DNA from: Apostichopus japonicus
Taxonomy: Eukaryota > Echinodermata > Holothuroidea > Aspidochirotida > Stichopodidae
NCBI RefSeq assembly: GCF_037975245.1
Contig: NC_092563.1
Coordinates: 15,765,094 to 15,829,093 of the forward strand
Length of the DNA stretch: 64,000 nucleotides
Reading direction: 5' to 3'
The position numbers and the translations under genes are program-made. Below the pieces are notes generated by a model. The model was not told the DNA's origin. It ran no database searches and was given only the letters and a program-made list of their open reading frames with translations. Below are positions 1 through 64,000 of this stretch, piece after piece. Within the stretch, counting starts at the first letter, position 1, and each line of letters opens with the position of its first letter.

Positions 1-612
1 TCTCACAAGATGCAGTGGGAATCTGCTAGCAGGCCAACGATCAGTTATCAAGATTTATAAATGAAATGTGAATTGATTGCTCAAATGGGATACATATTTT
101 ATTTGATGCATATATCAGTGGAGTTAGTGGGTTGCTGGTGATACATATTACGAGACTTGATTGTTTTGGATGGCTGGTTTTATGAGGATATTTTCCTAAA
201 GCAGTCCTTTGAGGTACTATTGAAAAATTTTGAACAGAATTCGAAAAAATAACCCATCTCATTAAAATAACGATTCGTTAGTTTCATTGATCAAACTTAT
301 AACGATGAAAAGAAGAGTTATTCCAATATTTCCTATTTATATTTGCAAATGACTATAAATATTGATATGCAAAAATTGTCTGGTCGAACATAATTTTTTC
401 AGAATCAAAAGCAATTATTAATGAGGCACAAACTAACAATCTTCTTGTGGTGTACAAATGTAACACGACATTTGATAATAGGTGTTAATGCTTCTTGTGG
501 ATAACCTACAGTAAGGATTTCCAAATACCTGTTGTAATTGATCATTCATATGCAAAATTATGCCATTAATGAATCTGGCAACAAAGACACAGCTGCTTGT
601 ATTTTAATTTAC

Positions 613-3146
613 CCACCGGAGGAAGTTGATTCTGAGTCCGTTTGATGATGCCAAAATGCGATGTCCGATTTCTCTCGATTTATTACTTTCTGAAGCTTCT
701 CTGCAAAACCGCATCTGAAAAAAGCAAGAGTAATTTCTTGAATGGTTTGGTCGATGGAAACATGAATTTCATGGGGTAAGAAATGGTTATACCTGCATTT
801 GTGGACAATTCCTACTTCATTTTATACAAACTTATGTCTTGGCCAGTTGTGGAAAAAAAAAAAAAATTGACTTTATAAGGGAGTCCACAATACGGAAGAA
901 AGTAGAACAAACGTAAACAGGTCTGGAGAGACTTTCAAGTCACCACTCTCCCACCCTCTCTCCCAAGTAAAACTATGATTGATTACAACAGGTACTATTC
1001 TTATGTTTCAGATGGAGGTATGATTGATTACAACAGGTACTATTCTTCCGTTCTGATGGAGTTATGACTGATTACAACATTTACGATTCTTATGTTTCAG
1101 ATGGAGTTAAGAGATATAAACAAAGACTTCTCACCAGATGTTGTTTAACTTTCACTGTTTTACAGTGATGAACAAGTCATGAATATGTGATGATATGCAA
1201 ATCGTATCTGTAACATGCTTCTTCCTTCTTAACTTTAACAATGCCCTTTCTTTAAAGGTTTCCAGATGTCTTAGACCAACAAAAAACAATTTAGAAGAAT
1301 ACTGTGAAGAGCTAACTTTGCAAACTTTGTCTTTTTCTTCGCCGAATCCTTGCCTTCTTCCACTTCAACCTGAAGTCTGCTTTTATCTGCCTGTTTGCTG
1401 GGAGTCGTCTGCTGCCCTCGCCTAACTTTCTCTACCCACTGGCTACTAGGGATGGGGCTTGTGTCGGTGCTCTCTTGAGTTGATAACGTAAACGAGGATA
1501 TCATCGGGGACTGTGTGGATGTGACCTTGGGGGAAACTGAATCTTGTTGTGGCTGGAAGACATAAACATAAAAAGAAATTCATATATCTGAATGAGCTCA
1601 ATCTACACAGATCACAACATATTTAATGTGCACGCTTTGGAAAATTGATGTTGAAACAGACACAAAAAAGACATACTACTGAAAAGAAGTCAGAACAAGG
1701 CATAAAGAGGAAGTTAAAAACTGTATTTTGTATTTAATTTGAAATGACTTGAAGGTAAAGTATTTGATTTGAGATCAACAGACAGTATGCAAGGACAACC
1801 TACTTTTGAGTTCACTTGAACGCTGGTAGAGGGCAATTATGAACAACTTTTTTATTGCTTTTAAGAACAGAGAACCTGGTGAGATCATTTTGTGTAGAGT
1901 ATGACTATCTAACACACCTGTTCTAGCAAGCCATGCATACTATTCTACCAAAAACAATAAAATAAATGCCTATATAATCATTTCATAACAACAAACACAC
2001 TATTATTTTAAAATGCTATGTTCACCTGTTTTCATTTTATCCTGGTAGGTTCTTATATGCAATGTAATCAGGTATTAAAAGCAAAGAAATGATTTAACAC
2101 GGTTCACAAAGTCTTTTAATGATATCCTTTAAGCCAGGGTTGTCCAACCTACGGCCCGCGGGCCACAGTCCGTCCCGCCGCAGGGTTGAGTCCGGCCCGC
2201 CAGAGATGCTCGACGGTGCAAAATTTTAGTGATCAGATTTATTGATAACAATTTGAAGCTATATAATCAATCATTCGAACCTTCTGGGTCCAAAAAACTG
2301 CAGCATACAGGTCAGTTTGTGTGACACTCTCTCAGCGGAGGGGGGGGGGCGGCTGGACTTTATTCATCTGTTTGATCAAGAAGGAAAATAAATCAGTGCG
2401 CTCCGCGCGCAGTGCTCACATTTTGTTGCCTTGGGCTTCGGGCAAAAAATCGAAAAAACGAGCGTAGGGTTCATGCGGCCCCCTCCTTCATAATAATCAT
2501 CCATGTGGCCCTCCTCTGCAAAAGGTTGGACAACCCTGCTTTAAGCCCTCTCTTCCCCCACAACCTTCAAACGTTTTGGTCATATTTTTGAAGTTATCGA
2601 ATACAGAATTCTTCCTAATACCAGAAACTTAGAGTTCCATAAATCATACCTGTGTTATGTCCAGCTTTGGTGGTTCAGGTTCCTCCGAAGACTCATAATC
2701 ACTGATGTCAGCTTCGTCCACCTGACGAAAAATAAAAGTATCACTTCACTGAAATATTCTTCCAGGCCGGACAGGAGAACAGTGTCCGGAAGTGGGGGGG
2801 GGGGGAGGATACAATCCCAGGGCCGTGGGTAAATTAGATAAAGAACAATGTATTTTCCTTTCCATAATACTTAATGAAAGGCTCCAGGATTGTCCCCCCG
2901 GGCCATACCTGAATCTCAACACCCCAGTATTCTTCTACAGCCAACATCCAACATGTTCTTTGCTCGTTGTTCTTTTGCGTTGTGAATGTCGACTTTCTCT
3001 TAGACGGATGTCTCTCTTTGCTTTCATTGGAAGTCTATTGGTCCAGCTACAACACAGTTACATGTAGTAGTACCTGTATACCAGTATCTTGTTCACTGTT
3101 GCTACATAGTACTGCAAATTAACAGCTAAACCAAACTTCATCTTTC

Positions 3147-3190
<44 letters not shown>

Positions 3191-4156
3191 TGGACAAAGA
3201 AATTTTACTTTGCAAAGCTATAGATACCTGATCGAATCTAGTGGGTAGTCGTAAAACTGTTTTAGAATTTAACGATATCTCGAGCTTACAATTTACCTCT
3301 TTGACTGCAGCAGTAGGTGTACTTTCTGGACTCTCCTCCACCATATCTGTCAAAACAGCCTGCTCTATCACTGAAGTCTCTTTCTGGTCCGTAAGACTGA
3401 ATTCCCAACCTTGACTCACACTGGGAGGTGTCACGCCAAGCTGTTCCCTGCTGGTTCTCTGTGACTCCAAGTCCTTCTGCTGAAACTTATGGCGAAGGTG
3501 AGGGTCCCTTTTTTTAGGGTCCCTTTTTTGAGGGTCCTTTCGATGAGGGTCCTTTTGGTGAGCGTCCTTTTGGTGAGGGTCTGGCTCATCTTCACTGCTG
3601 CTAGACTCCCAGTCAATTTCAACTTCTTTCTCAACGAGTGATGATACTTCTTTATGAATTTTCAAGAAAATACAGATATATGTTAAGGGATGACTTTAGG
3701 TAGAATTTTAGTCTTGATATGTCAAAGTTCAGTAAACAAGAAAAGAAAAAATTGAGTGCCAGGAACCTATTCATCCTTAATCTCTGGAATGCTCCTTTAA
3801 CTGATGTCTTTGGCTCTTCAGTGCAATCCTAAATTTTTGACTTCAGTTAGTCCATTGTTTTATAAAGTCCAATAACGAGACATGTTCTCTTTAATTTTAT
3901 ATAAACTACATTGGATGATAATCAACACCTTGACCAACTTGCCATACTTACCATCTTTACGGCTAATTTCAAGGAGCTTTATATCGTCTTTCTTTCTACC
4001 CTTACTTGATCTGGTGTTCAGTCCCAGTTGTTCACTGAGTATGATTTCATCATCAAAGCCCGAGTGGCATTGTTGCCACAGGGTATTCTCTGCTGTATTC
4101 CTTTCATCCAATTTTCTTCTTTTAGCTGACAGTTTCTTCACATCACTGATCTCCAT
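613..4156 (-). CDS. SPIDR: SPIDR-like DNA-repair scaffold protein, 5' part (partial gene)
   Basis: Five minus-strand exons join in phase: 4156-3952 (ATG at 4156), 3649-3297, 2721-2650, 1552-1317 and 714 to about 613 (617 is an alternative donor). The gene continues beyond the left edge, with no further exon recognised in 1-612. Recognition rests on landmarks in the same order as vertebrate SPIDR: a basic N-terminus, an acidic EVEIDWESSSSEDE block, an EADISDYESSEEPEPP block, and then SAKKKTKFAK joined across an intron to GFAEKLQKVINREKSDIAFW, which resembles the SPIDR helix containing LAERLNGLQNRERSAISLW. SPIDR is known as a nuclear scaffold linking RAD51 and BLM in homologous recombination. 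Exon 2 has an in-frame mini-repeat (HQKD/HRKD/KKRD). The last exon-4 donor is a weak GTTAGC, chosen because it alone keeps phase with exon 5. The identification is from memory of the family, without alignment. Confidence 0.8.
973..1113. repeat. short tandem repeat, about 47 bp x 3
   Basis: Three diverged copies of a unit containing GATTACAACA and TTTCAGATGGAG lie in the SPIDR intron between exons 4 and 5. The copies differ by substitutions and small indels. No coding or RNA function is apparent. Confidence 0.75.
2135..2538. mobile_element. hAT-type non-autonomous DNA transposon (MITE)
   Basis: A 404-bp element in the SPIDR intron between exons 3 and 4. It has terminal inverted repeats beginning CAGGGTTGTCCAACCT and ending AGGTTGGACAACCCTG. 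It is flanked by a perfect 8-bp target duplication, CTTTAAGC, at 2127-2134 and 2539-2546. TIRs starting CAGGG with an 8-bp duplication are the hallmark of hAT elements. There is no transposase inside, so it depends on an enzyme encoded elsewhere. The interior is GC-rich near the ends (CGGCCCGCGGGCC). Confidence 0.93.
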
Positions 4157-5673
4157 CAATTAACATGAACTGCAAAGTGAATGAAAGGAAATGTCAGCCA
4201 ATGGCCAATTAGGTGACACTATTTTCCTTTTAAAGGGTGTGAAGACTCGCGCAAAAAGAAACGTCTAATGCCGGTAATCTGACCTAGTTTCGAATGAGGT
4301 GTAACAGAAGTGTTTGACACCACCATCGATCCCAGAAAATACACACACACAGCTTGCTACTGTCGGTAATTAGACACTAGTGCACAGTCAATACATGCAG
4401 TTACGGTCAATACCCACAGCACAGTGTAGTGTACATAGCAGCGATGGACATCTCATTCAAATAGACACTACACACAACATGAATACCAATAATATAAATT
4501 TTGACTTTAAAAGTGAAAAAAAGAAAAGGAGAATATTGGCAAGAATGTACAGTAAAGGTCAGTTTGATAATCCGCAGATGTTCTTGCCTTAACCTTTCTA
4601 CAGATATTCAAAATTATTTTTGTGGAAGCACTGACTCACCGGATAGGCGTTCATGGACATTTAGAGTAAGTTAAATTTCGACAATTAGATGTCTCGGTGA
4701 AAGATAATCCTGTGAGGGGGGCATTGAAATGAGTGTTGAAGTTTGAGCTATACATGTGACTATTGTCAATAGCATATATTTAGCAGCAATACCAATCGCT
4801 TTCAGCATAGTATGTCGGTCAACTTATTGGGTTCATATGAAACCAAAACTTAGGTTATTTTGAGGTTCACAAACCACGATTGTGTTTAGCAAGTGAAACT
4901 GTTTTAAATAAAATGGATTTGTGACAAGAAACGTCACTTTGTCAGAATATTCTGGGCTAAGGGCAGAAATTGGTCATGTCCCTGGAAGTTGGGATCGATG
5001 CATGTACTTCAAAATAAATAAATACACCATCAAGTAGTGAACACCGGCAAGCCAGAAAAAGAGGCGCCAAGAGCAGGTTTTTACTAGCACTGTCACAAAC
5101 ACTCAGACAGTCTAGTCACACTATATACTGTAGCTAGAATTGTAACGACACTGTTCCAACACTTAATGCTATTCAAAAAAAATGTAACTTAAACCAACAT
5201 TTACGAATGAAATCTTTTATGGTACAGCCAACCTCAGAATAACCTTTAATAACCTTTGTCACGGTCGGGCCACCATGACCTCTAATTTGTAGTATCGACC
5301 GGTCAGAAATCAAGTTTTGCACAGTGATCATCCGTTATCGCGCATTCGATACTTTATTTACAAAATATTAGAGAGAAATACTTTGTGCATATTCCAGCAG
5401 AAATTTTGAAATGAATATTCATTATATATATATTTCATTTATGATTGGTCAAAGATAATTTTATTACGTTCTGATAGCCAGGAAATATCACTGATAATTC
5501 TAAAAAAAATATTCTTTCTTTTCTAACTCAATTTTCGTACGAGGACAGTAAACTGCACATGGAGTTATTGTAGAAAAACATAGAGAAAAGATACCAAGAG
5601 GTCCTATACGAAACTAGATTCACTCAATAAGGGAGTGAAGGGAACGAACTTTAAAACTTTTCTTTGTAGTAGG
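4157..5673. promoter_or_regulatory. divergent intergenic region between SPIDR and EDC4
   Basis: This 1.5-kb gap separates the start codons of two genes read away from each other, SPIDR (minus, ATG at 4156) and EDC4 (plus, ATG at 5674). It must contain both 5' UTRs and both promoters, or a shared bidirectional one. No convincing TATA box was assigned. A dispersed repeat copy (4232-4446) lies about 75 bp upstream of the SPIDR ATG. The remainder is AT-rich unique-looking sequence without exons I can support. Confidence 0.5.
4232..4446 (+). repeat. dispersed 215-bp repeat, copy A (SPIDR promoter-proximal)
   Basis: This sequence beginning AAAGGGTGTGAAGACTC recurs at 62201-62413 in the same strand orientation with high identity (a few substitutions and small indels by eye). 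It contains GCCGGTAATCTGACCTAG and a CA-rich stretch. No terminal inverted repeats are visible. Copy A sits immediately upstream of the SPIDR start codon, antisense to that gene, and may be part of its promoter or 5' UTR. Class is unknown; a SINE-like or MITE-like element is possible. Confidence 0.85.
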
Positions 5674-8600
5674 ATGAACCTACAGTCTGTTCCTGGTAAT
5701 TCGATGTCAAGCAACGGTGATCCATCGCAACATCTCAGAGAGTTGCTAAACGTGGGGAAATCCCCAATTGGTAACGTTGAAGACGAGCCTACGTTAGCTT
5801 AGGCCAAACTTTTGCCTAACTTTAGGCCTAATATTTCGTTTATTTCATTTGAGAGGTCAATCAATTAGACGCAGCCTTATCGAGGTCGCCTGTGTGTTAT
5901 TTTCAGGACAAAACTGGGTTCACATTTGCCGAAATTGTGTTAGCCCGCACGCCTAACAAATATTAATTCCAGTTCAGGTTTGCGCTTCCCTAAGTTGGTT
6001 ACTGTCAGTATAGTATTCCGCCATAGCTAGCCTAACGTGTAACTGTTGCTTGATGGAGAAAGCCTAGCCTAACAACATGAATTGTGCCAGGCCTAGGCCT
6101 AATGGTTAACTTTAGCCCAACTATGAAAAGGTCTTACAAGTGTAGTAGTAGTAGTACTATTTAAGATTAAACACCTGGTCTACAGTAGCATAACTAAAGT
6201 GGCCAGACGTCAACATTAGGCTGGCAATTCTGTGCACTGTCCTCCATCCAGCATTATAACCTCCAACAGGAAGCATGTATCTGCATTTTATGTTAAATGA
6301 ATTGAAGCAAAACTCAATTGTGAAATATTTACTTGTGAACCTGTATTGGATTCAACATAGGCCTAGGCTTACTGTGCAAAACTTTTACAATTTCATTACA
6401 AATAGCCTAATAAAATGACCTTACAGTATATTAGCTGTGTCAGGAATGCATGAGCCAAAGCTACAACCCAACACATAGTCAAGCTTTAAAGGATGATAGA
6501 TTTGACTGGAAGACCGTCCACACTGTTTGCATTATTATCATCACATAAAATTTACAAAAACATAAAAGGAAGCAAAATAAATGGAAGTTTGTTGATCTTC
6601 CTTATATCATGCAGTGCTTACCACATGCATCATATTTTTGGATTAATATTTCATAGCATCTGTAGAGAAAGCTCCTTCCATTCTTGAGTTGTGTTTATAT
6701 ATTCTTTTTCACATTTCTAGCATCCTCGTCAGAAGTTCAGGTGTCCAGTAACGGCATGAATCCTACCAGGTTATCAAGGTAAGAACTGCCTTACATAAAG
6801 TACAGTAGTGTGAAACTAATGTATCTCATATCACAATATGTCCCCCTTCTTGGCAGTTCAAATAACCATTTCGTTGAGAAATGTTAGATACATAACTAGC
6901 TACCCGGAGTAGCCTTGTGCGGTAGTGCAAATTTCCCACAACCGTTAGTGTTGCAACATGAATCCCGGTGTCGTAAGTACTACCGGGAGTTTCCTCAACA
7001 TTTCATCTATGGTTCAAAGCACTTAGTTACAAGACTGTCAATGTCATACATTCATTGACATAGCTTAGGCCATGTACATACACTTACATGCACGGTTATA
7101 AAAATTAAAAAAAACATTCAAAATAACATGCTATATTAGAGCCTTTAATATTAACATACACTTTCAAAAAGAAAAGCATAAACCTTGAAAAAAAGTACCC
7201 CACACCATCCTTCATCCATAATCGACGTATGAAGATGTGGATAAAACCTGTAATCCGTACACATACAGAAATTGGGGGTTCCCCAATGTTCCATGATACT
7301 GGAATAGGGCAATCCTTCAAGTTCAAAAGTTCACAATGAAAAGTTTTCAACCACAAGTCACCACATGTTTGGAACTTCAGACAAGAAGAATGTAACGTAG
7401 GGGCTATGTAAGTGGGGGATTATAAACTACATACATTAGAATAACTAGTACAGAATTATTTATATCTTTAATTGGCTGTTGTTTTCTGCATAAAATGTAC
7501 TTTCAATAGGTACAATATCTTTCGTTTATAAAGGTCTTAAAAATTAAAAAAGTAGCCAAAGATAACTATAAATGACATCGTGGAACCCTCCACAATAGTA
7601 AACGAATCCATTCTCCATATCACCATATCTCAAGTTCCTTACTGCACTGTGTGTACCAGTACAGTACCGTAGGCTATATATAATAATATACAGTCCCGGC
7701 GAAGATGGATTTAGGCTGGCTATACTCTGTGCGGTTTTGGCTCAAAATTGATTAAATCGTTATAATTATTATATCAAAATGAGGTGAAATACATGTGGTA
7801 AGATATTATATATGGGAACCTTCACAATCATCGTTTGACGGAAGAATAAATAACGAAAATTTCAGAATAACTGCCCCAATGGAATATAGCTCAGTTTTTT
7901 GGTTATTTATTTAACACACCAGTAGTGCATAATTTGTGTGGGAGAGGGGGGAAAGGACTGCGTTCTTTCGATTCAAAAATTTAATCCGACTTTAAACCAG
8001 TTATCCTTGTCACAGTGTGGTCGGACAATCTCTTACTGTAGCCCCATTTACTTCACAATATCTGCACAATTTTTTTAGACTATCAAATTTTACGGCAGAG
8101 CAATTTTGGTGGTTCAGTCATTTGGGAGAATTTTTCCACTGTATACCATATACAGTATCATTACGTAAAAGCAATGGCAGTGGCAACCATGAACAATACA
8201 AAAAACCTTAAATACCTGAAATCTTTTCCAACTTTTGTAACACTAAGTACAACTCCATTACTCCAACTAAGTAGCAACCACTTCCGACCCAAACAATAGA
8301 AACCGCTCTTTCTTCTATTTCCCATTTAATTAGAATTTCCTCACCCTTTAGTGATCCATACCTAATTGGCTCCTCAGCTCCGACGTCCTGTGTACTTATG
8401 GCTTCTTAACAATGTTAATCGAACAATACTTCACTTCTCAGCATCTCCCTATTTGAATAATAGACAACTTTCCCTAGAAAAAAAAAAAAAAAAGTGTCTA
8501 TTCTACAAAACTTAAAAATTATCCCCCGTAGGACCTCTAGCGAGGTGGAACAGGGGTAAACTCCTTTATTGTTAACTTTTGTAACAATTTGATTATTTTG

Positions 8601-11600
8601 CATAACATTATGCTCTTCTATTCATTTCAAGTAAATTATTGTCCTTCCCTTTCTACTGAAAGGAGCATGGAATGTTGTCTGATGGAAATGGATTGATATC
8701 AATGTTTAATATATTTTTGCTCTATCCTGTACAGCCATGATAATGAAGTTCCAGTAAGCCAGGTAAGGCCTGAAATTGTTTTAATGTTCTATATTATGTG
8801 AAATGAACCAAAACTTTGACCCATAGCCACATTAAAACCTCAAGCTTATATTCTAAATTGCACAATGTATGATTTGTTCTAAGCTACTTAGTGAGATATA
8901 AATTTTTAAGTACCCCTTGCAAGAATCTGATGGAGATGCAAGAATCTGATAAGAGTCTAATGGGGACAACATTTGGCGGTTTCATGTACTGATAAGAGTC
9001 TAATGGGGACAACATTTGGCGGTTTCATGTAATGATAAGAGTCTAATGGCGACAACATTTGGCAGTTTCATGTACTGATAAGAGTCTAATGGGGACAACA
9101 TTTGGCGGTTTCATGTACTGATAAGAGTCTAATGGGGACAACATTTGGCGGTTTCAGGTATTGATAAGAGTCTAATGGGGACAACATTTGGCGGTTTCAT
9201 GTACAGATAAGATTCTAGTGGGGACAACATTTGGCGGTTTCATGTACTGATAAGAGTCTAATTGGGACAACATTTGGCGGTTTCATGTATTGATAAGAGT
9301 CTAATGGGGACAACATTTGGCGGTTTCATGTACTGATAAGAGTCTAATGGGGACAACATTTGGCGGTTTCATGTACTGATAAGAGTCTAACGGGGACAAT
9401 ATTTGGCGGTTTCATGTACAGATAAGATTCTAGTGGGGACAACTTTTGGCAGTTTCATGTACTGAAAAGAGTCTAATGGGGACAAAATTTGGCGGTTTCA
9501 TGTACCGATAAGAATCTTATGGGACAACATTTGGCATTTTCATGTACTGAAAAGAGTCTAATGGGGACAATATTTGGCGGTTTCATGTATTGATAAAGAG
9601 TCTAATGGGGACAATATTTGGCAGTTTCATGTACCGATAAGAATCTTATGGGACAACATTTGGCATTTTCATGTACTGAAAAGAGTCTAATGGGGACAAT
9701 ATTTGGCGGTTTCATGTATTGATAAAGAGTCTAATGGGGACAATATTTGGCAGTTTCATGTACTGATAAGAGTCTAATGGGGACAACATTTGGCGGTTTC
9801 ATGTATTGATAAAGAGTCTAATGGGGACAATATTTGGCAGTTTCATGTACTGATAAGAGTCTAATGGGGACAACATTTGGCGGTTTCATGTACTGATAAG
9901 AGTCTAATGGCTACAACATTTGTGCTGTCTTTGGGGTATTCCCAGTAAAGGCCAACACTGGCAGATGTAAGAAGGACAACTTTGATTAGCCATCCATCTC
10001 TGCAACTGGCACCATGTTTAAAAGTTTGTTCTGATTTGTTTACTCGCAGAGAATTTCTTTACAGCATTACGATTCTTCTTGTTGGTGTAGCGACCTCTTG
10101 GTTGAATAAATTTATTTTGTTTATTGTTAATTATTGTTGTTGTCATCATTCCCAATATTATCATCTACAACTTTTGCAGAGTAATGGAGACATGAATCAA
10201 GAAGTCATCCCACAGCTTGGTGCGGTCAGAACCAACATCAAGCAGAATATGTAAGTCACCTTCAGTATAGATCTTTGTATTCTGCTTACACTTATCATTT
10301 ATGTGAAAACATCTGTCCTCAAACTACACTTCCTGTCTACTCTGAATATACCTCAAAACATAAGGAGCAGAGAGAGTGTAGCTCAATTTAGTTCCTCAAC
10401 ACTCCCCTTTCTTCATCCTCGCCTCCCCCCCCCCTACCCTCTCTCTCTCTATTGTTTCCTTCCTCCTCTCCTGTCCAAATCTTCCACTGTAAGCCTGAGT
10501 GAAAGCTGCATTATACAATTACAATATAAACATATCAAAGCCGATACCCATCTTAATAGTCTACACCATCTATTTGTTTGGTATTGATATTTACTAAATT
10601 ATCATACAGTCATGAACTCATGACCATGTACTGTTTTGCTGCACATTTTGGCTGATTTGCAGAGACTGAGCGAATGAAGTCCAAATGTGACACCACCCAT
10701 GCCCTGCCCTTGTTTTATACTAACGGTTCCAACTACCGTAGAAATACTACAAGTGCCTTCCTTGCAACTGTATTAATGTTGCTTGTCGATGATGTAAAGT
10801 TAAGATTTACTTGGTTTATAAGGTCTGCCTCTTCTCTTTGATAGTGTCTTACATGGAGATGACTCTAGGGCGTCGTTTCCTCTCTATGGACAAGAGGTTA
10901 TCATCACCCCCAGTGGAAATTCAAATGTCAACAATGCTGCAACAGCAAGCAGCCAGGTAACTTGAAAGGTTTTTGTTTCCTTCATATTATTGAGCTGTCT
11001 ACAATTGAATCTGAAAATAGTGGACAAGTTTTCTTCGCTGTTCATTAGAAATATTTTATTAGCTACTGCTTCAGTCATGAGAGAGAATGGGTGTTTATGA
11101 AAGAAGATAGAAAACTGATGGTCTCTAGCTTTGGCTGACATATCAACTAACAAAGAACTTGTCTCTCTGTCTGTAACTTTGTGTGTCAATCAGTTGTGTT
11201 AAAAAAAATGTCAGCATGTTGTAGAAATGAGGGTCGTGACAAAAAATGTTGCCTGGTGTCACTGTCGATCCAAACGTTGGATCCACCTAAACAATTTTAT
11301 CTGCCAGGATATTTAATCGGCATGTAAGTTGTTGGCACTCATTAATTGGTATTAGGGACACAAAAAGTTGTATAGGGTTAAGAGGTAATATATAGTTTAT
11401 TTAAGATTAGGCAAAAAGTTGATTCATATCCCAACCTCAGCCTCTTGGGTAGAGTTTTGGCCCACTTTTTGAGTAAGTATTAGGCAAAGGTGTAAGTTTG
11501 TTAGATGGTCAATAAAAGAGAGTACAGCAGAAATGGTAATGAAATTGTTTAGTATGTGGTTGGTCAGTTCATGATCATTTTAACAAACATAAGCAGGACT

Positions 11601-14600
11601 CCAGTTGATCCAACGCAGAGAATAATTTTGTCCGGTATTGCATGCAAAGTGGTCAAAATTTCAATACAAATGGAAACATGTAATATATGTATAGCAATTT
11701 TTTTTTTACACCAGAACCATAGTATTTTATAAGACAAAAGGCTTCAGAGCCCCTTCAAAACTGCTACACAAAATTTTGAAAACTAAAATATCACCTACAA
11801 CTATTGAGAGAGTCTTGTAGACTTTTCCACGAATTGAATGTCAGTGAATGAGTAATTACTGCTTTTATCTCTTTGTCCCTTTTTCTCCCCTGAATGTTGG
11901 TAAATATCAGTCAATGAGAATGGGAACTTATAGACTAGGCTTAATTGGTTCTTGTCCACAGGATCTCTCTACAATATGTCCATTTATGTTGTGGTTATAA
12001 TAGACCAGGGGTTGTAGCTAAGGAAATCAGTGGATTTGGTTGGTTGGTTGATTGGCATATATGTAAAAGATAATACTTGAGTTGCTTGCCTATGAAAAGT
12101 CTGGTTGTGAGTTAGGATTTTTTTTTTGATGAGGTGTAAATTGGAAAGGAGCTAGATAAAAGGGTATTAAAGGCAAAAGATCTTTCCAGTAAATGTGGTT
12201 AGTCAATAAGCTATGTTGGAAAACACAGGGCTTGGTAGAAGAGAATTTAAGAAGCATACAGTGTGGAGGGACCTGGACATTTCTCTTGGCAAATTGTAAA
12301 TATTGTTTTATATTAAAAGTACCAATGGGATAGATCTCGCTTGGTTATCGTGACTGGGTGTGCAGGGAAAAAACTACTGCGAATTTAAAGATACACTATG
12401 ATTATTACCTCTTTTTTCTGTTTTTCTTCATTTTCAGGTCAAATGTACTCCAGTGGTTAAATATGACTGGGGAAGCAAGTACTATGTTGGGAACATGCTT
12501 GCCGTGAACAAACAATACGTTGTCTACGTCTTGAAGAGTAAGAGTTGTCATTATATTTGTTTTTTTATTTGGGGGGGGGGTGGGGTTTGTTCTGTTTTTC
12601 TTATTGTGGATTTCACTGCATACACTATAACCTTTAATAGATGTATGCCATCATGTTTATATTTCTAAAATGGAAAATATGTCTGCTCCAAAATACTGTA
12701 TGCTACAAGGATTGTGAAGGGGAGTGGGCAAGGATGATTAGAATGGAAATATTGACAATTTAAAGTTGATGTAACTGATTATAAATCTGGGTAAATTCTG
12801 CAGGAAAATGTTTCCAGTAGCTGCAAGAGCGTGATTAGTTACCTGGTTATTTTGGGTTCGGATGTGAGAGGGCAAGGAGGGTGGGGGTGTCAGGGGGTGG
12901 GGGAGGGGTAGGGCGGAAAGAAACTCCTTCCATTACAGTGACTCTGCCCCCTTCCTACTCTCCCCAGCCCCTCCTCCCACTCCAAAACAAACAAAGCTTT
13001 CAGTTTGTCCTCTGTTTTCAACTCTGCTGTTTTTCCTCTTTGTGAATACTTTGATCGGTGTTTATCGATTCTCTCCATCTCGTTTCTTCGACACCCAGTG
13101 CAAACAGGTTACGGTGTACGGGTCCTTAACCGACAGACTTCACAGAGGGCTCTGCTGAAGGGCTTTAAGGAGATGATTAACGACCTGGCGTTCTCCCATT
13201 ACAACTCTAACTTACTGGCCTGCGTGGATAGGATCGGCAGTCTCTCGGTCTGGAAGCTGATAGAGGAGGACGATCATACTATTACGTATCCTTATCATTT
13301 GACTTATTCTCTCATGTCTTCTTTTGTTTTCTTTTGTTTTCGTTTCGTTTTGCAGCAACTTTTTGTAATTTGATTACAAATTTTATGCTTTTAGTTTTAC
13401 GTTCTTGTGGGATGAAGGAGGAGGATGGGGGGTGGGGGAGGGGTGGGGGGTTAGTTGTAGGGAACTTTTCAGGTTCTTTGTGTGAGTCACAACTAATATG
13501 TAAGACATCCTGCTTTTCTTTGTTTGTTATTTGGTATGTATTACTATCATATTGTGCATTTTGACCTTGACTAATTTTTACCAGGAGCAAACTCATTTTG
13601 TCCGTGAACGGAGAGTCTACTCACCCCAGCGAGTACCATAGAGTCGTCTGGGGGCCCTACCTCCCTGAGGATCCCTCATCAGGGGAACCAGAGGGTAGTT
13701 ACCTAGGAGTCTCACATGATTCTCAGGTTGGTTTAATAGTGATCTGAATTATACTTCATTTAGTCAGATGATCCCCCTATTCTGAATGCTGAGCCACTTT
13801 TTTTTGTAAAAGTACCATGGAGTTGTTGTAGGGGGGGGGAGGATGGCTCTCTCTGATGACCCCTGGACTGGGGAGGGGACCTGAGATGAAGTTGCATTAT
13901 TCTCTTGGTTGGTAACTGATACATATTGTACTTTTATTGAGTTAAGAGAAGCCCCTTTCACAAATGCTGAGCCTCGTGTTGCAACTGGAGCTCTAGGGGT
14001 GGAGAGAGGATTAACTTACTTTATATTCAGTTACTTTACATGTTTTATATTAATCCACAAGGTTTTCTCCCAATTTGGGGACTCTTAGGTATGCCTTGTT
14101 ATCCATTTATTAATACTTTCCCCCCTGCTGATGAATGCTGGTGTTATTGGAAGTAGGGTGGATGAAATTTACTGGAATAGGAGGGCACAGGGTGGAGTGA
14201 ACTGTTCTTTGGAGGGAGATGGGAGGTGGGGATGGGGTGGGATTAACTTACTTTATATTCAGTTACTTGATATGGTTTATATTAATCCACAAGGTTTTCT
14301 CCCATTTGGGGACTCTTAGGTATGCCTTGTTATCCATTTATTAAGACTTTCCCCCATGCTGATAAAATGCTGGTGTTATTGGAAGTAGGGTGAATGAAAT
14401 TTACTGGAATAGGAAGGACAGGTGGAATTAACAATTTTTTGGGGAAGTGGTTGTGGGGGGGGGTAGCAGTTGGGATTATTGGGATCATGTTAGTTTCTTA
14501 ATCCTCATGGGATCAAGGGATAATCTTTATACCTTATTTTTCTGAAGGTGGAACTGTGGGACATTGAAGAAGACTTTCTAGAAGGAGTGGCATCGCCTGT

Positions 14601-17600
14601 ATCCAAAGAGGGTATTTCAGGATCGTTTATTTTGGTACCGAACGGCCACGACAGTGTAAGTTTACAGGCACTGTTTTTGTATTTCACATGGTTATCAGGA
14701 TTTAGCCTAACGCCTCCCACCTTCAATATCCCCCCCAAAAATTAAAAGGAGCATGAAAAGAAGAATAACAAATAAGCTAAACAATCACATCTATCAGTAC
14801 TAAGCCACAACAATTTATCAAAATATTATTTATTAAGTAAAGCATTCTTAACAAGAGAGTTGTTTTTTATTATTGTCATCTGTAATGAGGGTAGTCCTGC
14901 TCAGTGCAGAAGCACTGCTTTCCAGGGAAGCCCTCAATACAAAATACATATACAATATTTTGCAGTAGAAAAACGGTAAACATCTAAAAACACAAAAAGG
15001 ACGGCAAAAAGATAGACAAAAAAATATCAGACATCTAAACAAAATATATAAGTTTTCATATTGCGTTTAAAAATATTAACATGTGGCAAGCATTTCAAAT
15101 TTGGGGGAAGACTGTTCCACAACCTGCCTCCAGAAAATTTCAGGCTGTTTAACCATTCCCAGATCAAACAGAAGCAAGTAAAACATTAAAGCAGCTAGGT
15201 CTAGTTCTGTAAGAATGGTTATTTCTCAATAAAATTGTATCATTAGTAAGGTAATCTGGAGCCTACTTTACCTTCTTTATTTATATCCTTTTTGGTTTAG
15301 TTCTTTTGGCCTCTGTTCTTTCAAATGAATCATATTTCCCCATTTTGCAGGAGATAACAGATCTAGCCGTGGCCCCGGATGGGTCCGTCATGGCTACGGC
15401 GAGCCTGGACGGTACCGTCAAGTTTTGGGAGATGATTTGGGAATCGACCGACCCTCCTCGGAGACTCCACCGGTTCAAACCCCACGATGGCAAACCGGTA
15501 TCCAGTCTTCTATTCTGTGACAACCACAAGACACAAGACCCCAGGTAATGGTCCGAGAATTCATGCTGGCCAGTAAAGGACCTTTGACCACGGAATAAAA
15601 ACAAACTTACTGTATGTTTCATGCCTATAATCCATGCACTGACTTCAAAATAATCGTGAATATATTTAAATAAAATAATAATTGTTATTGATGATTTGTA
15701 GTAGACTCAAATAGATCAGTAAACTATAGTGACAATATAAATCTTGTCAAGACACAACAAATGAACTACTACAGAAGACATTTTGTCAAAGTTTCAAGTA
15801 ATACCACAGATTGGTAGAGAAAGTACTGATGATTTATTAACGATAACTTAAAACAAAAGAAGTGAATCCAAGCAATTCTTCCAACGAGTAATTTCTTTGC
15901 TCTCTGAGTACTATTTGTTAGCATTGCCTGCATCTTAAAGAGACTAGGCTAAGATTAAAACTATTAGACCTCCTTGACGTTTATACAAAAAAAGTCTCTT
16001 CATAGGATTTATGTAGCAGATAAGCAGTTTGTATACCATTTGTTGTTTAATTTCACACTATCAATTGTTTGCACATAACACAGATCTGTGTACAGTTAGG
16101 ATATCTATCTTACATGTCTTTATAACCATCAATCTTAAGTTCAAATTACAGTAACACTTTTAAGAATCTTAATGCCTTAACCTTTGGTGAAATTACTTTC
16201 TTTTCTTTTTTCTTTCTCTCTCTCTCTCTCAAGTGTCGCTTTTTGGCGGTTTCTGCTCACCGGTGCAGACTTCAATTCCGAAATCAAACTGTGGTGTACT
16301 GTCTCTTGGAAGTGTCTTCAGGTGGTTCGCTTCCTGACACCGGACCCTCAACCGTGCCTTAAAGTCTGTCTGGACCAGAGTGCTTCGTTTCTCATGGCTA
16401 CAGATATGAAAAGAAAGGTAAAGCTTAAAAAAAATATATATTTGTATATTATAGTCATTCGGCCAATTTTGAGATTATGCAGGAGTGAATTTTATTGTTT
16501 ACTTTTCATATTTTGTGCCCTTTTATTAATGTATTTATTTATTTATATTTTTGATTTGATTTATTTGTACCAAAGGTTTTCTATGTACTAAACCTATACC
16601 AAGACATACACAAGGGGCAATCACACTTCAGCTCTCTGTCCGAGTTTGTACTCAACGAACCAATGCTCAATTTTTGCGTAGCGACTGCGGGACAGATAAG
16701 AAGCAAACCAGGAGAGGAGGAAGATGGTGAAGAAGCTCAGTTATCAGGTATAGTTGATCGATCATTGATTATTCAATGATCAAAATCTAGTAATGGATAG
16801 CGTATATGTTGATAAATTTATTAGGTCATTGACGAAAAAATAATTCCCATACATATATATATATATATATATATAGTAAATAAATAAATAAAGAACAACA
16901 CACCAGACAAATTCCGCTTCGCGACCGGTTTCGTCCTTTTGGGACTCATCTGGAGGATCTTGTGTCACAGACCAAAGTCCGTACCACTCGACCACAGTGA
17001 TTCGACTGGTGTGTGAATGCGTATAAACTGGCTTTGTATAACTGTCATTGAGGGCGTATTACCCAAGTGTTATGATTGTACAGAGTGCATATATATATAA
17101 ACATTTATATATAAACATACATACACATATATATATATATGTATATATATTCATAAATCATATTCCTGTACCTTTCAGGTGAATTTTCAGATGTAGGAAC
17201 GAGCATCGACAATCATTCAGCCGCAGATGTTTCAGTTCTAGTGAAGATCTTTTGTGTCTTTTCAAGGTTGGTTCTTTTCTTCTGATAAAGAAAGTGTAAT
17301 GTGTTTGAGCTAATTTAATGTATTTTAATTTAATTTAGCTATGTTAGTTTAGTGATGACTTACAAAAATGGAAGGGCAATAAAAAATTAGATTCAAAACA
17401 TTTAAACCATATTGGTCAGTTTTATGATCATCCGTATGATGCACCATTTCAACCAGTCAGGCACCACTTATCCGTGGTAAAGTAACAAGTATCTAGTTAA
17501 CTATTCTCACTTTGATTACTTCCAGACTGACATTATTTACCTACTTCTTCTCATATCCATCCAGGGCTTTGCAGGAGTTACAGGTCCGTTTTCTGCCAAT

Positions 17601-20600
17601 CTCATCGGTTGATAATGATGTACCATGTGCCTCAGTCAGCACAACATCCAGGGAGGACATTGGTATGTAAACTTGCAAAGCCTTTGTATTAAGCAGCTCT
17701 CTAACATTTCTTTGTTATTCCAGGATTTAATCACAGTTGTGATATAACACAGTGTACTGGATATCCTCGGCCAATGTCTGCCAGTGATGCGGAAATAACT
17801 GTATCACTGTGAATTTAATCCGGTGGAGCCACTGAGTATAAAATGATAGGACAGTGGAATGACCGATATTGTTTTCAATCTTTAACTCCATGGAAGATTG
17901 CTTATACTTGTTTTAATGCCTCTGGAAGTTTCAGACTAGTGTTGCACTTTTTTAATGTGCCTATATACTATTTGATAACATTTTCAAGAGAGGTGGGGTA
18001 TAATAGGCACACTCAGAAATTATAGAAAAGTTGGTTCTTCATCTTGTCTAGTTCACACCACTGACCATCTGAACACCTTTCATGTGAAAGCTCTTCTTTT
18101 TTGTTTGATGTGAGTGTATCCTCTGTAGAAGATGTAGACCAAGTACCACTCTACAGCAGGTTGTAGAATTGTAAAGTTACTATGCAAAGCACGTAGTGCA
18201 AAAGCGATGTCTTTTGTTTCAAAGAATCAAGTCAAAGTGGTAGGTTGCAGAAATACCAAAACAACAGAACATTTAAGACAGCATTCAGAATATTATTATG
18301 CAGTTGATAACTCCATGTGTGTGAAGTCTGCTGTGGGTCTAATCCTTTATTTTGCTCATCCATACTGAAGCCAGTCTTGTGTTGTTAGGACAGCTAAAGT
18401 TTCATTGTAAGATACATACACATATATATATGTCTCTCCTAATTTTACGAATGCTTACAATTCGCTCGATCTGTCGAATCTGTCTGCCTTCACAGCTCTA
18501 CGAGATGGATTATCTGACGTGAGCTTCAGCGCCGCCGAGCAGTCCACAGATGCAGAGGGCTCTCAGCCCGATTTGATCGGAGGGATCTCGCCCGCACGGT
18601 CCGACCTCCAGCCCACACCGGCACAGTCCATGACCAGCAGTTTCACGTCCGAGTCCATCCAGTCACCCCTGATCACTCCAGATGCCTTGAGAAGCGGCAG
18701 TTTCAATCAGAAGGACCTCGGCACCCTCCAACAGCTGCGAGACAGTACGTCCAGTTCTGCCAGCAGTTTCACTCAAGTGACCAGGACGAACATGAGCACA
18801 GTGGAGGACATCATGAACCCTCAGAGTCCCAGCACCGGGGACGGCTCCCTCACCGTCACTCCCAGCTCACTGCAGGAACCCTCGCCAAATTCGAGCCGCG
18901 TCCTCACGCCCAGCCAAGTGCCGTTACCTCCGAGTGCGTCAGGGTCACGTGACACGAGCCTTCGGGCCGAGGAAGAAGAAGACGACAATGCTCCCAGGTC
19001 TCCCCCTAACACCCCCGAGGAAGGAGACCACGCGAACCTCAGCCGTGTGTCGGTGGCGTCAGCCGAGGATCTGGCCGAGAGGCTACACCAGCATCCGAGA
19101 CTGGAGAAGCGTCTCTCCGATTCCAGTGCAGAGGTCGCACAGATCCTGCAGAACGAAGACGGCCAGGACGCGGAGCAGTGGAGCAACGCGGACAGACAAG
19201 AGGACGACGACACGCCCGTAGGACCCCCCGCGATCCCTAAAGCAGAGGTCAAGGTGGGGGCTCTGGTGGACTTATCCTACTCTCCTATAGTCACATCCGT
19301 GGGGGTCGGGAACAGAGCAGAAGGTACGAACGGGGAAGTGGAGAGGCAGAACGTAGGAGAGGACGAGGAAGAAGAAACTAAGGAGGTCGCTGAAAGGTGA
19401 GTAGTTTATGAAAATATCTGTCGTATAATCACAATAGATTTGGCTGTACACTAAGTAAAACTTGAAGCAACCGGTTGTGATGTCAAAGTTGTACACTGAC
19501 AGCAAAGTGTAGTCTTTTCTTTGTTTTTTTAACCTTTACTGTTTTGACCTTGGATTGGAGTTGGTTCCAAATTTGCTTTAGATAGGCTATGTTCAGTTAT
19601 CAATACCTCCCCCACCCCGCCTAGTGACTACTGTATTCATATGTTGTTGATGCATCCCATTTCTGAAGAAGAAACTTTGTGGAAGATTTTAAAGACAAGC
19701 ACAGAGACAAATTTGTCAGTGCGCATCCATAACATTACAATTGCTTGCTCCAAGTCCACTGTTGATAGAAAACACGTCAGGTTAAAATGTTTGTGAATGT
19801 GGGTACATAGGAATTGAAATTTCACCTGGATGCTTAGGGTATCCTCCTTCATCATTAGTCGACACCTAAATATTCCTCTAAATCCTTTAATGTAAATGAA
19901 GTTTGTTTCCTTTGCAATTCTTTGAAGTTAGATCAAATTCCATCCTTCCTGGTAGACTATAGATTATATGCTTGCACAGTGTCTTTCTGTAATAGCCTTT
20001 TCATCAAATTAATGTTGATGAGCAAGTGTAATATGTAATGATCCCATTCAGTGCCTCACAATTTTTCAGTCCTACAAGTTTTTATATTTTGAACTTTTTT
20101 CAAATATTTTGTCTTTTTTATATTTTTTACTTTTTTCACTATTTTAAATGAAAGTTGATAATATAGGCTAATGAATGCAATTGTTATGTGGTTTTTGTAA
20201 CAGTTAGCAATCACAAAATTGACCCAAAATCAACTGAAAATTGCTAACAGTTATTGGACTTAATTGCTCAGCCACACCAGAATTTGGTGATAAATGAGGT
20301 CATGAAAACGCAGCTAGCTGTTCATATCTCACTCTCATTTGACCATAGCGAATGGCAATCCAGTGACGGGAGAATGCCCAACGACGAGAGAGAAGACCAT
20401 GAGGCCCAGGAAGGGACACCTAACATCCCAGTGCACCCTACCGTAGCAACTGTAAAGCAGACTGACATCATAGAATCCAGCAGTGCAACTGGGTCAGCAT
20501 AAGCCTAATTTATAATGTCTGTCATCTTGATATTGAACCAGTTTTGGCAGATTAGCATATAATCACATTAGACTCTGCTCAAAGATGCCAACATTTGCGG

Positions 20601-23600
20601 TTTAAGAAATACAAAATTGACAGTTATTTTGTTCACAAAGCAATTTGTAGTAGTTTGTTGGCATTCTAGACCAAATAAATATCCTAAGGAATAATGTCTG
20701 TTATCTTGATATTAAACCAGTTTTGATAGATTAGCATATAATCACATTAGACTCTGCTCAAAGATGCTGACATTTGCGGTTTAAGAAATACAAAATTGAC
20801 AGTTATTTTGTTCACATAGCAATTTGTAGTAGTTTTTTGGCATTCTAGACCAAATAAATATCCTAAGGAATAATGTCTGTTATCTTGATATTAAACCAGT
20901 TTTGATAGATTAGCATATAATCACATTAGACTCTGCTCAAAGATGCTGACATTTGCGGATTAAGAAATACAAAATTGACAGTTATTTTGTTCACATAGCA
21001 ATTTGTAGTAGTTTTTTGGCATTCTAGACTAAATAAATATCCTAAGGAATAATGTCTGTCATCTTGATATTAAACCAGTTTTTGATAGATTAGCATATAA
21101 TCACATTAGACTCTGCTCAAAGATGCTGACATTTGCGGTTTAAGAAATACAAAATTGACAGTTATTTTGTTCACATAGCAATTTGTAGTAGTTTTTTGGC
21201 ATTCTAGACTAAATAAATAGGAGGCATTAAACCAGTATAATATTAGCTGAATAGACTCAAATGTTAGCTTATCTTGTAGGATTTTATGACGTCTCAAAGG
21301 ATTGAAATGTTGTAATAGAATATGCAGTGTCCTTGCCTTTAAGCCATATGGTAGAGGCTATTTTCCACTGCACTGAGTATTGACCAAATATCAGTGGTTT
21401 GATTCTTCATGATTGATACAGTTGCAATGAAACTGCAAAGAATGTACAACAGGTGTTTCTATACACAGAGCTGCTGTATTTTTTTAATCAAGTTGCCATG
21501 CAATTGCAAAGAATGTATAACAGGTCTTTTTATATACAGAGCTGTTGTATTTTCCGAATCAAGTGGCCATGCAATTACAAAGAATGTATCCAGGTGTTTC
21601 TTTACACAGAGCTGTTGCATTATCTGAATCAAGTTGTCATGCAATTACCAAGAATGTAAAACAGGTGTTTCTATATGCAGAGCTGAATCAAGTTGCCATG
21701 CAATTACAAAAAAATGTATAACAGGTGTTTCTATACACAGAGCTCAGAGCTGTTGCATTTTCTGAATCCAGTTGCCATGCAATTACAAAGAATGTTTAAC
21801 AGGTGTTTCTGTACACAGAGCTGTTGTATTTATGTTCCTGGTTTAATGATAAATATGTTAGTAGACTTAATACGTATGACTTAATACTTATGATACCCAA
21901 GTTGTATGTCTCAAATTATTTCCTGACAAAGGAAGCTCTCCACACTTCTTCTACTTTGTTTTCTTCCATGTGCTGTGAGGATGTTCACTAAGTTTGATCA
22001 TATCAGATACTTCCTGTTTGTTCACTCTGGCAGTAACCAGGTGTATAAATGGGGACCTGCGAGGTAACTTGTAAATATAGTTGCGTGCGCCGGTTTGTGG
22101 CTGCATCCTATGGGAAGTCCCCCGGGGACACGTGGTTGTGGTGCACTGTGGTGCCCCAGGAGAGATTGATTGAATTGTGCACACTTTGGTGTGTGGGTGT
22201 GACAAGTTACCAATGACCAGGGGTTAATAATAATCAGCGCACTGAGACTTAAGTGTGTATTTGCGCTTTATAAGAACTGTGTATTATTATTATTATTATT
22301 ATTGTCCCAATATCTATAAAAAAAAAAATCAATTTTTCCTTTTGCAAGATATCTTATCCTCTTTTTTTCTTCTTCTTACGTTCATCGTCAGATCCGAAAG
22401 CGAAACCGCCAGCGGAGATGCCAGGAGGGAGTCCAGGAGGAGGAGAGCGAGAGGCAGCCACTCGGAATTGGATAACCAAACAGCAGGCGAGATGCAAGAG
22501 GTATTCATTTAGTTACAAAGAAATGAAAAAAAATATATATATAATTTTGTTTTTTTAATTTCCTAGCTATTCATAAATGGGAACCCAGATTAAAATGGCT
22601 CCAAAGTGAGTACAAAATATATAAACGTTCCATGGTAATATAAAAAGAAAATTGAGATATATAATATAAGTACACTGTAAATGTGGCAGTTCTCAGAAGG
22701 CTATGAGATGAAGATTGTCAAACATTTTGTAGCTGTCATGGAACAGTTGGAAATAGTACATTTGCAAGTTTTAAAAACAATGTTGTAATGGTACCAAATG
22801 TTTTTTTTTTTTAAATTTTTTTTAAGGTTATTGTAAAGTGTCTTTATATGAACGGTGGATGCTAAAATATTGTACGATTTGGATTTGCTGAAAATATTAC
22901 AAACTTTTTGCCAAGAATTTTGCTGGGTATCAATGAAAATTCCTTCTTTTTTCTTTGTAATAAGATCAAAGCACTTTTGAGTAAAGTCATGGCAGCCTTT
23001 GAACACCAGCAGGACGATATGACGAAGCTAAGACAGGATATCACCAAATCGCAGCAGTCCAACAGCATCATACAGTCCATGAAATCAAGAATCGAGAAAC
23101 TGGAGAAGAACATCAACACCAAAGTAGATACCCTCGTAACCGAACACGCCAAAGGAGAACGTATCCTTTATTTATTAACTTACTTTGTGAGTGGATGAAA
23201 GCGTTGGCGAATTGGTATCGCTGGTGTCTATGGTCTTACTGTTTAAATTGTTTTGGTAGTAAAGCTCTAAGCCATATGGCCTGGGAGGTTACAGTTCCCA
23301 TAGATTGATATGATAAACCAGACAACTACTTCAATGGGGATTCTACAGCATTTCTACTGGGGGGGGGGGGGGTGGGTGTCATATGAGCGTTTCTCCCCAG
23401 GGGGGTGTCATATCGGTCCTAACCGAGCCGTAGATACGGCTCTGTGTCCTAATACACGTAATATTTACTGTTTACAGGACTCTGAGGAATTTGTAAAGAG
23501 CTGTTACATATCTCAAAACTAAGTGCCAGTTGTGAAAATAATTTTTCAGAAAGATCTCGTCTTCAAAACGATAAGAATTGCAGGTCCAGTCCAGTATGTT

Positions 23601-26600
23601 CCATGTCGGAAACTGGTATACAATTTGACCAGTGCTCAATGAGCAATAACTCATCCAAAACATGTTCTTTTAACTTTATATAAGCAACAGAGAATCGCTG
23701 AATGACAAGCAACACCATTCATCCTTTGAAAATTTTCCATGCGTCGTAAACGTTATGTTTTTCCCACTGAGTTTTGTGTTGCATCCGAGGGACTGACTAA
23801 TGGTACGTGTGTTAGACTAAGAGGTCCAGCGACTTTAATTGATGAAACTCCAGATGTTGAAAGGGTCTCTTCTCAAGAATTAAAAAGTGCTGTAGAAATA
23901 CAACCTTGACTGATAGCAGTGCTTTTTAACGATTTCCAACATTTCAAAATTAATTTTGTGCCTAAAAGTCTTCTTTTATAAATTTGAATTGAATTGGATC
24001 AAATTGAAGAGATGAAAACGGAGTATATAGATTCAGGAATGAAAAGAAACACGAACCGTTTAAATTGATCTCAGAAAATCCATTCCATGAGTAGGTTCTG
24101 GTTAAAGAGTAAAAATAAAAGCAAATTTGGATCTTCTTAACGTGACATTGTCTTCAGGCCAACGACTAGACACACTTCTCCAAGATCGGCAGAGAACGGA
24201 CAAACAGAGGCAGGAACAACTGTTGGAGACGGTGAAGACTACTGTAAAACAGATGGTAAACCAATCAGTAACTCAGAACCTGGGCAAGACAATACAAAAG
24301 GAAGTTATGCCTGGTGAGTCACAACCGGACAAGCTTTTGAAGAATTCCTATGGGGGGGGGGGGTGGAGGTGGGAGTGGAGGGGTGTTATTTTCTAGATTC
24401 CTCGATTGTGTCTATATGTTCCGAGAATTACTTCAAGACCTCCAACAGTCGTTTTGCTCATAGATGGATAATATGGTGATGAAAGGAAATACCTGATTCA
24501 ATTCAATTCAACCAACAATGTTTAAAGAATTTACAGTGATATGTTCATACAAGAGACTAAAAAACATGATAAATGGTTCAGGGCATTACACAAGGAAGCT
24601 ACTAAATGCTGGTGGGATGTGAATCCCCCTTTACAGAGAAAAAGAAAACATGCTCATGACTGGAAAAGAACAATAGAGTTAAACAGTATAAAGGACAATA
24701 AAGAACAATACGGTTAAACAGAATAAAGGACAATAAAGAACAATACGGCTAAACAGAATAAAGGACAAAACATTAAACAGAATGAAAGGGGGCAAGGGCA
24801 TGGCTAATCAGATAGCAAAGTAGGATTTGTAATTTCTTTCAAAGCTTAGAAGGGAAGAAGAATTTTTGTCGAGTCATTCCAGGTGAAAGGTCTTAGATAT
24901 CTTATGTTACGAGGCATCTTTTTCACATTGAAACACTTGCAATGTACATACATATAAGTGCAAAGGAAACAGTTTCTGGCAACTCTTGATAAAAAATTAA
25001 TAGGGATCCCCAATAATGGTTACGTTGGCATCCAAGATGGTCCATGAACTTTCTGGTCCTGTTCGATTCAACGATTCACATAAGGCAGCCTCCTTCTTTT
25101 GATCTCGACAGAAATATCGGAGTCGTTATCGGGTCTGACCACTCAACTTTCCCAGATTGCTGCAGAAAAGATGACGACCACTGATCAACAGTTGAGAGAA
25201 AATATCAGTAAATTAATTAAAAACAGGGTGAGCTTTTGTCTTAAGTCTCTGATTAATTCACAGTATATCCAGAGAGAGGAATCACAACATCATTCATCAT
25301 TCGTCAATCAATTTGTACACAGCAAGCTCAAATGAGTAGTTCCCGAGAATTTGCTCGGAAATGAAGAACGCCAATTGATATCAATCGGTAGATTATAGTT
25401 GCTGTATTTGAAACGGATGATGAACGTTGTCTATATTTAATACTGACTGAAATTTTGTCAACAAAAAATTTCATATCATTTGATTTTCTTACAATGTCTG
25501 CAGCAATCATGGTATTCTGGAAAAGCTTAAAAAAAATTTAAGCTCAGTAGGTAGACCAGGGGACTAATCAAAAGTTCACCTGTTTGAATCCTGTTGTCTA
25601 GACGATATGATCTTCGCGCTATTTAAATGTCTGTATTAAATTTATTGTCTACATTCCATTGTTTGCTATTGTTCTACATTCTATTGTCTACATTCTATTG
25701 TTTGCTTTATATCACCCCTTCATACACCTTCCATATTTTTGGGGTAACTTTCTTTTGCAGGTTTTCAGGTTTTCGGTTTTCAGGTTTTCTACTCACTCTG
25801 AGATTCATCACTAAGTTCATAGATGTCTCTTGCTAATGAAGCTTTCAATTTTTTGTTTGGTGTGGTTTGTATTTTATGATACTGACCTATGTTGTGAGCT
25901 TGACAGTGATTGACTTAAAGGAGAGTATTAACTTCAAAATTGAACCGAACGAAACACACCATAAAGGTCAACATACCGATGAAGTATCATAAAGAAAAAG
26001 GGGGGGGGGGGAAAAAACAGGGACAAAACTTTCTTGAAGTTATTGTTAACTGTATTCTTGTCTTTGTTTCATATTGCTTCTACTCTAATGAATGTACTTT
26101 TGGTATCATGTGTCACTATAAACTTTTTCAACCTCACAGAACTTTGGAGATAACATAGCCCAGAGTGCTGCGCAGGTGATGGCCGGCACCATCACCCAAT
26201 CTTATCGGGACAACTTCTTCAAGAACGTCATCCCTGCCTTCGATAACGCCTGCAAGAACATGTTTCAACAGATGGCTGTCTCCTTTCAAGCAGGCACGGA
26301 CCAATGTAAGTCAAAAGTAGCATGTAATCATTGCCTATTGTTTTGTTTGAGTGAAAATCTGATTTTTCTCCCAAAAATCTGATTTGTTAGGATATTCAGT
26401 CTGTTTTTTTGTGTTAAGAGGTTGGCATCTCTGCCTATTGTTTCGTTCCCATCTTGAGTAGTAGATTGTATCTGTGTCTGTTCATTAGACTGGTATTGCA
26501 CACAAAGGAATGTCTGTTACGGCAATACGAAAGGTCTTGTAGTTCTCTTGTGGATGAGTTATCGGGTAGCTGTCTAATTTACAGCAGGTCGTAATCCCCA

Positions 26601-29600
26601 ATTTCTCACTAAGCTCATAAACAGATCAATATATATATTAATATTGTTGTGTAATTCAAGCTGCAAAGTTTGGGGATCTTGCTGGCTAAATCCTGGTGGA
26701 GTTTGCCAGTTGCACCCAACCCCTCCCTCCTCCCTACCACCAAAAAGGCAATATTTTCTGGCAGTGGACATTAAGAACTTGAGAACATGAGGTCAGTTAA
26801 GAACTGTCTGTCACAGAATTGGCATGATTTCTGTATAAGCCCTGCATTACTGCTTAATATTGTGTGTTGTAATTCTGGCAATTGCCAGTGAAAATTTGAG
26901 TTTAGCCTGTTGATATTTTTAAGTACTGGTGTTTTTAGCTTGTCTTCTTTGGCAAGTGGCTCAAATAGGCATGTGGTTAACATGAGGTTCGTTTTCACAC
27001 TATGCATTTGTTACGGTTATACCATTAGATTTGTTTATAGCTTGTGGATCTTACATTGTGTTTTTTTTTTTTTTATAAATTTTCATTGACCAGTAACATT
27101 TGGTATTGATTACTGCCAATGAATATACCTGTTCCAAGACAGAACTTGAAACAGGTATATTCATTGATCAGTCAGATTTGGTATTGATTACTGCCAATAA
27201 ATAGACCTGATCCAAGACAGAATTTAAACAGGTATATTCATTGATCAGTAACACATTAATCAGGAACATTTAATATTGATCAGGAACATTTGGTATTGAT
27301 TACTGCCAATCAATATACCTGTCCCAAAGCAGAACTTGGAAGCATTAATGATCTACAGCTTTCCTGCTGTATTTATTTGATTTCTTTCCCGGAAAGGAAG
27401 GCCCTGGATGTCCCAAGGGGGTGGGGTAGAGTAACATAGTTGTTATTTCTGTCTCATGAATCATATTAAAATATTGTGGGTATAATCATACCTTCTGCAT
27501 CTCGTCCAACTTGGTCTCTTCGTCCAATGTTTGGTAATCAGTTGTTTTTCTTCTTCGTCTTTTCCTAACCATTTATCCAAGGCACTCAACAAATGCAGAC
27601 GACATCTAAGGAACACACCGTTTCCATCAAACAAGAGAGCGAGGTGGTCATTGCTGAGATGCGCAGCCTCGGAGATTCCCAGCAGAACGAACTGAGGAAT
27701 CTGAGGATAGAAATTGAGAAGAGCTTGCAGAAGTCGATTTCTCAACAACTACAGACCCAAACTGAAAGGTCAGTATGGGCAAGAACTATAAACATTCACA
27801 GAGAAGTCAATACTCTCTTCATCACACTGTTAGGCAGGCATGAGCTTTTTCCGCGAATTCGCAGAATATTCCGTGAATTCTTTTCTACCTCGGGGACAAA
27901 AACTATTATCCTAACACACTGTAGCATACGCAAACTGGAGCCTATACCGCAATTTTTGCAATTTTTTTGCATCCCTGATTATGTTTCCATCTGTTTTAAG
28001 ATTGTACAATTATTTGGTGAATGTTGTCAATACAGGATCCAAGGTTGTCTTTTCAGCTCATTTAAAAACCAGTCTGGCCTGTCATCAGAAGATTTAAAAA
28101 AAAACTCTCAATTGTATTTTACAACCCCAATGAAAAAAGTTAACCATTTTTGATCACTAAATTGTCAGTTTATGAGCAAAGGCTGTGTCCATGTGAATCT
28201 TTGTCATTTAAAATTTTGAATTATTAAAAGAAATTTGCTCATGCTGTCCAAAACTAGCTATAATCATTGAGAAACGTCGCCGTAACATGATGAAGGTGAC
28301 TTTAGGGTACCGTTTGGTAATGTAAAAGATGATTGACCGTTGACAAAGGAATCTGTTTGCGTGTTATTTAAATGGAAATGCATACCAACACTGTAAATGG
28401 ATGTGTTAATGCAGAGTGTAAGCTGGTTTGAAGCTCATGACCTCTGTTCTATTCCCTCGTTTGTACACTTTGTCGAGGTTAATCTGAAATAATTCTTCAA
28501 TCTTTGGGCATTTGCATCTTTTCCGATAATAATACAGAATGGAGAGAAACTTGGCCGGCCATTTGCAACAGTTGATCGTGACGGAGATACAACCTGTGTT
28601 GAAAAAACACCAGGATTCTGTTCATGAAAGTATTGTCTCTGTGGTGAGATCTCAAGCAGCTACTCCAGTGCCCCAGCAGCCTGATATAGAGAGAACGGAG
28701 ATCCAGATAATGGAACTACTGAGGAGGAAGAAGATTAACGATGCTTTCCAGGTGGTAAGCGTCTCGTTTTCAACAACACACAGTGTCGTAGCGTGTTGTG
28801 ATTATCTCAAGCCATTGTTTCCTAAATAAGTGTTAATGACATCATTGGGAAATGAAATGTATTAGCTTTCAAGAAACTTGACAATAAAACTAGACTATTG
28901 AAAGGAAAAATCAGTTCAAGGTTAAAAGGTCAGCCTTTCTTTCATAATCAGTGCCGTAACAGTGCTGTTCTCATTAGAATGAAGTTTTCAGATTATCATG
29001 AAAATGTTGAACTTTCCAATTGCTCCGTTGGCATGTGATCATTCTTCCTTGCATGGAAATCATCTCAACGGAGTATTGTTCAAACCAAATCACCCACTGA
29101 CTCACTCGGAGAGATGTTTGCTAAATGTTTTGGCTAGAGATAAATTTTTAATTCTGGTTGAAGAAAGAGGAGCAAAAATCCGACCATTTTGGTGCAATTT
29201 GCAATTGATTTGTTCATATCCACTGATTTGATAAAGATATCAATTCGCTGAAATGGAATACTGGTAGAGGGTACTCCATAGATTTGAAGGAAGGATAGAT
29301 TTTAGGGAGGTACTGCATAGATTTGAAGGAAGGATAGATTTTAGGGAAGTACTCCATAGATTTTAAAGAAAGGATAGATTTTAGGAAGGTACTGCATAGA
29401 TTTTAAGGAAGGATAGATTTTAGTTAGGTACTGCATAGATTTGAAGGAAGGATAGATTTTAGGGAGGTACTGCATAGATTTGAAGGAAGGATAGATTTTA
29501 GGGAGGTACTGCATAGGTTTTAAAGAAAGGATAGATTTTAGGGAGGTACTGCATAGATTTGAAGGAAGGATAGATTTTAGTTAGGTACTGCATAGATTTG

Positions 29601-32563
29601 AAGGAAGGATAGATTTTCGGGAGGTACTGCATAGATTTGAAGGAAGGATAGATTTTAGGGAGGTACTGCATAGTTTTTAAAGAAAGGATAGATTTTAGGG
29701 AGGTACTGTAAAGATTTGAAGGAAGGATAGATTTTAGGGAAGTACTCCGTAGATTTTAAAGAAAGGATAGATTTTAGGAAGGTACTGCATAGATTTTAAG
29801 GAAGGATAGATTTTAGTTAGGTACTACATAGATTTGAAGGAAGGATAGATTTTAGGGAGGTACTGCATAGATTTGAGGGAAGGATAGATTTTAGGGAGGT
29901 ACTGCATAGGTTTTAAAGAAAGGATAGATTTTAGGGAGGTACTGCATAGATTTGAAGGAAGGATAGATTTTAGAGAAGTACTCCGTAGATTTTAAAGAAA
30001 GGATAGATTTTAGGGAAGTACTGCATAGATTTGAAGGAAGGATAGATTTTTGGGAAGTACTGGATAGATATTAAGGAAGGATATATTTTAGGGAAGTACT
30101 CCATAGATTTTAAAGAAAGGATAGATTTTAGGGAGGTAATGCATAGATTTTAAGGATGGATAGATCTTTGGGAAGTACTGGATAGATATTAAGGAAGGAT
30201 AGATTTTAGGGAAGTACTCCGTAGATTTTAAAGAAAGGATAGATTTTAGGGAAGTACTGCATAGATTTGAAGGAAGGATAGATTTTAGTTAGGTATTGCA
30301 TAGATTTGAAGGAAGGATAGATTTTAGGGAGGTACTGCATAGTTTTTAAAGAAAGGATAGATTTTAGGGAGGTACTGTATAGATTTTAAGGAAGGATAGA
30401 TTTTAGGGAAGTACTCCGTAGATTTTAAAGAAAGGATAGATTTTAGGAAGGTACTGCATAGATTTTAAGGAAGGATAGATTTTAGTTAGGTACTACATAG
30501 ATTTGAAGGAAGGATAGATTTTAGGGAGGTACTGCATAGATTTGAAGGAAGGATAGATTTTAGGGAGGTACTGCATAGGTTTTAAAGAAAGGATAGATTT
30601 TAGGGAGGTACTGCATAGATTTGAAGGAAGGATAGATTTTAGGGAAGTACTCCGTAGATTTTAAAGAAAGGATAGATTTTAGGGAAGTACTGCATAGATT
30701 TGAAGGAAGGATAGATTTTAGGGAAGTACTGGATAGATATTAAGGAAGGATATATTTTAGGGAAGTACTCCATAGATTTTAAAGAAAGGATAGATTTTAG
30801 GGAGGTAATGCATAGATTTTAAGGATGGATAGATTTTTGGGAAGTACTGGATAGATATTAAGGAAGGATAGATTTTAGGGAAGTACTCCATAGATGTTAA
30901 AGAAAGGATAGATTTTAGGGAGGTAATGCATAGATTTTAAGGAAGGATAGATTTTAGGAAAGTACTCCATAGATGTTAAAGAAAGGATAGATTTTAGGGA
31001 GGTAATGCATAGATTTTAAGGAAGGATAGATTTTAGGGAAGTACTCCATAGATGTTAAAGAAAGGATAGATTTTAGGGAGGTAATGCATAGATTTTAAGG
31101 AAGGATAGATTTTTGGGAAATACTGGATAGATATTAAAGAAGGATAGATTTTAGGGAGGTACTGCATAGGTTTAAAAGAAAGGATAGATTTGAGGGAAGT
31201 ACTCCATAGATATGAAGGAAGGATAGATTTTCGGGAGGTACTCCACCGATTTTAAAGAAAGGATAAATGTTAGCGGCATACTCCCATAGATATTTTAGGA
31301 ATTTACTCCATACATTCCAAGCAAAGCAAATGTTTATTACCAGTTTATAAACCTACTTTAAGTGTGACAAAAGCAACGGAATCTGGGGTGATCAAGTAGG
31401 CAAGGATTTGAGCTAAGTCCTGAAATGCAAGCAGCTGTTCTTGTTCTCTGTGTTGTTTGTAATATCCGTGATGGTACTGAAAGGTTCCTTGTTTTTTTGT
31501 TTTCTTTTGATTTCGTCGCCCAGGCGTTGAATGCTGCAGACCTGAGAGCCCTGATGTTCGCATGCAAGAAGGTAGAGATGGAGCTAGTGTTTGGCGAGGA
31601 GTGCGCCCTGGAACAACCAGTGCTACTCTCCTTGATTCATCAGCTGTCACATGACCTCTCCACGGACACCGAGCTGAAAACCAGGTGAGTGGTGCCATGC
31701 TTGACATTACGGTATGCGTCGGTATCATATTCAAAATTAATTTAATAGTAATAAAAATGATAATAATCAGCAGTTATTTTTACGACGCTTGAGCAACGAC
31801 AAATGTGGGAGAAAGGGCTAATGGATTACAACTTACACGTCAGGTGGCTTCCAATTCAACATTTTAAGTCAAATTTGGATTCTTTGCAATTGAGAAAGTC
31901 ATTTCAGATGGGAAAACGTAGATTGCTCTTGGATGAAAAACCCACTTTACTATGACCCGGTAGGGAATCGAACCTGAACCTCCCGATTGCTATAAGCCTC
32001 ATTGCTTCAAATGCCACCACCTTTATCCACTCGGCCACAGCAATCAGTGTCGTAGAAGGGGAGATTTAGTGTTTCCTATCAGTTAGTAGCGCAGTCAGGA
32101 ACTGGTGAAGGGTAGCACATGGAGGGGTAGGGTGGGGTGGGTGATTGGTAGGAGATTTAGGGACATCAATGTGGTGGGATTTGGAACAGGGTTCGTTAGT
32201 CTTTCTTAATTTAAGGCAACTGGCTGCTGAAGGGGAAGATGAGCTGTTACTCTGTATCAGAGAAAATCTCTTCCGACATCTGTGTCTCGTTTTGCCTCTT
32301 CGTTGTTCTGTTTCGTTTCGTTTTGCGTTGGAAATCGTCAATATATCCTGCAACTTTTATTGCGCTTTGTTCTCAATTTCAGCTGTTTGGAGGATTGCAT
32401 CGTGGCAATCAACGTTGAATCGGAGGTCACCAAAGGTCATCTGCCCAGCATCTTAGAGGATCTCATTGTCAACATCAGCGGTTACATCCAAAATCCAGCA
32501 TGCACTCCGGAATTAATGAAACGGTTGAAACGTGTTAGCAAGCAGGCCATGAGGATGAGATAG
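5674..32563 (+). CDS. EDC4: enhancer of mRNA decapping 4, complete gene, 25 exons
   Basis: Exons: 5674-5770, 6721-6778, 8735-8762, 10180-10250, 10845-10956, 12438-12537, 13099-13285, 13585-13726, 14548-14655, 15351-15544, 16234-16417, 16576-16747, 17179-17266, 17565-17662, 18496-19396, 20349-20492, 22392-22500, 22965-23160, 24158-24313, 25112-25227, 26140-26305, 27582-27768, 28538-28754, 31524-31684, 32383-32563. All junctions are in phase with GT-AG borders and give 4173 nt, 1390 aa; human EDC4 has 1401. Landmarks include QHLRELL, VKYDWGSKYYVGN, GTVKFWEMIW, WRFLLTGAD, WCTVSWKCLQ, VIPAFDNACKNMFQQM and QPVLLSLIHQLSHDLS. EDC4 is the P-body scaffold that couples DCP1 to DCP2 and promotes mRNA decapping. 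Least certain points are the exon 16 donor (GG|GTCAGC) and the exon 22 acceptor. An ATTAAA at 32664 is a possible poly(A) signal. Confidence 0.95.
8947..9925. repeat. 43-bp minisatellite, about 23 copies, in EDC4 intron 3
   Basis: A head-to-tail array with consensus containing TGATAAGAGTCTAATGGGGA followed by CAACATTTGGCGGTTTCATG. Unit variants (CATTTT for CGGTTT, AAAGAG for AAGAG, CAATATT for CAACATT) recur in blocks, so groups of units were copied together. Spacers are absent, so this is a simple tandem array and not a CRISPR. The last unit decays into unique sequence near 9925, about 250 bp before exon 4. Confidence 0.95.
14000..14440. repeat. tandem duplication, about 233 bp x 2, EDC4 intron 8
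   Basis: Two adjacent copies share TATTAATCCACAAGGTTTTC, GGACTCTTAGGTATGCCTTG and TGCTGGTGTTATTGGAAGTA at an offset of about 230 bp. G-rich stretches separate and end the copies. The duplication is intronic and has no coding potential that I trust. Confidence 0.85.
14870..15190. mobile_element. possible LINE 3'-end fragment, EDC4 intron 9
   Basis: The block contains GGGGGAAGACTGTTCCACAA and AAGCCCTCAATACAAAATACA, wording that recalls 3' ends of non-LTR retrotransposons and the frame region encoding a C-terminal 'F-x-NxLP' motif. No reverse-transcriptase reading frame is present. The assignment is from general recollection of such tails and could be wrong; a consensus search would decide. Confidence 0.25.
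16876..17008 (-). mobile_element. tRNA-headed SINE with hammerhead-like core, EDC4 intron 12
   Basis: On the minus strand the block starts with a Pol III A-box-like TGGTCGAGTGG (about 16984-16994). It continues into a GATGAGTCC / CAAAA / GGACGAAAC arrangement at 16926-16951 and ends in a TTATTTATTTA tail beside an (AT)n run. The order GATGA, helix II (GTCC:GGAC), GAAAC is that of a hammerhead ribozyme, and short CCA:TGG arms could form helix I. The conserved CUGAUGA box is imperfect (CAGATGA), so activity is doubtful. The layout resembles hammerhead-bearing SINE-like elements such as schistosome Sm-alpha. Confidence 0.6.
18496..19396 (+). other. EDC4: EDC4 exon 15: long Ser/Pro-rich acidic linker
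   Basis: At 901 nt this is by far the largest exon of the gene. It encodes about 300 residues rich in Ser, Pro, Thr, Glu and Asp with acidic runs (AEEEEDDNAP, GEDEEEETKE) and no predicted fold by eye. The start, ALRDGLSDVSFSAAEQS with GSQPDLIGG soon after, matches the position of the GSQPDL motif in the vertebrate linker. It is markedly more GC-rich than the surrounding introns. It joins the propeller to the coiled-coil half and is likely disordered and phosphorylated, which is inference from composition. Confidence 0.88.
20512..21219. repeat. 179-bp tandem repeat x 4, EDC4 intron 16
   Basis: Four nearly identical units run back to back starting at about 20512, 20691, 20870 and 21048. They contain TAATGTCTGT(C/T)ATCTTGATA, GATTAGCATATAATCACATT and AAATACAAAATTGACAGTTA. 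The array starts only about 20 bp after the exon 16 donor. High identity between units indicates recent expansion or homogenisation. Confidence 0.93.
21420..21835. repeat. about 70-bp tandem repeat x 6, EDC4 intron 16
   Basis: Six units of the type TTGCCATGCAATTACAAAGA followed by ATGTATAACAGGTGTTTCTA and a CAGAGCTG stretch, with small deletions and one duplicated CAGAGCT. This is the second array in the same intron, separated from the 179-bp array by about 200 bp of ordinary sequence. Confidence 0.9.
24660..24790. repeat. about 42-bp tandem repeat x 3, EDC4 intron 19
   Basis: Three units of AATAAAGAACAATACGG(T/C)TA followed by AACAGAATAAAGGACA. AT-rich and intronic. The repeated AATAAA words could act as premature poly(A) signals, but nothing else supports that. 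Confidence 0.8.
27094..27330. repeat. repeated hairpin-forming units, EDC4 intron 21
   Basis: The unit holds a perfect 17-bp inverted repeat, CAATGAATATACCTGTT at 27117-27133 and its complement at 27150-27166, with a 16-nt loop. A diverged second hairpin follows at about 27177-27245 and a third partial unit extends to about 27330. Shared flanks read ACATTTGGTATTGATTACTG. Confidence 0.8.
29270..31290. repeat. 39-bp minisatellite, about 52 copies with 669-bp higher-order period, EDC4 intron 23
   Basis: The monomer reads GTACTGCATAGATTTGAAGG then AAGGATAGATTTTAGGGAG. Several monomer types (CTGCATAG, CTCCGTAG, CTGGATAG, CTACATAG) occur in a fixed order that repeats. Marker units at 29663, 29742, 29821, 30057 and 30175 recur at 30332, 30411, 30490, 30726 and 30844, always 669 bp later. 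That equals about 17 monomers plus a few bases, so a block was duplicated as a unit. The array fills most of the intron between the two penultimate conserved exons. Confidence 0.95.
31950..32046 (-). mobile_element. tRNA-derived SINE head, EDC4 intron 24
   Basis: On the minus strand an A-box-like TGTGGCCGAGTGG (32027-32039) is followed 50-odd bases later by a B-box-like GGTTCGATTCCC (31963-31974), the layout of a serine/leucine-type tRNA. The acceptor arm does not pair, and the anticodon arm is poor. So this is read as a SINE or tRNA pseudogene and not a working tRNA. No clear tail or target duplication was found. Confidence 0.65.
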
Positions 32564-33821
32564 TTAGGCATAGTAGATGCAGTTTGAAATAGATGTTGTT
32601 GGCACTCTTCATTTTTTTCCCTGTGGTTATTACCTCCATAAGAAAGAAAGAAAGCCCTGTTTTATTAAAGACAACAACCAGTCATACACGGTAACATGAT
32701 ATCTTAGGATGTTATTTTAGTCTACGAATGGCAAACGGATAATTCGTGTCGTTAATCCATGAAAAGTTTTATTTCCATCGGCTAAATGAGAGGACGCACG
32801 CCTTTGTTGCTTTCACATTTTTTTTCCCCTCATCCTGTGAGTCTGGAGTTGTAACTGTTAAAATAACTTGGCCCCCCCACCCCACCCCCAAGTGTGATCA
32901 AAGGTGATCAGCCTAAAGCATTCCCTTGTTGCGAACATACGACAGAATTTTGAGGGTGGTTACGATTTTATTCATCACACTTTCTCAAGATGGAATCTGA
33001 AGTATTTTAATGCTTGTCTTGTCTGTAATAGGTAAAGTTACAAAATATTATTGACTTCAGATAATGGGTAGTGTAATGTACTTTAACACTCTGACTTTAG
33101 TACGTAACAACTTTTCTTGAGAAATTCCTGAAGCGTTATATTGACGTTGACATCAAGGGACAGTATCTACACTTTATCTTCACGTTTTATGGGGTGGGTG
33201 GGATCTTTGAAATCTCAATGTTTCGGTGGTTGCTACGTTTCAAGAATGAATTGTCAAATGTCCAAGTTTCTGGAATACATTATCTAGGAAATGAGGATAT
33301 TTTTTCCCCTTCAAATTTATATTATTCTAGGCCTGCTTACAACTTTGGGAATGATCATGGACAGTAAGTGACATTCAGGAACGATTCCAGGGACTCCTTA
33401 AATCCTGGGACAGTCCATAAAATCTGGGGACTGTGCCCGCAAATTGTAGACGTCTCTTAGAACAGGATAAACACCATAGGCAAAACAGTTATGTGGATAG
33501 TGTTAGGAAGGAAGATGACAATTCACTGCCCCGACTGAATGTGACCCACACTCAACTGGACCGATGTGACCTAGTATTGGATAGTCTGGAAGGCCCCCCC
33601 CCCCTTTAGTCTAACAACTGACCCTCGCACACCCTAAGACCGATAGAGCTCACAAAGACTGCTCTTGTTAACAGCCTGTGCACATTTAGGTGACATCCAA
33701 AATTACTTTCTGGTTACATTTGTCGAGACTGGACTGTTTTTTCGGACTTAAAACTTAAAATCTTGAAGAGCTGTAGTCATAAGCAGTACGGGAAATTCCA
33801 AACTATCCAAGATTTTCCTTC

Positions 33822-34345
33822 GGGCAGTGTGCGGCATGCTTTACATGAGAGTACACCGTGAAATCACAGTCTGACCTTCCTTGTTAGTATGCAACAGAGA
33901 CATGAACAGGTTAATACTTCATTGTATGGCAGAGTTGACTGGAGTCATGGTCAGACAGGCAGTGGGCGGCATGCTTTATATGAGAGCATACCGTGACATC
34001 AGAGTCCAACTTTCCTTGTCAGTATGCAACAGAGACATAAACAGGTTAATACTTCATTGTATGGTGGAGTTGACTGGAGTCATGGTCAGTCGGGCAGTGG
34101 GCGGCATGCTTTACATGAGAGCATACCATGACATCAGAGTCCAACCTTCCTTGTCAGTATGCAACAGAGACATAAACAGGTTAATACTTCATTGTATGGT
34201 GGAGTTGACTGGAGTCATGGTCAGTCGGGCAGTGGGCGGCATGCTTTACATGAGAGCATACCATGACATCAGAGTCCAACCTTCCTTGTCAGTATGCAAC
34301 AGAGACATAAACAGGTTAATACTTCATTGTATGGTGGAGTTGAGT
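33822..34345. repeat. 135-bp tandem repeat, about 4 copies
   Basis: Units begin at about 33822 and repeat every 135 bp (the word GCAACAGAGACAT falls near 33891, 34026, 34161 and 34296). Because 135 is divisible by three, one frame stays open for 158 codons (33881-34357). This is most simply a by-product of the repeat. The later copies are almost identical and the first is diverged. Confidence 0.93.
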
Positions 34346-37300
34346 CATTGCTCATAGCTCTGCCAGACTCGAATTGATTACTGATTTTTAGTACCTTTCT
34401 TGGGAAATGTTAACGAACCTGTACTAGTCGACTCACCTTTGAAATTTGGTGACTCCAGTCATGTTTCGTTACAACAGTACTGTTATGCAGCAATGCCCTT
34501 CACATTATGTGAACACATGTAGGTACAGTTTAGCCAGTGCTCCCTCGTGTGGGGGTAAAGAAGACAGTACTTCCCTGTTGCATTTTACAGGAAAGGCTCT
34601 TTCAAAAGTTGTCTGCAAAGAGCATTTATTTTTTTTAAACTTCTTAGCTACTATACATGAGTATCAGGACTGGACCATAGCTTGGAAGTATTTTTCCAAT
34701 ATTCCAAAGACTTAAGTTGTCAGTGTGGTTTGATGGACAAGTTTCTGGCATAAATTTCTAAGAGTTGACTGAACATGGCTAGAGAGCATGAATATTGGAC
34801 CATTTCTGTGATTCATTTTAAAGGTACCTGTTCTTGTGATTCAGTGTAATGGTACCTGTTTCTAGTGTCGGTGTCCAGAGCAGTGCATATATGCGTAACC
34901 TATCAAGCAAGTGCCCTCCTCTAAAATGGCCTGCTTCATTTAAAACATCAACTTCATGTTACTGAACAAGTTTTTTAATCAACAATTTATTCCTTAAAAT
35001 TATTTTAATTCTGTTCTAGCTTTGTAACCGAGACCAATATGCACCTAACAATAAAGAGAAATACAAATTGACTAATGTTTTGGTAGGGAACATAGTATTG
35101 TCATATGGAATAACTGAACTAATAATAAGAATTATTGAAGGTAACAAAAGTCCAGACTGTGTTTGAGCACATTTTAGTCTCGGTAGATTGTTAAGAAAAT
35201 AATAACATTTCCAGTACAGGATGGTACTTTATACTGATGCTGTGTTCCAAAATTTAGTGATTTCTGTTGGGTTTGTTGTTTCCCTACCTAATTTTGTTTT
35301 TCTTTAGTGCTAGTACTAGACCGTCAGTATTGGTCTCAAGTGTCAGCTCACTAAAGACAGCTTAAAGTTTTCATAAGTACTTTACCCCAGACGGTCGTAC
35401 TTCCCAAAATTATTCCCCAGACATTACATTGTTAACATAAGCGAGCAAATTTCTCGGTGACGGTAAATGCTTCTAGTGCGGGCTGTAAGATACTTGTTAA
35501 ATTTTTGCACACGAGTGACCATAATTTCACGATATAGCATATTTTGTGGGCGGTATTGTTAAAACTAAAAGTATGTTTCGAGTTGATCATTACAAACAGG
35601 TTTTCAAGATATTTTTGAAAGATGATTTTACAAATCAAGAGAAAAACTCCTCCTGCAGATAAAAACGTAAAAAATATTATTAGAAAAAGGATGGTGACAA
35701 TCGTTAGCTATTGTGAGTCCATTGTGCCACGTATAAACCAACCGTTAACATGTTTTAAGGTTTTTTGGTTATTGTATTTTTTTTATGTATTAACCTTTTT
35801 ACTTTCATTGTTTTTAGAAAAGAAGCTGAGTGAAAAATGAGAAGAAAAAAACTCAGTAAACTGAGAAATAATGTACTTTGGTTTGTTAACATGACTTATT
35901 AAATATTACATTTTGTGTCACTTTGTTCTTTGTTTTTGTTGCTATTTTGGGGGGGGGGGTCCTGATTGCTCCCTTTCATAGCCATTTCCTAATATTCTAT
36001 CAATTATTAAAGATATTTTAAAATGGTCTCAAGCAGTGAAACCAAAATTGGGTTACATGTGCTAAAGTGATCAGCATTTTTAAAAACTCGCAAAATAGTT
36101 ATATCACTTGTGAGATTTTTTTTAAAGCAATTCTGGATATGTACAACTTTGAGAGAACCTTGTGGTTTGAATAATGTTATGTTCACCACAGATGTGCAGA
36201 AAAGTTCTCTCAACTTATGTCACTACCAACAAAGAATATTCCTTCCTGCCTGACTTTATTATAGTAAAGTGTTGCAGGACTCAAAAAGTACTCTTTAATT
36301 TGTTATGTACTACTTTTCTGTATTCAAACACTTGGATCATAAAAAGCAATACTCTCACTATGTAATTGGTACTCAGAGCCTCAAGTACTCCGAAGTACCC
36401 TGTACTCTGATAAAAGGACTTTACTTACAACACTGTCGAAGGTTCCCACAGTTTTTAAGTCATGAAAAAAAATAACTACATCTTGTCTTTTCCACAGGAA
36501 AAAAGACTAAATAAATTTCAGTCAAATGATATTTTTTGGGTGAAATGTCAAGGAAGGGTATTTTATATATAACCAGCCAATAAATAGATTTGACTAGTTC
36601 TTAGTACTGATAAGTGTTTTGGATCATAATTATGGGCTAAAAAGCAAAGCTCTGGAAATCAAACAATTGAAAAGTTCTTTATTATATATCTGAAATTTCT
36701 TTTATTGAAGTATAAACAAATTTTTGGTATGAATACATTTTGTACATTACAAATTTGGCCAATACCCGCACATAAAAACACCAATTTATAGTCTTAAGAA
36801 GGTGTAATCCAGTGATGAATTATTTGTGACCTGTAGAGATAATTTAATACACTTTAAGCATTTCAGTGAAATAATGCTTTGATTTCTCAAGTGCTATGAT
36901 CAAGATGAGATAATACATGATCTTTTGAGTGTTTTGATTCCATCTCTGGCAAAAGTGAACTCAAAGCAAACAGTTGTGATGTCATAGATACATAGCAACA
37001 GGAAGTAAAAATGTTAAAAGTTGACATCCAGTTTCCTGCTTAGAGATAAGATGTACCTAGAAATGAAAAATGCTAAATTGATAATATGTTCTTCACATTC
37101 CATTTGTAAAAGATGATATCCTACCCAGTCCAGAGTTTAATCGAAAGAGCATAAAAATAAATACCAATTATCTTCTTTGAAGTGCGTAACGATGACATCA
37201 CAATTATTCACATTTTAGGTTCTCTTCTGGTAGAAAGAAAATTCTGTGACTACTTCAATGATCAATATTTCAAAATACAACAGTGAATTCAAATTTCACC

Positions 37301-38040
37301 TGAATGATGTTTCGAATTAAGTTCCCCATTCATCAATAATCAAACCATCTTACTTTTTTATACTCAAAAATGTATTTGTGCAAAAACATTTTATATTAAA
37401 AAAAAAATTGCTATAATAGTCACTGAAATTATGACAATCTGTCATACAAAGATTAACGGAATAAAAAGCAAGACACAATTTATACCAATTAATGGCACAA
37501 CATTTTGAGACAGAATTGTTTAAAAATTAAAACTCATTTTGAATGCAGCAACTTCATTTAAAAGAAGTGATCTGAATTTCATATGATTTAAGGTTGACAA
37601 CACCTTGTTATTAAGTTATAGTTATCAAGGGTTTTGTTTCAACCTATTAAGAGAGAATTGGTACATGAAATTAATATGCTGAAACATTCAACTTTGCCCA
37701 AAGGATTCATCAAGCAGTCTTTGTTATGATTCACATAATACATTTCCACAAGCAGTGTCAGAGGCAAATTTGTCAGGCATAGAGGTAGTCTTTGATTGTT
37801 TTCTGATGCTTTGGCCCCCCCCCCCCCAAAAGGAAGTGTTTATCAATACAGTTTACAAATGAATACTTTCGAATTACCACCATTCCTAGCAAGTCACTTT
37901 TCTTTAATGTTGAGTTGTTCCAAGAACTATCCTTACCTGTCTTTGGGGAAAAGTTTTGCAAACTTTTCTAGATTTTCTGTGTCTGGAGACAGATTGCAAT
38001 TACAATTGAAAAAAATGCCTCTTAATAATAACAACTGTTG

Positions 38041-38255
38041 CTTTGATTGATATCTTGTAACTCACTGAGAAGGCTTTCTAGAGCAAGCAATAAAAAATTA
38101 AAAATTGTCCAACTGGGTGAAATTCCTTTCCACTTAGTAATAAACAAATACTGCATTGAGGGTTTGATTGATATCTTGTAATTCACTGGGAAAGCTTTCT
38201 AGAGCAAGCAATAAAAAATAATAATATTTGTCCAACTGGGTGAATTTCCTTGCAC
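38041..38255. repeat. two-copy direct duplication, about 120 bp
   Basis: The segment with TTGATTGATATCTTGTAA, GGCTTTCTAGAGCAAGCAAT and TTGTCCAACTGGGTGAA occurs near 38041 and again near 38163 with few differences. It is in the gene-poor interval and has no evident function. Confidence 0.85.
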
Positions 38256-39278
38256 CATTGAAAAAGAAGTTAATCACTCGTAAATTATGACACTTTCTCA
38301 GAAACAATGCGCATAACACTTCACATAACAATTTAACGGTATCCTAATTTTTGGAGACAATTTAATTTATCTGCAGACATGATCTCGTAGATTTTGTATG
38401 AAATACACATAAACTTTAGTGTCAGGCCTATGGCCCAGTCTACCTGACTGGGTAGAAGTAAGAAGTCGCTGTCCGAAGGGCAACTAGAATAAAAAAAATA
38501 ATTAAAAATTTGCCCTGCTAAACTACTAAAAGCAGCAAGTATCAGGTCTTCATTCAATGTAATGGGTAAGAAAAACATGCTATTTATTGTAAGAGGCATG
38601 AAAAAGATTGACAAATATTAAGGAACCCTTTAAATCACATACCATTATCATAAAAAATGGTAAAGCAAATTAAATTTTGGAGGCTACTTTACAGTACTTA
38701 TGTCCTTGGTTGTAATACTTATTCGTGTAAAAAGATCTCAAGGCAAGAAATGCAACCCTGAGTTCAGTTTCTAAATGCTATCACTGGCTGGTCTTAAACT
38801 AAACATCAACATGTTCGATCGACTTTAGATCTTATGAGAAATGTGCATCACATAATCTGAAATCAAACATTGTGACATGCCTGATTCTCACTTAAAAATA
38901 ACTTAAAATAAATTATGTTCTTAAATGAGACATAGTCAAAATCATTCCAGACATGGTAACCAGAAAAAATAGCCATAATTTGTGAGGTATTGATATGTTG
39001 TATGACAAAAGAAATACTCTATTAAAATTCCCATTTCAATATTAGTCATATTTCTCTACATTGCTTTCCAAATATTTGGCTTTAACCCTGTTTAACAGTT
39101 CCAAACCTTAAAGCTTGTTTTTTGGCAAATGCATATGACCATGCAAATGTCACACATATAATCTAAATAAATTAACTTGAGGAATATATCGCTGTTTTGA
39201 GCAAAGCAATTGGTGCTTGACAAATTTTTAAGTAGGTAAGACTTTAATTTGGCGTGCATTAAGTCGTCGAGGAGAAGC

Positions 39279-40507
39279 TTACAACTTTGATTTCCTCATA
39301 AGGAAATTCATGACCCCCTGCATACACTCCTCTGACACCCATAGTACGTTGAGTGTTTTCAGTTCCGAAGTCACAGCTTGATGAAGACGAGCTCTGTCCA
39401 CATCACGGCAGAGTTTCTTTGCCGCCATGAGAGTCTTTTAGAGATTAAAAGAAAAGTATAGCAAAATGTAGAAAAAATGAGACAGAAAATTACAGGAAGT
39501 TTATGTAGAATAGCAGGAAAAAGCATAGCAAATAATAATTATCACCATGTTCGTATATATATATATATTTCAAAATAAAATAAAACTGTTAGTAAACTGC
39601 TTATCCACTAGAGAGCCTGTGTAAGAGAATGTGTAAAAGTAAGTTTGCCTGACGTTTCGATCCTAGCAGGATCTTCTTCAAAGGCTAAATGACAAGTAAC
39701 AGTAACAGAAGGGGAAAAAACAAGCACATATATTACGTCTGATTTTAATTGCAAGGGAGATTTCTTGCGTAGAAGATAGTATCCGTTTAACAATAACAAT
39801 GTAAACTAGAAGTGAAAGAGGTAAAGGAGGGGTCGGGGAATGCGTACAGAAGTGGAGAATGGGGCAAGGAACAGCCACAAGGTTTTTTGAGGAAATAATC
39901 CAAATCCTTCAGGGAAAAAATTGTTTCTTGGGAACATTTTCATTCTCTCCCATTGTAATTTATATTATCGGAGGCTCTCTATTGGTTTTTAATGACATGT
40001 CACACGAGCTAACCCACAAAATAAATGGTTTTGGCATCTCATGAGCCATGGCAGAGAGATGGGTTGATACTAGTAAGGCTAGTAAACACACATACAACAA
40101 CAACAGATACTAGCAACTTGTCTTTAATATGGGCTTTCGTTAATAGAGGTATTAAGTATATTGTTTTTGTTTGGTTCTGTAAAACTGATATAAACAAAAG
40201 CATCTTACCTTTGGAGGAAGCTTTGCATATTCATTCACCCTTCTGTCAACTTCATCCCTGAAAGAACCTGCGGGGAAGACATCTGCTACAAGGCCGCATC
40301 TCTTGGCATCTTGAGCTGTTAACTTTCGGCCAAAATAAAGAACCTCACTTGCCTATTTAAAAAGGTAAAGCATTTGAAGACAGCATTAATTTTTCAGTTA
40401 ACCAGATGATGATCAAAGGGATGGACAAGATAAATCCTTAAAAATTCAGAAGACAGGTGCTAAGGGGCTCCAAAGTTCTGTGTAGAAGGTTTCTTAACGA
40501 AGTGCAG

Positions 40508-40564
<57 letters not shown>

Positions 40565-40581
40565 ATATATATATATATATA

Positions 40582-40617
<36 letters not shown>

Positions 40618-40619
40618 AA

Positions 40620-40660
<41 letters not shown>

Positions 40661-43600
40661 CACAAATTCTGGCCTTACAATTTAGGCTATTTACTGGCTA
40701 AATGACAGTGGATTTTGCTGTTTGCCAAAAGAATGACAACAAAATGGCCAAGCCAAACCCCAGCATTTTCTACATTTTTGATTAATTCAAAGGAATTTTA
40801 TTTGATCAAGTAGATTCTTTATGCACTGGCATATTTTGAATTAGCGAGTAGCTAAAATTGTGAAATTCTAGGCCTGCAAATTATTTCATGGCTCATAAAA
40901 ATATATAGTATATATGTGGTCGATTCCAGAAGCTATTCACAATTAGTGGGTCATCGATATTACTGCATGATAGATATAGAGACATATAGGCTTGGTGGAA
41001 CAGCCGTTTACTAAAAGCAACTACACATGTACCATTTTATCAATGCAAGCGAAACTGCCGACCACCCGAAAGGTTGCACTTTTCTCAATTAGCCTATGTA
41101 TAGATGCCTGTGCATAACTGTCTAGACTACATCACTTTCAAATCCTACAGCCTAATGTTACCTGATAGATCTTTCATTTTAAGGAACGTTAAATGTTTTT
41201 CGATAAACCAGATGGGAACGTACCAAGGATGGACCTATGATCTTTGAGAAGGTGTAAGATGAACAGCCCTCTGCACACTGACCAAGGGTTGTAAATGGCG
41301 TATTGAATGTTGCCTGAAAGGGAGTAAAATAAACACATAAAATTTGTGCAAAAGCTGTTTAACAAATCGGAAGCATTGTTCGAATATATCATAACAAGAT
41401 TGCACACATAGCTTCTTCAGGTTTGAATGTGTTTAAAGGCTATTTTGTTGCAGGCATTTACCTTCTTCATATTACATTTTCTTTGTCCTCCAGTTATTTT
41501 CAGCCTCCCCCCCTCCCCCACCCCACCCTGCTGCAAACTGCTGTGTCACTCTGTATGATACTTACATCACATTATACACAGGTGATAAAGTCATTCTTTG
41601 ATAAGGTTTACTATAATTATACTCATTAACATTTTACCAGAGGTTTGTGATAATGTGTTTTTTATTTTCAACTATAGTGGTACATCAGGTGTGGTATATA
41701 TACAACCAGGACTGAATTCAATTCACCAGTAGGCTTATGGTGCCAACCATTTTAAGATTACTGTTTTCAAATCACCCGTAGGCCTATGGTGCCAAGTATC
41801 ATAACTAAAGACAACATGCAAGGAATATCATGTAAGAATTTAACAGCATGCTACCAGTACCCTTTTGCAACAGCATTTTGGTAATGTTAATAATTACTAA
41901 AATGAGAAACTTACAAACTTATCTAAAAGTTATACTAGTAAGTTACAGAGTACAGTAGCTGCATAGCTGTGATACCTTGTCTGAAGCATAGTAAGTTACA
42001 GAGTACAGTAGCTGCATAGCTGTGATACCTTGTCAGAAGCATAGACCACATCTACCAGACCAAGAGTTGTGACAGCGATACCGACAGCAGGACCGTTCAC
42101 TGCTGCAATTAACTGCTTTGGAAAATCGATGAAAGCACGAACAAAACTTCTGTGGAACAAATTTAATACAGTTGGTCGATTTCCATGCACGCTGTTAATA
42201 CACATTAAAATTCAACCTGAGAAGGCAAGTCTCAAAATTTGACAAAAAAAGGGAATATAACGATGAAGTTTGAGTAGTTAACTGGTTGTAATAACGAACA
42301 AATACCATTCACTAAATTCTCTCAGACCATTCGTCGAAATAACAGATGAACCTTTAATATCTAAGGATACTTTCCATGACCATGTAAATACAATGTGTAT
42401 GCATCAACAGCATTTGGAGTGTTAGCTCAGTGGTTAACACCGTTGCCTTTCAATCATAAGGTCCCCGGTTCGAGTCACTCCCAGATTAATGTATGTCGTC
42501 CAGTAACAGAGTTGTTGACAATTTACAATTCATAATCATGGACGTTAAATATGAATGTAAGAGAATGACTTCGGTCAGCTTGCGGCTTTGATAAGCCAAC
42601 AAGGCTTCTTCGAGAGTTCCTGCTTGCAGGAGGATCTAATATACATACATACACACATACATACATAAATAAGACTTACTCTAATAAGTCAGATCCATAT
42701 TTTAGATTTTCCTCCATACTTCCACCTCTCTCTTGTTGGTCTTGGAAATTGGTTAGGTCATTCCCACTGCAGTAAAAATCACCGGCTCCTGTACGGAATT
42801 ATATAACAATAATGTAAAACAAATCTCACAAAACTTTAATTACTTTACAGTGCACGAAAGTCAAAAATGAAGGTTCATCATATTTTATTGTTCAATTACC
42901 TTGAGAGGAAAAGAAAACCCCATAAATATTCCACTTACAAAACACTACTGTTTATGCAGTGTACATTACCTGTCAGGAGACAGACCACTACATTATCATC
43001 CTTGCTGGCTTGATTCAAGGCATCTGTTATTTCTGCCATCATCTTCACGAGAGAAAGAGAAGAGAGCGAGTCGTCAAGAAAAGTAAATTTATGCCTACAC
43101 AGACCTTGAAACTAGTCTCATAAACTTTAATTATATTAGTGTGATATACTCTAATATCATGTTACTTCACAAGTAAATGCCATTACTGGTATATCATGCA
43201 ATTTGTGATGGTTAGGATATATTCCCTACCACAGGATGCTGCTTACAGATTACAACAGCTGTAATATCCACTGATGCCTCGACATGTAATAAATGCACAC
43301 AATAGATTTGTTAAGGGGGTTACCAGGTGACCATGTCCATCATTAAAAGACAGAATTAGGTTTAACTGCTACTATACCAGTACTACCAATCCGGCAACCT
43401 AAGTTTCAGGTTTACCATATCAATCAGGTAAATAATTAATTGAGCGCCATTTGGAAAACTCGAAATAGGCATTTGCAAAATTTTTATGTTAACTTTTATT
43501 GTTTGAATAACATAACTGTTGTCAGCATTAAGTGGTTTAAAACTTGTAAAATTTTTGTTGTAATTTTTGGGAAGCCATTTATGAAATAATTGTCAAATGT

Positions 43601-44264
43601 ATTCAGGAAAATAACAGCACTCTCATACTCGAGAATTTCTATGAACCTCTTTAGCATAGGGTTACCATATATGTCCAGATTTCTTCAGAAATGTCCTCTT
43701 GTTTCTATCTTACGTACAATAGCACCTGGAGAAAGTCCTGATTTTTTTACTTAGTTCTGACAAAGTTGCCACCGATATAACGGAAACCCTACTTCAATGT
43801 TGTTTTGGGCATCTAACAACTCTACTTTGAGCATAGACATTAAGGCAAAACTGTCCATATTAGCATTCCTTCAACCATTCTGACCTTTACAAAGGCATGT
43901 TGTTTTGTAACTTCAATTCTTGTACCTGCTATTCATGGAGGCACCCCCCCCCCGTAAATCAATGTCTCCCCCACATAGGGAAGGGGAAACCCATGACCAC
44001 AACAACTTGTTCTCCCTTCATTTGAGACATAGTAACCCTACCAAAGCACGCTATAACCATGTTAAGGGGGAGCAATTTATACTGAACCATCTACTGGTGG
44101 TATGACTGTATAGGTTTCAAGAGGAAGTGTCAGTCACATCATGAATATTCAGTAGGACTCACATCAAGCTTGATCGCATTCTTCTTTCTTGGTCTGTTCA
44201 AGGTTATCTTGGCCAATTTGTTCTTCACTTCATAAAGAATGTACTGGTACTGAGGGGTGGCCAT
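39279..44264 (-). CDS. ECI2: peroxisomal enoyl-CoA delta isomerase 2-like, seven exons
   Basis: Minus-strand exons 44276-44163 (ATG at 44264, context ACAAAATGGCC), 43042-42970, 42788-42680, 42149-42029, 41313-41224, 40352-40209 and 39434-39279 join in phase to 265 codons including the stop, 264 aa. The product is a crotonase-fold enzyme that moves 3-enoyl-CoA double bonds to the 2-trans form in fatty-acid beta-oxidation. Visible motifs: [23 protein letters not shown] and [10 protein letters not shown] (oxyanion hole), [10 protein letters not shown] with the catalytic Glu of ECI enzymes, and a C-terminal RKSKL peroxisomal PTS1 signal. Vertebrate ECI2 carries an N-terminal acyl-CoA-binding (ACBP) domain; none was found here. 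Exon 1 is open upstream of the ATG, so an undetected 5' exon is possible. Confidence 0.93.
39647..39685 (-). ncRNA. hammerhead ribozyme-like motif (Penelope-type), ECI2 last intron
   Basis: Minus-strand order: GCCT (helix I), TTGAAGA core, GATCC-TGCTA-GGATC (helix II), GAAAC, GTC cleavage triplet, AGGC (helix I). Helix I closes with four pairs and helix II with five; helix III is minimal, as described for hammerheads in Penelope-like retroelements. The first core base is T where C is expected, so self-cleavage may be weak or lost. The surrounding 39600-39900 is probably the non-coding end of such an element; no reverse transcriptase is seen. Confidence 0.6.
40508..40660. repeat. (AT)n microsatellite in ECI2 intron
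   Basis: About 150 bp of almost pure alternating AT, interrupted by a few C and a GCAAATGCA island. It gives artificial Tyr/Ile reading frames in both directions. Its length is likely polymorphic. Confidence 0.97.
41942..42045. repeat. 52-bp tandem duplication covering an ECI2 exon end and splice donor
   Basis: The sequence AGTTACAGAGTACAGTAGCT followed by GCATAGCTGTGATACCTTGTC and the word GAAGCATA occurs twice in a row, at about 41942-41992 and 41994-42045. The right copy holds the last codons (YASDK) and donor of the exon at 42149-42029. The left copy carries a second, intact-looking AAG|GTATCA donor downstream. Splicing at it would read through an in-frame TAA, so the proximal donor must be used for a full protein. 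Confidence 0.9.
42416..42668 (+). mobile_element. tRNA-derived SINE next to an ECI2 splice donor
   Basis: It starts with GGAGTGTTAGCTCAGTGG (A-box-like) and has GGTTCGAGTCA (B-box-like) near 42467, as in a tRNA gene, but the T arm does not pair. A body of about 150 bp follows, and it ends in an (ATAC)n tail. The tail stops a few bases from the minus-strand donor of the exon at 42788-42680. Orientation is opposite to ECI2. Confidence 0.75.
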
Positions 44265-44276
44265 TTTGTCTGATGT

Positions 44277-47200
44277 CTGCAAAGAAGTTCATAAATATAA
44301 CAGCCTGTTAGGAACAGTACCTTTCCTTTCCAGTATTAGATAACATGTAGATACCTAACTCTTCATTAGTTTCACTCTTGTAACCAAAAGGCAAAGTTAC
44401 ATACGAACATTTTAAAAGCTACCATGCCTTATCATTCAACGAGGTGTAAGTCTGCTGGTAAATTGATTCAACAATGAACGACGAATAAAAACATCAACCC
44501 AATTCTTATATGCAGAGTAGGCTAGCGATATCTATAAATGTAGCAGCACTATAGGCTAAGTTTTGGTAATTAATGGCCACTTTAAAAGAGTTGCCAACTT
44601 ATTTGAGACACTCACAGTTTCTCATGATGTGTGTGATGAAAGCTACTACAATGACAAAAATATGAATGTCGTGTTCACAGGTAATGAACAAAAGAAACAC
44701 AACATTGAAAACGCGATCATCAGCTTTACACCGATGTTTAATTCAGTCACGTTGAGAGACTTACTGTAGGTTTACAAATAAACCAAAAGTCCAAATCCAT
44801 ATGATACATGAAGGCAAACAATTCTCTATATAAGTATACATATTAATATCTCAAGAAAAATGCAGAAGAAACAATGCAATATGAAAAATTAGCCAATTTT
44901 AAGCAACACAGGTTGAGCATAAATCTGTAAGATGACATCCACTGATGTCCCATAATTTACAATATTAGTTCCTAGACTGTTCAAATGCACAAAAAGAGAT
45001 GTCTACTGCACTGTACAAAGGTGTTACAGTCTGTCAAGTAATATCAAATTACTATACCTGTAGTGTGAGCTAACAGCATCACGAAGAATGAAGTTAACCG
45101 ATAGTATGAAAACAGATCAGGTTATCAGTGAGTGTGTACAGACAGTTACTATACCCTAGATGTCCTAATCAAAGGTACAAGGGCTACTGTAAATTCAGAC
45201 TTGGTGAACTTTGTTTACAATGTAAACAAAAGTAACAAGTAGATCTAATATCAACAATTACGATATATATGATATCAAGTACATGAGGTATGGAAACTGT
45301 GTGAAGCAGATTACAACTAGGCCTAATGACAGTTTGTGCAGACTATGCATTGTAATATATCCTTCTTGTAAACAGGACTGGAATACTCGCCAGGTTTTCC
45401 CCAAGCTACAGTACGTATGAAGGCAAATCATTCATTATTGAAACATGTATATTGCTCTGGCCTGACGTATAGAAGAATGTGAATTTGCAATAGAGCAATT
45501 GATTTGGTGTACTGCATTGTGCATGCATGAACCAGAAAACAACATTTGTTTATGTATGTCTTGTCAGGGAGTGCTCACAGATGCACCTTGGCCTTGGAGG
45601 CTCCTTGACCATGGAGTCTTGTTTACCTTGGTGGCCCAAATGCATTTGTCACATCTAGTACCTAATATTGGATAATCTCCATTAGATAATTTAATGTCAC
45701 AGAATTGTTCAATTAAATCTAACCTCAATGAAGTGACAAGGATTCTACTTATTGTGCTTGAAACTTAGTTTCTCACAAACAATTTCTGGTTCTGAACTTC
45801 TGAAAATCTATGACTGAAAGTGCTTTGGATATTTGCAAGGGCAGTCCATAGCCATAACAAAACTAGCTACAATTATTCATGGGGTCACAATAACTTTGTT
45901 TTAATTTTCATTTCATTTATTCATTCCAGTATAAATATAAAATTTATAAAGAGGAGTCATTAAATATGTTAACAGGAAGAATAAGTATTTTAAAATGGAA
46001 AAAAAAAGAAGCAACAATTAAGCGATACATTTTGCCAGAATAGTACCTTCAGTCTCTGCTCAAGGGCACAAACTTTATCCCCCCTTGCACCGCCTATAAA
46101 ATATCAGCAGGGCTCAGCCGCCCCATCCCACTAGCAGACAAAATATTAAAAACTTTAAGCATTTAAATCAATTTGAATATCTCATAACTTCAAATCGATC
46201 TATAAAGAGCTGGAGCACTTTTGCCTTTGAAAACACATGTCCAACAACATTATGACAGATACATATGTACATTGTGCATTCAAAGATACTGTACCATTAG
46301 TAGACTAGGGTCATCTTGAAGTATGTTCTTTAAAGGTATTGGGAATTTATATAAAAATATAAACTTCACTGTAGGTCATCCCTTTTGTTGCCCTTTGGAT
46401 GTCCCTTTCAGAACCTGAGACCATACAAGATTCAATGTCTTAATTACTAATGCAAAGACTTAAGTAGAAAAATAAATATTGTAATGGGAGACAACTCTGT
46501 CAGACAGACAAAATATTTTTTTGAACTCATCTTAATATTACCTACACAGTTACAGCAATTATACTAGCTTAGTTTTAAACATATAAATAAAATCATACAT
46601 AAAATTGTCATCATTCCATCAGGATAATACTTTTGAAACTATTTCAAAGAATGATCAACGGTTCAGGTTGTACATTAGATATTGTTCTGTACACATGTAT
46701 ATATTATACACTAGAAACTTTTTGTTATATAATCTGTCAGGGGAGGTGGGAGTAGAGGGTTGCAAGGGCAAAACCAAATTTATACCTCTAAATGTTACTT
46801 AGCCCTCTCCTGCCCAGAATAATATCGGGGGGGGGGGGGGGAGGGGACTGAGACACAAGGCAAACTATACAGTGTTTTAGGACCTGCGTGGCCCAGGTCA
46901 CAGGTCCCTCACTTTTATAGTATTATGCGTCTCCATATCTTTTGGCAGTAAAACTTTGATATCACAATATGTTAAAATCAGGTACAATAGGTTCTATGAC
47001 AGTCTCAACGAGATATGAACTAAGAACGAGATATTGCCTAAGTTAGGCCTACTTGTAGATGTGTTGATGTGATATAGGCCTATATTCATATTGCCGTAGT
47101 TGACTACACATAGGCCTATACTCCTTACTGTCAAGAAATCCCAAAGTTGCTGTTATGCGCATAAATAGTGCCAACACTGCAGTTACGCATAGCTGCTCCA

Positions 47201-48849
47201 TGAAAATATGATAAGAGATGACTATGCTTCATTGCTTGCGACATCAATTTACCTATCTTTCTTTTCTTTTCTTTTCTTTTTGCGGTTATTGCTGATCAGG
47301 CTAAGTATTGGCATAGCTGCCACTCACGTAGCCTTGCGTAAGATTAATAGGAATATACCTAGCCTAGGCCTAGTTACGCGAAGCCGAAGTGAAAAGTAAA
47401 TAGTGGCACCATTGTTAAAGCAAGGGGTTGTTACCTACCTACAGATAATACTGATAGCTAGCCAAAATTTCAGATGCACTTCTTACATACAAAAACTGAT
47501 GCAGGTTTCATGGACCTCATACAGAAGAGTGCTCAAATACATTCACATACTGTACCTAAATGGAAATGGTTCTGTTGTCGCAGGCTCACGAAAGTTTTAT
47601 TTCAACTGTTCAGCATCAACACCAGGATTGGTAGATATCGTGGCAAGCTTTTCAAGCCAGCCAAATTATCTTGAGCAAAGACCAAATGAAGCCCCAAAAC
47701 GCCAAACTGTCAGACCAAGCAGCTCTTTTTGGATAACAAAAAATGTGAACGATCTTTTGATTTCAGCATAGTAAATAGATGCTGGGCATATGAAACTTGA
47801 AAATATGGCATACGTACTATCAATTTATCATAGGCCTGTTCGAGGGCAGTCCTGGAAAATAGGTGCAAACTTGACATTTTGGGGCAGAAAACGTTTGAGG
47901 GCAGACAAGTCGACTCGAAAGGTCAACTTTGTAGCAAAAACACAAATTATATGTTATAGGCAAACAAGTCTCAAAAACAGCAATTTTTGATATTTTTTTG
48001 GCTCTTTAAAGCAATTATTGACCAGTCGGGCTGCTCAACACCCAATCCCATACTTTTCGCAATCGGACATTCCATCTCGAGCTCCGGCAAGTGCAGGCAT
48101 GGGCTGCGGCGAATATCCAATTAATTAAGGCGAATCCACCGATGAATTAAAGTTATCATCATCCGGCTCTTGAAAACCAGTCTTGAAACCCCTCCCCTTT
48201 GATTATTCAAACTATATAACATTCGTACGGATAAAAGAATACATAAACCACTCGATAACAATCTGACATTATACAGCGACTTTCTACTGTAGATGTTTGC
48301 TTGAAGTTTAACTCGAAGATAAGGACAATAATCAGAATATACAAGATGTAATTATTTACTTCTTCCAATAATTAGACCATGCAGATATACACATAACTGG
48401 TCAAACCCCTCAAACGAAACTCCCAGGAAATAAATATACTGAAATATACAAGTTGTCAAACAAACTGGCCAAAAATGCAAATTACATAGGCCTCGGTCTT
48501 ATCACTGTTATGAATATTACATCAATATTGTATTGTAGCCTACATTACGTAAGGTATGATGCAATAACAGGTATATGATCGTTTTTGTAACAATCGAAGT
48601 TATCTAAACTAGCTCATTAAAGAGTCTTATCTTAAAGTTAACCAAACCTAAAGGGCATATTTCTTATATAAAAGAATACTGCAATTAAATAAAATACAAC
48701 AAACTCCTTGGATTTTTTCACAAATGCTTAAGGACGTTTTTAGGCACTCGAATAATTGCGACACGTTGCAGAATACTGTTTAAAACACTGGCCTCAGTCA
48801 GGATTGTATTTCTATAACACTTAATGTTTGAGAAACTGTGACTCTTGAA
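44277..48849. other. no recognisable gene
   Basis: This is the upstream flank of the ECI2-like gene. It is AT-rich, with poly-G runs near 46830 and a TTTTC microsatellite near 47265. Short frames exist (for example 47403-47771, plus), but none has recognisable homology, splice context or composition above background. A 5' non-coding ECI2 exon or promoter may lie here. Confidence 0.5.
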
Positions 48850-49492
48850 CAAGGGCGGCGGAAGCACTTTTAATCTGCGGGGGGGGGGGGGGGCACCGAC
48901 ATCAAAGGGCACTTTGAAGAAATTCGATTGGAATGATGCAGCCTTATAACTACCCTTTATAACTCTTATTGTATTATCTTATTTGCGTATACACATCACT
49001 CCATCAACGCCCCCCCCCCCCCCCTCAAGAAAAATATGCATACTAGCACTGTAATATCCAATGTGCAAATTGGGAAACAAGGAACAAGTTTTCTTTTGAG
49101 ACAAAATGAGGTTAAATCATGTTAGTTTCTAATGTAGGAATCTTCCGAATTATAGGGTTTATTTCTTGTTAATATCTGAACAAATTTTCCCATTCGAAAG
49201 AGCTTTGAGTTTGACCTACAGAAATTCATTAAAAGTCAGGGCGTACAAAGTTGTATGCACGACTATCCGAGCGGAGCGCCACCATCGGTTGGCGCGTAGC
49301 GTACAAGAAACTTTTTGGTTTTACAAACCCCTCAGATGGCCGGAAACGGCCCTTCCCGAGTGTTCATTTTGGTTCCATGGCCTCCTGCTAACTTGAGACA
49401 CCTCAATTTTTATGTAGAAAAAGGGCACATTTTTATCCTGAGGAAAAGTGGGGGGCACGTGCCCCCTGTGCCCCCCGGTTCCGCCGCCCTTG
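48850..49492. mobile_element. hAT-like MITE, 643 bp
   Basis: Terminal inverted repeats CAAGGGCGGCGGAA and TTCCGCCGCCCTTG bound the element. The flanks CTCTTGAA (48842-48849) and CCCTTGAA (49493-49500) match at seven of eight positions, consistent with an 8-bp target duplication. The interior has a poly-G run near the left end and a CACGTGCCCCC palindrome near the right. There is no transposase frame. Confidence 0.8.
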
Positions 49493-49500
49493 CCCTTGAA

Positions 49501-52491
49501 ACAGCTGAAGTTCATCAATTGAATTGAATGGACTGTTAGTTTTAACCCGGAGAATACTAGGCCTATAGGTCAGTTACTCAGATATGCAACACTCAACAGT
49601 GAGAGTTGTTGGCCTCAAATTATCGATATCTTTGCAATGTACTACAAGTTTGTAAAGAACAATTAAAGGAAGTTGAATGTCATCTATTAGGGTGTTCTAT
49701 TACTGTTGATATGAACTTAAAAACAAAATATCGAGTCGACTTACATACATGGGTGGAATAACATAACGCGAAGGAAACAAGTTCCCTATCAAGAAAAAAA
49801 AATGACAGGTGTTAACATTACGAATTCATCAAAACGCATGAAGGTTTATTTAAATCTTGTTGTTCTACTTTTTCTTTTGTCACTTGCAAAATATAGGTCA
49901 ACCTTTATATGTTACATTAATTGAGTTTGACCTATACACCAGATATTCAGACCACTCCAACCAAATAAATGTAAGTGGTGTATCGAAAGGTAAACTGACA
50001 AAAGAGTCAGTTTGGTGTATAATTACAACTACACACAATGTTATCGACTGGGAGTACAGACAGTGGGCGGAGTCTCCGGTTAATTAGGATTTTTTTTTAA
50101 AAGGTTGGTAAGGAGGTAGCTAACGTTATGTTTTGTTTCGGAAGCTTTGAGTTTTTGAAGAAAGTAATGTTGTAATTCATTACATTCCATATCTTGTATT
50201 ACATTAGCTAAATATGAACGGGGATATAAAAAGAAAAAAGTATTTCTTTTCCCTTACTTCCTCTCCTCCTTTTCTCCCCCCCCCCTTCTTTTCCCCTCTT
50301 TTCTTCTCTTTTTTTCTCTCCTCTTTTCCTTACCCGGGGGGCGCGCGCCCCCAACGCCCCCCTGGATACGCGCCTGGGTAGGCCGAGTGCCATGCACAGT
50401 GGCGGAGCGTCCATACAGTCAGGGGGCGGATGCCCCCCTGACGGACTCAAATGGACTGCTGGCGCCCTTTTCAGCTTTTTACCACTTTCAAAAATTCAAA
50501 AATTCTGTACGCTCCGCAGCAACCTGAGGTGGCGCTCCGCTTAGATAGTGTCGAAAGGGCCCCTACAGACCATTTTCGCCCCCTTGACCAATACCCCTAG
50601 CTCCGCCACTGGCCATGCACATATGTTTACTTACTGATGCTAGTATAGACATGAACCACTATGGGAATCAAATATTAAGAAAGGGAGATCATTGGTTGTG
50701 AGGTCCCATGTATAGCTCTATCATCAGGTTCAACGCCAGTTGTGCTATTACTTCAAAAAATTCACCGGCTTAATTAATGCCTCCCCCAGCGAATGATGCC
50801 CCTTTGTATTGCATTTCCTACATGAAATTTATAGTGCTTGGTATTGGAAGTAAGAAGATAAAAACTACTTGTTCTTCCGATTGAAACTGCAATGCATTCC
50901 AATCAGATTTTATTGTGGCTATTAATTCAAGAAACCGACCTCTGTGTGAATGTCTGTTTGTTTGTGAATATATTAAATCCAGTAAGACATGCCCGGTACA
51001 ACAACATAGACTGCCAACCGAGAAGTGACGCAGTCTCCATCTGCATTGATCGAATACAAAGCAAAAGAAATTTCCCGCCTTGTGTACTGTTACTAAATTG
51101 GGGATTCCCCTTGTATGTAATATTGCGCAGCATACATTTTAGGTATACGGAAGCGTATACAACACATAACATTACAGCTAACACGCGGAAAAACGGTAAA
51201 CAATCTGAAAATAACCGTTTCGACTAGATAGTAGATACACTAACCGTGTAAAACGTTAAAAAAAAATTGAAAATCACCGTTTGCACACTTCCTTGATGTA
51301 AAAACGACGAAAACTGAAAATAACTGTTTTAATAAGATGCACTTAAAATTTTCACGTTTTGCAAAAAAACGTTTTTGAATTTTTTATACTATTACACAGT
51401 TATAAAGTGCATCTCGTCTAAAACGCATTTTGAAAATTGCTGACCTTTCTCCAAGATGTTACAAAGTGAACGTAACGACAATTTTAAGATTTTTGACATT
51501 TTTAATTATTTAATCAAATGTGTAAAACGATCATATTCAGACTTACTTTTATTGCAATGTGTAAGTCGTCAATGTAATGTCTTTTCTTTGCTTCCGTAGA
51601 AATACATGACGCAAGAAATGAGATATCCAATTACGAAAGGCAAGACTTTACATGCACATGTCATTGGAAAGTTAGTTGTCAAGAAGGTTGAAGCATCTTG
51701 CTCTTGGTGATGCCGAAAAGCTTCGTAGGATCAAGTCCATTGCTACTTATTGCCTGTATTCTGTGTTACAGACTTCGTGCTGTGTTAACATTTTGTCCAA
51801 TATTCCAAGCATTGGTGAGAATACTAATTGTTATGTTGTCTTTAGTCTCAAGTTCTGGAAATTTCCTCATGCTCAGGCCAGATACATAAATTTCGCGGAT
51901 TAGGCTAGGGCTATAACATAACACTAACATTATATTAATAAAATTACTGGCCTAACAACTGCTAGTTAATGATAGCGTAGGCCTAGACTACTGTATGTTA
52001 TTGTTAATAGCAGGCAAAGTCGTAGCAATATTTGGTAAATGTTCACTCTATTAAGATCAGGGAACTCCCTGGGAGTAGTAGGATAGCCTTCTGCCACTGT
52101 TATCGTTAATTAACCGTATGTGTAACCATGGGCGCATACATGAATCTGGATCCTTTATGTCAATTAAGTGAAGCTAAAAAAAGAAAACCCATTCCAATAA
52201 TGTAGGGCCATATGACATGCTCCCTTATAGCACTCAATCCATACAGTACTCCTTGAATGTGTATGCCATAAGCAACTTATTTTAATATGATCCGGGTAAT
52301 TTCAGAATACACTGCAACTTAGGGCGTTTTGAGAGCGATAATACATTGTTTACTATATGCCTATTGACTTGTGGTCATAATTATAATCTCTGAGATTCAA
52401 GAGTTGTGGGGTTATTTTGCAATTTTGCAAATCATTTCATAGCTAACACATTCCTGGTGGAGCAATATGAACAACGGAATTTAGCAAGTAG
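49501..52491. other. no recognisable gene; flank of the large TIR element
   Basis: Contains one MITE (50397-50611), a C/T-rich repeat ending in GGCGCGTATCC-type sequence near 50340-50386 that is repeated inverted at 54159, and AT-rich sequence. Near 51240-51470 short phrases such as AAAATAAC(C/T)GTTT and AGATGCACTT recur in both orientations, giving a weak imperfect palindrome. No exon could be supported. Confidence 0.45.
50397..50611. mobile_element. hAT-type MITE, 215 bp, perfect 8-bp target duplication
   Basis: Inverted ends CAGTGGCGGAGC and GCTCCGCCACTG, flanked by GCCATGCA at 50389-50396 and again at 50612-50619. The 8-bp duplication and CAGTGG termini are typical of hAT elements. It is non-autonomous. 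The perfect duplication suggests a fairly recent insertion. Confidence 0.93.
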
Positions 52492-52518
52492 TACAGTGGT
52501 GTTACGTCGAGGTTGACA
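52492..52518 (+). repeat. left terminal inverted repeat of the 9-kb element
   Basis: 27 bp beginning TACAGTGGTGTTACGTCG, perfectly complementary to 61468-61494. One further outer base (G at 52491, C at 61495) also fits. Sequence homology stops sharply inside it. Confidence 0.9.
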
Positions 52519-52520
52519 TT

Positions 52521-52697
52521 ATCGTCTGGGCATTATGGTCGGTAATAGTCGGTTATCGTCTTTATAGTCGGATCGTCGAGCAACACTTTAATCGTCGGGA
52601 ATCTCAAGCAGCACTATTATAGTCATGCAGCGCGAGTATCGCCGGCTTGAAATACACTATAACGTCAGATTATCGTCAGTTAATCTGCAGTATCGTC
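52521..52697 (+). promoter_or_regulatory. left subterminal ATCGTC motif cluster
   Basis: Six ATCGTC words occur on the plus strand at 52521, 52555, 52572, 52591, 52672 and 52692, most preceded by T and followed by purines. The 14-mer AGTCGGATCGTCGA (52566-52579) recurs exactly at 61412-61425. Clustered subterminal repeats are typical binding sites for transposases or accessory proteins. That role is inference. Confidence 0.65.
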
Positions 52698-54158
52698 GGT
52701 AAGGTAGAAAGCTTAGAGGAAACGAACAATAGGTTGTGGTTTATGCTTCCAGGAGCAACAGCCACGAGGAAGAATGGCTACTAACAATATGTCAGACAGT
52801 AAACTAATTGCAAGATAATTCCTTGCAAGAGGACCGAGGCCATGACCAAACACTACTGTACTGTATATTATCAATGCCAACATACTGTACAAATCTGAAT
52901 ATAGGCCTAACGAAAATATTTCAATTTTGAATGCCTTAGTAAATCATCATTGATTTTACGGATATATAATACATTACACCATATGAACATCAGAAATACA
53001 ATCATACTTCCCAGTATCAAGCACGCTGATACATTCCCTACCGCTGAAATACACCCTATCCATTGGCCGGTCTGACCGGCACATAAACCTTTTAACCCTC
53101 GACTTGTTTGAAATATATATTTTCTTTTCTAAAAGTATTCCACGATCACTAGACAGCCCCCTCCCCCCCCCTAGTATCGCAACAACCCATCACAACAACC
53201 CCTACCTACCCCTACTCCCCCCCCCCCAGTTGCCTAAACTTTGCAATAGACTCGTATATTTACCTTGCAAGGTACAAATATCCAGCAGCAGATAAAATTA
53301 TGATAAATCCAATACGGTCCAGAGTAACAATATGCGAAAATCTAACTCCCGTTCGTATTGCTAAATAAACGTTGGTGTTACGAGAAAGGCTAATAAATGT
53401 CCAGTTGAAATTAATTGTATCCAATGAATTTATCTTGGCGACCTGCCAACTTTTACTTCCACAGCAAATATAACATGAGTACCGCGTAAATGGGTCAACG
53501 AATAACAGGTGGCTCTAAGAAGACCCTTCGTTTCTCAAGCTTTGTCACTGATCTAGATATTAACCGGGTCAGGCATAGGGTTGGGCGATATTTTCTTTTT
53601 ACCGTCACGATAAATAGTTCAAAAATTATCGCGATATTGCGATAATTTTTCCTCTAACAGAATTAGCGTAAGTGTCGAGCTTTGAGTGGACGGAGAAAGA
53701 GAGATATATGGAGGGGACATTCAAAGAGAATATCTGAAAAACCTTACGATATTTTGCACAAATATTGGTACTTAGATAAGCGCTTCCTCACAATCGAAGA
53801 GCCGCCCCGAACTTCGCTCCGCTTACGTAAAACTTATACATATATATATATAAAACACGTGGAAAAACCGAGTTTTTACACACATAATTCCCAGTGACAT
53901 TGGTCACAAAACAAGTAGGTCATCGACATTCGAACTTGCACAAGTTCATTGCACCATGGGAACAAAACAAGACATTGAACATGATGGTTCATTTTCCCGC
54001 CATCTAGACGCCGAGTGTAAATTTTCGTGTAATATGCAAATTATGAATGGTACTGTTCAGCAAGGTTAAAACTTAACCTAGTTGCGACACATACAACTTT
54101 TGGGAAGTTGTTGCAGCTGTTGTAGAAGTAATTTTTGTATCAAATGTAAAGTACTATC

Positions 54159-54290
54159 AGGCGCGTATCCAGGGGGTGGGGCGTTGGGCGCGAAAGAAAG
54201 AGAAGAAAAAAGGGGAAAAGGGGGGGGGGAGAGAGAGGAGGAAGGAAAGAAAGGAAAGGGGGAAAAGAAAGAGAAAAAGGAGAATGAAAT
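54159..54290 (+). repeat. GC-rich head with purine-rich tail repeat (inverted copy near 50260-50386)
   Basis: CAGGCGCGTATCCAGGGGG is followed by a GCG-rich stretch and then a long GA-rich tract. The same order appears on the minus strand at about 50386-50260, outside the 9-kb element. A dispersed repeat of unknown class. Confidence 0.7.
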
Positions 54291-55652
54291 CCAATAAAGC
54301 CCACGGGCACTGTTCTGTGTCGATATCTAGCGATATCTAGGGATGAAAATCCCAAGATCTTCCCTAAACAAGGCAGATAGAGAATCGAAGCCTTCAGTGT
54401 GTAATGAACTTGAAACTGTGCGTCTTTCGAAATGAAAATAATGTGGGGCAAAGAAGTGAACTCCTATGGACTCGGACCGTACTGAGCCGATGGCCCTGGT
54501 GGAATTATTTTTCTTTTCACTCTGTTGGAAACAACGGTAATTATATATAAAAAATGACACAAGAAACGCTTAAGTAATACTTTATTATTTCTTCAAAATG
54601 TTGCCAACTATCCAAGTAAATTTATTCTCCGTGAAACATAACCTCTACAGCTGTAAAAAAAAAAAAGAGTCGGGGAAAAGAAACACTGAATACTGAACCC
54701 CAATTAACGAAAAAACAGTTAAGTTCTATGCCGGCAAACACTCTACCTGCGTCCTCTGAAATATCGCGTCATGAATTACTATTTAAGAAACGGCTGTTTC
54801 AAACATCTCAGTAATTCTTCGGCGACTTTGATCCCTATTCATTGAGCACAATAGCATTTCATGCGTATAAACTCGTATAGGGATTATACGAGGTGTCAAC
54901 GCGGCATGTATCATTTAATTCCATTTGAAATTATCACAAAAAAAAGATTTTTTGTTGTAATGCATTAGTTCTCTTGTTTGTGTATAATAACACGAACTTC
55001 TTAACCGCCGAGGTGTTAAGGCTATTGGCATTTCACTGTGCTAAGATATACACGCATCTCACACGTTAGTCATATTATTGTCATTATTCAAACTTTTGAT
55101 ATGTCCTTCCTGTACGTTGATTCCCCCCCCCCCCACGCTCCCCACAGTTTATTATTTACTCCTCGTTATTTAATCCTCTCTTTATCCTTCTACAGTTTAT
55201 ATTTTTTCCCTGGCTTATTTTCTTCTCTCCCTCTTTGTTTACTAATCCGTTTACTTCTTTATTTGTGTTCGCTCTGCCCTCTGTATACCTACACTACTGT
55301 AGTACAGTAGTTTGCCTCTTGTATTTCCTGTTACTCGTCTTTGCGTCCGAAGTCCCTACTAGGGTCGAAACTAGACCCCCCCCCCCACTCCTTTTTTTAA
55401 CATAATGACCAGAAATAACAGGGTTTTTCTGTACTTTGACGGGGCGTAAAAAAAACTTAGTTTGTAAATGGCGATTTTTTTTTTCAACTTTATTAGGAAG
55501 CTAGCACCGCCCCTGACATTATAATCCGAAATCAGTGCTCAGGGTAAGTTGTTATCCTGCCCCACCCCCCGGGGGTAATATTCGGTACTAAAAATGAAAG
55601 CCTTAATTTAAATACAAAGGATGAAATACAAGCATGTTTGAGGGAGGATGTT

Positions 55653-55691
55653 CATCTCTTTCTGGAATATATGGTGGTCCTTAAAAGAACC
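55653..55691 (-). promoter_or_regulatory. histone mRNA-type 3' processing signal after the transposase
   Basis: 21 nt beyond the transposase stop, the minus strand reads GGTTCTTTTAAGGACC (55691-55676). It forms a six-pair stem with one G-U and a TTTA loop and fits the GGYYYU-loop-ARRRCC consensus of replication-dependent histone mRNAs. It is preceded by an A/C-rich stretch (CAAACAAAAC), followed directly by ACCA, and 10 nt later by CCAGAAAGAGATG (55665-55653). That resembles the purine-rich histone downstream element (CAAGAAAGA in sea urchins) which pairs with U7 snRNA. Spacing and order are those of a working signal. Function is inferred. Confidence 0.7.
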
Positions 55692-55712
55692 GTTTTGTTT
55701 GTTACAGACAAC

Positions 55713-56735
55713 TTAATACTGTGTTGCCTCTCCCCGACTTTCGATGACCGCTGGTATTGCCTTCTTCAAGTTGTTGATGTAGGTTCGGCACTTTTGTGGG
55801 GTCACCCGCTCCCTCCAGAACTTAAGAATTCCTTCCACCAGTTCCTCCTTCTTGTGTGGCTTCCATTCTTTCCGTAGGAAAGTCTTCAACTCATGCCACA
55901 CCTTTTCGATCGGATTTAGGTCAGGGCTCTCTGGGGGAGTCTTCCACCATGTAATATTGGTTTCCTCCATGAAACGTCTTGCGTACAGACTGGTGTGTTT
56001 TGGGTCGTTATCTTGCATCAGACGAAAACCTTCTGGGAAATTTTTGCGACCGAAAGGCAGAAGAGCTTCTCGTAAAATTTCCACGAAGAACTCCTGACGC
56101 ATTATCCCATCGAAGATGAAGATGTCAGTAGCCCCCCGCTTCGAAATACCGGCCCACACGTGCAATTTGTATGGGTGCTTCGGTTTTCCTTTAAGTTTAG
56201 GTTTTGTGCCTTTACGGTGAAATACTATCCTGGCATGATGATCTAGCTCGATTGAACATTCGTCAGTAAACACAACGTCATTGTAAGTTTCATTCGTTAG
56301 GGCCAGTTCTCTGATGTGTATCAAACGCTTGATACGGTTTTGCCTTCTGATATTTTGGGCAAACTGAGTCTGCTTAAACACCCACCCAAGTTCAAGCTTC
56401 TTCTTCCTGATAGTGGATGTGGCGAAACTGGTGCCCGTGGCCTTGTGTAATTCTCGGCGAAGATCTGCTGAAGTCAACTCGTCGTTGGTCTCCATCAACC
56501 CATCAATAAGTTTAAGATGCTCTGTAGTCATACTTCGTTGCCGTCCACCCCGCTTGTTGTTTTGCAGGTTACCTCTCGTACGGAATCTCGCTATAATGTT
56601 CTTCACGGTGTTCCGAGATATCAAAACACCAGAATCTTTAAGTTCTCGCCAAATTTGTAAAGGTGGTTTTCTTCCGAGAATTGCCGCACGTACAATATTC
56701 AGTCGTATATGCGTTGGTACTAACTTGCCTGGCAT
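55713..56735 (-). CDS. Tc1-type DD34E transposase, intact
   Basis: The frame runs from ATG at 56735 (context ATATGCCAGGC) to TAA at 55713-55715 and encodes 340 aa, the usual Tc1 length. An upstream extension to 56759 would need a TTG start and is not used. The N-terminal 110 residues form paired-like helix-turn-helix segments (GRKPPLQIWRELKDSG, ISRNTVKNIIARF) joined by GGRQRS, a GRPR-like linker. The catalytic domain has VFTDECSIEL (first Asp), LMQDNDPKHT (second Asp) and PDLNPIEKVW (Glu), with 34 residues between the second Asp and Glu. It cuts and pastes DNA at TA sites. No stop or frameshift is present. It lies head to head with the BEN gene and is followed by a histone-type 3' signal. Confidence 0.95.
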   Translation of the reverse strand: MPGKLVPTHIRLNIVRAAILGRKPPLQIWRELKDSGVLISRNTVKNIIARFRTRGNLQNNKRGGRQRSMTTEHLKLIDGLMETNDELTSADLRRELHKATGTSFATSTIRKKKLELGWVFKQTQFAQNIRRQNRIKRLIHIRELALTNETYNDVVFTDECSIELDHHARIVFHRKGTKPKLKGKPKHPYKLHVWAGISKRGATDIFIFDGIMRQEFFVEILREALLPFGRKNFPEGFRLMQDNDPKHTSLYARRFMEETNITWWKTPPESPDLNPIEKVWHELKTFLRKEWKPHKKEELVEGILKFWRERVTPQKCRTYINNLKKAIPAVIESRGEATQY

Positions 56736-57044
56736 ATTGTATTCGAAGGTATAGCTCAAGGAAAACTGAGTTACAGTATGAAATTACCCTTGCAGAATGA
56801 ATGCATGTAGTGAGCGAACCTGGTTGCGCTATTACGGAACCACATGCTAATCCCCCTATTGATGTTTGATTGCATTATGTTAACAAGATAAAGCACTGCC
56901 TAAAATAGGCAGAAAGTTTATTGGCGGTGTCATTAAAGTAATTACTTTGTATAAAGCAAAGAACTTCGAGATCCCTGCTACCATTCGAATACAGTTTCTG
57001 TAGAAGAGAGCCAATACTGTGTACAGTAGTATTTCAACACCAAC
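56736..57044. promoter_or_regulatory. bidirectional promoter region between transposase and BEN gene
   Basis: 309 bp separate the two start codons. On the plus strand TATAAAG at 56950-56956 is a plausible TATA box about 90 bp before the BEN-gene ATG. Toward the transposase no clear TATA was chosen. Two such close divergent starts imply shared control. Confidence 0.5.
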
Positions 57045-59835
57045 ATGATTTCAGTAAAGACGTCAGTACAAGCAGTGGATCCTGCATGTGGAATCTGGCT
57101 CATCGGAAAAGTTTTGGAGGAGAGAGCCGACGCCTTCAAAATTCGCTGGGCGAACTACAGAGTTACAGATTGGGTTTCTAAAGAAAAAACGAGACTGCCC
57201 GTGCCAAAGCGGCAATGTCGGCTGGAGAGTGAAAATTGGAAAGAAACCCAACCGCAGTTCTATCAGAAAGGTGAAGAAGTTACAATAAAGAAGGCGGACG
57301 GAACTTCTGGGGAGGTTGTAACAGTCGAGGAAAACGACCCTTTTAACTGCGTGGTAAGTACCAAGGATTTACAGTCGCACCCCCCCCCCCATCGCCAATC
57401 GCCCTGAAGAACTGTACACGTAGGCCTCTTTACCATTTCGTTATGATAGTGTAAACTTGCTTTAAGTCTTCCTCTGGTTATTTTTTAATCTCAATACAGT
57501 ATCTCGATAACGATATCACCTTTTATAAAATCTAACGTTAATATCTTGTTAGAAGAAAATTAATGGTTTTTGAACTTATACTTCTTTACTCGTCCAGTGA
57601 AAGTAGGGGGTACAGTAGGCGGTTTACAATATGTAACGCAACGTATAGTGGCGAAGCACCTCGTAATTTCTTATAGAAAGCCCGAGAAACATTGGCTTAG
57701 AATATGTTCCTGTAATTAAGCAAAATAGCAACTACTTTGTATATTCTGCTGCTTAGTTGTCTCGTTCTCAAATATAATTTATTTTTTGTCGCGCACGTTA
57801 GAATTGACCTGATCACCATGTACAGTATATATTGCATCTATTTTTTTTTTTAAACCTTGAGATACGGCCGATTTTTAACGCTTCATTTGAAAACTAAATC
57901 TTAAAGACTTTTTGGGCCTACAGTGTCTGTAGCCTAGAATCGACAATTCAACAACAATTTCTTTCAATTTTTCACCGAAAGCCCGAGGAACATTGTAACT
58001 ACAAATATTCTTCTTGATTGTCTCGTTCTCAAAATGCGTTTTGTTTTTGGCGTTCACCGTATCGACATTATATATATCCTTCCAGATCTATGCCAAAAGC
58101 AGAAAGCTAAAATATGAGTGGCTCATGGAAATGAATCTGGTGGAATCAACGGATCGGAGGCAACCGTTAGTAATGATTGTAAACCAGGGAGAGGGCTCAA
58201 CCAACCGCAGTAGTACTGTTATACATCGGGATGTCGTCAACCACCAAAGGGACCAAGAAAACGAAACCCCGCGAAGGCGCCCCGCACAACCTAAGAGAGC
58301 CACGTCAAGCAAGGCGCCGTCGACGACGAAGAAGACAAGGACGCTGGTGCCCAAAAAGGTACGATGAGCTATCATTTTGGTGGTTACGAAGTAACTTACA
58401 GTAAATCCTTCAATCACACCTTACCATTTAATTCCTTTTGATAACCTGCTCGGACACAGCAAAAAAATTGGAAAGAAGTATTTATATAAATGTGACACTG
58501 TGTGTATACAGCGTACTGTACATTTGTAAAAGAGACGATTTGAAAAGTTGAAGTTGTTAACATACTGTAAAACGCATAATTGAAATTTCTGCGTAAAGAG
58601 TACAGGTTCCAGATAGCATTACCTCTTTCTCCTCATTAACGATCAACATGGCAAAAGAAGATAAATTGATACGATGCTATTCATAGATGTCCTCATTATA
58701 CACAATTGGGTGGAACTTATTCGTTCCTATAAAAAGCTTTGTGGGTTTGAAAAAGCCGATCAGTTACAAAGTTTAAGGTGATTCAATTATAAACAAACAC
58801 CAGTACATAACAAGGACCACAGAGACGGGTGGGGGCGGGGTAGCCTCCTCCATTTTTTCTTGCTATGTAAATTTTGAAATGATCACCTTATTACCGTGGA
58901 CCGTTTTTCCCTAGAAAAAACGAGATTTTTTCGCTGCAGTCCCTGTAAAATGATTCTTTACTCAGTACACCTACAGTAACTGTTAAAGCAGAAAAACACA
59001 CGGAACGTACTTGATTAAACGATGCATACCTAATACAGTAACCTTCATTTTGTTTATTCATTTGTTCTAACAGATTGCAACGAGGATAGCCATTGGGCCA
59101 GCAGCCCCAGGGGATGATGGAGGTCCGCCACAAGCAGAAGGGATGGCATATGGATGCGCAGATGCTGCCACAATGGCGATTCAGTCAGTGGTATCGTCAG
59201 CCACAGCAGAGGGCAATCCCCTACCTTTGCCGGATGAGTGGTCGAGGGCTACTCCAGCCTTTGGTTGTTCAGCAGTGTGCGACGGACGATTTGCTGAATT
59301 AACCATGAAGATTTTAGCGCAGTCCGAAGAGCTTGCAGAGTTGAGGAAGAGAGTGGATGAGATGGAGAGGAAGCAAGGGTCAATACAGCAGGCACCAACA
59401 TCTTCCCCAATGCCTGTACCTGCCACACCGCCACCAATTGAGCTTTCCAGTGCAGTCGGCAATGCGTTACTTACTCTGTCTTCCTCGCCCGCACCCGCAC
59501 CCACACCACTGCAAGAGCAAGATAGCCCCATCCATGTTCTCTTGGCTAAATGTTGCCAGGATCGAAGGCAAATGGCGAAACTGTTGGCTGTGCAATATTT
59601 TACGGCGGAAGAGCGACTACATGGAAATACGTCAGGGAAGCGTGGCAAGACCCAACTTGACCAACACCGCCTACAGAAAATACGACAATCCATCTTCGAT
59701 TTTGCACCGCTACCGACACACCAGGCAGAGGAAGCTGAGTGGGCACGGTTGAAGACAACCATCGATCTCTTCAACAGGCACTATAGGCAGCAACTGCGAG
59801 AGAAGGCTAATAAGACAGTACATAACCTTATCTAG
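57045..59835 (+). CDS. Tudor/agenet-like and BEN-domain protein, three exons
   Basis: Exons 57045-57353, 58086-58358 and 59074-59835 all join at phase 0 (donors GTAAGT and GTACGA) and encode 447 aa. Residues 15-50 (GIWLIGKVLEER, FKIRWANYRVTDWV) look like a Tudor or agenet module. A second one (FYQKGEEVTIKK) is split by intron 1 and finishes in exon 2 (KYEWLMEMNLV). Exon 2 ends in a basic, Lys/Arg-rich low-complexity stretch. Exon 3 has a short coiled coil (LAQSEELAELRKRVDEMERK), a Pro/Ser linker, and a C-terminal BEN domain (about residues 335-430; LLAVQYFTAEERLHGNTSGK, TQLDQHRLQKIRQSIFDF). BEN domains bind DNA in chromatin repressors; Tudor-type folds often read methylated tails. The gene is intact and lies inside the TIR element opposite the transposase. 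Confidence 0.85.
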
Positions 59836-59950
59836 TTGTAATGTAACCTTATCTAGTTGTAATGTAACCTTATCTAGTTGTAATGTAACCTTATCTAGTT
59901 GTAATGTAACCTTATCTAGTTGTAATGTAACCTTATCTAGTTGTAATGTA
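59822..59950 (+). repeat. 21-bp tandem repeat x 6 at the BEN-gene stop codon
   Basis: Six copies of AACCTTATCTAGTTGTAATGT. The first copy supplies the last codons (NLI) and the TAG stop of the BEN protein. The rest lie in its 3' UTR, and every copy repeats the stop. Poly(A) signals AATAAA follow at 60125 and 60135. Confidence 0.93.
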
Positions 59951-61023
59951 ACAATTTTCTGTGAGTTTAAACTGAACTTGAGCACAAATAATATCTTTTT
60001 AGTTGTCTCCTACAGTACAGGTAGTTGTATGTTACACAAAACAAGATCCATTTTATTCATTCTATATTTAAAGAATGTTGAACAATTTACTATAGATGCT
60101 TCTAAAACATTCCTCAATACGTAAAATAAATGAAAATAAATATAGAAGTTATGAGTGATATAAAGTTTACAAAATATGAAAGGTGTTGCCTCAGTAATGC
60201 GTTTATTTTTTCACTTAAGAATAACATGAGTGTGATTTTTTGTGTGCTATTATTTATACGCTATTTCGTCAAACTTATACATTTTTTTCCTCACTCAGTC
60301 GGATCATATTGGACAAGCTCCGAAATTGTACTGATATAAAGAGTGTACTTACAATGCATTTTAAAATTCGATTTTAAGTTAATCTAAAGTTGCGTAATGT
60401 GCTCTGATGTCAGTCTATTTGGTTCAAAATAAATTTTCAAAAATTAAATCTTCTCTCAATACTTTTCAGTGTCTGTAGTAAAATCAGTTCATATGAAAAT
60501 AACGATGTACGCTTAGGTCTCTGTTTAAGCACGTCACCACCCCCCCCCCCCATCCCTCCACTTTCCCTCAAGCTTTCAAGTCGACCCTTGGATAACGCGC
60601 GTGGGAATTGCTGCGGGTGTGTTTGATATTCCGACCATTTAACTATGTAACATTCAAATGGCGCCGCGGCGTCTGCATTGCATTGTCAGGTCGTAACAAC
60701 AAAATTAAATGGAAGTTTAAATCTATTAATTCACAGTTAACATTCTGGATAACATCGACTTAATTTGTGTTCGGTCTGCAGATGTTTTATTCTTCACCTT
60801 ATGGTGCCTTTATATTGTAAGATATTGCCGGTAAAGAAACAAATCTTTCATCAATACTATATTATCGTTAGTGGATTGCAAACATTAAACACCGTTGCAC
60901 TCGGAAAGGTACACAAGGTAATTATTTTGTTACAGGGAAAGTAGTAAAACATTAGGCTATATATATGTGAGGTGTTACATTGTTTTGCATCGAAGTTCGT
61001 GCATGTTGCGATAATACTGTAGA

Positions 61024-61349
61024 CAACTTAGGCTAGGCCGCCTAGCAATGTACAGTAAGTTTAGAAGCGCATTGTCTTTAGTTCATCAACAGGCTGTAGG
61101 CCTGATATCGTCGGGGCTAACTGACGCTATTGACTATAATTTTAACAATAGCGATCGATTTAATCCTCTCATGAATGGTCGGTCCGCAACTTGGGCTAGG
61201 CCGCTTAGCAGTGTCAGTTCAGTGCAGTAGTTCTCTTTAATTTATCAACTGACTGTAGGCCTGGTATCGTCGGGATTGTTCGACGCTACCGACGGAAAAT
61301 TTAACAATAGCGATCGATTAATCCTTTCATGAATGGTCGGTCTGCATCT
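61024..61349. repeat. 163-bp tandem duplication near the right end
   Basis: Two diverged copies at 61024-61186 and 61187-61349 share ACTT(A/G)GGCTAGGCCGC, CTGTAGGCCTG(A/G)TATCGTCGGG and AACAATAGCGATCGATT. Each copy carries one ATCGTC motif, so the duplication also multiplied the putative binding site. Confidence 0.85.
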
Positions 61350-61440
61350 TGAATTATCGTCAGGCTAAAACACCTGTACTTTAGCATTATATCGTCCGGT
61401 AGAATTTTTAAAGTCGGATCGTCGAAATTGAAATTTATCG
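61107..61440 (+). promoter_or_regulatory. right subterminal ATCGTC motif cluster
   Basis: ATCGTC occurs at 61107, 61266, 61356, 61391 and 61418, and a variant ATCGTA near 61437. All are on the plus strand, so the motif is directly repeated between the two ends and not inverted like the TIRs. It shares a 14-mer with the left cluster. Confidence 0.65.
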
Positions 61441-61467
61441 TACGGTATAGTCTGTATAGTCGTGTAG

Positions 61468-61494
61468 TGTCAACCTCGACGTAACACCACTGTA
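61468..61494 (-). repeat. right terminal inverted repeat of the 9-kb element
   Basis: Reverse complement of 52492-52518 without a mismatch, ending in CACCACTGTA on the plus strand. Perfect identity over 27 bp suggests little decay since insertion. Confidence 0.9.
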
Positions 61495-62200
61495 CATGTG
61501 TACTGCAATTTTCAATTCCAAAATTTCTAATTTTGGGAATTTTCTTTCAAACAATCAAACTGAAACTGGCACACACATAGTTTATCAGGACTGTACACAA
61601 TGTATACAGACATGAGAAACAGACGACAGGATTCATTGTTCCTAAGCAACGTTTCTGCATGTAAAAAAGCGTGTAACTTAAATAGAAGTGACCGCCTACC
61701 ACAATCTATAAGACTCTGGCATTAGATGCTCAAATAGCAGCCAGGGTCTGCAGATTGAGCCTTTTGTGAGACAGCAAGTAAATCTAAACATCGTTATCAT
61801 CGAAACCTAAGCAATTATTATCAATTTTACCGCAAATACTTGTTATAGTGGCGTTCCATTGTTTATGAAACATTTATCATATCGAACTGACAAAGGGTTT
61901 AATAATATGTTAGTTGTGCCTGGGAGCATGTCACATGACTCTCCATGGTTGGTACGTTTTCCTGCAATGGATTGAGAGTTCGAGATCATATTAAATTTGA
62001 TGTACGTAGCCTAAATTTATTTGTTAGCCTACAGTAGCATCATGGGTAACACAAGAGTCAAGACCACAGTAATGCAAAAACTGTCAATCAGGAAGAAATA
62101 TATCCTATCCCTTACCACGAGACAAAATTGATTATAATACAGTATATGTATATATAACGTTTCCTGAAATTCTCTTGAGAGGAAAACACAAACACAGCTT

Positions 62201-62413
62201 AAAGGGTGTGAAGACTCTCACAAAAAGGAACGTCTAATGCCGGTAATCTGACCTAGTTTCGAATGAGGAGTTACAAAAGTGTTAGACACCACCATTGATC
62301 CCAGAAAATACACACACAGCTTGCTACCGTCGGTAATTAGACACTAGTGTACAGTCATTACATACAGCTGCGGTCAATAACCACAGCACAGTGTACAAAC
62401 AATACAGCGATGG
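62201..62413 (+). repeat. dispersed 213-bp repeat, copy B
   Basis: Second copy of the sequence at 4232-4446. It is flanked by ACAGCTT on both sides (62194-62200 and 62414-62420), which may be a 7-bp target duplication, supporting mobility. It lies 340-550 bp upstream of the first coding exon of the plus-strand gene at the right edge. Confidence 0.85.
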
Positions 62414-62756
62414 ACAGCTTCAGCTAAAGATAACAAGGTATCACCTTTCATTACTGTCTGCATTTTGTAGCGACAAGAGAAAAGCTTCTCTGGCAAGCAA
62501 CGGAAAGTTAACTTTTTAAAGATGGCGGCACGCTGTTTGGGGCGAGTATTCAATGCCTTTAATTAACGTTGGATTTTTCAAGATAAAATTGCAAAAGCAG
62601 CTGACTGGTAGTCGAACACCCAAAACAATTAACCAAATATTCAATGCCATATATAAACCAAGAAAATGACACACTAATCATCATAATTTTCTATCTTCTT
62701 GTTCTTCAGAACAATGTGAAGGATGTATCAGGTTAAGCTGGTGCCTTCTTGTCAAC

Positions 62757-63394
62757 ATGAGTTCCAAGCCAGGGGTAGATGATGAAGATGTTGTGACTAT
62801 TACTAACTGCAATTCATCTGCTAGTAATAGCAGTGGAGGTACTTACAAAATAGAACAGAAACTGTTTGCTAGGAAAAGTAAAATGACTTTTGTGTAATGT
62901 ATGAAATGACGTAAACATTTTAACCTATAATTCTATTTATAATATATACAGTAATACTTCAAATATTTTTAAATGAACAACATGATTTCTGTTATATTAA
63001 ATACTGGAGAAAGTATTAATGTTAACAAAGTTTGATTGAGGACTTGAATATGGGTACAGAGAGTTTCAATTTATACACAGTATTAAATAGCATTGTAAAG
63101 TTTTAATATTCCTGACAAGAGGACGTTGGCTCAGCTGATGTGAAAACCCTTCTTCATCATATATATTTTAAGTGTGTACATTACTGCCATAGTTTTGTAC
63201 TATAGTTTACAAATGAAATTGGAATGTCATGAAATGGAGAATGGATCAGTCTTTGTTAAAGTTTGTTATGACATAAACATGTAGCTATTTTGACAATTGT
63301 TTTCCTGCAGACAAATCGAACGAAAATGAAACATCGAAAGAATTAAGTCGAAGATTACCTCCCATTAAAGCCCAGGCACTTAATGGATTTGACG
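62757..63394 (+). CDS. unidentified protein, first two coding exons (partial)
   Basis: Exon 62757-62838 starts at ATG (MSSKPGVDDEDVVTITNCNS) and ends GGA G|GTACTT. Exon 63311-63394 continues in phase (DKSNENETSKELSRRLPPIK) and ends GAC G|GTATGT. A probable 5' non-coding exon boundary (TTCTTCAG) lies at about 62709, so the ATG-bearing exon has a spliced leader region. The 55 residues seen are polar, Ser/Asn/Glu-rich and probably disordered; no family is recognised. The gene continues past the window edge. Support is the consistent phase and the good splice sites only. Confidence 0.6.
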
Positions 63395-64000
63395 GTATGT
63401 TTCCAACATGACCAGTGTTTTTCTAAAGTTAAACACTTTAAAACATGAGGATATTTTAGTATACTGTACCTTGGAGTTTTATGTCTGAAGTCAGTTTAAT
63501 AATTACATGAAATGGTATTTTATCCTAAAATTGGCCAAAATGATCAATTTTGTTTTGACTTGATTAAATTTTCAATTTGTAGGGGGGATGGTTGCAGGAG
63601 GTTTGGTGACCAATGAATCCTGATTTTATGATTTTAACAGCCCACATTCTGCACATATGTATCACTTGAACTACAAGAAATCTATTGTGTGGTGCTCACA
63701 TGGATTCATTTTAGGCAGGTTTGGGGTTGGACACAAACCATCTCAGACTATGTGGGCATTGTTCTGCTGTTGCTTTGTCTGAGAAGATTTTAAAGGTGGT
63801 CACTTCCAGGAGAGTATTTTTGCTTTTTGAGCACACTAAAAATTAGGATCACATCTCAAGAGGAGAAAAGTAACAAATTACATTTGTCTCTGTGGCAAGG
63901 TTCTTTGATACTGCTGAAAGGTCACCATGTCAGGATTTCTCCAAACATGTCCACTTCTTCAAAGTGAGCATCAGGGTTGAGTTTAAGAACTTAAAAATAT
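63395..64000 (+). other. intron or unresolved sequence to the right edge
   Basis: After the donor at 63395 no further exon with good borders was found. The sequence is AT-rich with a G run near 63580. It is taken as the next intron of the partial gene. Confidence 0.4.

Follow-up and report, generated by a model that had tools for sequence, protein, structure and literature searches.

We asked what kind of element occupies a locus in the sea cucumber Apostichopus japonicus where a Tc1-type transposase gene and a gene for a BEN-domain protein lie head to head between inverted repeats 9 kb apart. Textbooks present Tc1 elements as transposons with a single gene, and tools such as Sleeping Beauty are built on them. 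They are described as about 1.3 kb long, with one open reading frame (ORF) and terminal inverted repeats (TIRs) of about 30 bp (PMC7325037). The first-pass annotation of the window, by which we mean the whole 64-kb stretch of DNA analysed, had nonetheless read the entire segment as one mobile unit that had acquired, or always carried, its second gene. The features of the segment are as follows.

52492..61494, no strand: whole transposon, 9,003 bp with one TA edge per side, delimited by the 27-bp inverted repeats and by full copies L009 and L010
52492..52518, plus strand: left TIR, TA followed by CAGTGGTGTTACGTCGAGGTTGACA
52521..52697, plus strand: left subterminal array, 9 AT[A/C]GTC sites in a single direction
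55713..56735, minus strand: transposase gene, 340 aa, DD34E, from profile search, open frame and triad spacing
56736..57044, no strand: gap between the two start codons, 309 bp, predicted divergent promoter
57045..57353, plus strand: BEN gene exon 1, encoding an N-terminal domain that is conserved in Holothuria P0123 and in families 2 and 3
58086..58358, plus strand: BEN gene exon 2, splice equal to annotated protein P0121
59074..59835, plus strand: BEN gene exon 3 through the stop codon, predicted to encode a coiled coil and the C-terminal BEN domain
61107..61461, plus strand: right subterminal array, 7 AT[A/C]GTC sites oriented like those of the left array, one reverse site
61468..61494, minus strand: right TIR, from repeat search and copy comparison

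The inverted repeats and TA edges picked out by the first-pass annotation are real. A repeat search matched TACAGTGGTGTTACGTCGAGGTTGACA at 27 of 27 positions between 52492-52518 (+) and 61468-61494 (-), and at 30 of 31 when flanking bases are included. With up to three mismatches allowed, the 25-bp TIR core occurs at two sites in the 64 kb, both of them the element ends, and at none in 100 shuffles. A search of the A. japonicus genome recovered two further full-length copies, L009 (C23) and L010 (C20), on chromosomes other than the window's. Both are colinear with the window copy end to end, alike in ends, gene order and both genes, and the three differ by 1.0-1.3% substitutions overall, as calculated from per-region counts. 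TA stands on each edge of all 10 two-ended copies, seven of which have kept their ends through an internal deletion or rearrangement. The left-end core is preserved at 25/25 positions in most left ends, at 24/25 in L020 and L021 and at 22/25 in L016 and L019. Because full copies elsewhere share the ends and both genes, and because TA edges flank every two-ended copy, the segment is one mobile unit, as had been proposed; the whole 9-kb unit has spread as one piece.

The transposase frame runs for 340 codons without a stop, from 56735 down to 55713 on the minus strand. Its product matches the Pfam DDE_3 profile (E 1.8e-20) and has a catalytic triad of D158, D242 and E277, with 34 residues separating the last two. 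Tc1 transposases have a paired-type helix-turn-helix domain at the N-terminus, where the present protein gave matches below the Pfam cut-offs to HTH_32 (E 1e-6; 29.6 bits against 33.7) and PAX (E 3.4e-4; 21.0 against 22). The Tc1 target is a TA that becomes duplicated when the element inserts. Tc1 terminal repeats start with CAGT, as do the 27-bp repeats here once the included TA is passed. In its DD34E transposase, DDE_3 domain, TACAGT ends and flanking TA, the element is like the Tc1 family of the IS630-Tc1-mariner superfamily. It differs from that family in traits that are usual rather than defining: elements of the present kind measure 9-13.6 kb where about 1.3 kb is the norm, and what is usually the only ORF is accompanied by another gene (PMC7325037).

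Spliced from three exons, the BEN gene encodes 447 aa and is identical to the annotated A. japonicus protein P0121 (100% across its full length), which, with the reading frames and profile search, confirms two intact head-to-head genes. The predicted C-terminal BEN domain (PF10523) scores E 1.2e-4 and 22.7 bits, slightly below the Pfam cut-off of 23.2. Among relatives, P0123 (25.8 bits) and the family-4 frame (29.2) lie above the cut-off and the family-2 frame (18.2) below it, and a profile search of the family-3 BEN frame gave no Pfam match. The predicted structure has a mean pLDDT of 44.6 and is fairly confident only for C-terminal helices at about residues 351-440. A comparison with solved structures, to a limit of E 1, gave six matches, each of them to BEND3 or BANP and with E 0.3-0.62. 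BEND3 and BANP are host chromatin proteins, whereas the element's gene sits inside a transposon. Between full copies, dN/dS is 0.19-0.32 for the BEN gene and 0.38-0.42 for the transposase, both values being based on few changes.

Whether the two genes are always together, as the first-pass annotation had asked, can be answered at two depths. In the window's own family (family 1), BEN sequence adjoins the transposase in all six transposase-bearing copies (the window, L009, L010, L016, L019 and L033). Beyond it, three further DD34E families (families 2-4), whose transposases show 45-46% protein identity and the same 34-residue D-to-E spacing, have a BEN gene at most 4 kb away. The pair is head to head in families 2 and 3 and on a single strand in family 4; five other loci also depart from the head-to-head arrangement. 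Family 2 is a 13.6-kb element with the pair between its own 33-bp ends, which start TACAGT. In a tree with 24 other transposases, those of the four families form one clade (support 97/96). Holothuria leucospilota has both a transposase, P0001 (70%), and a BEN protein, P0123 (38%). In the wider set, BEN sequence lies within 8 kb of 17 of 28 related transposase loci, 12 of these 17 coming from a list comparison for which random placement would give 0.03, and the other 11 have no match within 8 kb to BEN of the family-4 type, the type with which they were probed. The count speaks for these 28 related loci, not for the Tc1 families of the genome in general. L036 has no BEN match within its 3.3 kb. 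There are also BEN loci without a listed transposase nearby, including C14:6553645, P0125's own place, and 16 rows that belong to a single further BEN frame of repeat-like character.

Two loci, L020 and L021 on C2 and C19, might be taken to combine the common ends with a different transposase, a 604-aa frame with DDE-like motifs. With their adjoining stretches, these loci make up one repeated unit, in which similarity begins 1.56 kb outside the left end of the window family. The unit is an unrelated transposon with 16-bp inverted ends of its own that merely contains an old left-end fragment, about 800 bp long, of the window family, and for that reason neither of these two candidates is a counter-example.

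Could the transposase instead belong to a short Tc1 that had inserted into a larger, unrelated element whose 27-bp ends already framed the BEN gene? Ordinary Tc1 elements are short and single-gene (PMC7325037), and the transposase takes up a small share of the 9 kb. Moreover, six weak TA-flanked 24-bp inverted pairs surround it, where ten shuffles gave 0-3 each; the best pair, however, scores 17/24, a value also reached in the shuffles. No inner pair outlines a transposase-only element: CAGT starts none of them, and each of the six has its right arm past BEN exon 1. The outer ends themselves start TACAGT at a TA, and the gene pair recurs in the distant families, within family 2 between that family's own TACAGT ends. 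We therefore consider such a composite very improbable and retain the one-unit reading. No more credit is due to the idea that one Tc1 element recently captured a host BEN gene that has no lasting role. A protein search with the family-1 BEN protein did return only three matches, all from sea cucumber. Against this, BEN is a neighbor in four transposase families, families 2 and 3 preserve the N-terminal and C-terminal parts of the protein, and the BEN exons are free of stops in all three full copies, whereas the transposase is broken in two of them. Since three further families possess the pair, a long-carried BEN gene is favored over an acquired one; judged from these sequence comparisons, the pairing is old. 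With a BEN gene next to the transposase in three other families, all of them distant relatives, the protein is likely a long-standing helper of these elements.

How the protein might help is suggested by the element's ends. AT[A/C]GTC occurs as 16 same-direction sites clustered within 230 bp of one end and 460 bp of the other. All 15 left ends examined have 3-10 such sites and no reverse site, and 12 of 14 right ends have 5-9, the two weakest having 2 and 1. The motif bases are conserved no better than their surroundings in the left ends of L011 and L018 and the right ends of L017 and C16a. We think it probable that the locus is a 9,003-bp Tc1 (DD34E) transposon whose second gene, head to head with the transposase gene, encodes a BEN protein predicted to bind DNA, that it moves by a predicted TA cut-and-paste route, and that the BEN protein likely binds the end arrays and aids movement. 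Because the ends start TACAGT and sit at TA, as in Tc1, we infer that the 27-bp ends are cut by the transposase that the element itself encodes, which would carry it into TA sites. Both genes may be driven by a common divergent promoter in the 309-bp gap. The BEN protein would bind the arrays at both ends and, so bound, could assist as an accessory protein in pairing the ends and loading the transposase. For this last step the main alternative is relief of host silencing. More broadly, the protein could be a regulator of expression rather than a transposition factor, its binding to the arrays relieving host silencing or controlling the element's two genes. A Drosophila BEN protein is described as binding a specific DNA site and repressing neuronal genes (PMC5704228), and an array orientation shared by the two ends, in place of an inverted pair, fits a mark on element DNA no less than it fits end pairing. 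The arrays are terminal, however, and lie away from the central intergenic gap, and we regard a purely regulatory role as unlikely, if a serious contender.

Multi-gene relatives of Tc1 are already known, from ciliates. PIF/Harbinger and CACTA (En/Spm) elements have a second gene that encodes a DNA-binding helper, and CACTA elements bear arrays of short subterminal sites, but these belong to other transposase superfamilies, with other target sites and end sequences. PIF/Harbinger elements have a 3-bp target duplication and a Harbinger-type DDE domain, where the window element has TA edges and DDE_3. TBE and Tec of ciliates and Sardine, Thon and Anchois of Paramecium combine a Tc1/mariner-type transposase with extra ORFs: TBE has three, one for a zinc finger protein (PMC7325037), Sardine (about 6.7 kb) up to four and Anchois three (PMC3464196). 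Such multi-ORF elements are still classed in the Tc1/mariner superfamily in both sources. The repeats of TBE, Tec, Sardine and Thon are long (about 80-700 bp), and the passages available to us name no BEN protein for them; in place of the three ORFs, long repeats and ciliate host of TBE and Tec, the present element has two genes, 27-bp repeats and a sea cucumber host. Among the open-access titles and passages covered, we found no description of a BEN-carrying Tc1 element.

A stronger reading is that these families form an undescribed clade of giant Tc1 elements with an obligate, anciently co-inherited transposase-BEN pair, in which the BEN protein recognizes family-specific, same-direction end arrays and is required for movement. 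We put this forward tentatively, as somewhat short of an even call; if it is true, an animal Tc1 lineage operates as a two-protein system. A supported clade with a second DNA-binding gene and recent complete copies would show that such a system evolved in this superfamily in an animal, and it would connect BEN domains with mobile DNA. The nearly intact elements offer a direct testing ground for the role of the second protein.

The first-pass annotation had proposed that positions 52492-61494 of the window form a single 9-kb mobile unit, bounded by perfect 27-bp inverted repeats and carrying a Tc1-type transposase gene head to head with a BEN-domain gene. The two 27-bp repeats match at every base (30 of 31 with the flanks included), and no further terminal-repeat site occurs within the window at up to three mismatches, the expected number being none. 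Both gene frames were read and are intact. The transposase runs for 340 codons without a stop, matches Pfam DDE_3 (E = 1.8e-20) and has DD34E catalytic spacing. The BEN gene has three exons, and its predicted splice is 100% identical to the annotated A. japonicus protein P0121; its BEN domain scores 22.7 bits, slightly under the Pfam cut-off of 23.2. A perfect 21-bp tandem repeat of 6.2 copies (59823-59952) spans the BEN stop codon, and elsewhere the window holds long tandem arrays at 8946-9922, 20512-21219, 29270-31273 and 33820-34343, with units of 43, 179, 79 or 118, and 135 bp.

The left and right 300 bp of the element were each searched against the 671.6-Mb genome, which has 35 contigs, C3 being the one with the window. 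The left end matched 15 places; for the right end there were 14 candidates at first look and 26 matches. We examined 10 kb at each of the 14 other left-end places (13 stretches), continuations of these, and four right-end places. Two full copies colinear with the window element throughout lie on C23 (L009, 9,334 bp) and C20 (L010, 9,398 bp); they depart from it by small indels and by an additional block of repeats near 60147-60342. The three differ pairwise at 110 of 8,817, 87 of 8,876 and 96 of 8,812 aligned sites, summed over regions. Ten copies have both ends: the window element, L009, L010, a copy on C7 (L011+L026), L012, L013, L014, L015, L017 and L018. The TA noted at both edges of the window element recurs outside both ends of the nine others (10/10). 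With end-to-end copies on C23 and C20, the proposed segment is thus one unit, and it has spread to new TA sites.

BEN-exon matches are stop-free in all three full copies, and the transposases of L009 and L010 carry stops or a frame break. Pairwise dN/dS, from few changes, was 0.22, 0.19 and 0.32 for BEN and 0.38, 0.38 and 0.42 for the transposase. Internal deletion or rearrangement affects seven of the ten two-ended copies; part of BEN exon 3 survives in L017, and the remaining six match neither the transposase nor the BEN gene. L012, L013 and L015, at about 4.1 kb each, have internal deletions in common and 25/25 ends; these shared features point to a non-autonomous subfamily, itself mobilised. 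Five old copies lack one or both ends. L016 and L019 hold transposase and BEN pieces together; L033 on C9 has a transposase with four stops and matches to every BEN exon, and 5 kb of it aligns with the window at 91.5%. L027 is a BEN exon 3 remnant, and at L028 no gene was found. Wherever transposase sequence survives in this family (family 1), BEN sequence adjoins it (6/6 copies).

The same DNA might instead be read as a transposase-only Tc1 element nested inside a larger one, with ends of its own. Six weak TA-flanked inverted pairs surround the transposase, the best at 17/24; ten shuffles gave 0-3 pairs, with the best also 17/24. None of the six starts with CAGT and each would take in at least BEN exon 1, so that they outline no such element and we rejected this reading. 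The other possibility raised at the outset was that family-1 ends elsewhere enclose a different transposase. The candidates for this, L020 and L021, proved to belong to a separate repeat whose C2 and C19 copies are 97.6-98.1% alike and which starts 1.56 kb outside the family-1 left end:

C2, about 26576596-26586476 (L020+L022), with a reverse copy on C19 (L021+L023): unrelated DNA transposon, 9.9 kb, with its own 16-bp inverted ends

One frame of this transposon, 604 aa long, shows DDE-like motifs and a weak C2H2 finger but does not match a Pfam DDE domain; its other gene encodes a coiled coil, matches DUF4806 weakly and looks BEN-like by eye. The transposon may be an independent, second case in which a BEN-like gene is carried.

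The pairing of transposase and BEN gene extends beyond family 1. Searching the genome with the window transposase yielded at least 48 matches, clustered to at least 28 loci, and with P0125, another annotated A. japonicus BEN protein, at least 55 matches in at least 34 loci. When these lists were compared, both being lower bounds and the Tc1 loci being those that match the window transposase, 12 of 28 transposase loci had a P0125-type BEN match within 8 kb, against a mean of 0.03 and a maximum of 2 in 2,000 trials of random placement. A head-to-head layout is found in six of these 12, including the window and both family-2 copies; three have BEN upstream and three downstream on the same strand. 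BEN was seen directly in adjacent DNA at five more loci (C20, C23, C9:4503807, C17:15630256 and C17:17908448), for a total of 17/28; with P0125 as query, the remaining 11 have no such match within 8 kb. BEN loci without a listed transposase nearby include C14:6553645, the location of P0125 itself, and 16 matches with a common query span of 373-475 and open frames of about 119 aa (for example C13:7592873, C13:18556330, C2:31984025, C20:30988099 and C16:21846193). These 16 may represent one more mobile family that has many copies and a BEN domain.

Three further DD34E families have a BEN neighbour. Family 2 (C1:21314482, transposase 46% to family 1, second copy on C17) carries a BEN-type gene head to head with its transposase, matched at 33-40% in its N-terminal part and with a C-terminal BEN domain 31% identical to the Holothuria protein P0123 (E = 8e-7). 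Its ends are perfect over 33 bp, starting TACAGTACTGATTTCGC; the C17 copy shows both of them with TA edges, and the C1 copy shows the left one. The length of this element, 13,636 bp, was obtained by joining C1 DNA that covers the left end and the middle with C17 DNA from the two ends; identity between the two copies is 100%, 99.86% and 99.94% over stretches of 2,523, 3,501 and 3,430 bp. Family 3 (C17:15937125, transposase 45%) has BEN head to head, matched in its N-terminal and BEN parts, with exon 1b split across two frames. In family 4 (C1:11247616, transposase 46%), a BEN frame lies 3.5 kb upstream on the same strand and is 96% identical to P0125 over 300 residues. A tree of 33 transposases, 29 of them database sequences taken from a list of 120 among the 1,074 family-1 matches, separates the four families and five database sequences from 24 others with branch support 97/96. 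A quick tree of 68, including L036 (a transposase locus without a BEN match in its 3.3 kb), gave the same split (SH-aLRT 93). Judged by these comparisons, the transposase-BEN pairing is old and recurrent.

The ends also carry short directional repeats. The plus strand of the window element has nine AT[A/C]GTC sites within its first 230 bp, seven within its last 460 and one in the interior; in the window outside the element (1-52400), any 230-bp or 460-bp stretch has at most one. All 15 left ends examined hold 3-10 sites, every one in the forward direction. Of 14 right ends, 12 hold 5-9, with 0-2 in reverse, the two weakest being C19r (two sites) and C18r (one). These bases are conserved above the remainder in left ends L014, L016, L017, L019, L020 and L021 (for example, 96 versus 82-85%, and 85 versus 71%) and likewise in most right ends; the left ends of L011 and L018 and the right ends of L017 and C16a show no such excess. 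The short repeat of family 2 is TCGATAA, in one direction, with two copies in the first 200 bp, three in the last 250 and six in total; its ends have none in reverse.

We propose that the element's own transposase would perform excision and insertion, that both genes may be driven from a common divergent promoter, and that the BEN protein would bind the subterminal arrays. BEN genes are distributed among diverse animals and also occur in two families of viruses; in Drosophila, one BEN protein recognises a specific DNA site (excerpts of PMC5704228), and the end arrays would therefore be natural BEN targets. Unlike typical Tc1 elements, which are about 1.3 kb with one ORF (excerpts of PMC7325037), the window element is 9 kb with two genes. 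Ciliates have multi-gene Tc1 relatives (PMC7325037, section 8; excerpts of PMC3464196). Since such relatives are known, and our search of the open-access literature found no BEN-carrying Tc1 or other DNA transposon, we regard the BEN-carrying Tc1 element as a variation on a known theme.
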